Notes under the pieces: model-generated
Told to the model about the DNA's origin: nothing
The model's database searches: none
What the model saw: only the letters and a program-made list of their open reading frames with translations
From: Xestospongia bergquistia
Taxonomy: Eukaryota > Porifera > Demospongiae > Haplosclerida > Petrosiidae
Assembly: GCA_963965975.1 (NCBI GenBank)
Contig: OZ014414.1
Coordinates: 4,439,501-4,503,500 of the forward strand
Reading direction: 5' to 3'
DNA length: 64,000 bases
Shown: piece by piece, positions 1 through 64,000 of the stretch
Numbering within the stretch: position 1 is the first letter of the stretch
How the letters are laid out: each line of letters opens with the position of its first letter
Position numbers and translations under genes: made by a program

Positions 1-1280
1 AAAGTAAACTGGTCTCTCTAAAGGACTTTATGGCAATAACTAAATAAACAGCTATTAACAGTTTAGTAAGTTAGTTTGCATTAACGCTCTAAAGTCTTTA
101 AGTTAAAGACTTTAGAAAGTTTAGACTATTGAGAGAAGTTTATAAAGTAAACTGCTCAGTCTAAAGGACTTTATGGCACTAACTAAATAAACAGCTATTA
201 ACAGTTTAGTAAGTTATTTTGCATGAACGCTCTAAAGTCTTTAAGTTGAAGACTTTAGAAGGTTTAGACTATTGAGTGACGCTTATAAAGTAAACTGGTC
301 TCTCTAAAGGACTTTATGGCAATAACTAAATAAACAGCTATTAACAGTTTAGTAAGTTAGTTTGCATTATCGCTCTAAAGTCTTTAAGCTAAAGACTTTA
401 GAAGGCTTAGTCTATTGAGAGAAGTTTATAAAGTAAACTGCTCAGTCTAAAGGACTTTATGGCACTAACTAAATAAACAGCTATTAACAGTTTAGTAAGT
501 TAGTTTGCATTAATGCTCTAAAGTCTTTAAGTTAAAAACTTTAGAAGGTTTAGACTATTGAGAGAAGTTTATAAAGTAAACTGCTCAGTCTAAAGGACTT
601 TATGGCACTAACTAAATAAACAGCTATTAACAGTTTAGTAAGTTAGTTTGCATTAACGCTCTAACGTCTTTAAGTTAAAGACTTTAGAAGGTTTAGACTA
701 TTGAGAGAAGTTTATAAAGTAAACTGCTCAGTCTAAAGGACTTTATGGCACTAACTAAATAAACAGCTATTAACAGTTTAGTAAGTTAGTTTGCATTAAC
801 GCTCTTAAGTCTTTAAGTTAAAGACTTTAGAAGGTTTAGACTACTGAGAGAAGATTATAAAGTAAACTGCTCAGTCTAAAGGACTTTATGGCACTAACTA
901 AATGAACAGCTATTAACAGTTTAGTAACTAAGTTTGCATTAACACTCTAAAGTCTTTAAGTTAAAGACTTTAGAAGGTCTAGACTATTGAGAGAAGTTCG
1001 TAAAGTAAACTGCTCAGTCTAAAGGACTTTATGGCACTAACTAAATGAACTGCTATTAACAGTTTAGTAAGTAAGTTTGCGTTAACACTCTAAAGTCATT
1101 AAGTTAAAGACTTTAGAAGGTTTAGACTATTGAGTGAATCTTACAAAATAAACTGCTCTGTCTAAAGGACTTTATGGCACTAACTAATTAAACAGCTATT
1201 AACAGTTTAGTAAGTTAGTTCGCATTATCGCTCTAAAGTCTTTAAGTTAAAGACTTTAGAAGGTTTAGACTATTGAGAGA
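1..1280 (+). repeat. Nine-monomer block, copy 1
   Basis: A stretch of about nine monomers that opens with the ACTGGTCTCTCTAAAGG variant and later carries the diagnostic AGGTCTAGACTATTG variant at offset 974. The same order of variants recurs at about 2718, 8262, 14398 and 25976, each with the marker 974 bp downstream. Similarity between copies 1 and 2 breaks near 1280 against 3990. It is a mobile or amplified unit within the array rather than a random run of monomers. Confidence 0.85.
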
Positions 1281-2717
1281 AGTTTATCAAGTAAACTGCT
1301 CAGTCTAAAGGACTCTATGGCACTAACTAAACAAACAGCCATTAACAGTTTAGTAAGTTAGTTTGCATTAACGCTCTAAAGTCTTTAAGTTAAAGATTTT
1401 AGAAGGTTTAGACTATTGACAGAAGTTTATAAAGTAAACTGCTCAGTCTAAAGGACTTTATGGCACTAACTAAATAAACAGCTATTAAAAGTTTAGTTAG
1501 TTAGTTTGCATTAACGCTCTAAAGTCTTTAAGTTAAAGATTTTAGAAGGTTTAGACTATTGAGAGAAGTTTATAAAGTAAACTGCTCAGTCTAAAGGAGC
1601 CGATGGCACTAACTAAATAAACAGCTATTAACAGTTTAGTAAGTTAGTTTGCATTAACGCTCTAAAGTCTTTAAGTTAAAGGCTTTAGAAGGTTTAGACT
1701 ATTGAGAGAAGTTTATAAAGTAAACTGTTCAGTCTAAAGGACTTTATGGCACTAACTAAATGAACAGCTATTAACAGTTTAGTAAGTAAGTTTCCATTAA
1801 CACTCTAAAGGCATTAAGTTAAAGACTTTAGAAGGTTTAGACTATTGAGTGAATCTTACAAAATAAACTGCTCTGTCTAAAGGACTCTATGGCACTAACT
1901 AAATAAACAGCTATTAACAGTTTAGTAAGTTAGTTAGCATTAACGCTCTAAAGTCTTTAAGTTAAAGACTTTAGAAGGTTTAGACTATTGAGAGAAGTTT
2001 TTAAAGTAAACTGTTCAGTCTAAAGGACTTTATGGCACTAACTAAATGAACAGCTATTAACAGTTTAGTAAGTAAGTTGCCATTAACACTCTAAAGTCAT
2101 TAAGTTAAAGACTTTAGAAGGTTTAGACTATTGAGTAAATCTTACAAAATAAACTGCTCTGTCTAAAGGACTTTATGGCACTAACTAAATAAACAGCTAT
2201 TAACAGTTTAGTAAGTTAGTTTGCATTATCGCTCTAAAGTCTTTAAGTTAAAGACTTTAGAAGGTTTAGACTATTGAGAGAAGTTTATAAAGTAAACTGC
2301 TCAGTCTAAAGGACTTTATGGCACTAACTAAATAAACAGCTATTAACAGTTTAGTAAGTTAGTTTGCATTAACGCTCTAAAGTCTTTAGGTTAAAGACTT
2401 TAGAAGGTTTAGACTATTGAGTGACGCTTATAAAGTAAACTGGTCTCTCTAAAGGACTTTATGGAACTAACTAAATAAACAGCTATTAACAGTTTAGTAA
2501 GTTAGTTCGCATTAACGCTCTAAAGTCTTTAAGTTAAACACTTTAGAAGGTTTAGACTATTGAGAGAAGTTTATAAAGTAAACTGCTCAGTCTAAAGTAC
2601 TTGATGGCACTAACTAAATAAACAGCTATTAACAGTTTAGTAAGTTATTTTGCATGAACGCTCTAAAGTCTTTAAGTTGAAGACTTTAGAAGGTTTAGAC
2701 TATTGAGTGACGCTTAT

Positions 2718-3990
2718 AAAGTAAACTGGTCTCTCTAAAGGACTTTATGGCAATAACTAAATAAACAGCTATTAACAGTTTAGTAAGTTAGTTTGCATTA
2801 ACGCTCTAAAGTCTTTAAGTTAAAGACTTTAGAAAGTTTAGACTATTGAGAGAAGTTTATAAAGTAAACTGCTCAGTCTAAAGGACTTTATGGCACTAAC
2901 TAAATAAACAGCTATTAACAGTTTAGTAAGTTATTTTGCATGAACGCTCTAAAGTCTTTAAGTTGAAGACTTTAGAAGGTTTAGACTATTGAGTGACGCT
3001 TATAAAGTAAACTGGTCTCTCTAAAGGACTTTATGGCAATAACTAAATAAACAGCTATTAACAGTTTAGTAAGTTAGTTTGCATTAACCCTCTAAAGTCT
3101 TTAAGTTAAAGACTTTAGAAGGCTTAGACTATTGAGAGAAGTTTATAAAGTAAACTGCTCAGTCTAAAGGACTTTATGGCACTAACTAAATAAACAGCTA
3201 TTAACAGTTTAGTAAGTTAGTTTGCATTAATGCTCTAAAGTCTTTAAGTTAAAAACTTTAGAAGGTTTAGACTATTGAGATAAGTTTATAAAGTAAACAG
3301 CTCAGTCTAAAGGACTTTATGGCACTAACTAAATAAACAGCTATTAACAGTTTAGTAAGTTAGTTTGCATTAACGCTCTAAGGTCTTTAAGTTAAAGACT
3401 TTAGAAGGTTTAGACTATTGAGAGAAGTTTATAAAGTAAACTGCTAAGTCTAAAGGACTTTATGGCACTAACTAAATAAACAGCTATTAACAGTTTAGTA
3501 AGTTAGTTTGCATTAACGCTCTTAAGTCTTTAAGTTAAAGACTTTAGAAGGTTTAGACTACTGAGAGAAGATTATAAAGTAAACTGCTCAGTCTAAAGGA
3601 CTTTATGGCACTAACTAAATGAACAGCTATTAACAGTTTAGTAACTAAGTTTCCATTAACACTCTAAAGTCTTTAAGTTAAAGACTTTAGAAGGTCTAGA
3701 CTATTGAGAGAAGTTCGTAAAGTAAACTGCTCAGTCTAAAGGACTTTATGGCACTAACTAAATGAACTGCTATTAACAGTTTAGTAAGTAAGTTTGCGTT
3801 AACACTCTAAAGTCATTAAGTTAAAGACTTTAGAAGGTTTAGACTATTGAGTGAATCTTACAAAATAAACTGCTCTGTCTAAAGGACTTTATGGCACTAA
3901 CTAATTAAACAGCTATTAACAGTTTAGTAAGTTAGTTTGCATTAACGCTCTAAAGTCTTTAAGTTAAAGACTTTAGAAGGTTTAGACTAT
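2718..3990 (+). repeat. Nine-monomer block, copy 2
   Basis: It starts exactly 2717 bp (19 x 143) after copy 1 and has the same order of monomer variants, including AGGTCTAG at 3692. Its right part runs into the first copy of the 1562-bp higher-order repeat, so the two structures overlap. Confidence 0.85.
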
Positions 3991-6900
3991 TGAGAGAATT
4001 TTATAAAGAAAACTGCTCAGTCTAAAGGACTCTATGGCACTAACTAAATAAACAGCTATTAACAGTTTAGTAAGTTAGTTTGCATTAACGCTCTAAAGTC
4101 TTTAAGTTAAAGGCTTTAGAAGGTTTAGACTACTGAGGGAAGTTTATAAAGTAAACTGCTCAGTCTAAAGGACTTTATGGCACTAACTAACTGAACAGCC
4201 ATTAACAGTTTAGTAACTAATTTTGCATTAACACTCTAAAGTCATTAAGTTAAAGACTTTAGAAGATTTAGACTATTGAGTGAGTCTTACAAAATAAACT
4301 GCTTTGTCTAAAGGACTTTATGGCACTAACTAAATAAACAGCTATTAACAGTTTAGTAAGTTTGTTTGCATTAACGCTCTAAAGTCTTTAAGTTAAAGAC
4401 TTTAGAAGGTTTAGACTATTGAGAGAAGTTTATAAAGTAAACTGCTCAGTCTAAAGGACTTTATGGCACTAGCTAAATAAACAGCTATTAACAGTTTAGT
4501 AAGTTAGTTTGCATTAACGCTCTAAAGTCTTTAAGTTAAAGACTTTAGAAAGTGTAGACTATTGAGAGAAGTTTATAAAGTAAACTGCTAAGTCTAAAGG
4601 ACTTTATGGCACTAACTAAATAAAAAGCTATTAACAGTTTAGTAAGTTAGTTTACATTAACATTATAAAGTCTTTAAGTTAAAGACTTTAGAAGGTTTAG
4701 ACTATTGAGCGAAGTTTATAAAGTAAACTGCTCAGTCTAAAGGACTTTATGGCATAACTAAATAAACAGCTATTAACGGTTTAGTAAGTTAGTTTGCATT
4801 AACGCTCTAAAGTCTTTAAGTTAAAGACTTTAGAAGGTTTAGACTATTTAGAGAAGGTTATCAAGTAAACTGCTCAGTCTAAAGGACTTTATTGCACTGA
4901 CCAATAAAGAGCTATTAACAGTTTTGTAAGTTATTTTGCTTTAACGCTCTAAAGTCAAGACTTTAGAAGGTTTAGACTATTGAGAGAAGTTTATAAAGTA
5001 AACTGCTCAGTCTAAAGGACTTTATGGCACTAACTAAATAAACAGCTATTAACAGTTTAGTAAGTTAGTTTGCATTAACGCTCTTAAGTCTTTAAGTTAA
5101 AGACTTTAGAAGGTTTAGACTACTGAGAGAAGATTATAAAGTAAACTGCTCAGTCTAAAGGACTTTATGGCACGAACTAAATGAACAGCTATTAACAGTT
5201 TAGTAACTAAGTTTGCATTAACACTCTAAAGTCTTTAAGTTAAAGACTTTAGAAGGTCTAGACTATTGAGAGAAGTTCGTAAAGTAAACTGCTCAGTCTA
5301 AAGGACTTTATGGCACTAACTAAATGAACTGCTACTAACAGTTTAGTAAGTCAGTTTGCGTTAACACTCTAAAGTCATTAAGTTAAAGACTTTAGAAGGT
5401 TTAGACTATTGAGTGAATCTTACAAAATAAACTGCTCTGTCTAAAGGACTTTATGGCACTAACTAATTAAACAGCTATTAACAGTTTAGTAAGTTAGTTT
5501 GCATTAACGCTCTAAAGTCTTTAAGTTAAAGACTTTAGAAGGTTTAGACTATTGAGAGAATTTTATAAAGAAAACTGCTCAGTCTAAAGGACTCTATGGC
5601 GCTAACTAAATAAACAGCTATTAACAGTTTAGTAAGTTAGTTTGCATTAACGCTCTAAAGTCTTTAAGTTAAAGGCTTTAGAAGGTTTAGACTACTGAGG
5701 GAAGTTTATAAAGTAAACTGCTCAGTCTAAAGGACTTTATGGCACTAACTAACTGAACAGCCATTAACAGTTTAGTAACTAATTTTGCATTAACACTCTA
5801 AAGTCATTAAGTTAAAGACTTTAGAAGATTTAGACTATTGAGTGAGTCTTACAAAATAAACTGCTTTGTCTAAAGGACTTTATGGCACTAACTAAATAAA
5901 CAGCTATTAACAGTTTAGTAAGTTTGTTTGCATTAACGCTCTAAAGTCTTTAAGTTAAAGACTTTAGAAGGTTTAGACTATTGAGAGAAGTTTATAAAGT
6001 AAACTGCTCAGTCTAAAGGACTTTATGGCACTAGCTAAATAAACAGCTATTAACAGTTTAGTAAGTTAGTTTGCATTAACGCTCTAAAGTCTTTAAGTTA
6101 AAGACTTTAGAAAGTGTAGACTATTGAGAGAAGTTTATAAAGTAAACTGCTCAGTCTAAAGGACTTTATGGCACTAACTAAATAAAAAGCTATTAACAGT
6201 TTAGTAAGTTAGTTTACATTAACATTATAAAGTCTTTAAGTTAAAGACTTTAGAAGGTTTAGACTATTGAGCGAAGTTTATAAAGTAAACTGCTCAGTCT
6301 AAAGGACTTTATGGCATAACTAAATAAACAGCTATTAACGGTTTAGTAAGTTAGTTTGCATTAACGCTCTAAAGTCTTTAAGTTAAAGACTTTAGAAGGT
6401 TTAGACTATTTAGAGAAGGTTATCAAGTAAACTGCTCAGTCTAAAGGACTTTATTGCACTGACCAATAAAGAGCTATTAACAGTTTTGTAAGTTATTTTG
6501 CTTTAACGCTCTAAAGTCAAGACTTTAGAAGGTTTAGACTATTGAGAGAAGTTTATAAAGTAAACTGCTCAGTCTAAAGGACTTTATGGCACTAACTAAA
6601 TAAACAGCTATTAACAGTTTAGTAAGTTAGTTTGCATTAACGCTCTTAAGTCTTTAAGTTAAAGACTTTAGAAGGTTTAGACTACTGAGAGAAGATTATA
6701 AAGTAAACTGCTCAGTCTAAAGGACTTTATGGCACTAACTAAATGAACAGCTATTAACAGTTTAGTAACTAAGTTTGCATTAACACTCTAAAGTCTTTAA
6801 GTTAAAGACTTTAGAAGGTCTAGACTATTGAGAGAAGATCGTAAAGTAAACTGCTCAGTCTAAAGGACTTTATGGCACTAACTAAATGAACTGCTATTAA

Positions 6901-8110
6901 CAGTTTAGTAAGTAAGTTTGCGTTAACACTCTAAAGTCATTAAGTTAAAGACTTTAGAAGGTTTAGACTATTGAGTGAATCTTACAAAATAAACTGCTCT
7001 GTCTAAAGGACTTTATGGCACTAACTAATTAAACAGCTATTAACAGTTTAGTAAGTTAGTTTGCATTAACGCTCTAAAGTCTTTAAGTTAAAGACTTTAG
7101 AAGGTTTAGACTATTGAGAGAATTTTATAAAGAAAACTGCTCAGTCTAAAGGACTCTATGGCACTAACTAAATAAACAGCTATTAACAGTTTAGTAAGTT
7201 AGTTTGCATTAACGCTCTAATGTCTTTAAGTTAAAGGCTTTAGAAGGTTTAGACTACTGAGGGAAGTTTATAAAGTAAACTGCTCAGTCTAAAGGACTTT
7301 ATGGCACTAACTAACAGAACAGCCATTAACAGTTTAGTAACTAATTTTGCATTAACACTCTAAAGTCATTAAGTTAAAGACTTTAGAAGGTTTAGACTAT
7401 TGAGTGAGTCTTACAAAATAAACTGCTTTGTCTAAAGGACTTTATGGCACTAACTGAATAAACAGCTATTAACAGTTTAGTAAGTTTGTTTGCATTAACG
7501 CTCAAAAGTCTTTAAGTTAAAGACTTTAGAAGGTTTAGACTATTGAGAGAAGTTTATAAAGTAAACTGCTCAGTCTAAAGGACTTTATGGCACTAGCTAA
7601 ATAAACAGCTATTAACAGTTTAGTAAGTTAGTTTGCATTAACGCTCTAAAGTCTTTAAGTTAAAGACTTTAGAAAGTGTAGACTATTGAGAGAAGTTTAT
7701 AAAGTAAACTGCTCAGTCTAAAGGACTTTGTGGCACTAACTAAATAAAAAGCTATTAACAGTTTAGTAAGTTAGTTTACATTAACATTATAAAGTCTTTA
7801 AGTTAAAGACTTTAGAAGGTTTAGACTATTGAGCGAAGTTTATAAAGTAAACTGCTCAGTCTAAAGGACTTTATGGCATAACTAAATAAACAGCTATTAA
7901 CGGTTTAGTAAGTTAGTTTGCATTAACGCTCTAAAGTCTTTAAGTTAAAGACTTTAGAAGGTTTAGACTATTTAGAGAAGGTTATCAAGTAAACTGCTCA
8001 GTCTAAAGGACTTTATTGCACTGACCAATAAAGAGCTATTAACAGTTTTGTAAGTTATTTTGCTTTAACGCTCTAAAGTCAAGACTTTAGAAGGTTTAGA
8101 CTATTGAGAG
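3395..8110 (+). repeat. 1562-bp higher-order repeat, three tandem copies
   Basis: Eleven-monomer unit with a constant 1562-bp spacing for independent markers: AGGTCTAG at 3692, 5254 and 6816, and GGCATAACTA at 4751, 6313 and 7875. The length equals 11 x 143 minus 11. The missing 11 bases are accounted for by a 9-bp loss inside the palindrome of one monomer, one base in GGCATAAC, and one base in GACCAATAAAGAG. Copies differ by few substitutions (for example GGCACGAAC at about 5170 only), so amplification is recent. Borders are uncertain by about 100 bp because flanking monomers are related. Confidence 0.93.
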
Positions 8111-8261
8111 AAGTTTATCAAGTAAACTGCTCAGTCTAAAGGACTCTATTGCACTAATTAAACAAACAGCCATTAACAGTTTAGTAAGTTATTTTGCATG
8201 AACGCTCTAAACTCTTTAAGTTGAAGACTTTAGAAGGTTTAGACTATTGAGTGACGCTTAT

Positions 8262-9540
8262 AAAGTAAACTGGTCTCTCTAAAGGACTTTATGGCAATAA
8301 CTAAATAAACAGCTATTAACAGTTTAGTAAGTTAGTTTGCATTAACGCTCTAAAGTCTTTAAGTTAAAGACTTTAGAAAGTTTAGACTATTGAGAGAAGT
8401 TTATAAAGTAAACTGCTCAGTCTAAAGGACTTTATGGCACTAACTAAATAAACAGCTATTAACAGTTTAGTAAGTTATTTTGCATGAACGCTCTAAAGTC
8501 TTTAAGTTGAAGACTTTAGAAGGTTTAGACTATTGAGTGACGCTTATAAAGTAAACTGGTCTCTCTAAAGGACTTTATGGCAATAACTAAATAAACAGCT
8601 ATTAACAGTTTAGTAAGTTAGTTTGCATTAACGCTCTAAAGTCTTTAAGTTAAAGACTTTAGAAGGCTTAGTCTATTGAGAGAAGTTTATAAAGTAAACT
8701 GCTCAGTCTAAAGGACTTTATGGCACTAACTAAATAAACAGCTATTAACAGTTTAGTAAGTTAGTTTGCATTAATGCTCTAAAGTCTTTAAGTTAAAAAC
8801 TTTAGAAGGTTTAGACTATTGAGAGAAGTTTATAAAGTAAACTGCTCAGTCTAAAGGACTTTATGGCACTAACTAAATAAACAGCTATTAACAGTTTAGT
8901 AAGTTAGTTTGCATTAACGCTCTAACGTCTTTAAGTTAAAGACTTTAGAAGGTTTAGACTATTGAGAGAAGTTTATAAAGTAAACTGCTCAGTCTAAAGG
9001 ACTTTATGGCACTAACTAAATAAACAGCTATTAACAGTTTAGTAAGTTAGTTTGCATTAACGCTCTTAAGTCTTTAAGTTAAAGACTTTAGAAGGTTTAG
9101 ACTACTGAGAGAAGATTATAAAGTAAACTGCTCAGTCTAAAGGACTTTATGGCACTAACTAAATGAACAGCTATTAACAGTTTAGTAACTAAGTTTGCAT
9201 TAACACTCTAAAGTCTTTAAGTTAAAGACTTTAGAAGGTCTAGACTATTGAGAGAAGTTCGTAAAGTAAACTGCTCAGTCTAAAGGACTTTATGGCACTA
9301 ACTAAATGAACTGCTATTAACAGTTTAGTAAGTAAGTTTGCGTTAACACTCTAAAGTCATTAAGTTAAAGACTTTAGAAGGTTTAGACTATTGAGTGAAT
9401 CTTACAAAATAAACTGCTCTGTCTAAAGGACTTTATGGCACTAACTAATTAAACAGCTATTAACAGTTTAGTAAGTTAGTTCGCATTAACGCTCTAAAGT
9501 CTTTAAGTTAAAGACTTTATAAGGTTTAGACTATTGAGAG
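8262..9540 (+). repeat. Nine-monomer block, copy 3
   Basis: It opens with AAAGTAAACTGGTCTCTC directly after the 1562-bp higher-order repeat array ends and carries AGGTCTAG at 9236, 974 bp in. It lies 5544 bp after copy 2. That equals three 1562-bp units plus six monomers, so the intervening DNA is fully explained by whole units. Confidence 0.85.
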
Positions 9541-12500
9541 AAGTTTATAAAGTAAACTGCTCAGTCTAAAGGACTCTATGGCACTAACTAAATAAACAGC
9601 CATTAACAGTTTAGTAAGTTAGTTTGCATTAACGCTCTAAAGTCTTTAAGTTAAAGACTTTAGAAGGTTTAGACTATTGAGAGATGTTTATAAACTAAAC
9701 TGCTCAGTCTAAAGGACTTTATGGTACTAACTAAATGAACAGCTATGAACAGTTTAGAAAGTAAGTTTGCATTAACACTCTAAAGTCATTAAGTTAAAGA
9801 CGTTAGAAGGTTTAGACTATTCAGTGACGCTTATTAAGACAACTGGTCTCTCTAAAGGACTTTATGGCACTAACTAAATAAACAGCTATTAACAGTTTAG
9901 TAAGTTAGTTTGCATTAACGCCCTAAAGTCTTTAAGTTAAAGACTTTAGAAGGTTTAGACTATTGAGAGAAGTTTATAAAGTAAACTGCTCAGTCTAAAG
10001 GACTTTATGGCACTAACTAAATAAAGAGCTATTAACAGTTTAGTAAGTTAGTTTGCATTAACGCTCTAAAGTCTTTAAGTTAAAGACTTTAGAAGGTTTA
10101 CACTATTGAGAGAAGTTTATAAAGTAAAGTGCTCAGTCTAAAGGACTCTATGGCACTAACTAAATAAACAGCCATTAACAGTTTAGTAAGTTAGTTTGCA
10201 TTAACGCTCTAAAGTCTTTAAGTTAAAGACTTTAGAAGGTTTAGACTATTGAGAGATGTTTATAAAGTAAACTGCTCAGTCTAAAGGACTTTATGGTACT
10301 AACTAAATGAACAGCTATGAACAGTTTAGTAAGTAAGTTTGCATTAACACTCTAAAGTCATTAAGTTAAAGACGTTAGAAGGTTTAGACTATTGAGTGAA
10401 TCTTACAAAATAAACTGCTCTGTCTAAAGGACTTCATGGCACTAACTAAATAAACAGCTATTAACAGTTTAGTAAGTTAGTTTGCATTAACGCTCTAAAG
10501 TCTTTAAGTTAAAGACTTTAAAAGGTTTAGACTATTGAGAGAAGTTTATAAAGTAAACTGCTCAGTCTAAAGGACTCTATGTCACTAACTAAATAAACAG
10601 CCATTATCAGTTTAGTAAGTTAGTTTGCATTAATGCTCTACAGTCTTTAAGTTAATGACTTTAGAAGGTTTAGACTATTGAGAGAACTTTATAAAGTAAA
10701 CTGCTTAGTCTAAAGGACTTTATGGCACTAAGTAAATGAACAGCTATTAACAGTTTAGTAAGTAAGTTTGCATTAATCCTCTAAAGTCATTAAGTTAAAG
10801 ACTTTAGATGGTTTAGAGTATTGAGTTAATCTTACAAAATAAACTGCTCTGTCTAAAGGACTTTATGGCCTAACTAAATAAACAGCTACTAACAGTTTAG
10901 TAAGTTAGTTTGCATTAATGCTCTAAAGTCTTCAAGTTAAAGACTTTAGAAGGTTTAGACTATTGAGAGAAGTTTATAAAGTAAACTGCTCAGTCTAAAG
11001 GACTTTATGGCACTAACTAACTAAACGGCTATTAACAGCTTAGTAACTTAGTTTGCATTAACACTCTAAAGCCTTTAAGTTAAAGTCTTTAGAAGTTTCA
11101 GACTATTGAGAGAACTTTATAAAGTAAACTGCTCAGTGTAAAGGACTTTATGGCACTAACTAAATAAACAGCTATTAACAGTTTAGTAAGTTAGTTTGCA
11201 TTAACGCTCTAAAGTCTTTAAGTTAAAGACTTTAGAAGGTTTAGACTATTGAGAGAAGTTCATAAAGTAAACTGCTCAGTCTAAAGGACTTTATGGCACT
11301 AACTAACTAAACGGCTATTAACAGCTTAGTAAGTTAGTTTGCATTAACACTCTAAAGCCTTTAAGTTAAAGACTTTAGAAGTTTTAGACTATTGAGAGAA
11401 CTTTATAAAGTAAACTGCTCAGTTTAAAGGACTTTATGGCACTAACTAAATAAACAGCTATTAACAGTTTAGTAAGTTAGTTTGCATTAACGCTCTAAAG
11501 TCTTTAAGTTAAAGACTTTAGAAGGTTTAGACTATTGAGAGAAGTTTATAAAGTAAACTGCTCAGTCTAAAGGACTTTATGGCACTAACTAAATAAACAG
11601 CTATTAACAGTTTAGTAAGTTAGTTTGCATTAACGCTCTAAAGTCTTTAAGTTAAAGACTTTAGAAGGTTTAGACTATTGAGAGGAGTTTATAAAGTAAA
11701 CTGCTCAGTCTAAAGGACTCTATGGCACTAACTAAATAAACAGCCATTAACAGTTTAGTAAGTTAGTTTGCATTAACGCTCTAAAGTCTTTAAGTTAAAG
11801 ACTTTAGAAGGTTTAGACTATTCAGAGATGTTTATAAAGTAAACTGCTCAGTCTAAAGGACTTTATGGTACTAACTAAATGAACAGCTATGAACAGTTTA
11901 GTAAGTAAGTTTGCATTAACACTCTAAAGTCATTAAGTTAAAGACGTTAGAAGGTTTAGACTATTGAGTGAATCTTACAAAATAAACTGCTCTGTCTAAA
12001 GGACTTCATGGCACTAACTAAATAAACAGCTATTAACAGTTTAGTAAGTTAGTTTGCATTAACGCTCTAAAGTCTTTAAGTTAAAGACTTTAGAAGGTTT
12101 AGACTATTGAGAGAAGTTTATAAAGTAAACTGCTCAGTCTAAAGGACTCTATGTCACTAACTAAATAAACAGCCATTAACAGTTTAGTAAGTTAGTTTGC
12201 ATTAACGCTCTAAAGTCTTTAAGTTAAAGACTTTAGAAGGTTTAGACTATTGAGAGATTTTTATAAAGTAAACTGCTCAGTCTAAAGGACTTTATGGTAC
12301 TAACTAAATGAACAGCTATGAACAGTTTAGTAAATAAGTTTGCATTAACCCTTTAAAGTCATTAAGTTAAAGACTTTAGAAGGTTTAGAGTATTGAGTTA
12401 ATCTTACAAAATAAACTGCTCTGTCTAAAGGACTTTATGGCCTAACTAAATAAACAGCTACTAACGGTTTAGTAAGTTAGTTTGCATTAATGCTCTAAAG

Positions 12501-14397
12501 TCTTTAAGTTAAAGACTTTAGAAGGTTTAGACTATTGAGAGAAGTTTATAAAGTAAACTGCTCAGTCTAAAGGACTTTATGGCACTAACTAAATAAACAG
12601 CTATTAACAGCTTAGTAAGTTAGTTTGCATTAACACTCTAAAGTCTTTAAATTAAAGACTTTAGAAGTTTTAGACTATTGAGAGAACTTTATAAAGTAAA
12701 CTGCTCAGTCTAAAGGACTTTATGGCACTAACTAAATAAACAGCTATTAACAGTTTAGAAAGTTAGTTTGCATTAACGCTCTAAAGTCTTTAAGTTAAAG
12801 AGTTTAGAAGGTTTAGACTATTGAGAGAAGTTTATAAAGTAAACTGCTCAGTCTAAAGGACTTTATGGCACTAACTAAATGAACAGCTATTAACAGTTTA
12901 CTAAGTTAGTTTGCATTATCGCTCTAAAGTCTTTAAGTTAAAGACTTTAGAAGGTTTAGACTATTGAGAGGAGTTTATAAAGCAAACTGCTCAGTCTAAA
13001 GGACTCTATGGTGCTAACTAAATAAACAGCCATTAACAGTTTAGTAAGTTAGTTTGCATTAACACTCTAAAGTCTTTAAGTTAAAGACTTTAGAAGGTTT
13101 ATACTATTTAGAGAAGGTTATCAAGTAAACTGCTCAGTCTAAAGGACTTTATGGCACTAACTAATAAAGAGCTATTAACAGTTTTGTAAGTTATTTTGCT
13201 TTAACGCTCTAAAGTCAAGACTTTAGAAGGTTTAGACTATTGAGAGAAGTTTATCAAGTAAACTGCTCAGTCTAAAGGACTCTATGGCACTAACTAAACA
13301 AACAGCGATTAACAGTTTAGTAAGTTAGTTTGCATTAACGCTCTAAAGTCTTTAAGTTAAAGATTTTAGTAGGTTTAGACTATTGACAGAAGTTTATAAA
13401 GTAAACTGCTCAGTCTAAAGGACTTTATGACACTAACTAAATAAACAGCTATTAACAGTTTAGTTAGTTAGTTTGCATTAACGCTCTAAAGTCTTTAAGT
13501 TAAAGATTTTAGAAGGTTTAGACTATTGAGAGAAGTTTATAAAGTAAACTGCTCAGTCTAAAGGAGCCGATGGCACTAACTAAATAAACAGCTATTAACA
13601 GTTTAGTAAGTTAGTTTGCATTAACGCTCTAAAGTCTTTAAGTTAAAGACATTAGAAGGTTTAGACTATTGAGAGAAGTTTATAAAGTAAACTGTTCAGT
13701 CTAAAGGACTTTATGGCACTAACTAAATGAACAGCTATTAACAGTTTAGTAAGTAAGTTTCCATTAACACTCTAAAGTCATTAAGTTAAAGACTTTAGAA
13801 GGTTTAGACTATTGAGTGAATCTTACAAAATAAACTGCTCTGTCTAAAGGACTTTATGGCACTAACTAAATAAACAGCTATTAACAGTTTAGTAAGTTAG
13901 TTTGCATTAACGCTCTAAAGTCTTTAAGTTAAAGACTTTAGAAGGTTTAGACTATTGAGAGAAGTTTATAAAGTAAACTGCTCAGTCTAAAGGACTTTAT
14001 GGCACTAACTAAATAAACAGCTATTAACAGTTTAGTAAGTTAGTTTGCATTAACGCTCTAAAGTCTTTAAGTTAAAGACTTTAGCAGGTTTAGACTATTG
14101 AGTGACGCTTATAAAGTAAACTGGTCACTCTAAAGGACTTTATGGAACTAACTAAATAAACAGCTATTAACAGTTTAGTAAGTTAGTTTGCATTAACGCT
14201 CAAAGTCTTTAAGTTAAAGACTTTAGAAGGTTTAGACTATTGAGAGAAGTTTATAAAGTAAACTGCTCAGTCTAAAGTTCTTGATGGCACTAACTAAATA
14301 AACAGCTATTAACAGTTTAGTAAGTTATTTTGCATGAACGCTCTAAAGTCTTTAAGTTGAAGACTTTAGAAGGTTTAGACTATTGAGTGACGCTTAT

Positions 14398-15600
14398 AAA
14401 GTAAACTGGTCTCTCTAAAGGACCTTATGGCAATAACTAAATAAACAGCTATTAACAGTTTAGTAAGTTAGTTTGCATTAACGCTCTAAAGTCTTTAAGT
14501 TAAAGACTTTAGAAAGTTTAGACTATTGAGAGAAGTTTATAAAGTAAACTGCTCAGTCTAAAGGACTTTATGGCACTAACTAAATAAACAGCTATTAACA
14601 GTTTAGTAAGTTATTTTGCATGAACGCTCTAAAGTCTTTAAGTTGAAGACTTTAGAAGGTTTAGACTATTGAGTGACGCTTATAAAGTAAACTGGTCTCT
14701 CTAAAGGACTTTATGGCAATAACTAAATAAACAGCTATTAACAGTTTAGTAAGTTAGTTTGCATTAACGCTCTAAAGTCTTTAAGTTAAAGACTTTAGAA
14801 GGCTTAGACTATTGAGAGAAGTTTATAAAGTAAACTGCTCAGTCAAAAGGACTTTATGGCACTAACTAAATAAACAGCTATTAACAGTTTAGTAAGTTAG
14901 TTTGCATTAATGCTCTAAAGTCTTTAAGTTAAAAACTTTAGAAGGTTTAGACTATTGAGAGAAGTTTATAAAGTAAACTGCTCAGTCTAAAGGAGTTTAT
15001 GGCACTAACTAAATAAACAGCTATTAACAGTTTAGTAAGTTAGTTTGCATTAACGCTCTAAGGTCTTTAAGTTAAAGACTTTAGAAGGTTTAGACTATTG
15101 AGAGAAGTTTATAAAGTAAACTGCTCAGTCTAAAGGACTTTATGGCACTAACTAAATAAACAGCTATTAACAGTTTAGTAAGTTAGTTTGCATTAACGCT
15201 CTTAAGTCTTTAAGTTAAAGACTTTAGAAGGTTTAGACTACTGAGAGAATATTATAAAGTAAACTGCTCAGTCTAAAGGACTTTATGGCACTAACTAAAT
15301 GAACAGCTACTAACAGTTTAGTAACTAAGTTTGCATTAACACTCTAAAGTCTTTAAGTTAAAGACTTTAGAAGGTCTAGACTATTGAGAGAAGTTCGTAA
15401 AGTAAACTGCTCAGTCTAAAGGACTTTATGGCACTAACTAAATGAACTGCTATTAACAGTTTAGTAAGTAAGTTTGCGTTAACACTCTAAAGTCATTAAG
15501 TTAAAGACTTTAGAAGGTTTAGACTATTGAGTGAATCTTACAAAATAAACTGCTCTGTCTAAAGGACTTTATGGCACTAACTAATTAAACAGCTATTAAC
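14398..15600 (+). repeat. Nine-monomer block, copy 4
   Basis: It begins at AAAGTAAACTGGTCTCTC, with AGGTCTAG at 15372 (offset 974). As in the copies at 2718 and 25976, it follows a monomer with the rare string GGAGCCGATGG (1597, 13564 and 25417 for the three cases). The right part passes into a local triple-monomer duplication. Confidence 0.83.
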
Positions 15601-16060
15601 AGTTTAGTAAGTTAGTTTGCATTAACGCTCTTAAGTCTTTAAGTTAAAGACTTTAGAAGGTTTAGACTACTGAGAGAAGATTATAAAGTAAACTGCTCAG
15701 TCTAAAGGACTTTATGGCACTAACTAAATGAACAGCTATTAACAGTTTAGTAACTAAGTTTGCATTAACACTCTAAAGTCTTTAAGTTAAAGACTTTAGA
15801 AGGTCTAGACTATTGAGAGAAGTTCGTAAAGTAAACTGCTCAGTCTAAAGGACTTCATGGCACTAACTAAATGAACAGCTATTAACAGTTTAGTAACTAA
15901 GTTTGCATTAACACTCTAAAGTCTTTAAGTTAAAGACTTTAGAAGGTCTAGACTATTGAGAGAAGTTCGTAAAGTAAACTGCACAGTCTAAAGGACTTTA
16001 TGGCACTAACTAAATGAACTGCTATTAACAGTTTAGTAAGTAAGTTTGCGTTTACACTCT
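15190..16060 (+). repeat. Local 3-monomer and 1-monomer duplications
   Basis: The rare variants CGCTCTTAAGTC (15197, 15626) and AGGTCTAG (15372, 15801) repeat at 429 bp (3 x 143), and AGGTCTAG repeats again 143 bp later at 15944. Adjacent identical rare monomers are what unequal crossing-over or replication slippage leaves. Confidence 0.88.
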
Positions 16061-17286
16061 AAAGTCATTAAGTTAAAGACTTTAGAAGGTTTAGACTATT
16101 GAGTGAATCTTACAAAATAAACTGCTCTGTCTAAAGGACTTTATGGCACTAACTAATTAAACAGCTATTAACAGTTTAGTAAGTTAGTTTGCATTAACGC
16201 TCTAAAGTCTTTAAGTTAAAGACTTTAGAAGGTTTAGACTATTGAGAGAATTTTATAAAGAAAACTGCTCAGTCTAAAGGACTCTATGGCACTAACTAAA
16301 TAAACAGCTATTAACAGTTTAGTAAGTTAGTTTGCATTAACGCTCTAAAGTCTTTAAGTTAAAGGCTTTAGAAGGTTTAGACTACTGAGGGAAGTTTATA
16401 AAGTAAACTGCTCAGTCTAAAGGACTTTATGGCACTAACTAACTGAACAGCCATTAACAGTTTAGTAACTAATTTTGCATTAACACTCTAAAGTCATTAA
16501 GTTAAAGACTTTAGAAGGTTTAGACTATTGAGTGAGTCTTACAAAATAAACTGCTTTGTCTAAAGGACTTTATGGCACTAACTAAATAAACAGCTATTAA
16601 CAGTTTAGTAAGTTTGTTTGCATTAACGCTCTAAAGTCTTTAAGTTAAAGACTTTAGAAGGTTTAGACTATTGAGAGAAGTTTATAAAGTAAACTGCTCA
16701 GTCTAAAGGACTTTATGGCACTAACTAAATAAAAAGCTATTAACAGTTTAGTAAGTTAGTTTACATTAACATTATAAAGTCTTTAAGTTAAAGACTTTAG
16801 AAGGTTTAGACTATTGAGCGAAGTTTATAAAGTAAACTGCTCAGTCTAAAGGACTTTATGGCATAACTAAATAAACAGCTATTAACGGTTTAGTAAGTTA
16901 GTTTGCATTAACACTCTAAAGTCTTTAAGTTAAAGATTTAGAAGGTTTAGACTATTGAGTGAGTCTTACAAAATAAACTGCTTTGTCTAAAGGACTTTAT
17001 GGCACTAACTAAATAAACAGCTATTAACAGTTTAGTAAGTTTGTTTGCATTAACGCTCTAAAGTCTTTAAGTTAAAGACTTTAGAAGGTTTAGACTATTG
17101 AGAGAAGTTTATAAAGTAAACTGCTCAGTCTAAAGGACTTTATGGCACTAGCTAAATAAACAGCTATTAACAGTTTAGTAAGTTAGTTTGCATTAATGGT
17201 CTAAAGTCTTTAAGTTAAAGACTTTAGAAGGTTTAGACTATTGAGAGAAGTTTAAAATGTAAACTGCTCAGTCTAAAGGACTCTAT

Positions 17287-17333
17287 GGCACTAACTAAAT
17301 AAACTGTTAATAGCTGTTCATTTAGTTAGTGCC
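17287..17333. repeat. Snap-back joint, forward to reverse
   Basis: GGCACTAACTAAAT (17287-17300) is followed after 19 bases by its exact reverse complement at 17320-17333. The complementarity continues outward through the CTAAAGGACT/AGTCCTTTAG segments, with one mismatch over the next 20 or so bases. Forward and reverse monomer consensuses share TAAAC at 17300-17304, so the switch point cannot be placed more finely. A fold-back template switch or a palindromic join would give this shape. Confidence 0.93.
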
Positions 17334-17465
17334 ATAAAGTCCTTTAGACTGAGCAGTTTACTTTATGAACTTCTCTCAATAGTCTAAACCTTCTAATGTC
17401 TTTAACTTAAAGACTTTAGAGCGTTAATGCAAACTAACTTACTAAACTGTTAATAGCTGTTTATT
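17305..17465 (-). repeat. Satellite, reverse island B
   Basis: About 1.1 monomers in reverse orientation, recognised by TTAGTTAGTGCCATAAAGTC and TTAATGCAAACTAACTTACT. It ends at 17465, where the sequence jumps to AAGTCTTTAAGTTAAAG in forward sense. Confidence 0.9.
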
Positions 17466-18024
17466 AAGTCTTTAAGTTAAAGACTTTAGAAGGTTTAGAC
17501 TACTGAGGGAAGTTTAGAAAGAAAACTGCTCAGTCTAAAGGACTTTATGGCACTAACTAACTGAACAGCTATTAACAGTTTAGTAACTAAGTTTGCATTA
17601 ACACTCTAAAGTCATTAAGTTAAAGACTTTAGAAGGTTTAGACTATTGAGTCTAAGTCTAAAGTTTAGTAAGTTAGTTTGCATTAACGCTCTAAAGTCTT
17701 TAAGTTAAACACTTTAGAAGGTTTAGACTATTGAGAGAAGTTTATAAAGTAAACTGCTCAGTCTAAAGGACTTTATGGCACTAACTAAATAAAAAGCTAT
17801 TAACAGTTTAGTAAGTTAGTTTACATTAACATTATAAAGTCTTTAAGTTAAAGACTTTAGAAGGTTTAGACTATTGAGCGAAGTTTATAAAGTAAACTTC
17901 TCAGTCTAAAGGACTTTATGGCATAACTAAATAAACAGCTATTAACGGTTTAGTAAGTTCGTTTGCATTAACGCTCTAAAGTCTTTAAGTTGAAGACTTT
18001 AGAAGGTTTAGACTATTTAGAGAA
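17466..18024 (+). repeat. Satellite, forward block C with a deletion joint
   Basis: Forward monomers between two inverted stretches. At about 17648-17663 the sequence passes from ATTGAG directly to TCTAAGTCTAAAG and then TTTAGTAAGTTAG, skipping most of a monomer, so one copy is internally deleted. The right end switches to reverse sense close to 18025, where ATTTAGAGAA is followed by TGTTAGCGTTTATGC. Confidence 0.85.
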
Positions 18025-21000
18025 TGTTAGCGTTTATGCAAATTATCTTACTAAAATGTTAATAGCTGTTTATTTATTTAGTGCCATAAAGTCCTTTAGA
18101 CTGAGCAGTTTACTTTATAGACTTCACTCAATCGTCTAAACATTCTAAAGTCTTTAACTTATAGACTTTAGAGCGTTAATGCAAAGTAACTTACTAAACT
18201 GTTAATAGCTGTTTATTTAGTTAGTGCCATAAAGTCCTTTAGACTGAGCAGTTTACTTCATAAACCTCTCTCAATAGTCTAAACCTTCTAAAGTCTTTAA
18301 CTTAAAGACTTTAGAGCGTTAATGCAAACTAAGTTACTAAACTCTTAATAGCTGTTTATTTAGTTAGTGCCATAAATTCCTTTAGAGAGAGCAGTTTACT
18401 TTATAAACTTCTCTCAATAGTCCAAACCTTCTAAAGTCTTTAACTTAAAGAGTTTAGAGCATTAAAGCAAACTAACTTACTAAACTGTTAATAGCTGTTT
18501 ATTTAGTTAGTGCCATAAAGTCCTTTAGACTGAGCAGTTTACTTTATAAGCGTCACTCAATGGTCTAAACCTTCTAAAGTCTTTAACTTAAAGACTTTAG
18601 AGCGTTAATGCAAACTAACTTACTAAACTGTTAATAGCTCTTTATTTATTTAGTACCATAAAGTCCTTTAGACTGAGCAGTTTACTTTAGAAACTTCTCT
18701 CAATAGTCTAAACCTTCTAAAGTCTTTAACTTAAAGACTTTAGAGCGTTAATGCAAACTAACTTACTAAACTGTTAATAGCTGTTTATTTAGTTAGTGCC
18801 ATTAAGTCCTTTAGACTGAGCAGTTTACTTTATAAAATTCTATCAATAGTCTAAACCTTCTAAAGTCTTTAACTTAAAGACTTTAGACCGTTAATGCAAA
18901 CTAACTTACTAAACTGTTAATAGCTTTTTATTTAGTTAGCGCCATAAAGTTCTTTAGACAGAGCATTTTACTTTATAAGCGTCACTCAATAGTCTAAACC
19001 TTTTAAAGTCTTTAACTTAAAGACTATAGAGCGTTAATGCAAACTAAGTTGCTAAACTGTTAATAGCTGTTTATTTAGTTAGTGCCATAAAGTCCTTTAG
19101 ACTGACCAGTTTACTTCATAAACGTCTCTCAATAGTCTAAACATTCTAAAGTCTTTAACTTAAATACTTTAGAGCGTTAATGCAAACTAACTTACTAAAC
19201 TGTTAATAGCTGTTTATTTAGTTAGTGCCATAAATTCCTTTAGAGAGAGCAGTTTACTTTATAAACTTCTCTCAATAGTCTAAACCTTCTAAAGTCTTTA
19301 ACTTAAAGACTTTAGAGCGTTAATGCAAACTAACTTACTAAACTGTTAATAGCTGTTTATTAACTTAGTGCCATAAAGTCCTTTAGACTGAGCAGTTTAC
19401 TTTATAAACGTCTCTCAATAGTCTAAACCTTCTAAAGTCTTTAACGTAAAGACTTTAGAGCGTTAACGCAAACTAACTTACTAAACTGTTAATAGCTGTT
19501 TATTTAGTTAGTGCCATAAAGTCCTTACGACAGAGCAGTTTACTTTATAAACATGTCTCAATAGTCTAAACCTTCTAAAGTCTTTAACTTAAAGACTTTA
19601 GAGCGTTAATGCAAACTAACTAAAGTGTTAATAGCTGTTTATTTAGTTAGTGCCATAAAGTCCTTTAGACAGAGCAGTTTATTTTGTAAGATTCACTCAA
19701 TAGTCTGAACCTTCTAAAGTCTTTAACTTAATGACTTTAGAGTTTTAATGCAAACTTACTTACTAAACTATTAATAGCTGTTCATTTAGTTAGTGCCATA
19801 AACTCCTTTACACTTAGTAGTTTACTTTATAAACTTCTCTCAATAGTCTAAACCTTCTAAAGTCTTTAACTTAAAGACTTTAGGGCGTTAATGCAAATTA
19901 ACTTACTAAACTGTTAATAGCTGTTTATTTAGTTAGTGCCATAAAGTCCTTTAGACTGAGCAGTTTACTTTATAAACTTCTCTCAATAGTCTAAGCCTTC
20001 TAATGTCTTAAACTTAAAGACTTTAGAGCGTTAAAGCAAACTAACTTACAAAACTGTTAGTAGCTCTTTATTTAGTTAGTGCCATAAAGTCCTTTAGACT
20101 GAGCAGGTTACTTTATAAAGTTCGTTCAATAATCTAAACCTTCTAAAGTCTTTAACTTAAAGACTTTATAGCGATAATGCAAACTAACTTACTAAACTGT
20201 TAATAGCTGTTTATTTAGTTAGTGCCATAAGGTCCTTTAGACTGAGCAGTTTACTTTATAAACTTCTCTCAATAGTCTAAAGCTTCTAAAGTCTTTAACT
20301 TAAAGACTTTAGAGTGTTAATGCAAACTAACTTACTAAGCTGTTAATAGCTGTTTATTTAGTTAGTGCCATAAAGTCCTTTAGACTGAGCAGTTTACTTT
20401 ATAAACATCTCTCAATAGTCTAAACCTTCTAAAGTCTTTAACTTAAAGACTTTAGAGCGTTAATGCAAACTAACTTACTAAACTGTTAATTGCTGTTTAT
20501 TTAGTTAGTGCCATAAAGTCCTTACGACTGAGCAGTTTACTTTATAAACATCTGTCAATAGTCTAAACCTTCTAAAGTCTTTAACTTGAAGACTTTAGAG
20601 CGTTAATGCAAACTAACTTACTAAAGTGTTAATAGCTGTTTATTAACTTAGTGCCATAAAGTCCTTTAGACTGAGCAGTTTACTTTATAAACTTCTCTCA
20701 ATAGTCTAAAGCTTCTAAAGTCTTTAACTTAAAGACTTTAGAGTGTTAATGCAAACTAACTTACTAAGCTGTTAATAGCTGTTTATTTAGTTAGTGCCAT
20801 AAAGTCCTTTAGACTGAGCAGTTTACTTTATAAACATCTCTCAATAGTCTAAACCTTCTAAAGTCTTTAACTTAAAGACTTTAGAGCGTTAATGCAAACT
20901 AACTTACTAAACTGTTAATTGCTGTTTATTTAGTTAGTGCCATAAAGTCCTTACGACTGAGCAGTTTACTTTATAAACATCTGTCAATAGTCTAAACCTT

Positions 21001-24000
21001 CTAAAGTCTTTAACTTGAAGACTTTAGAGCGTTAATGCAAACTAACTTACTAAAGTGTTAATAGCTGTTTATTAACTTAGTGCCATAAAGTCCTTTAGAC
21101 TGAGCAGTTTACTTTACGAACTTCTCTCAATAGTCTAGACCTTCTAAAGTCTTTAACTAAAAGACTTTAGAGTGTTAATGCAAACTTAGTTACTAAACTG
21201 TTAATAGCTGTTCATTTAGTTAGTGCCATAAAGTCCTTTAGACTGAGCAGTTTACTTTATAATCTTCTCTCAGTAGTCTAAACCTTCTAAAGTCTTTAAC
21301 TTAAAGACTTAAGAGCGTTAATGCAAACTAACTTACTAAACTGTTAATAGCTGTTTATTTAGTTAGTGCCATAAAGTCCTTTAGACTGAGCAGTTTACTT
21401 TATAAACTTCTCTCAATATTCTAAACCTTCTAAAGTCTTTAACTTAAAGACGTTAGAGCGTTAATGCAAACTAACTTACTAAACTGTTAATAGCTGTTTA
21501 TTTAGTTAGTGCCATAAAGTCCTTTAGACTGAGCAGTTTACTTTATAAACTTCTCTCAATAGTCTAAGCCTTCTAAAGTCTTTAACTTAAAGACTTTAGA
21601 GCGTTAATGCAAACTAACTTACTAAACTGTTAATAGCTGTTTATTTAGTTATTGCCATAAAGTCCTTTAGAGAGACCAGTTTACTTTATAAGCGTCACTC
21701 AATAGTCTAAACCTTCTAAAGTCTTCAACTTAAAGACTTTAGAGCGTTCATGCAAAATAACTTACTAAACTGTTAATAGCTGTTTATTTAGTTAGTGCCA
21801 TAAAGTCCTTTAGACTGAGCATTTTACTTATAAACTTCTCTCAATAGTCTAAACTTTCTAAAGTCTTTAACTTAAAGACTTTAGAGCGTTAATGCAAACT
21901 AACTTACTAAACTGTTAATAGCTGTTTATTAACTTAGTGCCATAAAGTCCTTTAGACAGAGCAGTTTATTTTGTATGATTCACTCAATAGTCTAAACCTT
22001 CTAAAGTCTTTAACTTAAAGACTTTAGAGCGTTAAGGCAAACTAACTTACTAAACTGTTAATAGCTGTTTATTTAGTTAGTGCCATAGAGTCCTTTAGAC
22101 TGAGCAGTTTTCTTTATAAAATTCTCTCAATAGTCTAAACCTTCTAAAGTCTTTAACTTAAAGACTTTAGAGCGTTAATGCAAACTAACTTACTAAACTG
22201 TTAATACCGGTTTAATTAGTTAGTGCCATAAAGTCCTTTAGACAGAGCAGTTTATTTTGTAAGATTCACTCAATAGTCTAAACCTTCTAAAGTCTTTAAC
22301 TTAATGACTTTAGAGTGTTAACGCAAACTTACTTACTAAACTGTTAATAGCAGTTCATTTAGTTAGTGCCATAAAGTCCTTTAGACTGAGCAGTTTACTT
22401 TACGAACTTCTCTCAATAGTCTAGACCTTCTAAAGTCTTTAACTTAAAGACTTTAGAGTGTTAATGCAAACTTAGTTACTAAACTGTTAATAGCTGTTCA
22501 TTTAGTTAGTGCCATAAAGTCCTTTAGACTGAGCAGTTTACTTTATAATCTTCTCTCAGTAGTCTAAACCTTCTAAAGTCTTTAACTTAAAGACTTAAGA
22601 GCGTTAATGCAAACTAACTTACTAAACTGTTAATAGCTGTTTATTTAGTTAGTGCCATAAAGTCCTTTAGACTGAGCAGTTTACTTTATAAACTTCTCTC
22701 AATATTCTAAACCTTCTAAATTCTTTAACTTAAAGACGTTAGAGCGTTAATGCAAACTAACTTACTAAACTGTTAATAGCTGTTTATTTAGTTAGTGCCA
22801 TAAAGTCCTTTAGACTGAGCAGTTTACTTTATAAACTTCTCTCAATAGTCTAAACCTTCTAAAGTTTTTAACTTAAAGACTTTAGAGCTTTAATGCAAAC
22901 TAACTTACTAAACTGTTAATAGCTTTTTATTTAGTTAGTGCCATAAAGTCCTTTAGACTGAGCAGTTTACTTTATAAACTTCTCTCAATAGTCTAAGCCT
23001 TCTAAAGTCTTTAACTTAAAGACTTTAGAGCGTTAATGCAAACTAACTTACTAAACTGTTAATAGCTGTTTATTTAGTTATTGCCATAAAGTCCTTTAGA
23101 GAGACCAGTTTACTTTATAAGCGTCACTCAATAGTCTAAACCTTCTAAAGTCTTCAACTTAAAGACTTTAGAGCGTTCATGCAAAATAACTTACTAAACT
23201 GTTAATAGCTGTTTATTTAGTTAGTGCCATAAAGTCCTTTAGACTGAGCAGTTTACTTTATAAACTTCTCTCAATAGTCTAAACTTTCTAAAGTCTTTAA
23301 CTTAAAGACTTTAGAGCGTTAATGCAAACTAACTTACTAAACTGTTAATAGCTGTTTATTTAGTTATTGCCATAATGTCCTTTAGAGAGACCAGTTTACT
23401 TTATAAGCGTCACTCAATAGTCTAAACCTTCTAAAGTCTTCAACTTAAAGACTTTAGAGCGTTCATGCAAAATAACTTACTAAACTGTTAATAGCTCTTT
23501 ATTTAGTTAGTGCCATAAAGTCCTTTAGACTGAGCAGTTTACTTTATAAACTTCTCTCAATAGTCTAAACTTTCTAAAGTCTTTAACTTAAAGACTTTAG
23601 AGCGTTAATGCAAACTAACTTACTAAACTGTTAATAGCTGTTTATTTAGCTAGTGCCATAAAGTCCTTTAGACTGAGCAGTTTACTTTATAAACTTCTCT
23701 CAATAGTCTAAAGCTTCTAATGTCTTTAACTTAAAGACTTTAGAGCTTTAATGCAAACAAACTTACTAAACTGTTAATAGCTGTTCATTTAGTTAGTGCC
23801 ATAAAGTCCTTTAGACAGAGCAGTTTATTTTGTAAGACTCACTCAATAGTCTAAACTTTCTAAAGTCTTTAACTTAATGACTTTAGAGTGTTAATGCAAA
23901 CTTAGTTACTAAACTGTTAATAGCTGTTCAGTTAGTTAGTGCTATAAAGTCCTTTAGACTGAGCAGTTTACTTTATAAACTTCCCTCAGTAGTCTAAACC

Positions 24001-24411
24001 TTCTAAAGTCTTTACCTTAAAGACTTTAGAGCGTTAATGCAAACTAACTTACTAAACTGTTAGTAGCTGTTTATTTAGTTAGTGCCATAGAGTCCTTTAG
24101 ACTGAGCAGTTTTCTTTATAAAATTCTCTAAATAGTCTAAACCTTCTAAAGTCTTTAACTTAAAGACTTTAGAGCGTTAATGCAAACTAACTTACTAAAC
24201 TGTTAATAGCTGTTTAATTAGTTAGTGCCATAAAGTCCTTTAGACAGAGCAGTTTATTTTGTAAGATTCACTCAATAGTCTAAACCTTCTAAAGTCTTTA
24301 ACTTAATGACTTTAGAGTGTTAACGCAAACTTACTTACTAAACAGTTAATAGCAGTTCATTTAGTTAGTGCCATAAAGTCCTTTAGACTGAGCAGGTTAC
24401 TTTACGAACTT
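18025..24411 (-). repeat. Satellite, 6.4-kb inverted block D
   Basis: About 45 monomers reading in reverse, with the same 143-bp period. It contains reverse complements of the variants that define the forward higher-order blocks: CTAGACCTTCTAAAGTC at 21135 and 22421, and GAGAGACCAGTTTACTTTA at about 21670, 23099 and 23386. The spacing from the 22421 marker to the reverse ACTGGTC variant near 23391 matches the 974-bp spacing of the forward nine-monomer block. The block was therefore inverted after those variants arose. I see no gene or insertion in it. Confidence 0.94.
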
Positions 24412-24430
24412 ATAAAGAAAACTGCTCAGT
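24387..24430. repeat. Snap-back joint, reverse to forward
   Basis: Arms 24387-24404 and 24413-24430 are complementary at 16 of 18 positions, with an 8-base loop. The switch lies in the monomer's own AGTTTA/TAAACT dyad. Reverse monomers end at ...ACGAACTT and forward monomers start at TTATAAAG, with two shared bases (24410-24411). Confidence 0.9.
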
Positions 24431-25975
24431 CTAAAGGACTTTATGGCACTAGCTAAATCAACAGCTATTAATAGTTTAGTAAGTTAGTTTGCATTAATGC
24501 TCTAAAGTCTTTAAGTTAACGACTTTAGAAAGTTTAGACTATTGAGAGAAGTTTATAAAGTAAACTGCTCAGTCTAAAGGACTTTATGGCACTAACTAAA
24601 TAAAAAGCTATTAACAGTTTAGTAAGTTAGTTTACATTAACATTATAAAGTCTTTAAGTTAAAGACTTTAGAAGGTTTAGACTATTGAGCGAAGTTTATA
24701 AAGTAAACTGCTCAGTCTAAAGGACTTTATGGCATCACTAAATAAACAGCTATTAACAGTTTAGTAAGTTAGTTTGCATTAACGCTCTAAAGTCTTTAAG
24801 TTAAAGACTTTAGAAGGTTTAGACGTTTTAGAGAAGGTTATCAAGTAAACTGCTCAGTCTAAAGGACTTTATTGCACTAACCAATAAAGAGCTATTAACA
24901 GTTTTGTAAGTTATTTTGATTTAACGCTCTAAAGTCAAGACTTTAGAAGGTTTAGACTATTGAGAGAAGTTTATCAAGTAAACTGCTCAGTCTAAAGGAC
25001 TCTATGGCACTAATTAAACAAACAGCCATTAACAGTTTAATAAGTTAGTTTGCATTAACGCTCTAAAGTCTTTAAGTTAAAGACTTTAGAAGGTTTAGAC
25101 TATTGAGAGAAGTTTATCAAGTAAACTGCTCAGTCTAAAGGACTCTATGGCACTAACTAAACAAACGGCCATTAACAGTTTAGTAAGTTAGTTTGCATTA
25201 ACGCTCTAAAGTCTTTAAGTTAAAGATTTTAGAAGGTTTAGACTATTGAGAGAAGTTTATAAAGTAAACTGCTCAGTCTAAAGGACTTTATGGCACTAAC
25301 TAAATAAACAGCTATTAACAGTTTAGTAAGTTAGTTTGCATTAACACTCTAAAGTCTTTAAGTTAAAGATTTTAGAAGGTTTAGACTATTGAGAGAAGTT
25401 TATAAAGTAAACTGCTCAGTCTAAAGGAGCCGATGGCACTAACTAAATAAACAGCTATTAACAGTTTAGTAAGTTAGTTTGCATTAACGCTCTAAAGTCT
25501 TTAAGTTAAAGACTATAGAAGGTTTAGACTATTGAGAGAAGTTTATAAAGTAAACTCTTCAGTCTAAAGGACTTTATGGCACTAACTAAATGAACAGCTA
25601 TTAACAGTTTAGTAAGTAAGTTTCCATTAACACTCTAAAGTCATTAAGTTAAAGACTTTAGAAGGTTTAGACTATTGAGTGAATCTTACAAAATAAACTG
25701 GTCTGTCTAAAGGACTTTATGGCACTAACTAAATAAACAGCTATTAACAGTTTAGTAGGTTAGTTTGCATTAACGCTCTAAAGTCTTTAAGTTAAAGACT
25801 TTAGAAGGTTTAGACTATTGAGAGAAGTTTATAAAGTAAACTGCTCAGTCTAAAGGACTTTATGGCACTAACTAAATAAACAGCTATTAACAGTTTAGTA
25901 AGTTAGTTTGCATTAACGCTCTAAAGTCTTTAAGTTAAAGACTTTTGAAGGTTTAGACTATTGAGTGACGCTTAT

Positions 25976-27250
25976 AAAGTAAACTGGTCTCTCTAAAGGA
26001 CTTTATGGAACTAACTAAATAAACAGCTATTAACAGTTTAGTAAGTTAGTTTGCATTAACGCTCTAAAGTCTTTAAGTTAAAGACTTTAGAAGGTTTAGA
26101 CTATTGAGAGAAGTTTATAAAGTAAACTGCTCAGTCTAAAGGACTTTATGGCACTAACTAAATAAACAGCTATTAACAGTTTAGTAAGTTATTTTGCATG
26201 AACGCTCTAAAGTCTTTAAGTTGAAGACTTTAGAAGGTTTAGACTATTGAGTGACGCTTATAAAGTAAACTGGTCTCTCTAAAGGACTTTATGGCAATAA
26301 CTAAATAAACAGCTATTAACAGTTTAGTAAGTTAGTTTGCATTAACGCTCTAAAGTCTTTAAGTTAAAGACTTTAGAAGGCTTAGACTATTGAGAGAAGT
26401 TTATAAAGTAAACTGCTCAGTCTAAAGGACTTTATGGCACTAACTAAATAAACAGCTATTAACAGTTTAGTAAGTTAGTTTGCATTAATGCTCTAAAGTC
26501 TTTAAGTTAAAAACTTTAGAAGGTTTAGACTATTGAGAGAAGTTTATAAAGTAAACTGCTCAGTCTAAAGGACTTTATGGCACTAACTAAATAAACAGCT
26601 ATTAACAGTTTAGTAAGTTAGTTTGCATTAACGCTCTAACGTCTTTAAGTTAAAGACTTTAGAAGGTTTAGACTATTGAGAGAAGTTTATAAAGTAAACT
26701 GCTCAGTCTAAAGGACTTTATGGCACTAACTAAATAAACAGCTATTAACAGTTTAGTAAGTTAGTTTGCATTAACGCTCTTAAGTCTTTAAGTTAAAGAC
26801 TTTAGAAGTTTTAGACTACTGAGAGAAGATTATAAAGTAAACTGCTCAGTCTAAAGGACTTTATGGCACTAACTAAATGAACAGCTATTAACAGTTTAGT
26901 AACTAAGTTTGCATTAACACTCTAAAGTCTTTAAGTTAAAGACTTTAGAAGGTCTAGACTATTGAGAGAAGTTCGTAAAGTAAACTGCTCAGTCTAAAGG
27001 ACTTTATGGCACTAACTAAATGAACTGCTATTAACAGTTTAGTAAGTAAGTTTGCGTTAACACTCTAAAGTCATTAAGTTAAAGACTTTAGAAGGTTTAG
27101 ACTATTGAGTGAATCTTACAAAATAAACTGCTCTGTCTAAAGGACTTTATGGCACTAACTAATTAAACAGCTATTAACAGTTTAGTAAGTTAGTTTGCAT
27201 TAACGCTCTAAAGTCTTTAAGTTAAAGACTTTAGAAGGTTTAGACTATTG
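25976..27250 (+). repeat. Nine-monomer block, copy 5
   Basis: It starts at AAAGTAAACTGGTCTCTC and has AGGTCTAG at 26950 (offset 974). Unlike copies 1 to 4, the first monomer reads GGAACTAAC rather than GGCAATAAC. It is followed by a single copy of the remaining 11-monomer unit, not three. Confidence 0.82.
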
Positions 27251-27374
27251 AGAGAATTTTATAAAGAAAACTGCTCAGTCTAAAGGACTCTATGGCACTA
27301 ACTAAATAAACAGCTATTAACAGTTTAGTAAGTTAGTTTGCATTAACGCTCTAAAGTCTTTAAGTTAAAGACTT

Positions 27375-30130
27375 TAGAAGGTTTAGACTACTGAGGGAAG
27401 TTTATAAAGTAAACTGCTCAGTCTAAAGGACTTTATGGCACTAACTAACTGAACAGCTACTAACAGTTTAGTAACTAAGTTTGCATTAACACTCTAAAGT
27501 CATTAAGTTAAAGACTTTAGAAGGTTTAGACTATTGAGTGAGTCTTACAAAATAAACTGCTTTGTCTAAAGGACTTTATGGCACTTACTAAATAAACAGC
27601 TATTAACAGTTTAGTAAGTTTGTTTGCATTAACGCTCTAAAGTCTTTAAGTTAAAGACTTTAGAAGGTTTAGACTATTGAGAGAAGTTTATAAAGTAAAC
27701 TACTCAGTCTAAAGGACTTTATGGCACTAGCTAAATAAACAGCTATTAACAGTTTAGTAAGTTAGTTTGCATTAACGCTCTAAAGTCTTTAAGTTAAAGA
27801 CTTTAGAAAGTGTAGACTATTGAGAGATGTTTATAAAGTAAACTGCTCAGTCTAAAGGACTTTATGGCACTAACTAAATAAAAAGCTATTAACAGTTTAG
27901 TAAGTTAGTTTACATTAACATTATAAAGTCTTTAAGTTAAAGACTTTAGAAGGTTTAGACTATTGAGCGAAGTTTATAAAGTAACCTGCTCAGTCTAAAG
28001 GACTTTATGGCATAACTAAATAAACAGCTATTAACGGTGTAGTAAGTTAGTTTGCATTAACGCTCTAAAGTCTTTAAGTTAAAGACTTTAGAAGGTTTAG
28101 ACTATTTAGAGAAGGTTATCAAGTAAACTGCTCAGTCTAAAGGACTTTATTGCACTAACCAATAAAGAGCTATTAACAGTTTTGTAAGTTATTTTGCTTT
28201 AACGCTCTAAAGTCAAGACTTTAGAAGGTTTAGACTATTGAGAAAAGTTTATCAAGTAAACTGCTCAGTCTAAAGGACTCTATGGCACTAATTAAACAAA
28301 CAGCCATTAACAGTTTAGTAAGTTAGTTTGCATTAACGCTCTAAAGTCTTTAAGTTAAAGACTTTAGAAGGTTTAGACTATTGAGAGAAGTTTATAAAGT
28401 AAACTGCTCAGTCTAAAGGACTTTATGGCACTAACTAAATGTGCAGCTATTAACAGTTTAGTAAGTAAGTTTCCATTAACACTCTAAAGTCATTAAGTTA
28501 AAGACTTTAGAAGGTTTAGACTATTGAGAGAATTTTATAAAGTAAACTGCTCAGTCTAAAGGACTTTATGGCACTAACTAAATAAACAGCTATTAACAGT
28601 TTAGTAAGTTAGTTTGCATTAACGCTCTAAAGTCTTTAAGTTAAAGACTTTATAAGGTTTAGACTATTGAGAGAAGTTTATAAAGTAAACTGCTCAGTCT
28701 AAAGGACTCTATGGCACTAACTAAATAAACAGCCATTAACAGTTTAGTAAGTTAGTTCGCATTACGCTCTAAAGTCTTTAAGTTGAAGACTTTAGAAGGT
28801 TTAGACTATTGTGAGATGTTTATAAACTAAACTGCTCAGTCTAAAGGACTTTATGGTACTAACTAAATGAACAGCTATGAACAGTTTAGAAAGTAAGTTT
28901 GCATTAACACTCTAAAGTCATTAAGTTAAAGACGTTAGAAGGTTTAGACTATTGAGTGACGCTTATAAAGAAAACTGGTCTCTCTAAACGACTTTATGGC
29001 ACTAACTAAATAAACAGCTATTAACAGTTTAGTAAGTTAGTTTGCATTAACGCTCTAAAGTCTTTAAGTTAAAGACTTTAGAAGGTTTAGACTATTGAGA
29101 GAAGTTTATAAAGTAAACTGCTCAGTCTAAAGGACTTTATGGCACTAATTAAATAAAGAGCTATTAACAGTTTAGTAAGTTAGTTTGCATTAACGCTCTA
29201 AAGTCTTTAAGTTAAAGACTTTAGAAGGTTTACACTATTGAGAGAAGTTTATAAAGTAAAGTGCTCAGTCTAAAGGACTCTATGGCACTAACTAAATAAA
29301 CAGCCATTAACAGTTTAGTAAGTTAGTTTGCATTAACGCTCTAAAGTCTTTAAGTTAAAGACTTTAGAAGGTTTAGACTATTGAGAGATGTTTATATAGT
29401 AAACTGCTCAGTCTAAAGGACTTTATGGTACTAACTAAATGAACAGCTATGAACAGTTTAGTAAGTAAGTTTGCATTAACACTCTAAAGTCATTAAGTTA
29501 AAGACGTTAGAAGGTTTAGACTATTGAGTGAATCTTACAAAATAAACTGCTCTGTCTAAAGGACTTCATGGCACTAACTAAATAAACAGCTATTAACAGT
29601 TTATTAAGTTAGTTTGCATTAACGCTCTAAAGTCTTTAAGTTAAAGACATTAAAAGGTTTAGACTATTGAGAGAAGTTTATAAAGTAAACTGCTCAGTCT
29701 AAAGGACTCTATGTCACTAACTAAATAAACAGCCATTAACAGTTTAGTAAGTTAGTTTGCATTAATGCTCTACAGTCTTTAAGTTAATGACTTTAGAAGG
29801 TTTAGACTATTGAGAGAACTTTATAAAGTAAACTGCTTAGTCTAAAGGACTTTATGGCACTAACGAAATGAACAGCTATTAACAGTTTAGTAAGTAAGTT
29901 TGCATTAATCCTCTAAAGTCATTAAGTTAAAGACTTTAGATGGTTTAGAGTATTGAGTTAATCTTACAAAATAAACTGCTCTGTCTGAAGGACTTTATGG
30001 CCTAACTAAATAAACAGCTACTAACAGTTTAGTAAGTTAGTTTGCATTAATGCTCTAAAGTCTTTAAGTTAAAGACTTTAGAAGGTTTAGACTATTGAGA
30101 GAAGTTTATAAAGTAAACTGCTCAGTCTAA
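27375..30130 (+). repeat. Duplicated satellite segment, left copy
   Basis: This segment matches 32350-35110 at an offset of about 4975 bp. Shared rare markers are ACTGAGGGAAG (27390/32364), AAATGTGCAG (28437/33411), ATGTTTATAAACTAAAC (28814/33790) and TATGGCCT (offset 4975). Similarity in variant order is lost after about 30.13 kb. Confidence 0.85.
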
Positions 30131-31994
30131 AGGACTTTATGGCACTAACTAAATAAACAGCTATTAACAGTTTAGTAAGTTAGTTTGCATTAACGCTCTA
30201 AAGTCTTTAAGTTAAGGACTTTAGAAGTTTTAGACTATTGAGAGAAGTTTATAAAGTAAACTGCTCAGTCTAAAGGACTTTATGGCACTAACTAAATAAA
30301 CAGCTATTAACAGTTTAGTAAGTTAGTTTGCATTAACGCTCTAAAGTCTTTAAGTTAAAGACTTTAGAAGGTTTAGACTATTGAGAGGAGTTTATAAAGT
30401 AAACTGCTCAGTCTAAAGGACTCTATGGCACTAACTAAATAAACAGCCATTAACAGTTTAGTAAGTTAGTTTGCATTAACGCTCTAAAGTCTTTAAGTTA
30501 AAGACTTTAGAAGGTTTAGACTATTGAGAGATGTTTATAAAGTAAACTGCTCAGTATAAAGGACTTTATGGCACTAACTAAATGAACAGCTATTAACAGT
30601 TTAGTAAGTAAGTTTGCATTGACACTCTAAAGTCATTAAGTTAAAGACTTTAGAAGGTTTACACTATTGAGTGAATCTTACAAAATAAACTGGTCTGTCT
30701 AAATGACTTTATGGCACTAACTAAATAAACAGCTATTAACAGTTTAGTAAGTTAGTTTGCATTAGTGCTCTAAAGTCTTTAAGTTAAAGACTTTAGAAGG
30801 TTTAGACTATTGAGAGAATTTTATAAAATAAAATGCTCAGTCTAAAGGACTTTATGCCACTAACTAAATAAACTGGTATTAACAGTTTAGTAAGGTAGTT
30901 TGCATTAACACTCTAAAGTCTTTAAGTTAAAGACTTTAGAAGTTTAGACTATTGAGAGAACTTTATAAAGTAAACTGCTCAATCTAAAGGACTTTATGGC
31001 ACTAACTAAATAAACAGCTATTAACAGTTTAGTAAGTTAGTTTGCATTAACGCTCTAAAGTCTTCATGTTAAAGACTTTAGAAGGTTTAGACTATTGAGA
31101 GCATTTTATAAAGTAAACTACTCAGTCTAAAGGACTTTATGGCACTAACTGAATAAACAGCTATTAACAGTTTAGTGAGTTAGTTTGCATTAACGCTCTA
31201 AAGTCTTAAGTTAAAGATATTAGAAGCTTTAGACTATTGAGAGAAGTTTATAAAGTAAACTGCTCAGTCTAAAGGACTTTATGGCACTTATTAAATAAAC
31301 AGATATTAACAGTTTAGTAAGTTAGTTCGCATTAACGCTCTAACGTCTTTAAGTTAAAGACTTTAGAAGGTTTAGACTCTTGAGAGTTTATAAAGTAAAC
31401 TGCTCAGTCTAAAGGACTTTATGGCACTAACTAAATAAACAGCTATTAACAGTTTAGTAAGTTAGTTTGCATTGACGCTCTAAAGTCTTTCAGTTAAAGA
31501 CATTAGAAGGTTTAGACTATTGAGAGAAGTTTATAAAGTAAACTGCTCAGACTAAAGGACTTTAAGGCACTAACTAAATAAACAGCTATTAACAGTTTAG
31601 TAAGTTAGTTTGCATTAACGCTCTAAAGTCTTTAAGCTAAAGACTTTAGATTGTTCAGACTATTGAGAGAAGTTTATAAAGTAAACTGCTCAGTCTAAAG
31701 GACTTTATGGCACTAACTAAATAAACAGCTATTAACAGTTTAGTAAGTTAGTTTGCATTAACGCTCTAAAGTCTTTAAGTTAAAGACTTTAGATTGTTTA
31801 GACTATTGAGAGAAGTTTATAAAGTAAACTGCTCAGTCTAAAGGACTTTATGGCACTAACTAAATAAACAGCTATTAACAGTTTAGTAAGTTAGTTTGCA
31901 TTAAAGCTCTAAAGTCTTTAAGTTAAACACTTTAGAAGGTTTAGACTATTGAGAGAAGTTTAAAATGTAAACTGCTCAGTCTAAAGGACTCTAT

Positions 31995-32041
31995 GGCACT
32001 AACTTACTAAACTGTTAATAGCTGTTCATTTAGTTAGTGCC
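31995..32041. repeat. Snap-back joint with 7-bp shared motif
   Basis: GGCACTAACT (31995-32004) is followed after 27 bases by AGTTAGTGCC (32032-32041). The forward monomer (GGCACTAACTAAAT) and reverse monomer (CAAACTAACTTACT) share ACTAACT at exactly this point, so the orientation change uses a 7-bp microhomology that is also the outer arm of monomer dyad 1. Confidence 0.92.
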
Positions 32042-32334
32042 ATAAAGTCCTTTAGACTGAGCAGTTTACTTTATGAACTACTCTCAATAGTCTAAACCTT
32101 CTAATGTCTTTAACTTAAAGACTTTAGAGCGTTAATGCAAACTAACTTACTAAACTGTTAATAGCTCTTTATTTAGTTAGTGCCATAGAGTCCTTTAGAC
32201 TGAGCAGTTTACATTTTAAACTTCTCTCAATAGTCTAAACCTTCTAAAGTGTTTAGCTTAAAGACTTTAGAGCGTTAATGCAAACTAACTTACTAAACTG
32301 TTAATAGCTGTTTATTTAGTTAGTGCCATAAAGT
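32005..32334 (-). repeat. Satellite, reverse island F
   Basis: About 2.3 monomers in reverse orientation. It returns to forward sense at 32334/32335, where GCCATAAAGT is joined to TAAGTTAAAGACTTTAG, that is, inside the central palindrome of a monomer. The forward DNA directly after it is the second copy of a segment of at least 2.7 kb, so island and duplication probably arose together. Confidence 0.93.
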
Positions 32335-32349
32335 TAAGTTAAAGACTTT

Positions 32350-35110
32350 AGAAGGTTTAGACTACTGAGGGAAGTTTATAAAGTAAACTGCTCAGTCTAA
32401 AGGACTTTATGGCACTAACTAACTGAACAGCTATTAACAGTTTAGTAACTAAGTTTGCATTAACACTCTAAAGTCATTAAGTTAAAGACTTTAGAAGGTT
32501 TAGACTATTGAGTGAGTCTTACAAAATAAACTGCTTTGTCTAAAGGACTTTATGGCACTAACTAAATAAACAGCTATTAACAGTTTAGTAAGTTTGTTTG
32601 CATTAACGCTCTAAAGTCTTTAAGTTAAAGACTTTAGAAGGTTTAGACTATTGAGAGAAGTTCATAAAGTAAACTGCTCAGTCTAAAGGACTTTATGGCA
32701 CTAGCTAAATAAACAGCTATTAACAGTTTTGTAAGTTAGTTTGCATTAACGCTCTAAAGTCTTTAAGTTAAAGACTTTAGAAAGTGTAGACTATTGAGAG
32801 AAGTTTATAAAGTAAACTGCTCAGTCTAAAGGACTTGATGGCACTAACTAAATAAAAAGCTATTAACAGTTGAGTAAGTTAGTTTACATTAACATTATAA
32901 AGTCTTTAAGTTAAAGACTTTAGAAGGTTTAGACTATTGAGCGAAGTTTATAAAGTAAACTGCTCAGTCTAAAGGACTTTATGGCATAACTAAATAAACA
33001 GCTATTAACGGTTTAGTAAGTTTGTTTGCATTAACGCTCTAAAGTCTTTAAGTTAAAGACTTTAGAAGGTTTAGACTATTTAGAGAAGGTTATCAAGTAA
33101 ACTGCTCAGTCTAAAGGACTTTATTGCACTAACCAATAAAGAGCTATTAACAGTTTTGTAAGTTATTTTGCTTTAACGCTCTAAAGTCAAGACTTTAGAA
33201 GGTTTAGACTATTGAGAGAAGTTTATCAAGTAAACTGCTAAGTCTAAAGGACTCTATGGCACTAATTAAACAAACAGCCATTAACAGTTTAGTAAGTTAG
33301 TTTGCATTAACGCTCTAAAGTCTTTAAGTTAAAGACTTTAGAAGGTTTAGACTATTGAGAGAAGTTTATAAAGTAAACTGCTCAGTCTAAAGGACTTTAT
33401 GGCACTAACTAAATGTGCAGCTATTAACAGTTTAGTAAGTAAGTTTCCATTAACACTCTAAAGTCATTAAGTTAAAGACTTTAGAAGGTTTAGACTATTG
33501 AGAGAATTTTATAAAGTAAACTGCTCAGTCTAAAGGACTTTATGGCACTAACTAAATAAACAGCTATTAACAGTTTAGTAAGTTAGTTTGCATTAACGCT
33601 CAAAAGTCTTTAAGTTAAAGACTTTATAAGGTTTAGACTATTGAGAGAAGTTTATAAAGTAAACTGCTCAGTCTAAAGGACTCTATGGCACTAACTAAAT
33701 AAACAGCCATTAACAGTTTAGTAAGTTAGTTTGCATTAACGCTCTAAAGTCTCTAAGTTAAAGACTTTAGAAGGTTTAGACTATTGAGAGATGTTTATAA
33801 ACTAAACTGCTCAGTCTAAAGCACTTTATGGCACTAACTAAATAAACAGCTATGAACAGTTTAGAAAGTAAGTTTGCATTAACACCCTAAAGTCATTAAG
33901 TTAAAGACGTTAGAAGGTTTAGAATATTGAGTGACGCTTATAAAGAAAACTGGTCTCAGTAAAGGACTTTATGGCACTAACTAAATAAACAGCTATTAAC
34001 AGTTTAGTAAGTTAGTTTGCATTAACGCTCTAAAGTCTTTAAGTTAAAGACTTTAGAAGGTTTAGACTATTGAGAGAAGTTTATAAAGTAAACTGCTCAG
34101 TCTAAAGGACTTTATGGCACTAACTAAATAAAGAGCTATTAACAGTTTAGTAAGTTAGTTTGCATTAACGCTCTAAAGTCTTTAAGTTAAAGACTTTAGA
34201 AGGTTTACACTATTGAGAGAAGTTTATAAAGTAAAGTGCTCAGTCTAAAGGACTCTATGGCACTAACTAAATAAACAGCCATTAACAGTTTAGTAAGTTA
34301 GTTTGCATTAACGCTCTAAAGTCTTTAAGTTAAAGACTTTAGAAGGTTTAGACTATTGAGAGATGTTTATAAAGTAAACTGCTGAGTCTAAAGGACTTTA
34401 TGTTACTAACTAAATGAACAGCTATGAACAGTTTTGTAAGTAAGTTTGCATTAACACTCTAAAGTCATTAAGTTAAAGACGTTAGAAGGTTTAGACTATT
34501 GAGTGAATCTTACAAAATAAACTGCTCTGTCTAAAGGACTTCATGGCACTAACTAAATAAACAGCTATTAACAGTTTAGTAAGTTAGTTTGCATTAACGC
34601 TCTAAAGTCTTTAAGTTAAAGACTTTAAAAGGTTTAGACTATTGAGAGAAGTTTATAAAGTAAACTGCTCAGTCTAAAGGACTCTATGTCACTAACTAAA
34701 TAAACAGCCATTAACAGTTTAGTAAGTTAGTTTGCATTAATGCTCTACAGTCTTTAAGTTAATGACTTTAGAAGGTTTAGACTATTGAGAGAACTTTATG
34801 AAGTAAACTGCTCAGTCTAAAGGACTTTATGGCACTAACTAAATGAATAGCTATTAAGAGTTTAGTAAGTAAGTTTGCATTAATCCTCTAAAGTCATTAA
34901 GTTCAAGACTTTAGATGGTTTAGAGTATTGAGTTAATCTTACAAAATAAACTGCTCTGTCTAAAGGACTTTATGGCCTCACTAAATAAACAGCTACTAAC
35001 AGTTTAGTAAGTTAGTTTGCATTAATGCTCTAAAGTCTTTAAGTTAAAGACTTTAGAAGGTTTAGACTATTGAGAGAAGTTTATAAAGTAAACTGCTCAG
35101 TCTAAAGGAC
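32350..35110 (+). repeat. Duplicated satellite segment, right copy
   Basis: Second copy of 27375-30130, starting immediately right of the reverse island 32005-32334. Same rare monomers in the same order. After about 35.1 kb it continues with the CTAACTAAACGGC class, which resembles 11.0-12.5 kb of block A rather than block E. Confidence 0.84.
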
Positions 35111-38100
35111 TTTATGGCACTAACTAACTAAACGGCTATTAACAGCTTAGTAAGTTAGTTTGCATTAACACTCTAAAGCCTTTAAGTTAAAGACTTTAGA
35201 AGTTTTAGACTATTGAGAGAACTTTATAAAGTAAACTGCTCAGTTTAAAGGACTTTATGGCACTAACTAAATAAACAGCTATTAACAGTTTAGTAAGTTA
35301 GTTTGCATTAACGCTATAAAGTCTTTAAGTTAAAGACTTTAGAAGGTTTAGACTATTGAGAGGAGTTTATAAAGTAAACTGCTCAGTCTAAAGGACTCTA
35401 TGGTACTAACTAAATAAACAGCCATTAACAGTTTAGTAAGTTAGTTTGCATTAACGCTCTAAAGTCTTTAAGTTAAATACTTTAGAAGGTTTAGACTATT
35501 GAGAGATGTTTATAAAGTAAACAGCTCAGTCTAAAGGACTTTATGGTACTAACTAAATGAACAGCTATGAACAGTTTAGTAAGTAAGTTTGAATGAACAC
35601 TCTAAAGTCATTAAGTTAAAGACGTTAGAAGGTTTAGACTATTGAGTGAATCTTACAAAATAAACTTCTCAGTCTAATGGACTTCATGGCACTAACTAAA
35701 TAAACAGCTATTAACAGTTTAGTAAGTTAGTTCGCTTTAACGCTCTAAAGTCTTTAAGTTAGAGACTTTAGAAGGTTTAGACTATTGAGAGAAGTTTATA
35801 AAGTAAACTGCTCAGTCTAAAGGACTCTATGTCACTAACTAAATAAACAGCCATTAACAGTTTAGTAAGTTAGTTTGCATTAACGCTCTAAAGTCTTTAA
35901 GTTAAAGACTTTAGAAGGTTTAGACTATTGAGAGATGTTTATAAAGTAAACTGCTCAGTCTAAAGGACTTTATGGTACTAACTAAATGAACAGCTATGAA
36001 CAGTTTAGTAAATAAGTTTGCATTAACCCTCTAAAGTCATTAAGTTAAAGACTTTAGAAGGTTTAGAGTATTGAGTTAATCTTACAAAATAAACTGCTCT
36101 GTCTAAAGGACTTTATGGCCTAACTAAATAAACAGCTACTAACGGTTTAGTAAGTTAGTTTGCATTAATGCTCTAAAGTCTTTAAGTTAAAGACTTTAGA
36201 AGGTTTAGGCTATTGAGAGAAGTTTATAAAGTAAACTGCTCAGTCTAAAGGACTTTATGGCACTAACTAAATAAACAGCTATTAACAGCTTAGTAAGTTA
36301 GTTTGCATTAACACTCTAAAGTCTTTAAATTAAAGACTTTAGAAGTTTTAGACTATTGAGAGAACTTTATAAAGTAAACTGCTCAGTCTAAAGGACTTTA
36401 TGGCACTAACTAAATAAACAGCTATTAACAGTTTAGTAAGTTAGTTTGCATTAACGCTCTAAAGTCTTTAAGTTAAAGAGTTTCGAAGGTTTAGACTATT
36501 GGGAGAATTTTATAAAGTAAACTGCTCAGTCTAAAGGACTTTATGGCACTAACTAAATGAACAGCTATTAACAGTTTAGTAAGTTAGTTTGCATTAACGC
36601 TCTAAAGTCTTTAAGTTAAAGACTTTAGAAGGTTTAGACTATTGAGAGGAGTTTATAAAGCAAACTGCTCAGTCTAAAGGACTCTATGGTACTAACTAAA
36701 TAAACAGCCATTAACAGTTTCGTAAGTTAGTTTGCATTAACGCTCTAAAGTTTTTAAGTTAAAGACTTTAAAAGGTTTAGACTATTGAGAGGAGTTTATA
36801 AAGTAAACTGCTCAGTCTAAAGGACTTTATGGCACTAACTAAATGAACAGCTATTAACAGTTTAGTAAGTAAGTTTGCATTGACACTCTAAAGTCATTAA
36901 GTTAAAGACTTTAGAAGGTTTAGACTATTGAGTGAATCTTACAAAATAAACTGGTCTGTCTAAAGGACTTTATGGCACTAACTAAATAAACAGCTATTAA
37001 CAGTTTAGTAAGTTAGTTTGCATTAGTGCTCTAAAGTCTTTAAGTTAAAGACTTTAGAAAGTTTAGACTATTGAGAGAATTTTATAAAATAAAATGCTCA
37101 GTCTAAAGGACTTTATGCCACTAACTAAATAAACAGGTATTAACAGTTTAGTAAGTTAGTTTGCATTAACACTCTAAAGTCTTTAAGTTAAAGACTTTAG
37201 AAGTTTAGACTATTGAGAGAACTTTATAAAGTAAACTGCTCAATCTAAAGGACTTTATGCCACTAACTAAATAAACAGCTATTAACAGTTTAGTAAGTTA
37301 GTTTGCATTAACGCTCTAAAGTCTTCATGTTAAAGACTTTAGAAGGTTTAGACTATTGAGAGCAGTTTATAAAGTAAACTGCTCAGTCTAAAGGACTTTA
37401 TGGCACTAAATAAATAAACAGCTATTAACAGTTTAGTAAGTTAGTTTGCATTAACGCTCTTAAGTCTTTAAGTTAAAGACTTTAGATTGTTTAGACTATT
37501 GAGAGAAGTTTATAAAGTAAACTGCTCAGTCTAAAGGACTTTATGGCACTAACTAAATAAACAGCTATTAACAGTTTAGTAAGTTAGTTTGCATTAACGC
37601 TCTAAAGTCTTTAAGTTAAACGCTTTAGAAGGTTTAGACTATTGAGAGATGTTTAAAATGTAAACTGCTCAGTCTAAAGGACTTTATGGCACTAACTAAA
37701 TAAACAGCTATTAACAGTTCAGTAAGTTAGTTTGCATTAACGCTCTAAAGTCTTTAAGTTAAAGACATTAGAAGGTTTAGACTATTGAGAGAAGTTCATA
37801 AAGTAAACTGCTCAGTCTAAAGGACTTTATGGCACTAACAAAATGAACAGCTATTAACAGTTTAGTAAGTAAGTTTGCATTGACACTCTAAAGTCATTAA
37901 GTTAAAGACTTTAGAAGGTTTAGACTATTGAGTGAATATTACAAAATAAACTGGTCTGTCTAAAGGACTTTATGGCACTAACTAAATAAACAGCTATTAA
38001 CAGTTTAGTAAGTTAGTTTGCATTAACGCTCTAAAGTCTTTAAGTTAAAGACTTTAAAAGGTTTAGACTATTGAGAGGAGTTTATAAAGTAAACTGCTCA

Positions 38101-41100
38101 GTCTAAAGGACTTTATGGCACTAACTAAATGAACAGCTATTAACAGTTTAGTAAGTAAGTTTGCATTGACACTCTAAAGTCATTAAGTTAAAGACTTTAG
38201 AAGGTTTAGACTATTGAGTGAATCTTACAAAATAAACTGGTCTGTCTAAAGGACTTTATGGCACTAACTAAATAAACAGCTATTAACAGTTTAGTAAGTT
38301 AGTTCGCATTAGTGCTCTAAAGTCTTTAAGTTAAAGACTTTAGAAGGTTTAGACTATTGAGAGAATTTTATAAAATAAAATGCTCAGTCTAAAGGACTCT
38401 ATGCCACTAACTAAATAAACAGGTATTAACAGTTTAGTAAGTTAGTTTGCATTAACGCTCTAAAGTCTTTAAGTTAAAGACTTTAGAAGTTTAGACTATT
38501 GAGAGAACTTTATAAAGTAAACTGCTCAATCTAAAGGACTTTATGGCACTAACTAAATAAACAGCTATTAACAGTTTAGTAAGTTAGTTTGCATTAACGC
38601 TCTAAAGTCTTCATGTTAAAGACTTTAGAAGGTTTAGACTATTGAGAGCAGTTTATAAAGTAAACTGCTCAGTCTAAAGGACTTTATGGCACTAACTGAA
38701 TAAACAGCTATTAACAGTTTAGTAAGTTAGTTTGCATTAACGCTCTAAAGTCTTAAGTTAAAGACTGTAGAAGCTTTAGACTATTGAGAGAAGTTTATAA
38801 AGTAAACTGCTCAGTCTAAGGGACTTTATGGCACTAATTAAATAAACAGATATTAACAGTTTAGTAAGTTAGTTCGCATTAACGCTCTAAAGTCTTTAAG
38901 TTAAAGACTTTAGAAGGTTTAGACTCTTGAGAGTTTATAAAGTAAACTGCTCAGTCTAAAGGACTTTATGGAACTAACTAAATAAACAGCTATTAACAGT
39001 TTAGTAAGTTAGTTTGCATTGACGCTCTAAAGTCTTTCAGTTAAAGACATTAGAAGGTTTAGACTATTGAGAGAAGTTTATAAAGTAGACTGCTCAGTCT
39101 AAAGGACTTTACGGCACTAACTAAATAAACAGCTATTAACAGTTTAGTAAGTTAGTTTGCATTAACGCTCTAAAGTCTTTAAGTTAAAGACTTTAGATTG
39201 TTTAGACTATTGAGAGAAGTTTATAAAGTAAACTGCTCAGTCTAAAGGAAGTTATGGCACTAACTAAACAAACAGCTATTAACAGTTTAGTAAGTTAGTT
39301 TGCATTAACGCTCTTAAGTCTTTAAGTTAAAGACTTTAGATAGTTTAGACTATAGAGAGAATTTTATAAAGTAAACTGCTCAGTCTAAAGGACTTTATGG
39401 CACTAACTAAATAAACAGCTATTAACAGTTTAGTAAGTTAGTTTGCATTAACGCTCTAAAGTCTTTAAGATAAACACTTTAGAAAGTTTAGACTATTGAG
39501 AGAAGTTTAAAATGTAAACTGCTCACTCTAAAGGTCTCTATGGCACTAACTAAATAAACAGCTATTAACAGTTTAGTAAGTTAGTTTGCATTAACGCTCT
39601 AAAGTCTTTAAGTTAAAGACATTAGAAGGTTTAGACTATTGAGAGAAGTTCATAAAGTAAACTGCTCAGTCTAAAGGACTTTATGGCACTAACTAAATGA
39701 ACAGCTATTAACAGTTTAGTAAGTAAGTTTGCATTGACACTCTAAAGTCATTAAGTTAAAGACTTTAGAAGGTTTAGACTATTGAGTGAATCTTACAAAA
39801 TAAACTGGTCTGTCTAAAGGACTTTATGGCACTAACTAAATAAACAGCTATTAACAGTTTAGTAAGTTAGTTTGCATTAATGCTCTAAAGTCTTTAAGTT
39901 AAGACTTTAGAAGGTTTAGACTATTGAGAGAATTTTATAAAATAAAATGCTCAGTCTAAAGGACTTTATGCCACTAACTAAATAAACAGGTATTAACAGT
40001 TTAGTAAGTTAGTTTGCATTAACACTCTAAAGTCTTTAAGTTAAAGACTTTAGAAGTTTAGACTATTGAGAGAACTTTATAAAGTAAACTGCTCAATCTA
40101 AAGGACTTTATGGCACTAACTAAATAAACAGCTATTAACAGTTTAGTAAGTTAGTTTGCATTAACGCTCTAAAGTCTTCATGTTAAAGACTTTAGAAGGA
40201 TTTAGACTATTGAGAGCAGTTTATAAAGTAAACTGCTCAGTCTAAAGGACTTTATGGCACTAACTGAATAAACAGCTATTAACAGTTTAGTAAGTTAGTT
40301 TGCATTAACGCTCTAAAGTCTTTAAGTTAAAGACTTTAGAAGCTTTAGACTATTGAGAGAAGTTTATAAAGTAAACTGCTCAGTCTAAGGGACTTTATGG
40401 CACTAATTAAATAAACAGATATTAACAGTTTAGTAAGTTAGTTTGCATTAACGCTCTAACGTCTTTAAGTTAAAGACTTTAGAAGGTTTAGACTCTGGGA
40501 GTTTATAAAGTAAACTGCTCAGTCTAAAGGACTTTATGGCACTAACTAAATAAACAGCTATTAACAGTTTACTAAGTTAGTTTGTATTGACGCTCTAAAG
40601 TCTTTAAGTTAAAGACATTAGAAGGTTTAGACTATTGAGAGAAGTTTATAAAGTAAACTGCTCAGTCTAAAGGACTTTATGGCACTAACTAAATAAACAG
40701 CTATTAACAGTTTAGTAAGTTAGTTTGCATTAACGCTCTAAAGTCTTTAAGTTAAAGACTTTAGATTGTTTAGACTATTGAGAGAAGTTTATAAAGTAAA
40801 CTGCTCAGTCTAAAGGACTTTATGGCACTAACTAAATAAACAGCTATTAACAGTTTAGTAAGTTAGTTTGCATTAACGCTCTAAAGTCTTTAAGTTAAAG
40901 ACTTTAGAAGGTTTAGACTATTGAGAGAAGTTTATAATGTAAACTGCTCAGTCTAAAGGACTCTATGGCACTAACTAAATAAACAGCTATTAACAGTTTA
41001 GTAAGTTAGTTTGCATTAACGCTCTAAAGTCTTTAAGTTAAAGACATTAGAAGGTTAGACTATTGATAGAAGTTCATAAAGTAAACTGCTCAGTCTACAG

Positions 41101-41639
41101 GACTTTATGGCACTAACTAAATGAACTGCTATTAACAGTTTAGTAAGTAAGTTTGCGTTAACACTCTAAAGTCATTAAGTTAAAGACTTTAGAAGGTTTA
41201 GACTATTGAGTGAATCTTACAAAATAAACTGCTCTGTCTAAAGGACTTTATGGCACTAACTAATTAAAAAGCTATTAACAGTTTAGTAAGTTAGTTTGCA
41301 TTAACGCTCTAAAGTCTTTAAGTTAAAGACTTTAGAATGTTTAGACTATTGAGAGAATTTTATAAAGAAAACTGCTCAGTCTAAAGGACTCTATGGCACT
41401 AACTAAATAAACAGCTATTAACAGTTTAGTAAGTTAGTTTGCATTAGCGCTATAAAGTCTTTAAGTTAAAGACTTTAGAAAGTTTAGACTATTGAGAGAA
41501 GTTTATAAAGTAAACTGCTCAGTCTAAAGGACTTTATGGCACTAACTAAATAAAAAGCTATTAACAGTTTAGTAAGTAAGTTTGCATTAACACTCTAAAG
41601 TCATTAAGTTAAAGACGTTAGAAGGTTTAGACTATTGAG

Positions 41640-44600
41640 TGAATCTTACAGAATAAACTGCTCTGTCTAAAGGACTTCAAGGCACTAACTAAATAAACAG
41701 CTAATAACAGTTTAGTAAGTTAGTTTGCATTAATGCTCTAAAGTCTTTAAGTTAAAGATTTTAGAAGGTTTAGACTATTGAGAGAAGTTTATAAAGTAAA
41801 CTGCTCAGTATAAAGGACTTTATGGCACTAAATAAATAAACAGCTATTAACAGTTTAGTAAGTTAGTTTGCATTAACACTCTAAAGTCTTTAAGTTAAAG
41901 ACTTTAGAAGTTTTAGACTATTGAGAGAACTTTATAAAGTAAACTGCTCAGTCTAAAGGACTTTATGGCACTAACTAAATAAACAGCTATTAACAGTTTA
42001 GTAAGTTAGTTTGCATTAACGCTCTAAAGTCTTTAAGTTAAAGACTTTAGAACGTTTAAATTATTGAGAGAAGTTTATAAACTAAGCTGCTCAGTCTAAA
42101 GGACTTTATGGCAATAATTAAATAAACAGCTATTAACAGTTTAGTAAGTTAGTTTGCATTAACTCTCGAAGGTCTTTAAGTTAAAGACTTTAGAAGGTTT
42201 AGACTATTGAGTGACGCTTATAAAGTAAACTGCTCAGTCTAAAGGACTTTATGGCACTAACTAAATAAACAGCTATTAACAGTTTAGTAAGTTAGTTTGC
42301 ATTAACGCTCTAAGGTCTTTAAGTTAAAGACTTTACATTGTTTAGACTATTGAGTGACGCTTATAAAGTAAACTGGTCTCTCTAAAGGACTATATGGCAC
42401 TAACTAAATAAACAGCTATTAACATTTTATTAATTTAGTTTGAATTAACGCTCTAAAGTCTTTAAGTTAAAGACTTTAGAGGGTTTAGACTATTGCGAGA
42501 AGTTTATAAAGTAAACTGCTCAGTCTAAAGGACTTTATGGCACTAAGTTAATAAACAGCTATTAACAGTTTAGTAAGTTAGCTTGCATTAACGCTCTAAA
42601 GTCTTTAACTTATTGACTTTAGAAGGTTTAGACCATTGAGAGAAGTTTATACAGTAAACAGCTCAGTCTAAAGGACTTTATGGCACTATCTAAATAAACA
42701 ACTACTAACAGTTTAGTAAGCTAGTTAGCATTAATGCCCTAAAGTCTTTAAGTTAAAGACTTTAGAAGGTTTAGACTTTTGAGAGAAGTTAGTAAAGTAA
42801 ACTCCTCAGTCTAAAGGACCTTATGGCACTAACTAAATAAACAGCTATTAACAGTTTAGTAAGTTAGTTTGCATTAACGCTCTAAAGTCTTTAAGTTAAA
42901 GACTTTAGAAGGTTTAGATTATTGAGCGAACTTTATAAAGTAACCTGCTCAGTCTAAAGGACTTTATGGCACTAACTAAATAAACAGCTATTAACAGTTT
43001 TGTAAGTTAGTTTGCTTTAACGCTCTAAAGCCTTTCAGTTAAAGACTTTAGAAGGCTTAGACTATAGAGAGAAGTTTATAAAGTAAACTGCTCATTCTAA
43101 AGGACTTTATGGCACTAACTAAATAAACAACTATTAACAGTTTAGTAAGTTAGTTTGCATTAACGCTCTAAAGTCTTTAAGTTAAAGACTTTAGACGGTT
43201 TAGACTATTGAGAGAAGTTTATAAAGTAAACTGCTCAGTCTAAAGGACTTTATGGCACTAACTAAATAAACAACTATTAACAGTTTAGTAAGTTAGTATG
43301 CATTAACGCTCTAAAGTCTTTAATTTAAAGACTTTAGAAGGTTTAGACTATTGAGAGAAGTTTATAAAGTAAACTGCTCAGTCTAAAGGACTCTATGACA
43401 CTAACTAAATAAACAGCCATTAACAGTTTAGTAAGTTAGTTTGCATTAACGCTCTAAAGTCTTTAAGTTAAAGACTTTAGAAGGTTTAGACTATTGAGTG
43501 AATCTTACAAAATAAACTGCTCTGTCTAAAGGACTTCAAGGCACTAACTAAATAAACAGCTAATAACAGTTTAGTAAGATAGTTTGCATTAATGCTCTAA
43601 AGTCTTTAAGTTAAAGATTTTAGAAGGTTTAGACTATTGACAGAAGTTTATAAAGTAAACTGCTCAGTCTAAAGGACTTTATGGCACTAACTAAATAAAC
43701 AGCTATTAACAGTTTAGTAAGTTAGTTTGCATTAACGCTCTAAAGTCTTTAAGTTAAAGACTTTAGAAGTTTTAGACTATTGAGAGAACTTTATAAAGTA
43801 AACTGCTCAGTCTAAAGGACTTTATGGCACTAACTAAATAAACAGCTATTAACAGTTTAGTAAGTTAGTTTGCATTAACGCTCTAAAGTCTTTAAGTTAA
43901 AGACTTTAGAAGGTTTAAACTATTGAGAGAAGTTTATAAAGTAAGCTGCTCAGTCTAAAGGACTTTATGGCAATAACTAAATAAACAGCTATTAACAGTT
44001 TAGTAAGTTTGTTTGCATTAACGCTCGAAGGTCTTTAAGTTAAAGACTTTAGAAGGTTTAGACTATTGAGTGACGCTTATAAAGTAAACTGCTCAGTCTA
44101 AAGGACTTTAAGGCACTAACTAAATAAACAGCAATTAACAGTTTAGTAAGTTAGTTTGCATTAACGCTCTAAGGTCTTTAAGTTAAAGACTTTACATTGT
44201 TTAGACTATTGAGTGACGCTTATAAAGTAAACTGGTCTCTCTAAAGGACTATATGGCACTAACTAAATAAACAGCTATTAACATTTTATTAATTTAGTTT
44301 GAATTAACGCTCTAAAGTCTTTAAGTTAAAGACTTTAGAGGGTTTAGACTATTGAGAGAAGTTTATAAAGTAAACTGCTCAGTCTAAAGGACTTTATGGC
44401 ACTAAGTTAATAAACAGCTATTAACAGTTTAGTAAGTTAGCTTGCATTAACGCTCTAAAGTCTTTAACTTATTGACTTTAGAAGGTTTAGACCATTAAGA
44501 GAAGTTTATACAGTAAACAGCTCAGTCTAAAGGACTTTATGGCACTATCTAAATAAACAACTACTAACAGTTTAGTAAGCTAGTTTGCATTAACGCTCTA

Positions 44601-45350
44601 AAGTCTTTAAGTTAAAGACTTTAGAAGGTTTAGACTATTGAGAGAAGTTAGTAAAGTAAACTGCTCAGTCTAAAGGACCTTATGGCACTAACTAAATAAA
44701 CAGCTATTAACAGTTTAGTAAGTTAGTTTGCATTAACGCTCTAAAGTCTTTAAGTTAAAGACTTTAGAAGGTTTAGATTATTGAGCGAACTTTATAAAGT
44801 AACCTGCTCAGTCTAAAGGACTTTATGGCAGTAACTAAATAAACAGCTATTAACAGTTTTGTAAGTTAGTTTGCTTTAACGCTCTAAAGCCTTTCAGTTA
44901 AAGACTTTAGAAGGCTTAGACTATAGAGAGAAGTTTATAAAGTAAACTGCTCAGTCTAAAGGACTTTATGGCACTAACTAAATAAACAGCTATTAACAGT
45001 TTAGTAAGTTAGTTTGCATTAACGCTCTAAGGTCTTTAAGTTAAAGACTTTAGACGGTTTAGACTATTGAGAGAAGTTTATAAAGTAAACTGCTCAGTCT
45101 AAAGGACTTTATGGCACTAACTAAATAAACAACTATTAACAGTTTAGTAAGTTAGTATGCATTAACGCTCTAAAGTCTTTAAGTTAAAGACTTTAGAAGG
45201 CTTAGACTATTGAGAGAAGTTTATAAAGAAACTGCTCAGTCTAAAGGACTCGATGACACTAAATAAATAAACAGCCATTAACAGTTTAGTAAGTTAGTTT
45301 GCATTAACGCTCTAAAGTCTTTAAGTTAAAGACTTTAGAAGGTTTAGACT
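41640..45350 (+). repeat. 13-monomer (1859-bp) tandem duplication
   Basis: Rare variants recur at exactly 13 x 143 bp: TTATAAAGTAAACTGGTCTC followed by GGACTATATGG at 42361 and 44220, and AATCTTACA(G/A)AATAAACTG with GGACTTCAAGGC at 41641 and 43500. Both copies carry the unusual AACATTTTATTAATTTAG monomer. Copies differ at scattered bases. Confidence 0.9.
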
Positions 45351-46929
45351 ATTGAGAGAAGTTTATAAAGTAAACTGCTCAGTCTAAAGGATTTTATGGC
45401 ACTAACTAAATAAACAGCTGTTAATAGTTTAGTAAGTAAGTTTGCATTAACACTCTAAAGTCATTAAGTTAAAGACTTTAGAGAGTTTAGACTATTGAGA
45501 GAAGTTTATAAAGTAAACTGCTCAGTCTAAAGGACTTTACGGCGCTAAGTTAATAAACAGCTATTAACAGTTTAGTAAGTTAGTTTGCATTAACGCTATA
45601 AAGTCTTTAAGTTAAAGACTTTAGAAGGATTAGACTATTGAGAGATGTTTATAAAGTAAACTGCTCAGTCGTAAGGACTTTATGGCACTAACTAAATAAA
45701 CAGCTATTAACAGTTTAGTAAGTTAGTTTGCATTAACGCTCTAAAGTCTTTAAGTTATTGACTTTAAAAGGGTTAGACCATTGAGAGAAGTTTATACAGT
45801 AAACAGCTCCGTCTAAAGGACTTTATGGCACTGTCTAAATAAACAACTACTAACAGTTTAGTAATTTAGTTTGCATTAACGCTCTAAAGTCTTTAAGTTA
45901 AAGACTTTAGAAGGTTTAGACTATTGAGAGAGGTTTATAAAGTAAACTGCTCAGTCTAAAGGACTCTATGGCACTAACTAAATAAACAGCTATTAACAGT
46001 TTAGTAAGTTAGTTTGCATTAACGCTCTAAAGTCTTTAAGTTAAAGACTTTAGAAGGTTTAGATTATTGAGCGAACTCTATAAAGTAACCTGCTCAGTCT
46101 AAAGGACTTTATGGTACTAACTAAATGAAGAGCTATTAACAGTTTTGTAAGTTAGTTTGCATTAACGCTCTAAAGTCTTTAAGTTAAAGACTTTAGAAGG
46201 CTTAGATTATTGAGAGAAGTTTATAAGGTAAACTGCTCAGTCTAAAGGTCTTTATGGCACTAACTAAATAAACAGCTATTAACAGTTTAGTAAGTTAGTT
46301 TGCATTAACGCTCTAAAGTCTTTAAGTTAAGACTTTAGAATGTTTCGAGTATTGAGAGAAGTTTATAAATTAAACTGCTCAGTCTAAAGGACTCTATGAC
46401 ACTAACTAAGTTAACAGCCATTGACAGTTTAGTAAGTTAGTTTGCATTAACGCTCTAAAGTCTTTAAGTTAAAGACTTTAGAATGTTTAGACTATTGAGA
46501 GAAGTTTATAAAGTAAACTACTAAGTGTAAAGGACTTTATGGCACTAACTAAATGAACAGCTATTAATAATTTAGTAAGTAAGTTTGCATTAACACTCTA
46601 AAGTCATTAAGTTAAAGACTTTAGGGTTTAGGCTATTGAGAGAAGTTTATAAAGTAAACTGCTCAGTCTAAAGGACTTTATGGCACTAAGTTAATAAACA
46701 GCTATTAACAGTTTAGTAAGTTAGTTTGCATTAACGCTCTAAAGTCTTTAAGTTAAAGACTTTAGAAGGGTTTAGACTATTGAGAGACTTTTATAAAGTA
46801 AACTGCTCAGTCGTAAGGACTTTATGGCACTAGCTAAATAAACAGCTATTTACAATTTAGTAAGTTAGTTTGCATTAACGCTCTAAAGTCTTTAACTTAA
46901 AGACTTTAGAAGGTTTAGACTATTGAGAG

Positions 46930-47800
46930 AAGTTTATAAAGTAAACAACTCAGTGTAAAGGACTCTATGACACTAACTAAATAAACAGCAATTAACACTT
47001 TAGGAAGTTAGTTTGCATTAACGCTCTAAAGTCTTTAAGTTAAAGACTTTAGAAGGTTTAGACTATTGAGAGAAGTTTATAAAGTAAACTACTAAGTGTA
47101 AAGGAGTTTATGGCACTAACTAAATGAACAGCTATTAATAGTTTAGTAAGGAAGTTTGCATTAACACTCTAAAGTCATTAAGTTAAAGACTTTAGAAGGT
47201 TCTGACTATTGAGTGAATCTTACAAAATAAACTGCTCTGTCTAAAGGACTTTATGGCACTAACTAAATAAACAGCTTTTAACAGTTTAGTAAGTTAGTTT
47301 GCATTAACGCTCTAAAGTCTTTAAGTTAAAGACTTTAGAGGGTTTATACTATTGAGAGAAGTTTATAAAGTAAACAACTCAGTGTAAAGGACTCTATGAC
47401 ACTAACTAAATAAACAGCCATTAACACTTTAGGAAGTTAATTTGCATTAACGCTCTAAAGTCTTTAAGTTAAAGACTTTAGAAGGTTTAGACTATTGAGA
47501 GAAGTTTATAAAGTAAACTACTAAGTGTAAAGGAGTTTATGGCACTAACTAAATGAACAGCTATTAATAGTTTAGTATGTAAGTTTGCATTAACACTCTA
47601 AAGTCATTAAGTTAAAGACTTTAGAAGGTTCTGACTATTGAGTGAATCTTACAAAATAAACTGCTCTGTCTAAAGGACTTTATGGCACTAACTAAATAAA
47701 CAGCTTTTAACAGTTTAGTAAGTTAGTTTGCATTAACGCTCTAAAGTCTTTAAGTTAAAGACTTTAGAGGGTTTATACTATTGAGAGAAGTTTATAAAGT
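46930..47800 (+). repeat. 3-monomer (429-bp) tandem duplication
   Basis: The rare string GTAAACAACTCAGTG occurs at 46941 and 47370 (3 x 143). The three monomers that follow match in order, including ACACTTTAGGAAGTTA and GGTTCTGACTATTG. Few differences separate the copies. Confidence 0.9.
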
Positions 47801-50800
47801 AAACTGCTCAGTCTAAAGGACTTTATGGCACTAAGTTAATAAACAGCTATTAACAGTTTAGTAAGTTAGTTTGTATTAACGCTCTAAAGTCTTTAAGTTA
47901 ATGACTTTAGAAGGTTTAGACTATTGACAGATGTTTATAAAGTAAACTGCTCAGTCGTAAGGACTTTATGGCACTAACTAAATAAACAGCTATTAACAGT
48001 TTAGTAAGTTAGTTTGCATTAACGCTCTAAAGTCTTTAACTTATTGACTTTAGAAGGTTTAGACCATTGAGAGAAGTTTATACAGTAAACAGCTCAGTCT
48101 AAAGGACTTTATGGCACTATCTAAATAAACCACTACTAAGAGTTTAGTAAGTGAGTTTGCATTAACGCTCTAAAGTCTTTAAGTTAAAGACTTTAGAAGG
48201 TTTAGACTATTGAGAGAAGTTTATAAAGTAAACTGCTCAGTCTAAAGGACCTTATGGCACTAACTAAATAAACAGGTATTAACAGTTTAGTAAGTTAGGT
48301 TGCATTAACGCTCTAAAGTCTTTAAGTTAAAGACTTTAGAAGGTTTAGATTATTGAGCGAACTTTATAAAGTAACCTGCTCAGTTTAAAGGACTTTATGG
48401 CACTAACTAAATAAAGAGCTATTAACAGTTTTGTAAGTTAGTTTGCTTTAACGATCTAAAGCCTTTAAGTTAAAGACTTTAGAAGGCTTAGACTATTGAG
48501 AGAAGTTTATAAAGTAAACTGCTCAGTCTAAAGGACTTTATGGCACTAACTAAATAAACAACTATTAACAGTTTAGTAAGTTAGTTTGCATTAACGCTCT
48601 AAAGTCTTTAAGTTAAAGACTTTAGAAGGTTTAGACTATTGAGAGAATTTTATAAAGTAAACTGCTCAGTCTAAAGGACTCTATGACACTAACTAAATAA
48701 ACAGCCATTAACAGTTTAGTAAGTTAGTTTGCATTAACGCTCTAAAGTCTTTAAGTTAAAGACTTTAGAAGGTTTAGACTATTGAGAGAAGTTTATAAAG
48801 TAAACTACTAAGTGTAAAGGACTTTATGGCACTAACTAAATGAACAGCTGTTAATAGTTTAGTAAGTAATTTTGCATTAACACTCTAAAGTCGTTAAGTT
48901 AAAGACTTTAGAGAGTTTAGAATATTGAGAGAAGTTTATAAAGTAAACTGCTCTGCCTAAAGGACTTTATGGCACTAAGTTAATAAACAGCTATTAACAG
49001 TTTAGTAAGTTAGTTTGCATTAAGGCTCTAAAGTCTTTAAGTTGAAGACCTTAGAAGGTTTAGACTATTGAGAGATGTTTATAAAGTAAACTGCTCAGTC
49101 GTAAGGACTTTATGGCACTAACTAAATAAACAGCTATTAACAGTTTAGTAAGTTAGTTTGCATTAACGCTCTAAAGTCTTTAAGTTATTGACTTTAAAAG
49201 GCTTAGACCATTGAGAGAAGTTTATACAGTAAACAGCTCAGTCTAAAGGACTTTATGGCACTATCCAAATAAACAACTACTAACAGTTTAGTAAGTTAGT
49301 TTGCATTAACGCTCTAAAGTCTTTAAGTTAAAGACTTTAGAAGGTTTAGACTATTGAGAGAGGTTTACAAAGTAAACTGCTCAGTCTAAAGGACTCTATG
49401 GCACTAACTAAATAAACAGCTATTAACAGTTTAGTAAGTTAGTTTGTATTAACGCTCTAAAGTCTTTAAGTTAAAGACTTTAGCAGGTTTAGATTATTGA
49501 GCGAACTTTATAAAGTAACCTGCTCAGTCTAAAGGACTTTATGGCACTAACTAAATAAAGAGCTATTAACAGTTTTGTAAGTTAGTTTGCTTTAACGCTC
49601 TAAAGTCTTTAAGTTAAAGACTTTAGAAGGCTTAGATTATTGAGAGAATTTTATAAGGTAAACTGCTCAGTCTAAAGGACTTTATGGCACTAACTAAATA
49701 AACAGCTATTAACAGTTTAGTAAGTTAGTTTGCATTAACGCTCTAAAGTCTTTAAGTTAAAGACTTTAGAAAGTTTAGAGTATTGAGAGAAGTTTATAAA
49801 TTAAACTGCTCAGTCTAAAGGACTCTATGACACTAACTAAATAAACAGCCATGGACAGTTTAGTAAGTTAGTTTGCATTAACGCTCTAAAGTCTTTAATT
49901 AAAAACTTTAGAAGGTTTAGACTATTGAGAGATGTTTATAAAGTAAGCTACGAAGTGTAAAGGACTTTATGGCACTAACTAAATGAACAGCTATTAATAG
50001 TTTAGTAAGTAAGTTTGCATTAACACTCTAAAGTCATTAAATTAAAGACTTTAGAGGGTTTAAGCGATTGAGAGAAGTTTATAAAGTAAACTGCTCAGTC
50101 TAAAGGACTTTATGGCACTAAGTTAATAAGCAGCTATTAACAGTTTAGTAAGTTAGTTTGCATTAACGCTCTAAAGTCTTTAAGTTAAAGACTTTAGAAG
50201 GTTTAGACTATTGAGAGACTTTTATAAAGTAAACTGCTCAGTCGTAAGGACTTTCTGGAACTAACTAAAAAAACAGCTATTAACAGTTTAGTAAGTTAGT
50301 TTGCATTAACGCTCTAAAGTCCTTAAGTTAAAGACTTTAGAAGGTTTAGACTATTGAGAGAAGTTTATAAAGTAAACAACTCAGTCTAAAGGACTCTATG
50401 ACACTAACTAAATAAACAGCCATAAACAGTTTATTAAGTTAGTTTGCATTAACGCTCTAAAGTCTTTAAGTTAAAGACTTTAGAAGGTTTAGACTATTGA
50501 GAGAAGTTTATTAAGTAAACTACTAAGTGTAAAGGAGTTTATGGCACTAACTAAATGAACAGCTATTAATAGTTTAGTAAGTAATTTTGCATTAAAACTC
50601 TAAAGTCATTAAGTTAAAGACTTTAGAAGGTTCAGACTATTGAGTGAATCTTACAAACTAAACTGCTCTGTCTAAAGGACATTATGGCACTAACTAAATA
50701 AACAGCTATTAACAGTTTAGTAAGTTAGTTTGCATTAACGCTCTAAAGTCTTTAAGTTAAAGACTTTAGAAGGTTTAGACTATTGAGAGAAGTTTAAAAA

Positions 50801-53800
50801 GTAAACTGCTCAGTCTAAAGGACTTTATGGCACTAACTAAAGAAACAGCTTTTAACAGTTTAGAAAGTTTGTTTGCATTAACGCTCTAAAGTCTTTAAGT
50901 TAAAGTCTTTAGAAGGTTTAGACTATTGAGAGAAGTTTATAAAGTAAACTGCTGAGTCTAAAGGACTTTATGGCACTAACTATATGAACAGCTATTAACA
51001 GTTTAGTGAGTAAGCTTGCGTTAACACTCTAAAGTCATTAAGTTAAGGACTTTAGAAGGTTTAGACTATTGAGTGAATCTTACAAAATAAACTGCTCTGT
51101 CTAAAGGACTTTATGGCACTAACTAAATAAACAGCTATTAACAGTTTAGTCATTTAGTTTGCATTAACGGTCTAAAGTCTTTAAGTTATTGACTTTAGAA
51201 GGTTTAGACTATTGAGAGAAGTTTATAAAGTAAACTACTCAGTCTAAAGGACTTTATGGCACTAAGTTAATAAACAGCTATTAACAGTTTAGTAAGTTAG
51301 TTTGCATTAACGCTCTAAAGTCTTCAAGTTAAAGACTTTAGAAGGTTTAGACTATTGAGACATGTTTATAAAGTAAACTGCTCTGTCGTAAGGACTTTAT
51401 GGCACTAACTAAATAAACAGCTATTAACAGTTTAGTAAGTTAGTTTGCGTTAACGCTCTAAAGTCTTTAAGTTAAAGACTTTAGAAGGTTTAGACTATTG
51501 AGAGAAGTTTATAAAGTAAACTGCTCAGTCTAAAGGACTCTATGGCACTAAGTTAATAAACAGCTATTAACAGTTTAGTAAGTTAGTTTGCATTAACGCT
51601 CTAAAGTCTTCAAGTTAAAGACTTTAGAAGGTTTAGACCATTGACAGATGTTTATAAAGTAAACTGCTCAGTCGTAAGGACTTTATGGTACTAACTAAAT
51701 AAACAGCAATTAACAGTTTAGTAAGTTAGTTTGCATTAACGTCTAAAGTCTTTAAGTTAAAGACTTTAGAAGGTTTAGACTATTGAGAGAAGTTTATAAA
51801 GTAAACTGCTCAGTCTAAAGGACTTTATGGTACTAACTAAATAAACAGCTATTCACAGCTTAGTAAGTTAGTTTGCATTAACACTCTAAAGTCTTTAAGT
51901 TAAAGACTTTAGAAGCTTTAGACTATTGAGAGAAGTTTATAAAGTAAACTGCTCAGTCTAAAGGACCTTATGGCACTAACTAAATAAACTGCTATTAACA
52001 GTTTAGTAAGTTAGTTTGCATTAGCGCTATAAAGTTTTTAAGTTAAAGACTTTAGAAGGTTTAGATTATTGAGCGAACTTTATAAAGTAACCTGCTCAGT
52101 CTAAAGGACTTTATGGCACTAACTAAATAAAGAGCTACTAACAGTTTTGTAAGTTAGTTTGCTTTAACGCTCTAAAGTCTTTAAGTTAAAGACTTTAGAA
52201 GGCTTAGACTATTGAGAGAAGTTTATAAAGTAAACTGCTCAGTCTAAAGGACTTTATGGCACTAACTAAATAAACAGCTATTAACAGTTTAGTAAGTTTG
52301 TTTGCATTAACGCTCTAACGTCTTTAAGTTAAAGACTTTAGAAGGTTTAGACTATTGAGAGAAGTTTATAAAGTAAACCACTAAGTGTAAAGGAGTTTAT
52401 GGCACTAACTAAATGAACAGCTATTAATAGTTTAGTAAGTAAGTTTGCATTAAAACTCTAAAGTCTTTAAGTTAAAGACTTTAGAAGGTTCAGACTATTG
52501 AGTGAATCTTACAAAATAAACTGCTCTGTCTAAAGGACTTTATGGCGCTAACTAAATAAACAGCTATTAACAGTTTAGTAAGTTAGTTTGCATTAACGCT
52601 CTAAAGTCTTTAAGTTAAAGACTTTAGAAGGTTTAGACTATTGAGAGAAGTTTATAAAGTAAACTGCTCAGTCTAAAGGACTTTATGGCACTAACTAAAT
52701 GGACTGCTATTAACAGTTTAGTAAGTTTGTTTGCATTAACGCTCAAAGTCTTTAAGTTAAAGACTTTAGATTGTTTAGACTATTGAGAGAAGATTATAAA
52801 GTAAACTGCTGAGTCTAAAGGACTTTATGGCACTAACAATATGAACAGCTATTAACAGTTTAGTAAGTAAGTTTGCGTTAACACTCTAAAGTCATTAAGT
52901 TAAGGACTTTAGAAGGTTTAGACTATAGAGTGAATCTTACAAAATAAACTGCTCTGTCTAAAGGACTTTATGGCACTAACTAAATAAACATCTATTAACA
53001 GTTTAGTAAGTTAGTTTGCATTAACGCTCTAAAGTCTTTAAGTTAAAGACTTTAGAAGGTTTAGACTATTGAGAGAAGTTTATAAAGTAAACTGCTCAGT
53101 CTAAAGGACTTTCTGGCACTAACTAAATAAACAGCTATTAACACTTTAGTAAGTTAGTTTGCATTAACGCTCTAAAGTCTTTAAGTTAAAGACTTTAGAA
53201 GGTTTAGACTATTGAGACATGTTTATAAAGAAAAGTGCTCTGTCGTAAGGACTTTATGGCACTAACTAAATAAACAGCTATTAAAAGTTTAGTAAGTTAG
53301 TTTGCGTTAACGCTCTAAAGTCTTTACGTTAAAGACTTTAGAAGGTTTAGACTATTGAGAGACGTTTATGAAGTAAACTGCTCAGTCTAAAGGACTTTAT
53401 GGCACTAAGTTAATAAACAGCTATTAACAGTTTAGTAAGTTAGTTTGCATTAACGCTCTAAAGTCTTTAAGTTAAAGACTTTAGAAGGTTTAGACTATTG
53501 AGAGAAGTTTATAAAGTAAACTACTAAGTCTAAAGGACTTTATGGCACTAACTAAATAAACAGCTATTAACAGTTTAGTAAGTTAGTTTGCATTAACGCT
53601 CTAAAGTCTTTAAGTTAAAGACTTTAGAAGGTTTAGACTGTTGAGAGAAGTTTATAAAGTAAACTTCTCAGTCTAAAGGACTTTATGGCACTAACTAAAT
53701 AAACAGCTATTAACAGTTTAGTAAGTTAGTTTGCATTAACGCTCTAAAGTCTTTAAGTTAAAGACTTTAGAAGGTTTAGACTATTGAGTGACGCTTATAA

Positions 53801-55604
53801 AGTAAACTGCTCTGTCTAAACAACTTTATGGCACTAACTAAATAAACAGCTATTAACAGTTTAGTAAGTTAGTTTGCTTTAATGCTCTAAAGTCTTTAAG
53901 TTAAACACTTTACAAGGTTTAGACTATTGAGAGACGTTTATAAAGTAAACTGCTCAGTCTAAAGGACTTTATGGCACTAACTAAATAAACAGCTATTAAC
54001 AGTTTAGTAAGTTAGTTTGCATTAACGCTCTAAAGTCTTTAAGTTAAAGACTTTAGAAGGTTTAGACTATTGAGAGAAGTTTATAAAGTAAACTGCTCTC
54101 TCTAAAGGAATTTATGGCACTAACTAAATAAACAGCTATTAACAGTTTAGTAAGTTAGTTTGCATTAACGCTCTAAAGTATTTAAGTTAAAGACTTTAGA
54201 ATGTTTAGACTATTGAGAGACGTTTATGAAGTAAACTGCTCAGTCTAAAGGACTTTATGGCACTAACTAAATAAACAGCTATTAACAGTTTAGCAAATTA
54301 GTTTGCATTAACGCTCTAAAGTCTTTAAGTTAAAGACTTTAAAAGGTTTAGACTATTGAGTGACGCTTATAAAGTAAAATGCTCTGTCTAAAGAACTTTA
54401 TGGCACTAACTAAATAAACAGCTATTAACAGTTTAGTAAGTTAGTTTGCATTAACGGTCTAAAGTCTTTAAGTTAAAGACTTTAGAAGGTTTAGACTATT
54501 GATAGAATTTTATAAAGTAAACTGCTCAGTCTAAAGGACTTTATGGCACTAACTAAATAAACAGCTATTAACAGTTTAGTAAGTTAGTTTGCATTAACGC
54601 TCTAAAGTCTTTAAGTTAAAGACTTTAGAAGGTTTAGACTATTGAGAGAAGTTTATAAAGTAAACTGCTCAGTCTAAAGGACTTTATGGTACTAAATAAA
54701 TAAAGAGCTATTAACAGTTTAGTAAGTTAGTTTGCATTAAAGCTCTAAAGTCTTTAAGTTAAAGACTTTAGAAGGTTTAGACTATTGAGTGACGCTTATA
54801 AAGTAAAGTGCTCAGTATAAAGGACTTTATGGCGCTAACTAAATAAACAGCTATTAACAGTTGAGTAAGTTAGTTTGCATTAATGCTCTAAACTCTTTAA
54901 GTTAAAGACTTTAGAAGGTTTAGACTATTGAGAGAAGTTTATAAAGTAAACTGCTCTCTCCAAAGGAATTTATGGCACTAACTAAATAAACAGCTATTAA
55001 GAGTTTAGTAAGCTAGTTTGCATTAACGCTCTAAAGTCTTTAAGTTAAAGACTTTAGAAGGTTTAGACTATTGAGAGAGGTTTATGAAGTAAACTGCTCA
55101 GTCTAAAGGACTTTATGGCACTAACTAAATAAACAGCTATTAACAGTTTAGTAAGTTACTTTGCATTAACGCTCTAAAGTCTATAAGTTAAAGACTTTAG
55201 AATGTTTAGACGATTGAGTGAAGTTTATAAAGTAAACTGCTCAGTCTAAAGGACTTTATGGCACTAAATAAATAAACAGCTATTAACAGTTTAGTAAGAT
55301 AGTTTGCATAAACACTATAAAGTCTTTAAGTTAAAGACTTTAGAAGGTTTAGACAATTGAGAAAAGTTTATAAAGGAAAATTCTCAGTCTAAAGGACTTT
55401 ATGGCACTAACTAAATAAACTGCTATTAACAGTTTAATAAGTTAGTTTGCTTTAATGCTCTAAAGTCTTTAAGTTAAAGACTTTAGAAGGTTTAGACTAT
55501 TGATAGAATTTTATAAAGTAAACTGCTCAGTCTAAAGGACTTTATGGCACTAACTAAATAAACAGCTATTAACAGTTTAGTAAGTCAGTTTGCGTTGACG
55601 CTCT

Positions 55605-56530
55605 AAAGTCTTTACGTTAAAGACTTTAGAAGGTTTAGTCTATTGAGAGATGTTTATAAAGTAAACTGCTCAGTCTAAAGGACTTTATGGCACTAAGTTA
55701 ATAAACAGCTATTAACAGTTTAGTAAGTTAGTTTGCATTAACGCTCTAAAGTCTTTAAGTTAAAGACTTTAGAAGGTTTAGACTATTGAGAGAAGTTTAT
55801 AAAGTAAACTGCTCAGTCTAAAGGACTTTATGGCACTAACTAAATAAACAGCTATTAACAGTTTAGTAAGTTAGTTTGCATTAACGCTCTAAAGTCCTTA
55901 AGTTAAAGACTTTAGAAGGTTTAGACCATTGAGAGAAGTTTATAAAGTAAACTGCTCAGTCTAAAGGACTTTATGGCACTAACTAAATAAACAACTATTA
56001 ACAGTTTAGTAAGTTAGTATGCATTAACGCTCTAAAGTCTTTAATTTAAAGACTTTAGAAGGTTTAGACTATTGAGAGAAGTTTATAAAGTAAACTGCTC
56101 AGTCTAAAGGACTCTATGACACTAACTAAATAAACAGCCATTAACAGTTTAGTAAGTTAGTTTGCATTAACGCTCTAAAGTCTTTACGTTAAAGACTTTA
56201 GAAGGTTTAGTCTATTGAGAGATGTTTATAAAGTAAACTGCTCAGTCTAAAGGACTTTATGGCACTAAGTTAATAAACAGCTATTAACAGTTTAGTAAGT
56301 TAGTTTGCATTAACGCTCTAAAGTCTTTAAGTTAAAGACTTTAGAAGGTTTAGACTATTGAGAGAAGTTTATAAAGTAAACTGCTCAGTCTAAAGGACTT
56401 TATGGCACTAACTAAATAAACAGCTATTAACAGTTTAGTAAGTTAGTTTGCATTAACGCTCTAAAGTCCTTAAGTTAAAGACTTTAGAAGGTTTAGACCA
56501 TTGAGAGAAGTTTATAAAGTAAACTGCTCA
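55605..56530 (+). repeat. 4-monomer (572-bp) tandem duplication
   Basis: TTTAGTCTATTGAGAGATG recurs at 55632 and 56204, and GTCCTTAAGTTAAAG recurs about 572 bp apart (4 x 143). It is a local amplification in the otherwise more uniform right part of the array. Confidence 0.85.
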
Positions 56531-56691
56531 GTCTAAAGGACTTTATGTACTCACTAAATAAACAGCTATTAACAGTTTAGTAAGTTAGTTTGCATTAACG
56601 CTCTAAAGTCTTTAAGTTAAAGACTTTAGAAGGTTTAGACTATTGAGAGAAGTTTATAAAGTAAACTGCTCAGTATAAAGGACTTTATGGC

Positions 56692-56834
56692 ACTAACTAA
56701 ATAAACAGCTATTAACAGTTTAGTAAGTTAGTTTGCATTAACGCTCTAAAGTCTTTAAGTTAAAGACTTTAGAAGGTTTAGACTATTGAGAGAAGTTTAT
56801 AAAGTAAACTGCTCAGTCTAAAGGACTTTATGGC
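56692..56834 (+). repeat. Reference satellite monomer with three dyads
   Basis: A near-consensus 143-bp monomer given as a coordinate key. Dyad 1 has arms 56692-56708 and 56716-56732 (14 of 17 paired, outer ACTAACT/AGTTAGT) around a 7-base loop. Dyad 2 is a perfect palindrome, arms 56746-56758 and 56760-56772 around a single G. Dyad 3 is nested: TTTAGACT (56777-56784) pairs with AGTCTAAA (56815-56822), and inside it AGTTTA (56794-56799) pairs with TAAACT (56805-56810). About 114 of 143 bases lie within a dyad. The consensus has 43 G or C in 143 by hand count. What the dyads do is unknown. Confidence 0.93.
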
Positions 56835-59800
56835 ACTAACTAAATAAACAGCTATTAACAGTTTAGTAAGTTAGTTTGCATTAACGCTCTAAAGTCTTTA
56901 AGTTAAAGACTTTAGAAGGTTTAGACTATTGAGTGACGCTTACAAAGTAAACTGCTCTGTCTAAAGAACTGTATGGCACTAACTAAATAAACAGCTATTA
57001 ACAGTTTAGTAAGTTAGTTTGCTTTAATGCTCTAAAGTCTTTAAGTTAAAGATTTTAGAAGGTTCAGACTATTGAGAGAAGTTTATAAAGTAAACTGCTC
57101 AGTCTAAAGGACTTTATGGCACTAACTAAATAAACAGATATTAAGAGTTTAGTAAGTTAGTTTGCATTAACGCTCTAAAGCCTTTAAGTTAAAGACTTTA
57201 GAAGGTTTAGACTGTTGAGAGAAGTTTATAGAGTAAACTGCTCAGTCTAAAGGACTTTATGGCACTAACTAAATAAACAGCTATTAACAGTTTAGTAAGT
57301 TAGTTTGCATTAACGCTCTAAAGTCTTTAAGTTAAAGACTTTAGAAGGTTTAGACTATTGAGATAAGTTTATAAAGTAAACTGCTCAGTCTAAAGGACTT
57401 TATGGCACTAACTAAATAAACAGCTATTAACAGTTTAGTAAGTTAGTTTGCATTAACGCTCTAAAGTCTTTAATTTAAAGACTTTAGAAGGTTTAGACTA
57501 TTGAGAGAATTTTATAAAGTAAACTGCTCAGTCTAAAGGACTTTATGGCACTAACTAAATAAACAGCTATTAACAGTTTAGTAAGTTAGTTTCCATTAAC
57601 GCTCTAAAGTCTTTAAGTTAAAGACTTTAGAAGGTTTAGACAATTGAGTGACGCTTATGAAGTAAACTGCTCTGTCTAAAGAACTTTATGGCACCAACTA
57701 AATAAACAGCTATTAACAGTTTAGTAAGTTAGTTTGCTTTAATGCTCTAAACTCTTTAAGTTAAAGACTTTAGAAGGTTTAGACTATTGAGTGATGCTTA
57801 TAAAGTAAACTGCTCTGTCTAAAGAACTTTATGGCACTAACTAAATAAACAGCTACTAACAGTTTAGTAAGTTAGTTTGCTTTAATGCTCTAAAGTCTTA
57901 ATGTTAAAGACTTTAGAAGGTTTAGACTATTGAGAGATGTTTATAAAGTAAACTGCTCAGTCTAAAGGACTTTATGGCACTAACTAAATAAACAGCTATT
58001 AACAGTTTAGTAAGTTAGTTTGCATTAACACTCTAAAGTCTTTAAGTTAAAGACTTTAGAAGGTTTAGATTATTGAGCGAAGTTTATAAAGTAAACTCCT
58101 CAGTCTAAAGGACTTTATGGCACTAACTAAATAAACAGCTATTAAAAGTTTAGTAAGTTAGTTTGCAGTTAACGCTCTAAAGTCTTTAAGTTAAAGCCTT
58201 TAGAAGGTTTAGACTACTGAGAGAAGTTTATAAAGTAAACTGCTCAGTCTAAAGGACTTTATGGCACTAACTAAATAAACAGCTATTAACAGTTTAGTAA
58301 GTTAGTTTGCTTTAATGCTCTAAAGTCTTTAAGTTAAAGACTTTAGAAGGTTTAGACTATTGAGAGAAGTTTATAAAGTAATCTGCTCAGTCTAAAGTAC
58401 ATTATGGCACTAACTAAATAAACAGCTATTAACAGTTTAGTAAGTTAGTTTGCATTATCGCTCTAAAGTGTTAAGTTAAAGACTTTAGAAGGTTTAGACT
58501 ATTGAGAGAAGTTTATAAAGTAAACAGCTCAGTCTAAAGGACTTTATGACATTAACTAAATAAACAGCTATTAACAGTTTAGTAAGTTAGTTTGCGTTAA
58601 CGCTCTAAAGTCTTTAAGTTAAAGACTTTATAACGTTTAGACTATTGAGAGAAGTTTATAAAGTAAACTGCTCAGTCTAAAGGACTTTATAGAACTAACT
58701 AAATAAACAGCTATTAACAGTTTCGTAAGTTAGTTTGCGTTAACGCTCTAAAGTCTTTAAATTAAAGACTTTATAAGTTTTAGACTATTGAGAGAAATTT
58801 ATAAAGTAAACTGCTCGGTCTAAAGGACTTTATGACACTAACTAAATAAGCAGCTATTAACAGTTTAGTAAGTGAGTTTATATTAATGCTCTAAGGTCTT
58901 TAACTTAAAGACTTTAGAAGGTTTAGACAATTGAGAGAAGTTTATAAAGTAAACTGCTCTGTCTAATGGAGTTTATGGCACTAACTAAATAAACAGCTAT
59001 TAACAGTTTAGTAAGTTAGTTTGCATTAACGCTCTAAAGTCTTTAAGATAAAGACTTTAGAAGGTTAAGACTATTGAGTGAAGTTTATAATGTAAACTGC
59101 TCAGTCTATAGGACTTTATGGCACTAACTAAATAAACAGCTATTAACAGTTTAGTAAGTTAGTTTGCATTAACTCTCTAAAGTCTTTAAGTTAAAGACTT
59201 TAGAATGTTTAGACTATTGAGAGAAGTTTATAAAGTAAACTGCTCAGTCTAAAGGACTTTATGACACTAACTAAATAAACAGCTATTAACAGTTTAGTAA
59301 GTTAGTTTGCATTAACGCTCTAAAGTCTTTAAGTTAAAGACTTTAGAAGGTTTAGACTATTGAGAGAAGTTTATAAAGTAAACTGCTCAGTCTAAAGGAC
59401 TTTATGACACTAACTAAATAAGCAGCTATTAACAGTTTAGTAAATGAGTTAATATTAACGCTCTAAAGTCTTTAAGTTAAAGACTTTAGAAGGTTTAGAC
59501 TATTGAGAGTAGTTTATAAAGTAAGCTGCTCTGTCTAATGGACTTTATGGCACTAACTAAATAAACAGCTATTAACGGTTTAGTAAGTTAGTTTGCATTA
59601 ACGCTCTAAAGTCTTTAAGTTAAAGACTTTAGAAGGTTTAGACTATTGAGTGAAGTTTATAATGTAAACTGCTCAGTCTATAGGACTTTATGGCACTAAC
59701 TAAATAAACAGCTATTAACAGTTTAGTAAGTTAGTTTGCATTAACGCTCTAAAGTCTTTAAGTTAAAGACTTTAGATGGTTTAGACTATTGAGAGAAGTT

Positions 59801-60186
59801 TATAAAGTAAACTGCTCTGTCTAAAGGACCTTATGGCACTAACTAAATAAACAGCTATTAACAGTTTAGTAAGTTAGTTTGCATTAACGCTCTAAAGTCT
59901 TTAAGTTAAAGACTTTAGAAGGTTTAGACTTTTGTTAGAAGTTTATAAAGTAAACTGCTCATTCTAAAGGACTTTATGGCACTAACTAAGTAAACAGCTA
60001 TTAACAGTTTAGTAAGTTTGTTTGCATTAACGCTCTGAAGTCTTTAAGTTAAAGACTTTAGAAGGTTTACACTATTGGGAGAAGTTTATAAAGTAAAGTG
60101 CTCAATCTAAAGGACTTTATGGCACTAACGAAATAAACAGCAATTAACAGTTTAGTAAGTTAGTTTGCATTAACGCTCTAAAGTCT

Positions 60187-60290
60187 TTAACCCTTTCACG
60201 GGCAGTTGCGCAATTTTGCGCAGGCGAATGTAATTATTGAGTGGGCGGTAGTGCAATTTTGCGCTGCAGCCATTACCAGGAGACCTAGAC
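60187..60290 (+). mobile_element. piggyBac-like left terminus
   Basis: The satellite stops at TTAA (60187-60190), inside the central palindrome of a monomer, and is followed directly by CCCTTTCACGGGC. A TTAA target followed by CCC is the hallmark of piggyBac-family ends. A perfect 16-bp palindrome TGCGCAATTTTGCGCA lies at 60207-60222, and its core GCAATTTTGCGC is repeated at 60253-60264. Known piggyBac ends have comparable subterminal repeats. No matching right end or second TTAA-flanked satellite edge is present, so the element is truncated, rearranged or misread. I see no piggyBac transposase. Confidence 0.6.
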
Positions 60291-60736
60291 TTTTTTTTGA
60301 AAGCAACAACGCGAAGGCATTTGTAAATACTCGTTTGCAAAGCTAAAGACACAGCGAAGGCATCATCGCTTCGTAAGGCAGAATGTTCATGCAGTTGCCT
60401 TCTGTAACAGACCTCCAATTGATAGCTCCACCCAAATAAATTTACAGGATATGATTATTTCATTATGAGATGTGTCCAAGAAAACCTTCGTTGTGCACTT
60501 TGTTTACATCGTTTGGCTTAGAACAAAGTATCAACAGACTCCCCACACAACGAAGAGATCAACTGTATGCTCATAAAGATGATCAGTCGAGTTCTTCTGT
60601 TTCAGATATGGCTTCGAAATGTAAGCGTTTTTTGTCGTAGTATAGTACAGAGTTGAGCTTTCATTATACGGCTTTTCTTGTTGTTATGGTAAAAACAACA
60701 ACCTATATATCCTGTCACACTAGTTTGATTTTACAG
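60291..60736. other. Non-satellite interval without a clear gene
   Basis: Unique-looking AT-rich sequence between the element end and the first recognisable exon. It holds a 57-codon open frame including the stop (60470-60640) with GTAAGC near its end, but joining that site to the next acceptor makes an immediate stop. A short hairpin has TTGTTGTT (60678-60685) facing AACAACAA (60694-60701). A pyrimidine-rich stretch leads to GATTTTACAG at 60727-60736. It could be 5' flank or first-exon sequence of the gene relic downstream. No promoter is recognised. Confidence 0.4.
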
Positions 60737-60903
60737 AAGAATGCACAGTCGGTTTTGTAGGAAGTATGAGAATGGTTATGATCTACCTGACATCAGATAT
60801 GAAAAATGGAAAAAAATATTCCATCCTGAAGAATTATCTTTAGATGCTACAGCATGTAAATCCAGTGATGGAGACATCAGTCTCAGTGAAGTAGATGAGA
60901 ATA
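60737..60903 (+). CDS. Exon 1 of gene relic, charged N-terminal segment
   Basis: A 167-bp open segment preceded by GATTTTACAG and ended by GTAAGTG at 60904. Read from 60738, an ATG follows at 60741. The translation has a basic-aromatic first half, with YENGYDLPDIRYEKWKKIFH and then PEE, and an acidic serine-rich second half ending SLSEVDEN. The frame leaves one base over (phase 1), matching the next exon. The YENGYDL..IRYEKWKKIFHPEE part looks like a folded conserved motif rather than chance, but I cannot assign it to a named family. Translation may start at the ATG or in a lost upstream exon. On the paper frame there is no stop before the donor. Confidence 0.55.
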
Positions 60904-61057
60904 GTAAGTGATACAGCCTGAGGTTAATTATACTTTGAATTTATGGCTTGCTATTTTAGAAAGTGCACTAGAACAGTCACCAAATGTTCTCAAATTTCCA
61001 GTATGTGTAATGTAGATATATATTTTAGTATTTTTGAGTTAATTATACTTGTTACAG

Positions 61058-61147
61058 GGAGGAAGAGATGTACCAGAAGTACTAGCAAGAGAAGTGAAGA
61101 AGAGATAGGACTCTATGAATATGACAAGAATGGACTCAGTGATAATG
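61058..61147 (+). CDS. Exon 2a, first copy of the 30-codon repeat exon
   Basis: A 90-bp segment between TTGTTACAG and GTATGTG. Joined in phase 1 it encodes a basic start, RRKRCTRSTSKRSEEE, then IGLYEYDKNGLSDN. Because it begins and ends in phase 1, it can be duplicated or skipped without changing frame. Two further copies follow at 248-bp spacing, together with the intron. A longer open frame (60943-61155) that includes this exon is intron read-through upstream of it. The function of the segment is unknown; the KRK-type basic run could be a nuclear localisation or nucleic-acid contact, which is inference. Confidence 0.6.
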
Positions 61148-61305
61148 GTATGTGACATTATATTATAATTAACCCTTTAATAGTGGCTTGCCATTTTAGA
61201 AACTACACTAGAGCAGTCAAAGACATTACCTAAAAATTCTCAAATTTCCAGGATGTGTAATGTATATATATTGAAGTATTTTAAAGTTAATTATCCTTGT
61301 TACAG

Positions 61306-61395
61306 GGAGGAAGAGATGTACCATAAATACTAGCAAGAGAAGTGAAGAAGAGATAGGACTCTACGAATATGACAAGAATGGACTCAGTGATAATG
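61306..61395 (+). CDS. Exon 2b, second copy of the repeat exon
   Basis: 90 bp, 248 bp downstream of the first copy. Same splice borders and phase, and open in frame. Relative to copy 2a the first codon becomes Gly by the join, and RS becomes IN (ACCATAAATACT for ACCAGAAGTACT). The rest is unchanged at protein level (TAT to TAC is silent). The near identity of exon and intron copies indicates a recent tandem duplication of exon plus intron. Confidence 0.6.
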
Positions 61396-61553
61396 GTATG
61401 TGACATTATATTATAATTAACCCTTTAATAGTGGCTTGCCATGTTAGAAACTACACTAGAGCAGTCAAAGACATTACCTAAAAATTCTCAAATTTCCAGT
61501 ATGTGTAATGTACATATATTGAAGTATTTTAAAGTTAATTATCCTTGTTACAG

Positions 61554-61643
61554 GGAGGAAGAGATGTACCAAAAGTACTAGCAAGAGAAGATAAAAAAAG
61601 ATAGGACTCAGTGAATATGACAAGAATGGACTCAGTGATAATG
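61554..61643 (+). pseudogene. Exon 2c, third copy, with an in-frame stop
   Basis: 90 bp, a further 248 bp on, with intact splice borders. A cluster of changes in the middle (AGAAGATAAAAAAAGATAGG where the others have AGAAGTGAAGAAGAGATAGG) creates TAA at 61592-61594 in the phase-1 frame. Length is still 90, so skipping this copy would keep the downstream finger in frame. Either the copy is dead and the locus a pseudogene, or it is a skippable poison exon. Decay is the simpler reading. Confidence 0.6.
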
Positions 61644-61784
61644 GTATGTGACATTATACTATAATTAACCCTTTAATAGTGGCTTGCCATTTTAGAAACT
61701 ACACTAGAGCAGTCAAAGAATAACCTGACAACCAGTATGAAAATATTCACAATATAATAATACAATTCATGTATTTCATTACAG

Positions 61785-61938
61785 AAAAACTATCAGCATG
61801 TTCTAATAATTTATGTTTTCACACTAAAGCGACTAATTGGGTGGAATGTGAAAAATGTTTCCAGTGGTACCACATGGTATGTCTTGGGATCAAGAAAGAA
61901 AATCACTAAATTTTGTTTGTTTTATGTGTGACATATAA
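61785..61938 (+). pseudogene. Terminal exon with frameshifted PHD-like zinc finger
   Basis: After CATTACAG, joined in phase 1, the frame gives C-x4-C, then WVECEKCFQWYHMVCLGI, then stops at TAA 61907-61909. Shifting frame at about 61902 gives FVCFMC and a stop at 61936-61938. Together the ligands read C-x4-C-x10-C-x2-C-x4-H-x2-C-xn-C-x2-C, the C4HC3 order of a PHD finger; the W-Y-H block before the sixth ligand is typical of PHD fingers that bind histone tails. The last Cys pair is cut off by a one-base loss, so the finger as written would not close. PHD-like fingers also end some DNA-transposon proteins, so the context does not decide host gene or transposon. Confidence 0.65.
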
Positions 61939-62001
61939 TAATTAACTACTAGACTTTTTGTAGTAAAATTATTTTTTCATGCACAGTGAATTTGAATAAT
62001 T

Positions 62002-62041
62002 AATAAACAGTATTTGTGATTGTCAAGTTTGAGTTAATAAA
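62002..62041 (+). promoter_or_regulatory. Two AATAAA polyadenylation signals
   Basis: AATAAA at 62002-62007 and 62036-62041, about 65 and 100 bp after the last stop of the finger exon, on the same strand. Position fits the 3' end of the gene relic. In AT-rich DNA the hexamer is common, so each alone is weak. Confidence 0.4.
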
Positions 62042-62370
62042 TATCAAGAACTTATCACCTACTTTAGAAAAGAACTTCTCTTAAATGTCCGTTTATTCGT
62101 CCATGAGTTCATGTTTTCAAAGAGATGTATATTCAGAACTGTACGTAGAAATTTCTCCAAATTTTGACAGTTAATTCTTTACATATTATATACTGTTCAA
62201 AAGCAGAGATAATGTTCAAGCTATAATTGTTATCAAGATATGGTCATCGTTCAAATCTACATAAGAATGTCCGTTTTATCATGATCTCAAGTGTACAGGA
62301 TATATGCTTGTAAATTGTGGAAAAAGGTTTCTTTTTCAGTATATTCTTTGCAATAACTATATGATGGATT
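62042..62370. other. AT-rich interval, nothing recognised
   Basis: About 330 bp without satellite similarity, open frame, splice pattern or repeat that I can support. It separates the gene relic from the structured repeat next to the second satellite block. Confidence 0.5.
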
Positions 62371-62448
62371 GGGGCACTCGAAGCTGGTGTCGAAAGTCAG
62401 CTTCGAATGCTCTGTTTATTTAAAAACAGTAAAAACACCAGAGTGTCC
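62371..62448. repeat. Branched inverted-repeat structure
   Basis: Outer arms GGGGCACTC (62371-62379) and GAGTGTCC (62441-62448) pair with one G-T wobble. Next CTGGTGT (62384-62390) pairs with ACACCA (62435-62440) after a GAAG bulge. Inside are TCGAA/TTCGA (62390-62394, 62402-62406) and CTGTTT/AAACAG (62412-62417, 62424-62429). The fold is a three-way junction of about 78 bases. It lies 20 bp before the satellite resumes. It could be the structured end of a mobile element. No known RNA family is recognised. Confidence 0.55.
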
Positions 62449-62467
62449 GATCATTGAGCCACGCCTC

Positions 62468-63196
62468 TAATGGGACTAACTAAATAAACTGCAATTAACA
62501 GTTTAGTAAGTTGGTTTGCATTAATGCTCTAAAGTCTTTAAGTTAAAGACTTTAGAAGGTTTAGACTATTGAGTGAAGTTTATAAAGTAAACTGCACAGT
62601 CTAAAAGACTTAATGTGACTAACTAAATAAACGGCTATTAACAGTTTAGTAAGTTGGTTTGCGTTAACGCTCTAAAGTCATTAATTTAAAGACTTTAGAA
62701 GGCTAGACTATTGAGTGAAGTTTATAAAGTAAACTGCTCAGTCTAAAGGACTAAATGGGACTAACTAAATAAAGTGCAATTTACAGTTTAGTAAGTTGGT
62801 TTGCTTTAACGCTTTAAAGTCTTTACTTTTAAGACTTTAGAAGGTTTAGACTATTGCGTGAAGATTATAAAGTAAATTGTTCAGTCTAAAAGACTTAATG
62901 GGACTAACTAAATAAACTGCTATTAACAGTTTAGTAAGTTGGTTTGCATTAAGGGTCTAAAGTCTTTAATTTAAAGACTTTAGAAGGTTTAGACTATCGA
63001 GTTAAGTTTATAAAGTAAACTGCTCAGTCTAAAAGAGTTAACGTTACTAACTAAATAAACTGCAATTAACATTTTAGTAAGTTGGTTTGAATTAACGCTC
63101 TAAAGTCTTTAATTTAAAGACTTTAGAAGGTTTAGACTATTGAGTGAAGTTTATAAAGTAAACTGCTCAGTCTAAAGGATTTAATGGTACTAACTA
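62468..63196 (+). repeat. Satellite, diverged five-monomer block H
   Basis: Monomers start at about 62472, 62615, 62757, 62900 and 63043 (spacings 143, 142, 143, 143). They share a private set of changes against the main array: GGGACTAAC for GGCACTAAC, AAACTGCAATTAAC for AAACAGCTATTAAC, TTGGTTTG for TTAGTTTG, ATTGAGTGAAG, and TTTAATTTAAAG at the palindrome centre in most copies. They join non-satellite DNA at 62467/62468 in a different monomer position from the left break at 60190, so the two edges are not simply the two halves of one interrupted monomer. The block is interrupted at TA 63195-63196. Confidence 0.93.
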
Positions 63197-63221
63197 TACT
63201 CTGTCTGAGTTGAGAAAAGCC
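63197..63221 (+). repeat. Left terminal inverted repeat
   Basis: 25 bp starting TACTCTGTCTGAG, complementary to the right end except at position 10 (T for C). The similarity stops sharply after GAAAAGCC. Confidence 0.9.
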
Positions 63222-63315
63222 CTTTATTAAAAAAAAGGTGTTTTATGCATGGAATGTAACGTGAGGTATTTCCTCGCCTGTTAGCGCTGAAGTACGTGTT
63301 AAGTGTATTCGTTAT

Positions 63316-63792
63316 TTGTTCACGTGGATGTCATGCGAACACACCACGTTTTTTCTCGTGCTTGTAAGTGGAGAAAGATTCCGATCACAAACAAAGGAGG
63401 TTGCTGTGAATGTCTATGAATATTTCGAGGAACTTGGCAGGCGCAAACGAACTGAAGGATCTCTGAAACAAACCTGTGATGCCCCAGGACTTTCACGTTC
63501 CAGTATCAATCTGACAGTTCTGATGACGAATGATTTTAGACATTTTCAGTTTTCCTTATTTGTCAAAAGGTTTTTTTCAAAACCATGTTGGCTTTATAGC
63601 TGCCCAAAATTGCAAAAGACGATACCTGGTTATCATTTTAATAGTATAATTGATACAAAGGCATTTATTTTTATAATTAGAATTGTAATTTTGACTTGCC
63701 ACGTGATAGTCGGCTGGCTTCTCGGTGATAGTTGGCTGACTTTTCGAGGTGAAAATCGATTTTTGTTATCTGCTCGAAGGTGTGCAATTTAA
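63316..63792 (+). pseudogene. Transposase remnant, N-terminal helix-turn-helix
   Basis: An open frame of 158 codons plus stop, inside the TIR element and on its + strand. Residues 18 to 64 (about 63367-63507) look like the first DNA-binding helix-turn-helix of an arthropod Tc1/mariner-type transposase: KEVAVNVYEYFEELGRRK, then KQTCDAPGLSRSSI, where the second part has the usual turn and recognition-helix pattern with Pro for the common Thr. Residues 1 to 17 and from 65 onward are hydrophobic or low-complexity and resemble nothing I know. No DD(E/D) catalytic region is visible. It is a deletion derivative rather than a working gene. Family assignment is from memory of the motif. Confidence 0.6.
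63703..63746 (+). repeat. 22-bp direct repeat inside the TIR element
   Basis: GTGATAGTCGGCTGGCTTCTCG is followed at once by GTGATAGTTGGCTGACTTTTCG, period 22 with three differences. It lies within the remnant frame, in its unrecognisable C-terminal part. Confidence 0.85.
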
Positions 63793-63965
63793 AGTATGCA
63801 AAAGGGATGCCATTCAAAATGTATGGAGTTTTATAGTTTGATACTTTATCGTAGCGCTAGAGAGCCAAATTTTATATATAAAATGCACGTTTGCAAGCTG
63901 AATCGATTGGTGCAAGTCCCATGTGGATAGCACGTAAAACGGCAAAGTTATTCACACGTCTGGGT
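63793..63965. other. Right interior of the TIR element, non-coding
   Basis: AT-rich sequence between the end of the remnant frame and the right TIR. It holds TATATATAAAATGCACG at about 63873 but no gene that I can support. Confidence 0.5.
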
Positions 63966-63990
63966 GGCTTTTCTCAACTCGGACAGAGTA
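63966..63990 (-). repeat. Right terminal inverted repeat
   Basis: 25 bp ending CGGACAGAGTA, complementary to the left TIR at 24 of 25 positions. It is followed by the second TA copy at 63991-63992. Confidence 0.9.
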
Positions 63991-64000
63991 TAAATAAACT
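63991..64000 (+). repeat. Satellite resumes after the insertion
   Basis: TAAATAAACT continues the block H monomer interrupted at 63196 (after removal of one TA), matching its TAAATAAACTGC variant. The array therefore extends beyond the window. Confidence 0.85.

Follow-up and report, generated by a model that had tools for sequence, protein, structure and literature searches.

The window, by which we mean the whole stretch of 64,000 nucleotides of Xestospongia bergquistia DNA that was analysed, corresponds to positions 4439501-4503500 of contig C4, within a 146-Mb assembly of 21 contigs. It contains the following features, with coordinates given relative to the window and the strand in parentheses.

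1..60190 (+): 143-bp satellite array around the element, from tandem repeat detection
60190..60723 (+): dispersed repeat with the left end TTAA-CCCTTT, adjoining the truncated transposon, with copies elsewhere in the genome
60724..62467 (+): 3' part of a family A pogo-type transposon, without the 5' part, from alignment to the full-length dispersed copies L009-L017
60724..60903 (+): end of the large transposase exon, with its 3' border in phase 1, read by eye against L009 and L011
60904..61057 (+): first array intron, 154 nt, GTAAGT..TTACAG
61058..61147 (+): repeat exon 1, 90 nt, open in phase 1
61148..61305 (+): internal intron, 158 nt
61306..61395 (+): repeat exon 2, 90 nt, open in phase 1
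61396..61553 (+): internal intron, 158 nt
61554..61643 (+): repeat exon 3, 90 nt, with an in-frame TAA
61644..61784 (+): last intron, 141 nt
61785..61938 (+): terminal PHD-finger exon, starting in phase 1, its end read by eye
62468..63196 (+): 143-bp satellite, resumed, from tandem repeat detection

The three 90-nt exons, each running from phase 1 to phase 1 at a spacing of 248 bp, had been described in a sequence-only reading of this DNA and are confirmed at 61058-61147, 61306-61395, and 61554-61643. Tandem Repeats Finder reports the array with a score of 1315, 3.0 copies, and a 248-bp period. The splice sites are intact, as had been claimed: all four introns are of the GT..AG type, start with GTAAGT or GTATGT, and end with TTACAG. 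The phase symmetry of the exons also bears out the statement that each unit adds 30 codons in a frame-neutral manner. The near identity of the copies holds for exons 1 and 2 (97%) and for the two internal introns (98%), but not for exon 3, which is 92% identical to exon 1 and 90% identical to exon 2. By eye, the intron before the first unit is a diverged relative of the internal introns, and the last intron has a head homologous to the internal introns and a unique tail.

The 3' terminal inverted repeat of the window copy ends at 62467 and is followed by a TA at 62468-62469. What is left of the transposase, with an open stretch at 60729-60911, shows a frameshift close to its beginning when compared by eye with the dispersed copies, and the PHD exon also carries a frameshift in comparison with theirs, with matches that fall in two frames. 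The junction between the dispersed repeat and the truncated transposon is spanned, among the matches listed, only by three copies on C4. The dispersed repeat itself has at least 41 matches, including the window (40 of 169 candidates were scored), and many of those listed share only its 224/226-534 part.

Two further observations concern the surrounding satellite. Its base skew flips sign across three 2-kb steps at 18001-24000, so that a block of about 6-7 kb of the 143-bp array is probably inverted. At 63197-63990, the satellite holds an insertion with inverted 24-bp ends, ACTCTGTC(T/C)GAGTTGAGAAAAGCC, and TA at its borders (by eye); it looks like another small DNA transposon with a TA target, and a Pfam search with the longest open stretch in it (175 aa) gave nothing significant.

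A pogo-type transposon with a variable number of units

The complete element, referred to here as family A, was characterized from its dispersed copies. In copy L011, Pfam detects DDE_1 (1.1e-28), HTH_psq (1.3e-8), and PHD (5.9e-6), and the best relative of this PHD in the PDB is that of KDM5B (3.9e-6). The large transposase exon of L011 is open over 628 codons, and that of L015 is also open throughout. Sixteen copies were scanned for their ends. All 11 two-ended copies have a TA on both sides and differing flanks, four have the 3' end only, with a TA there too, and L024 has neither end. The terminal inverted repeats are imperfect, with 17 of the first 24 bases pairing (by eye). The spacing of the transposase, counted by eye, is DD35D; for Tigger elements, the main text of a pogo survey gives DD29-36D, and for pogo elements a total length of 1.2-5.2 kb (PMC7386202). 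The eight four-unit copies L009-L016, at 4970-4992 bp, lie inside this length range, and two copies with more units, L023 (5244 bp) and L021 (5788 bp), lie above it. Judged by its domains, its target site, and the length of its four-unit copies, family A is pogo-type. A comparison of the transposase with PDB sequences gave no match at 0.01, and a single family A unit exon gave no Pfam match. Among prokaryote genomes and viral contigs no relative was confirmed, since none of the 22 and 10 pattern matches, respectively, was related by tblastn.

To count units, we used two border patterns, one for the transposase-exon donor and one for the PHD acceptor, which gave 59 and 58 places and 54 pairs. 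According to the distance between the borders, there is one unit in 2 pairs, two in 13, three in 27, four in 9, and five in 2, and in the 54th pair (L024) two units are separated by an insertion. A count of 20 units at this last place (C2:6565787) was rejected, as its 5050-bp distance holds only two unit acceptors, 4658 bp apart. Five donor places, including C7:4879382, are unpaired, and the four that were parsed have eight units (L022), three units (L018), one decayed unit (L028), and none (L027); four PHD acceptor places lack a paired donor. In L021, where the transposase is incomplete, there are 14 unit acceptors, and a donor accompanies 13 of these. L027 retains a single fused intron, with the head of the first and the tail of the last joined inside a stretch common to both (by eye); the loss of units through recombination between introns would be expected to leave such a fusion.

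The 27 three-unit copies are found on C4, C5, C6, C7, C10, C13, and C15. Clusters on these seven contigs make up much of the census, and the clustered copies are not independent insertions; satellite flanks were read for some of them, on C4-C7 only. The clustered copies recur at long and fairly regular intervals, for example of 123, 116, 116, 122, 16, and 125 kb on C5 and of about 205 kb (several) on C13, a spacing that suggests very long higher-order units made of satellite and embedded elements. On C1, two four-unit copies lie in opposite orientation with about 16 kb between the elements (22860469-22864179 and 22880472-22884180), and they are 100% identical over the 1701-bp transposase query.

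The sequence-only reading had taken the three exons for a recent tandem triplication in a gene relic embedded in satellite DNA; a single recent event unique to the locus is not supported. A decayed copy does lie in the 143-bp satellite, but the gene is a transposase and not a host gene; a host-gene relic is ruled out, since the sequence recurs in many dispersed copies flanked by TA and carries a transposase gene. Units 1 and 2 are highly similar, as are the two internal introns, which is what a local event would leave, yet the same number of units occurs in all 27 copies mentioned above, other copies have 0, 1, 2, 4, 5, 8, or about 14 units, and sister families carry arrays of their own. Homologous exons with the same borders, on which that reading had made its exons depend, are present elsewhere. 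We give practically no credence to a recent local triplication in a host-gene relic: the tripled exon is part of the array of a DNA transposon family and not the outcome of a host-gene event. The array most likely predates the arrival of the window copy in the satellite. In the favored explanation, the window copy is a dead passenger whose 5' end has been lost, which has picked up a stop as well as frameshifts, and which multiplied together with the amplified satellite.

Reading frame and selection in the repeat exons

The exon length is a multiple of three in 98 of the 101 parsed family A units (90 nt in 72, 87 nt in 17, 99 nt in 8, and 66 nt in 1). The three exceptions, of 91, 86, and 125 nt, belong to L023, L028, and the satellite copy L020, copies that are all damaged elsewhere as well; the 125-nt exon and the unit after it use one donor. 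Phase 1 is open in 84/101 units, phase 0 in 5/101, and phase 2 in 2/101. The introns of the dispersed copies measure 152-164 nt, and their lengths do not vary in threes.

These values bear on the idea that the array is a non-coding minisatellite within one long intron, in which GT/AG borders and open frames coincide by chance. Such a minisatellite would agree with an exon that shows no clear amino-acid constraint. It is hard to reconcile with exons that vary only in threes outside the damaged copies, with the excess of units open in phase 1 over the other two phases, with the preservation of the splice signals, and with a format common to several families, and we regard it as very improbable.

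Selection at the amino-acid level was not detected in the family A exon: open units have an N:S of 36:16, about 0.65 of neutral (P 0.94), after leaving out the 17/101 units with stops or length shifts. The subsets are also null, with P values of 0.84 (L022), 0.78 (L021), and 0.90 (dispersed copies). The transposase, used as a yardstick, is equally near neutral, with an N:S of 46:17 in nine dispersed copies against an expectation of 0.712:0.242, so this test has no power in family A. Near-neutral ratios in both units and transposase are as expected of copies that decay after insertion. The internal units change at similar rates in exons and introns (0.69 v 0.70 changes per site). A search for a processed copy through the family A exon junction found no match at 0-2 mismatches, and the best 100 of 168 matches all have 3; the same search with the family B junction found no match up to 3 mismatches. 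From their lengths and open frames, the family A repeat exons are likely coding.

Sister families with arrays of their own

Searching with the transposase protein identified relatives that are 48-52% identical (70 of 1534 candidates were scored), and more came from searching with the PHD-exon protein. We defined sister families B to I, all from the same genome, in the sequence that follows the transposase or precedes the PHD. Their exon borders were picked by eye, taking account of both the splice signals and the frame, so that multiples of three and phase outside family A are partly a matter of choice; differences between unit lengths that are multiples of three are independent of it. The relation to the pogo transposase is supported by tblastn for B, C, D, E, F, and I, the weakest being F (2e-9), and no transposase match was obtained for G and H in the sequence examined around each locus. 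The family B transposase is 48% identical to that of A over 427 residues and has the same domains (DDE_1 2.1e-26, HTH_psq 1.9e-7), with HTH_Tnp_Tc5 (7.7e-6) only in B. The arrays are as follows.

Family B (L032+L034, 20 units; L036, 13; L038, 19; 52 in total): exons of 60/84 nt, introns of 40-42 nt
Family C (L031): 54+42, four units, exons of 54/36 nt; open 3/4 in phase 1 and 3/4 in phase 0
Family D (L035): 15 units of 66 nt; open 15/15 in phase 1, 0 in phase 0, and 1 in phase 2
Family E (L037, L042, L043): 11 units each, of 54 or 60 nt; 33/33 open in phase 1 and in phase 0
Family F (L039): array with a period of about 110 bp; one clean 60-nt unit among 8 parsed rows
Family G (L040): three units of 72/72/63 nt; open only in phase 1
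Family H (L044): three units of 66/126/78 nt; open 3/3 in phase 0 and 1/3 in phase 1
Family I (L045): 8 units of 60/57/48 nt; open 8/8 in phase 1 and 6/8 in phase 0

Family B has no stop in phase 1 across its 52 units, many of which have a second possible acceptor 4 nt upstream; one parsed unit of L038 runs through its intron, with its donor unmatched. The flanks of the family B copies with 20, 13, and 19 units are 99.4-99.9% identical over 547 and 690 bp, which indicates that the length of the array changed recently. Intron lengths spread over 1-2 nt in B and D and over up to 14 nt in I. In another sister element (L033, 1750-2830), whose PHD is 68% identical, one decayed unit-like exon precedes the PHD exon (by eye), and the transposase exon has apparently been lost, with no transposase match by tblastn.

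The PHD exon itself scores above the curated Pfam cut-off of 24 bits in A (26.6), E (24.5), F (30.6), and G (28.2) and below it in B (19.0), C (21.1), and I (23.2). With the acceptor chosen by eye and the terminal exon translated in each of the three phases, B, C, E, F, G, and I gave a PHD-like protein only in phase 1 (6/6), with Pfam E-values from 0.0015 to 3.4e-7; the terminal exon of D seems frame-shifted (by eye). Seven extra PHD loci were considered, six picked across the PHD search list and L043 as a second E copy. An array with a period of 103-174 bp is present in 6/7, that of L044 with just 1.9 copies, and L042 belongs to E. The remaining locus, L041, lacks an array, and the frame upstream of its PHD matches a ZSWIM RNase H-like model (2.5e-8). 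The family C PHD exon holds a four-fold, in-frame repeat of 30 bp (10 codons) at L031 2938-3057, so that repeat growth has also taken place inside an exon of the gene tail.

The repeat peptides of the nine families are dissimilar in full, and all nine are net basic, from +1 to +4. The motif TR[SGR] is found in 8/9 of them, a frequency reached by 0/20000 composition shuffles, although this figure overstates the case because the motif was picked after the peptides had been viewed. Amino-acid changes within arrays exceed the neutral expectation in B (36:3, P 0.0015), D (26:4, P 0.045), and I (14:1, P 0.040), with N:S over neutral of 4.8, 2.6, and 5.8, respectively, and the three B copies taken separately give P values of 0.0051, 0.074, and 0.0040. 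For the family E array the excess is not significant (11:3, P 0.37). The units are not independent and the P values are uncorrected, so the excess in B, D, and I is to be taken as a lead only. Variable sites amount to 3/40 and 4/42 in introns against 11/60 and 13/84 in exons for B, and to 9/49 against 25/66 for D; in E the introns are the more variable, with 8/49 against 6/54 and 5/60.

The comparison between families also bears on a role of the arrays at the DNA or RNA level, in which short introns would aid expression or shield the element from small-RNA silencing and the peptide would be incidental. The persistence of the exon-intron format while exon sequences differ completely between families would fit such a role, as would the lower variability of introns in B and D. 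The more variable introns of E do not fit it, and length changes in multiples of three, together with openness in the host frame, suggest that translation matters, as does the recurrence of TR[SGR], chosen post hoc. We therefore hold a DNA- or RNA-level function to be decidedly unlikely. A broader proposal is that the pogo-PHD clade keeps a fast-evolving tail of one exon per repeat, in which the array is maintained and re-expanded again and again, while the peptide becomes unrecognizable from one family to another and accumulates amino-acid changes in excess within the arrays of B, D, and I, as in a conflict with the host; on the present comparison of sequences this may be so, but we offer it tentatively and consider it doubtful.

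Proposed gene organization and its relation to known systems

The element is a transposon with dispersed insertions, a variable number of units, a phase shared within family A, and comparable arrays in sister families. The explanation that we favor, and consider probable, is that a tandem array of small, frame-neutral exons has been built into the gene of a pogo-type transposase, with one exon corresponding to one protein repeat. The gene would be laid out as a large transposase exon, followed by a run of phase-1 mini-exons and by the PHD exon, and the repeated unit would consist of one small exon and one intron. Since every intron of the gene tail is in phase 1, the number of units is free to change without shifting the frame of the PHD. 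Each exon would add a hydrophilic, net basic repeat rich in Ser, Thr, and Arg (30 residues in A) between the DDE domain and the PHD, and all units would be spliced into one protein. The repeats may form a linker that binds chromatin or nucleic acids, placed between the catalytic domain and the histone-reading tail. Units would be gained and lost through recombination between near-identical introns, either by unequal exchange or by gap repair during transposition.

The DNA does not force every unit into one mRNA, and the exons might instead be mutually exclusive or alternative, with one or few units per transcript and many isoforms of the transposase as the result. The existence of copies with 0, 1, or about 14 units argues against such a use, and so does the high identity of units within an array, which means that the choice between them would change little. 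We consider alternative inclusion unlikely and retain the splicing of all units into a single protein as the preferred reading.

Cut-and-paste transposases are usually regarded as compact, with few introns. Pogo (Tigger-like) elements resemble family A in DDE_1, HTH_psq, TA sites, short imperfect terminal inverted repeats, and a length of about 5 kb. What sets family A apart is a C-terminal PHD encoded by an exon of its own, together with an array of mini-exons that varies in length; in two pogo surveys, the main text contains no words starting with "intron", "exon", or "PHD" (PMC7386202, PMC7325037). No description of exon arrays in a transposase was found among the literature matches listed, as judged from titles and abstract openings.

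RAG2 carries a PHD. A chromatin reader of the PHD type has been linked to a DNA transposase system (PMC4411706). Compared with RAG2 and similar PHD or zinc-finger partners, the PHD of family A is the tail of the transposase itself, and the array of repeat exons lies before it. In host genes, the closest parallels are repeated coding units. The kringle IV type 2 units of LPA each hold exons and introns in phase. They form a protein-coding tandem unit of variable copy number (PMC11462820). LPA is one host gene with a 5.6-kb unit, whereas here the carrier is a transposon, the units measure about 0.1-0.25 kb, and arrays occur in several families. A further parallel is the tandem duplication of exons that are spliced in a mutually exclusive way, in which homologous exons likewise lie side by side (PMC9013439). 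Such duplications are a feature of host genes, in contrast to a transposon with up to 20 units.

In several related families, tandem mini-exons reach a number of about 20, and in family B this number is not the same in copies whose flanks are 99.4-99.9% identical. If a fast-evolving tail is common to the whole clade, the variable number of exons would be a device to tune or diversify the transposase. If the exons are translated, the family would be a natural system in which the number of protein repeats changes through the gain and loss of exons at many places in the genome, and it would make it possible to study directly the expansion of exon repeats, as well as the question whether a transposon alters the tail of its own transposase in response to the host.
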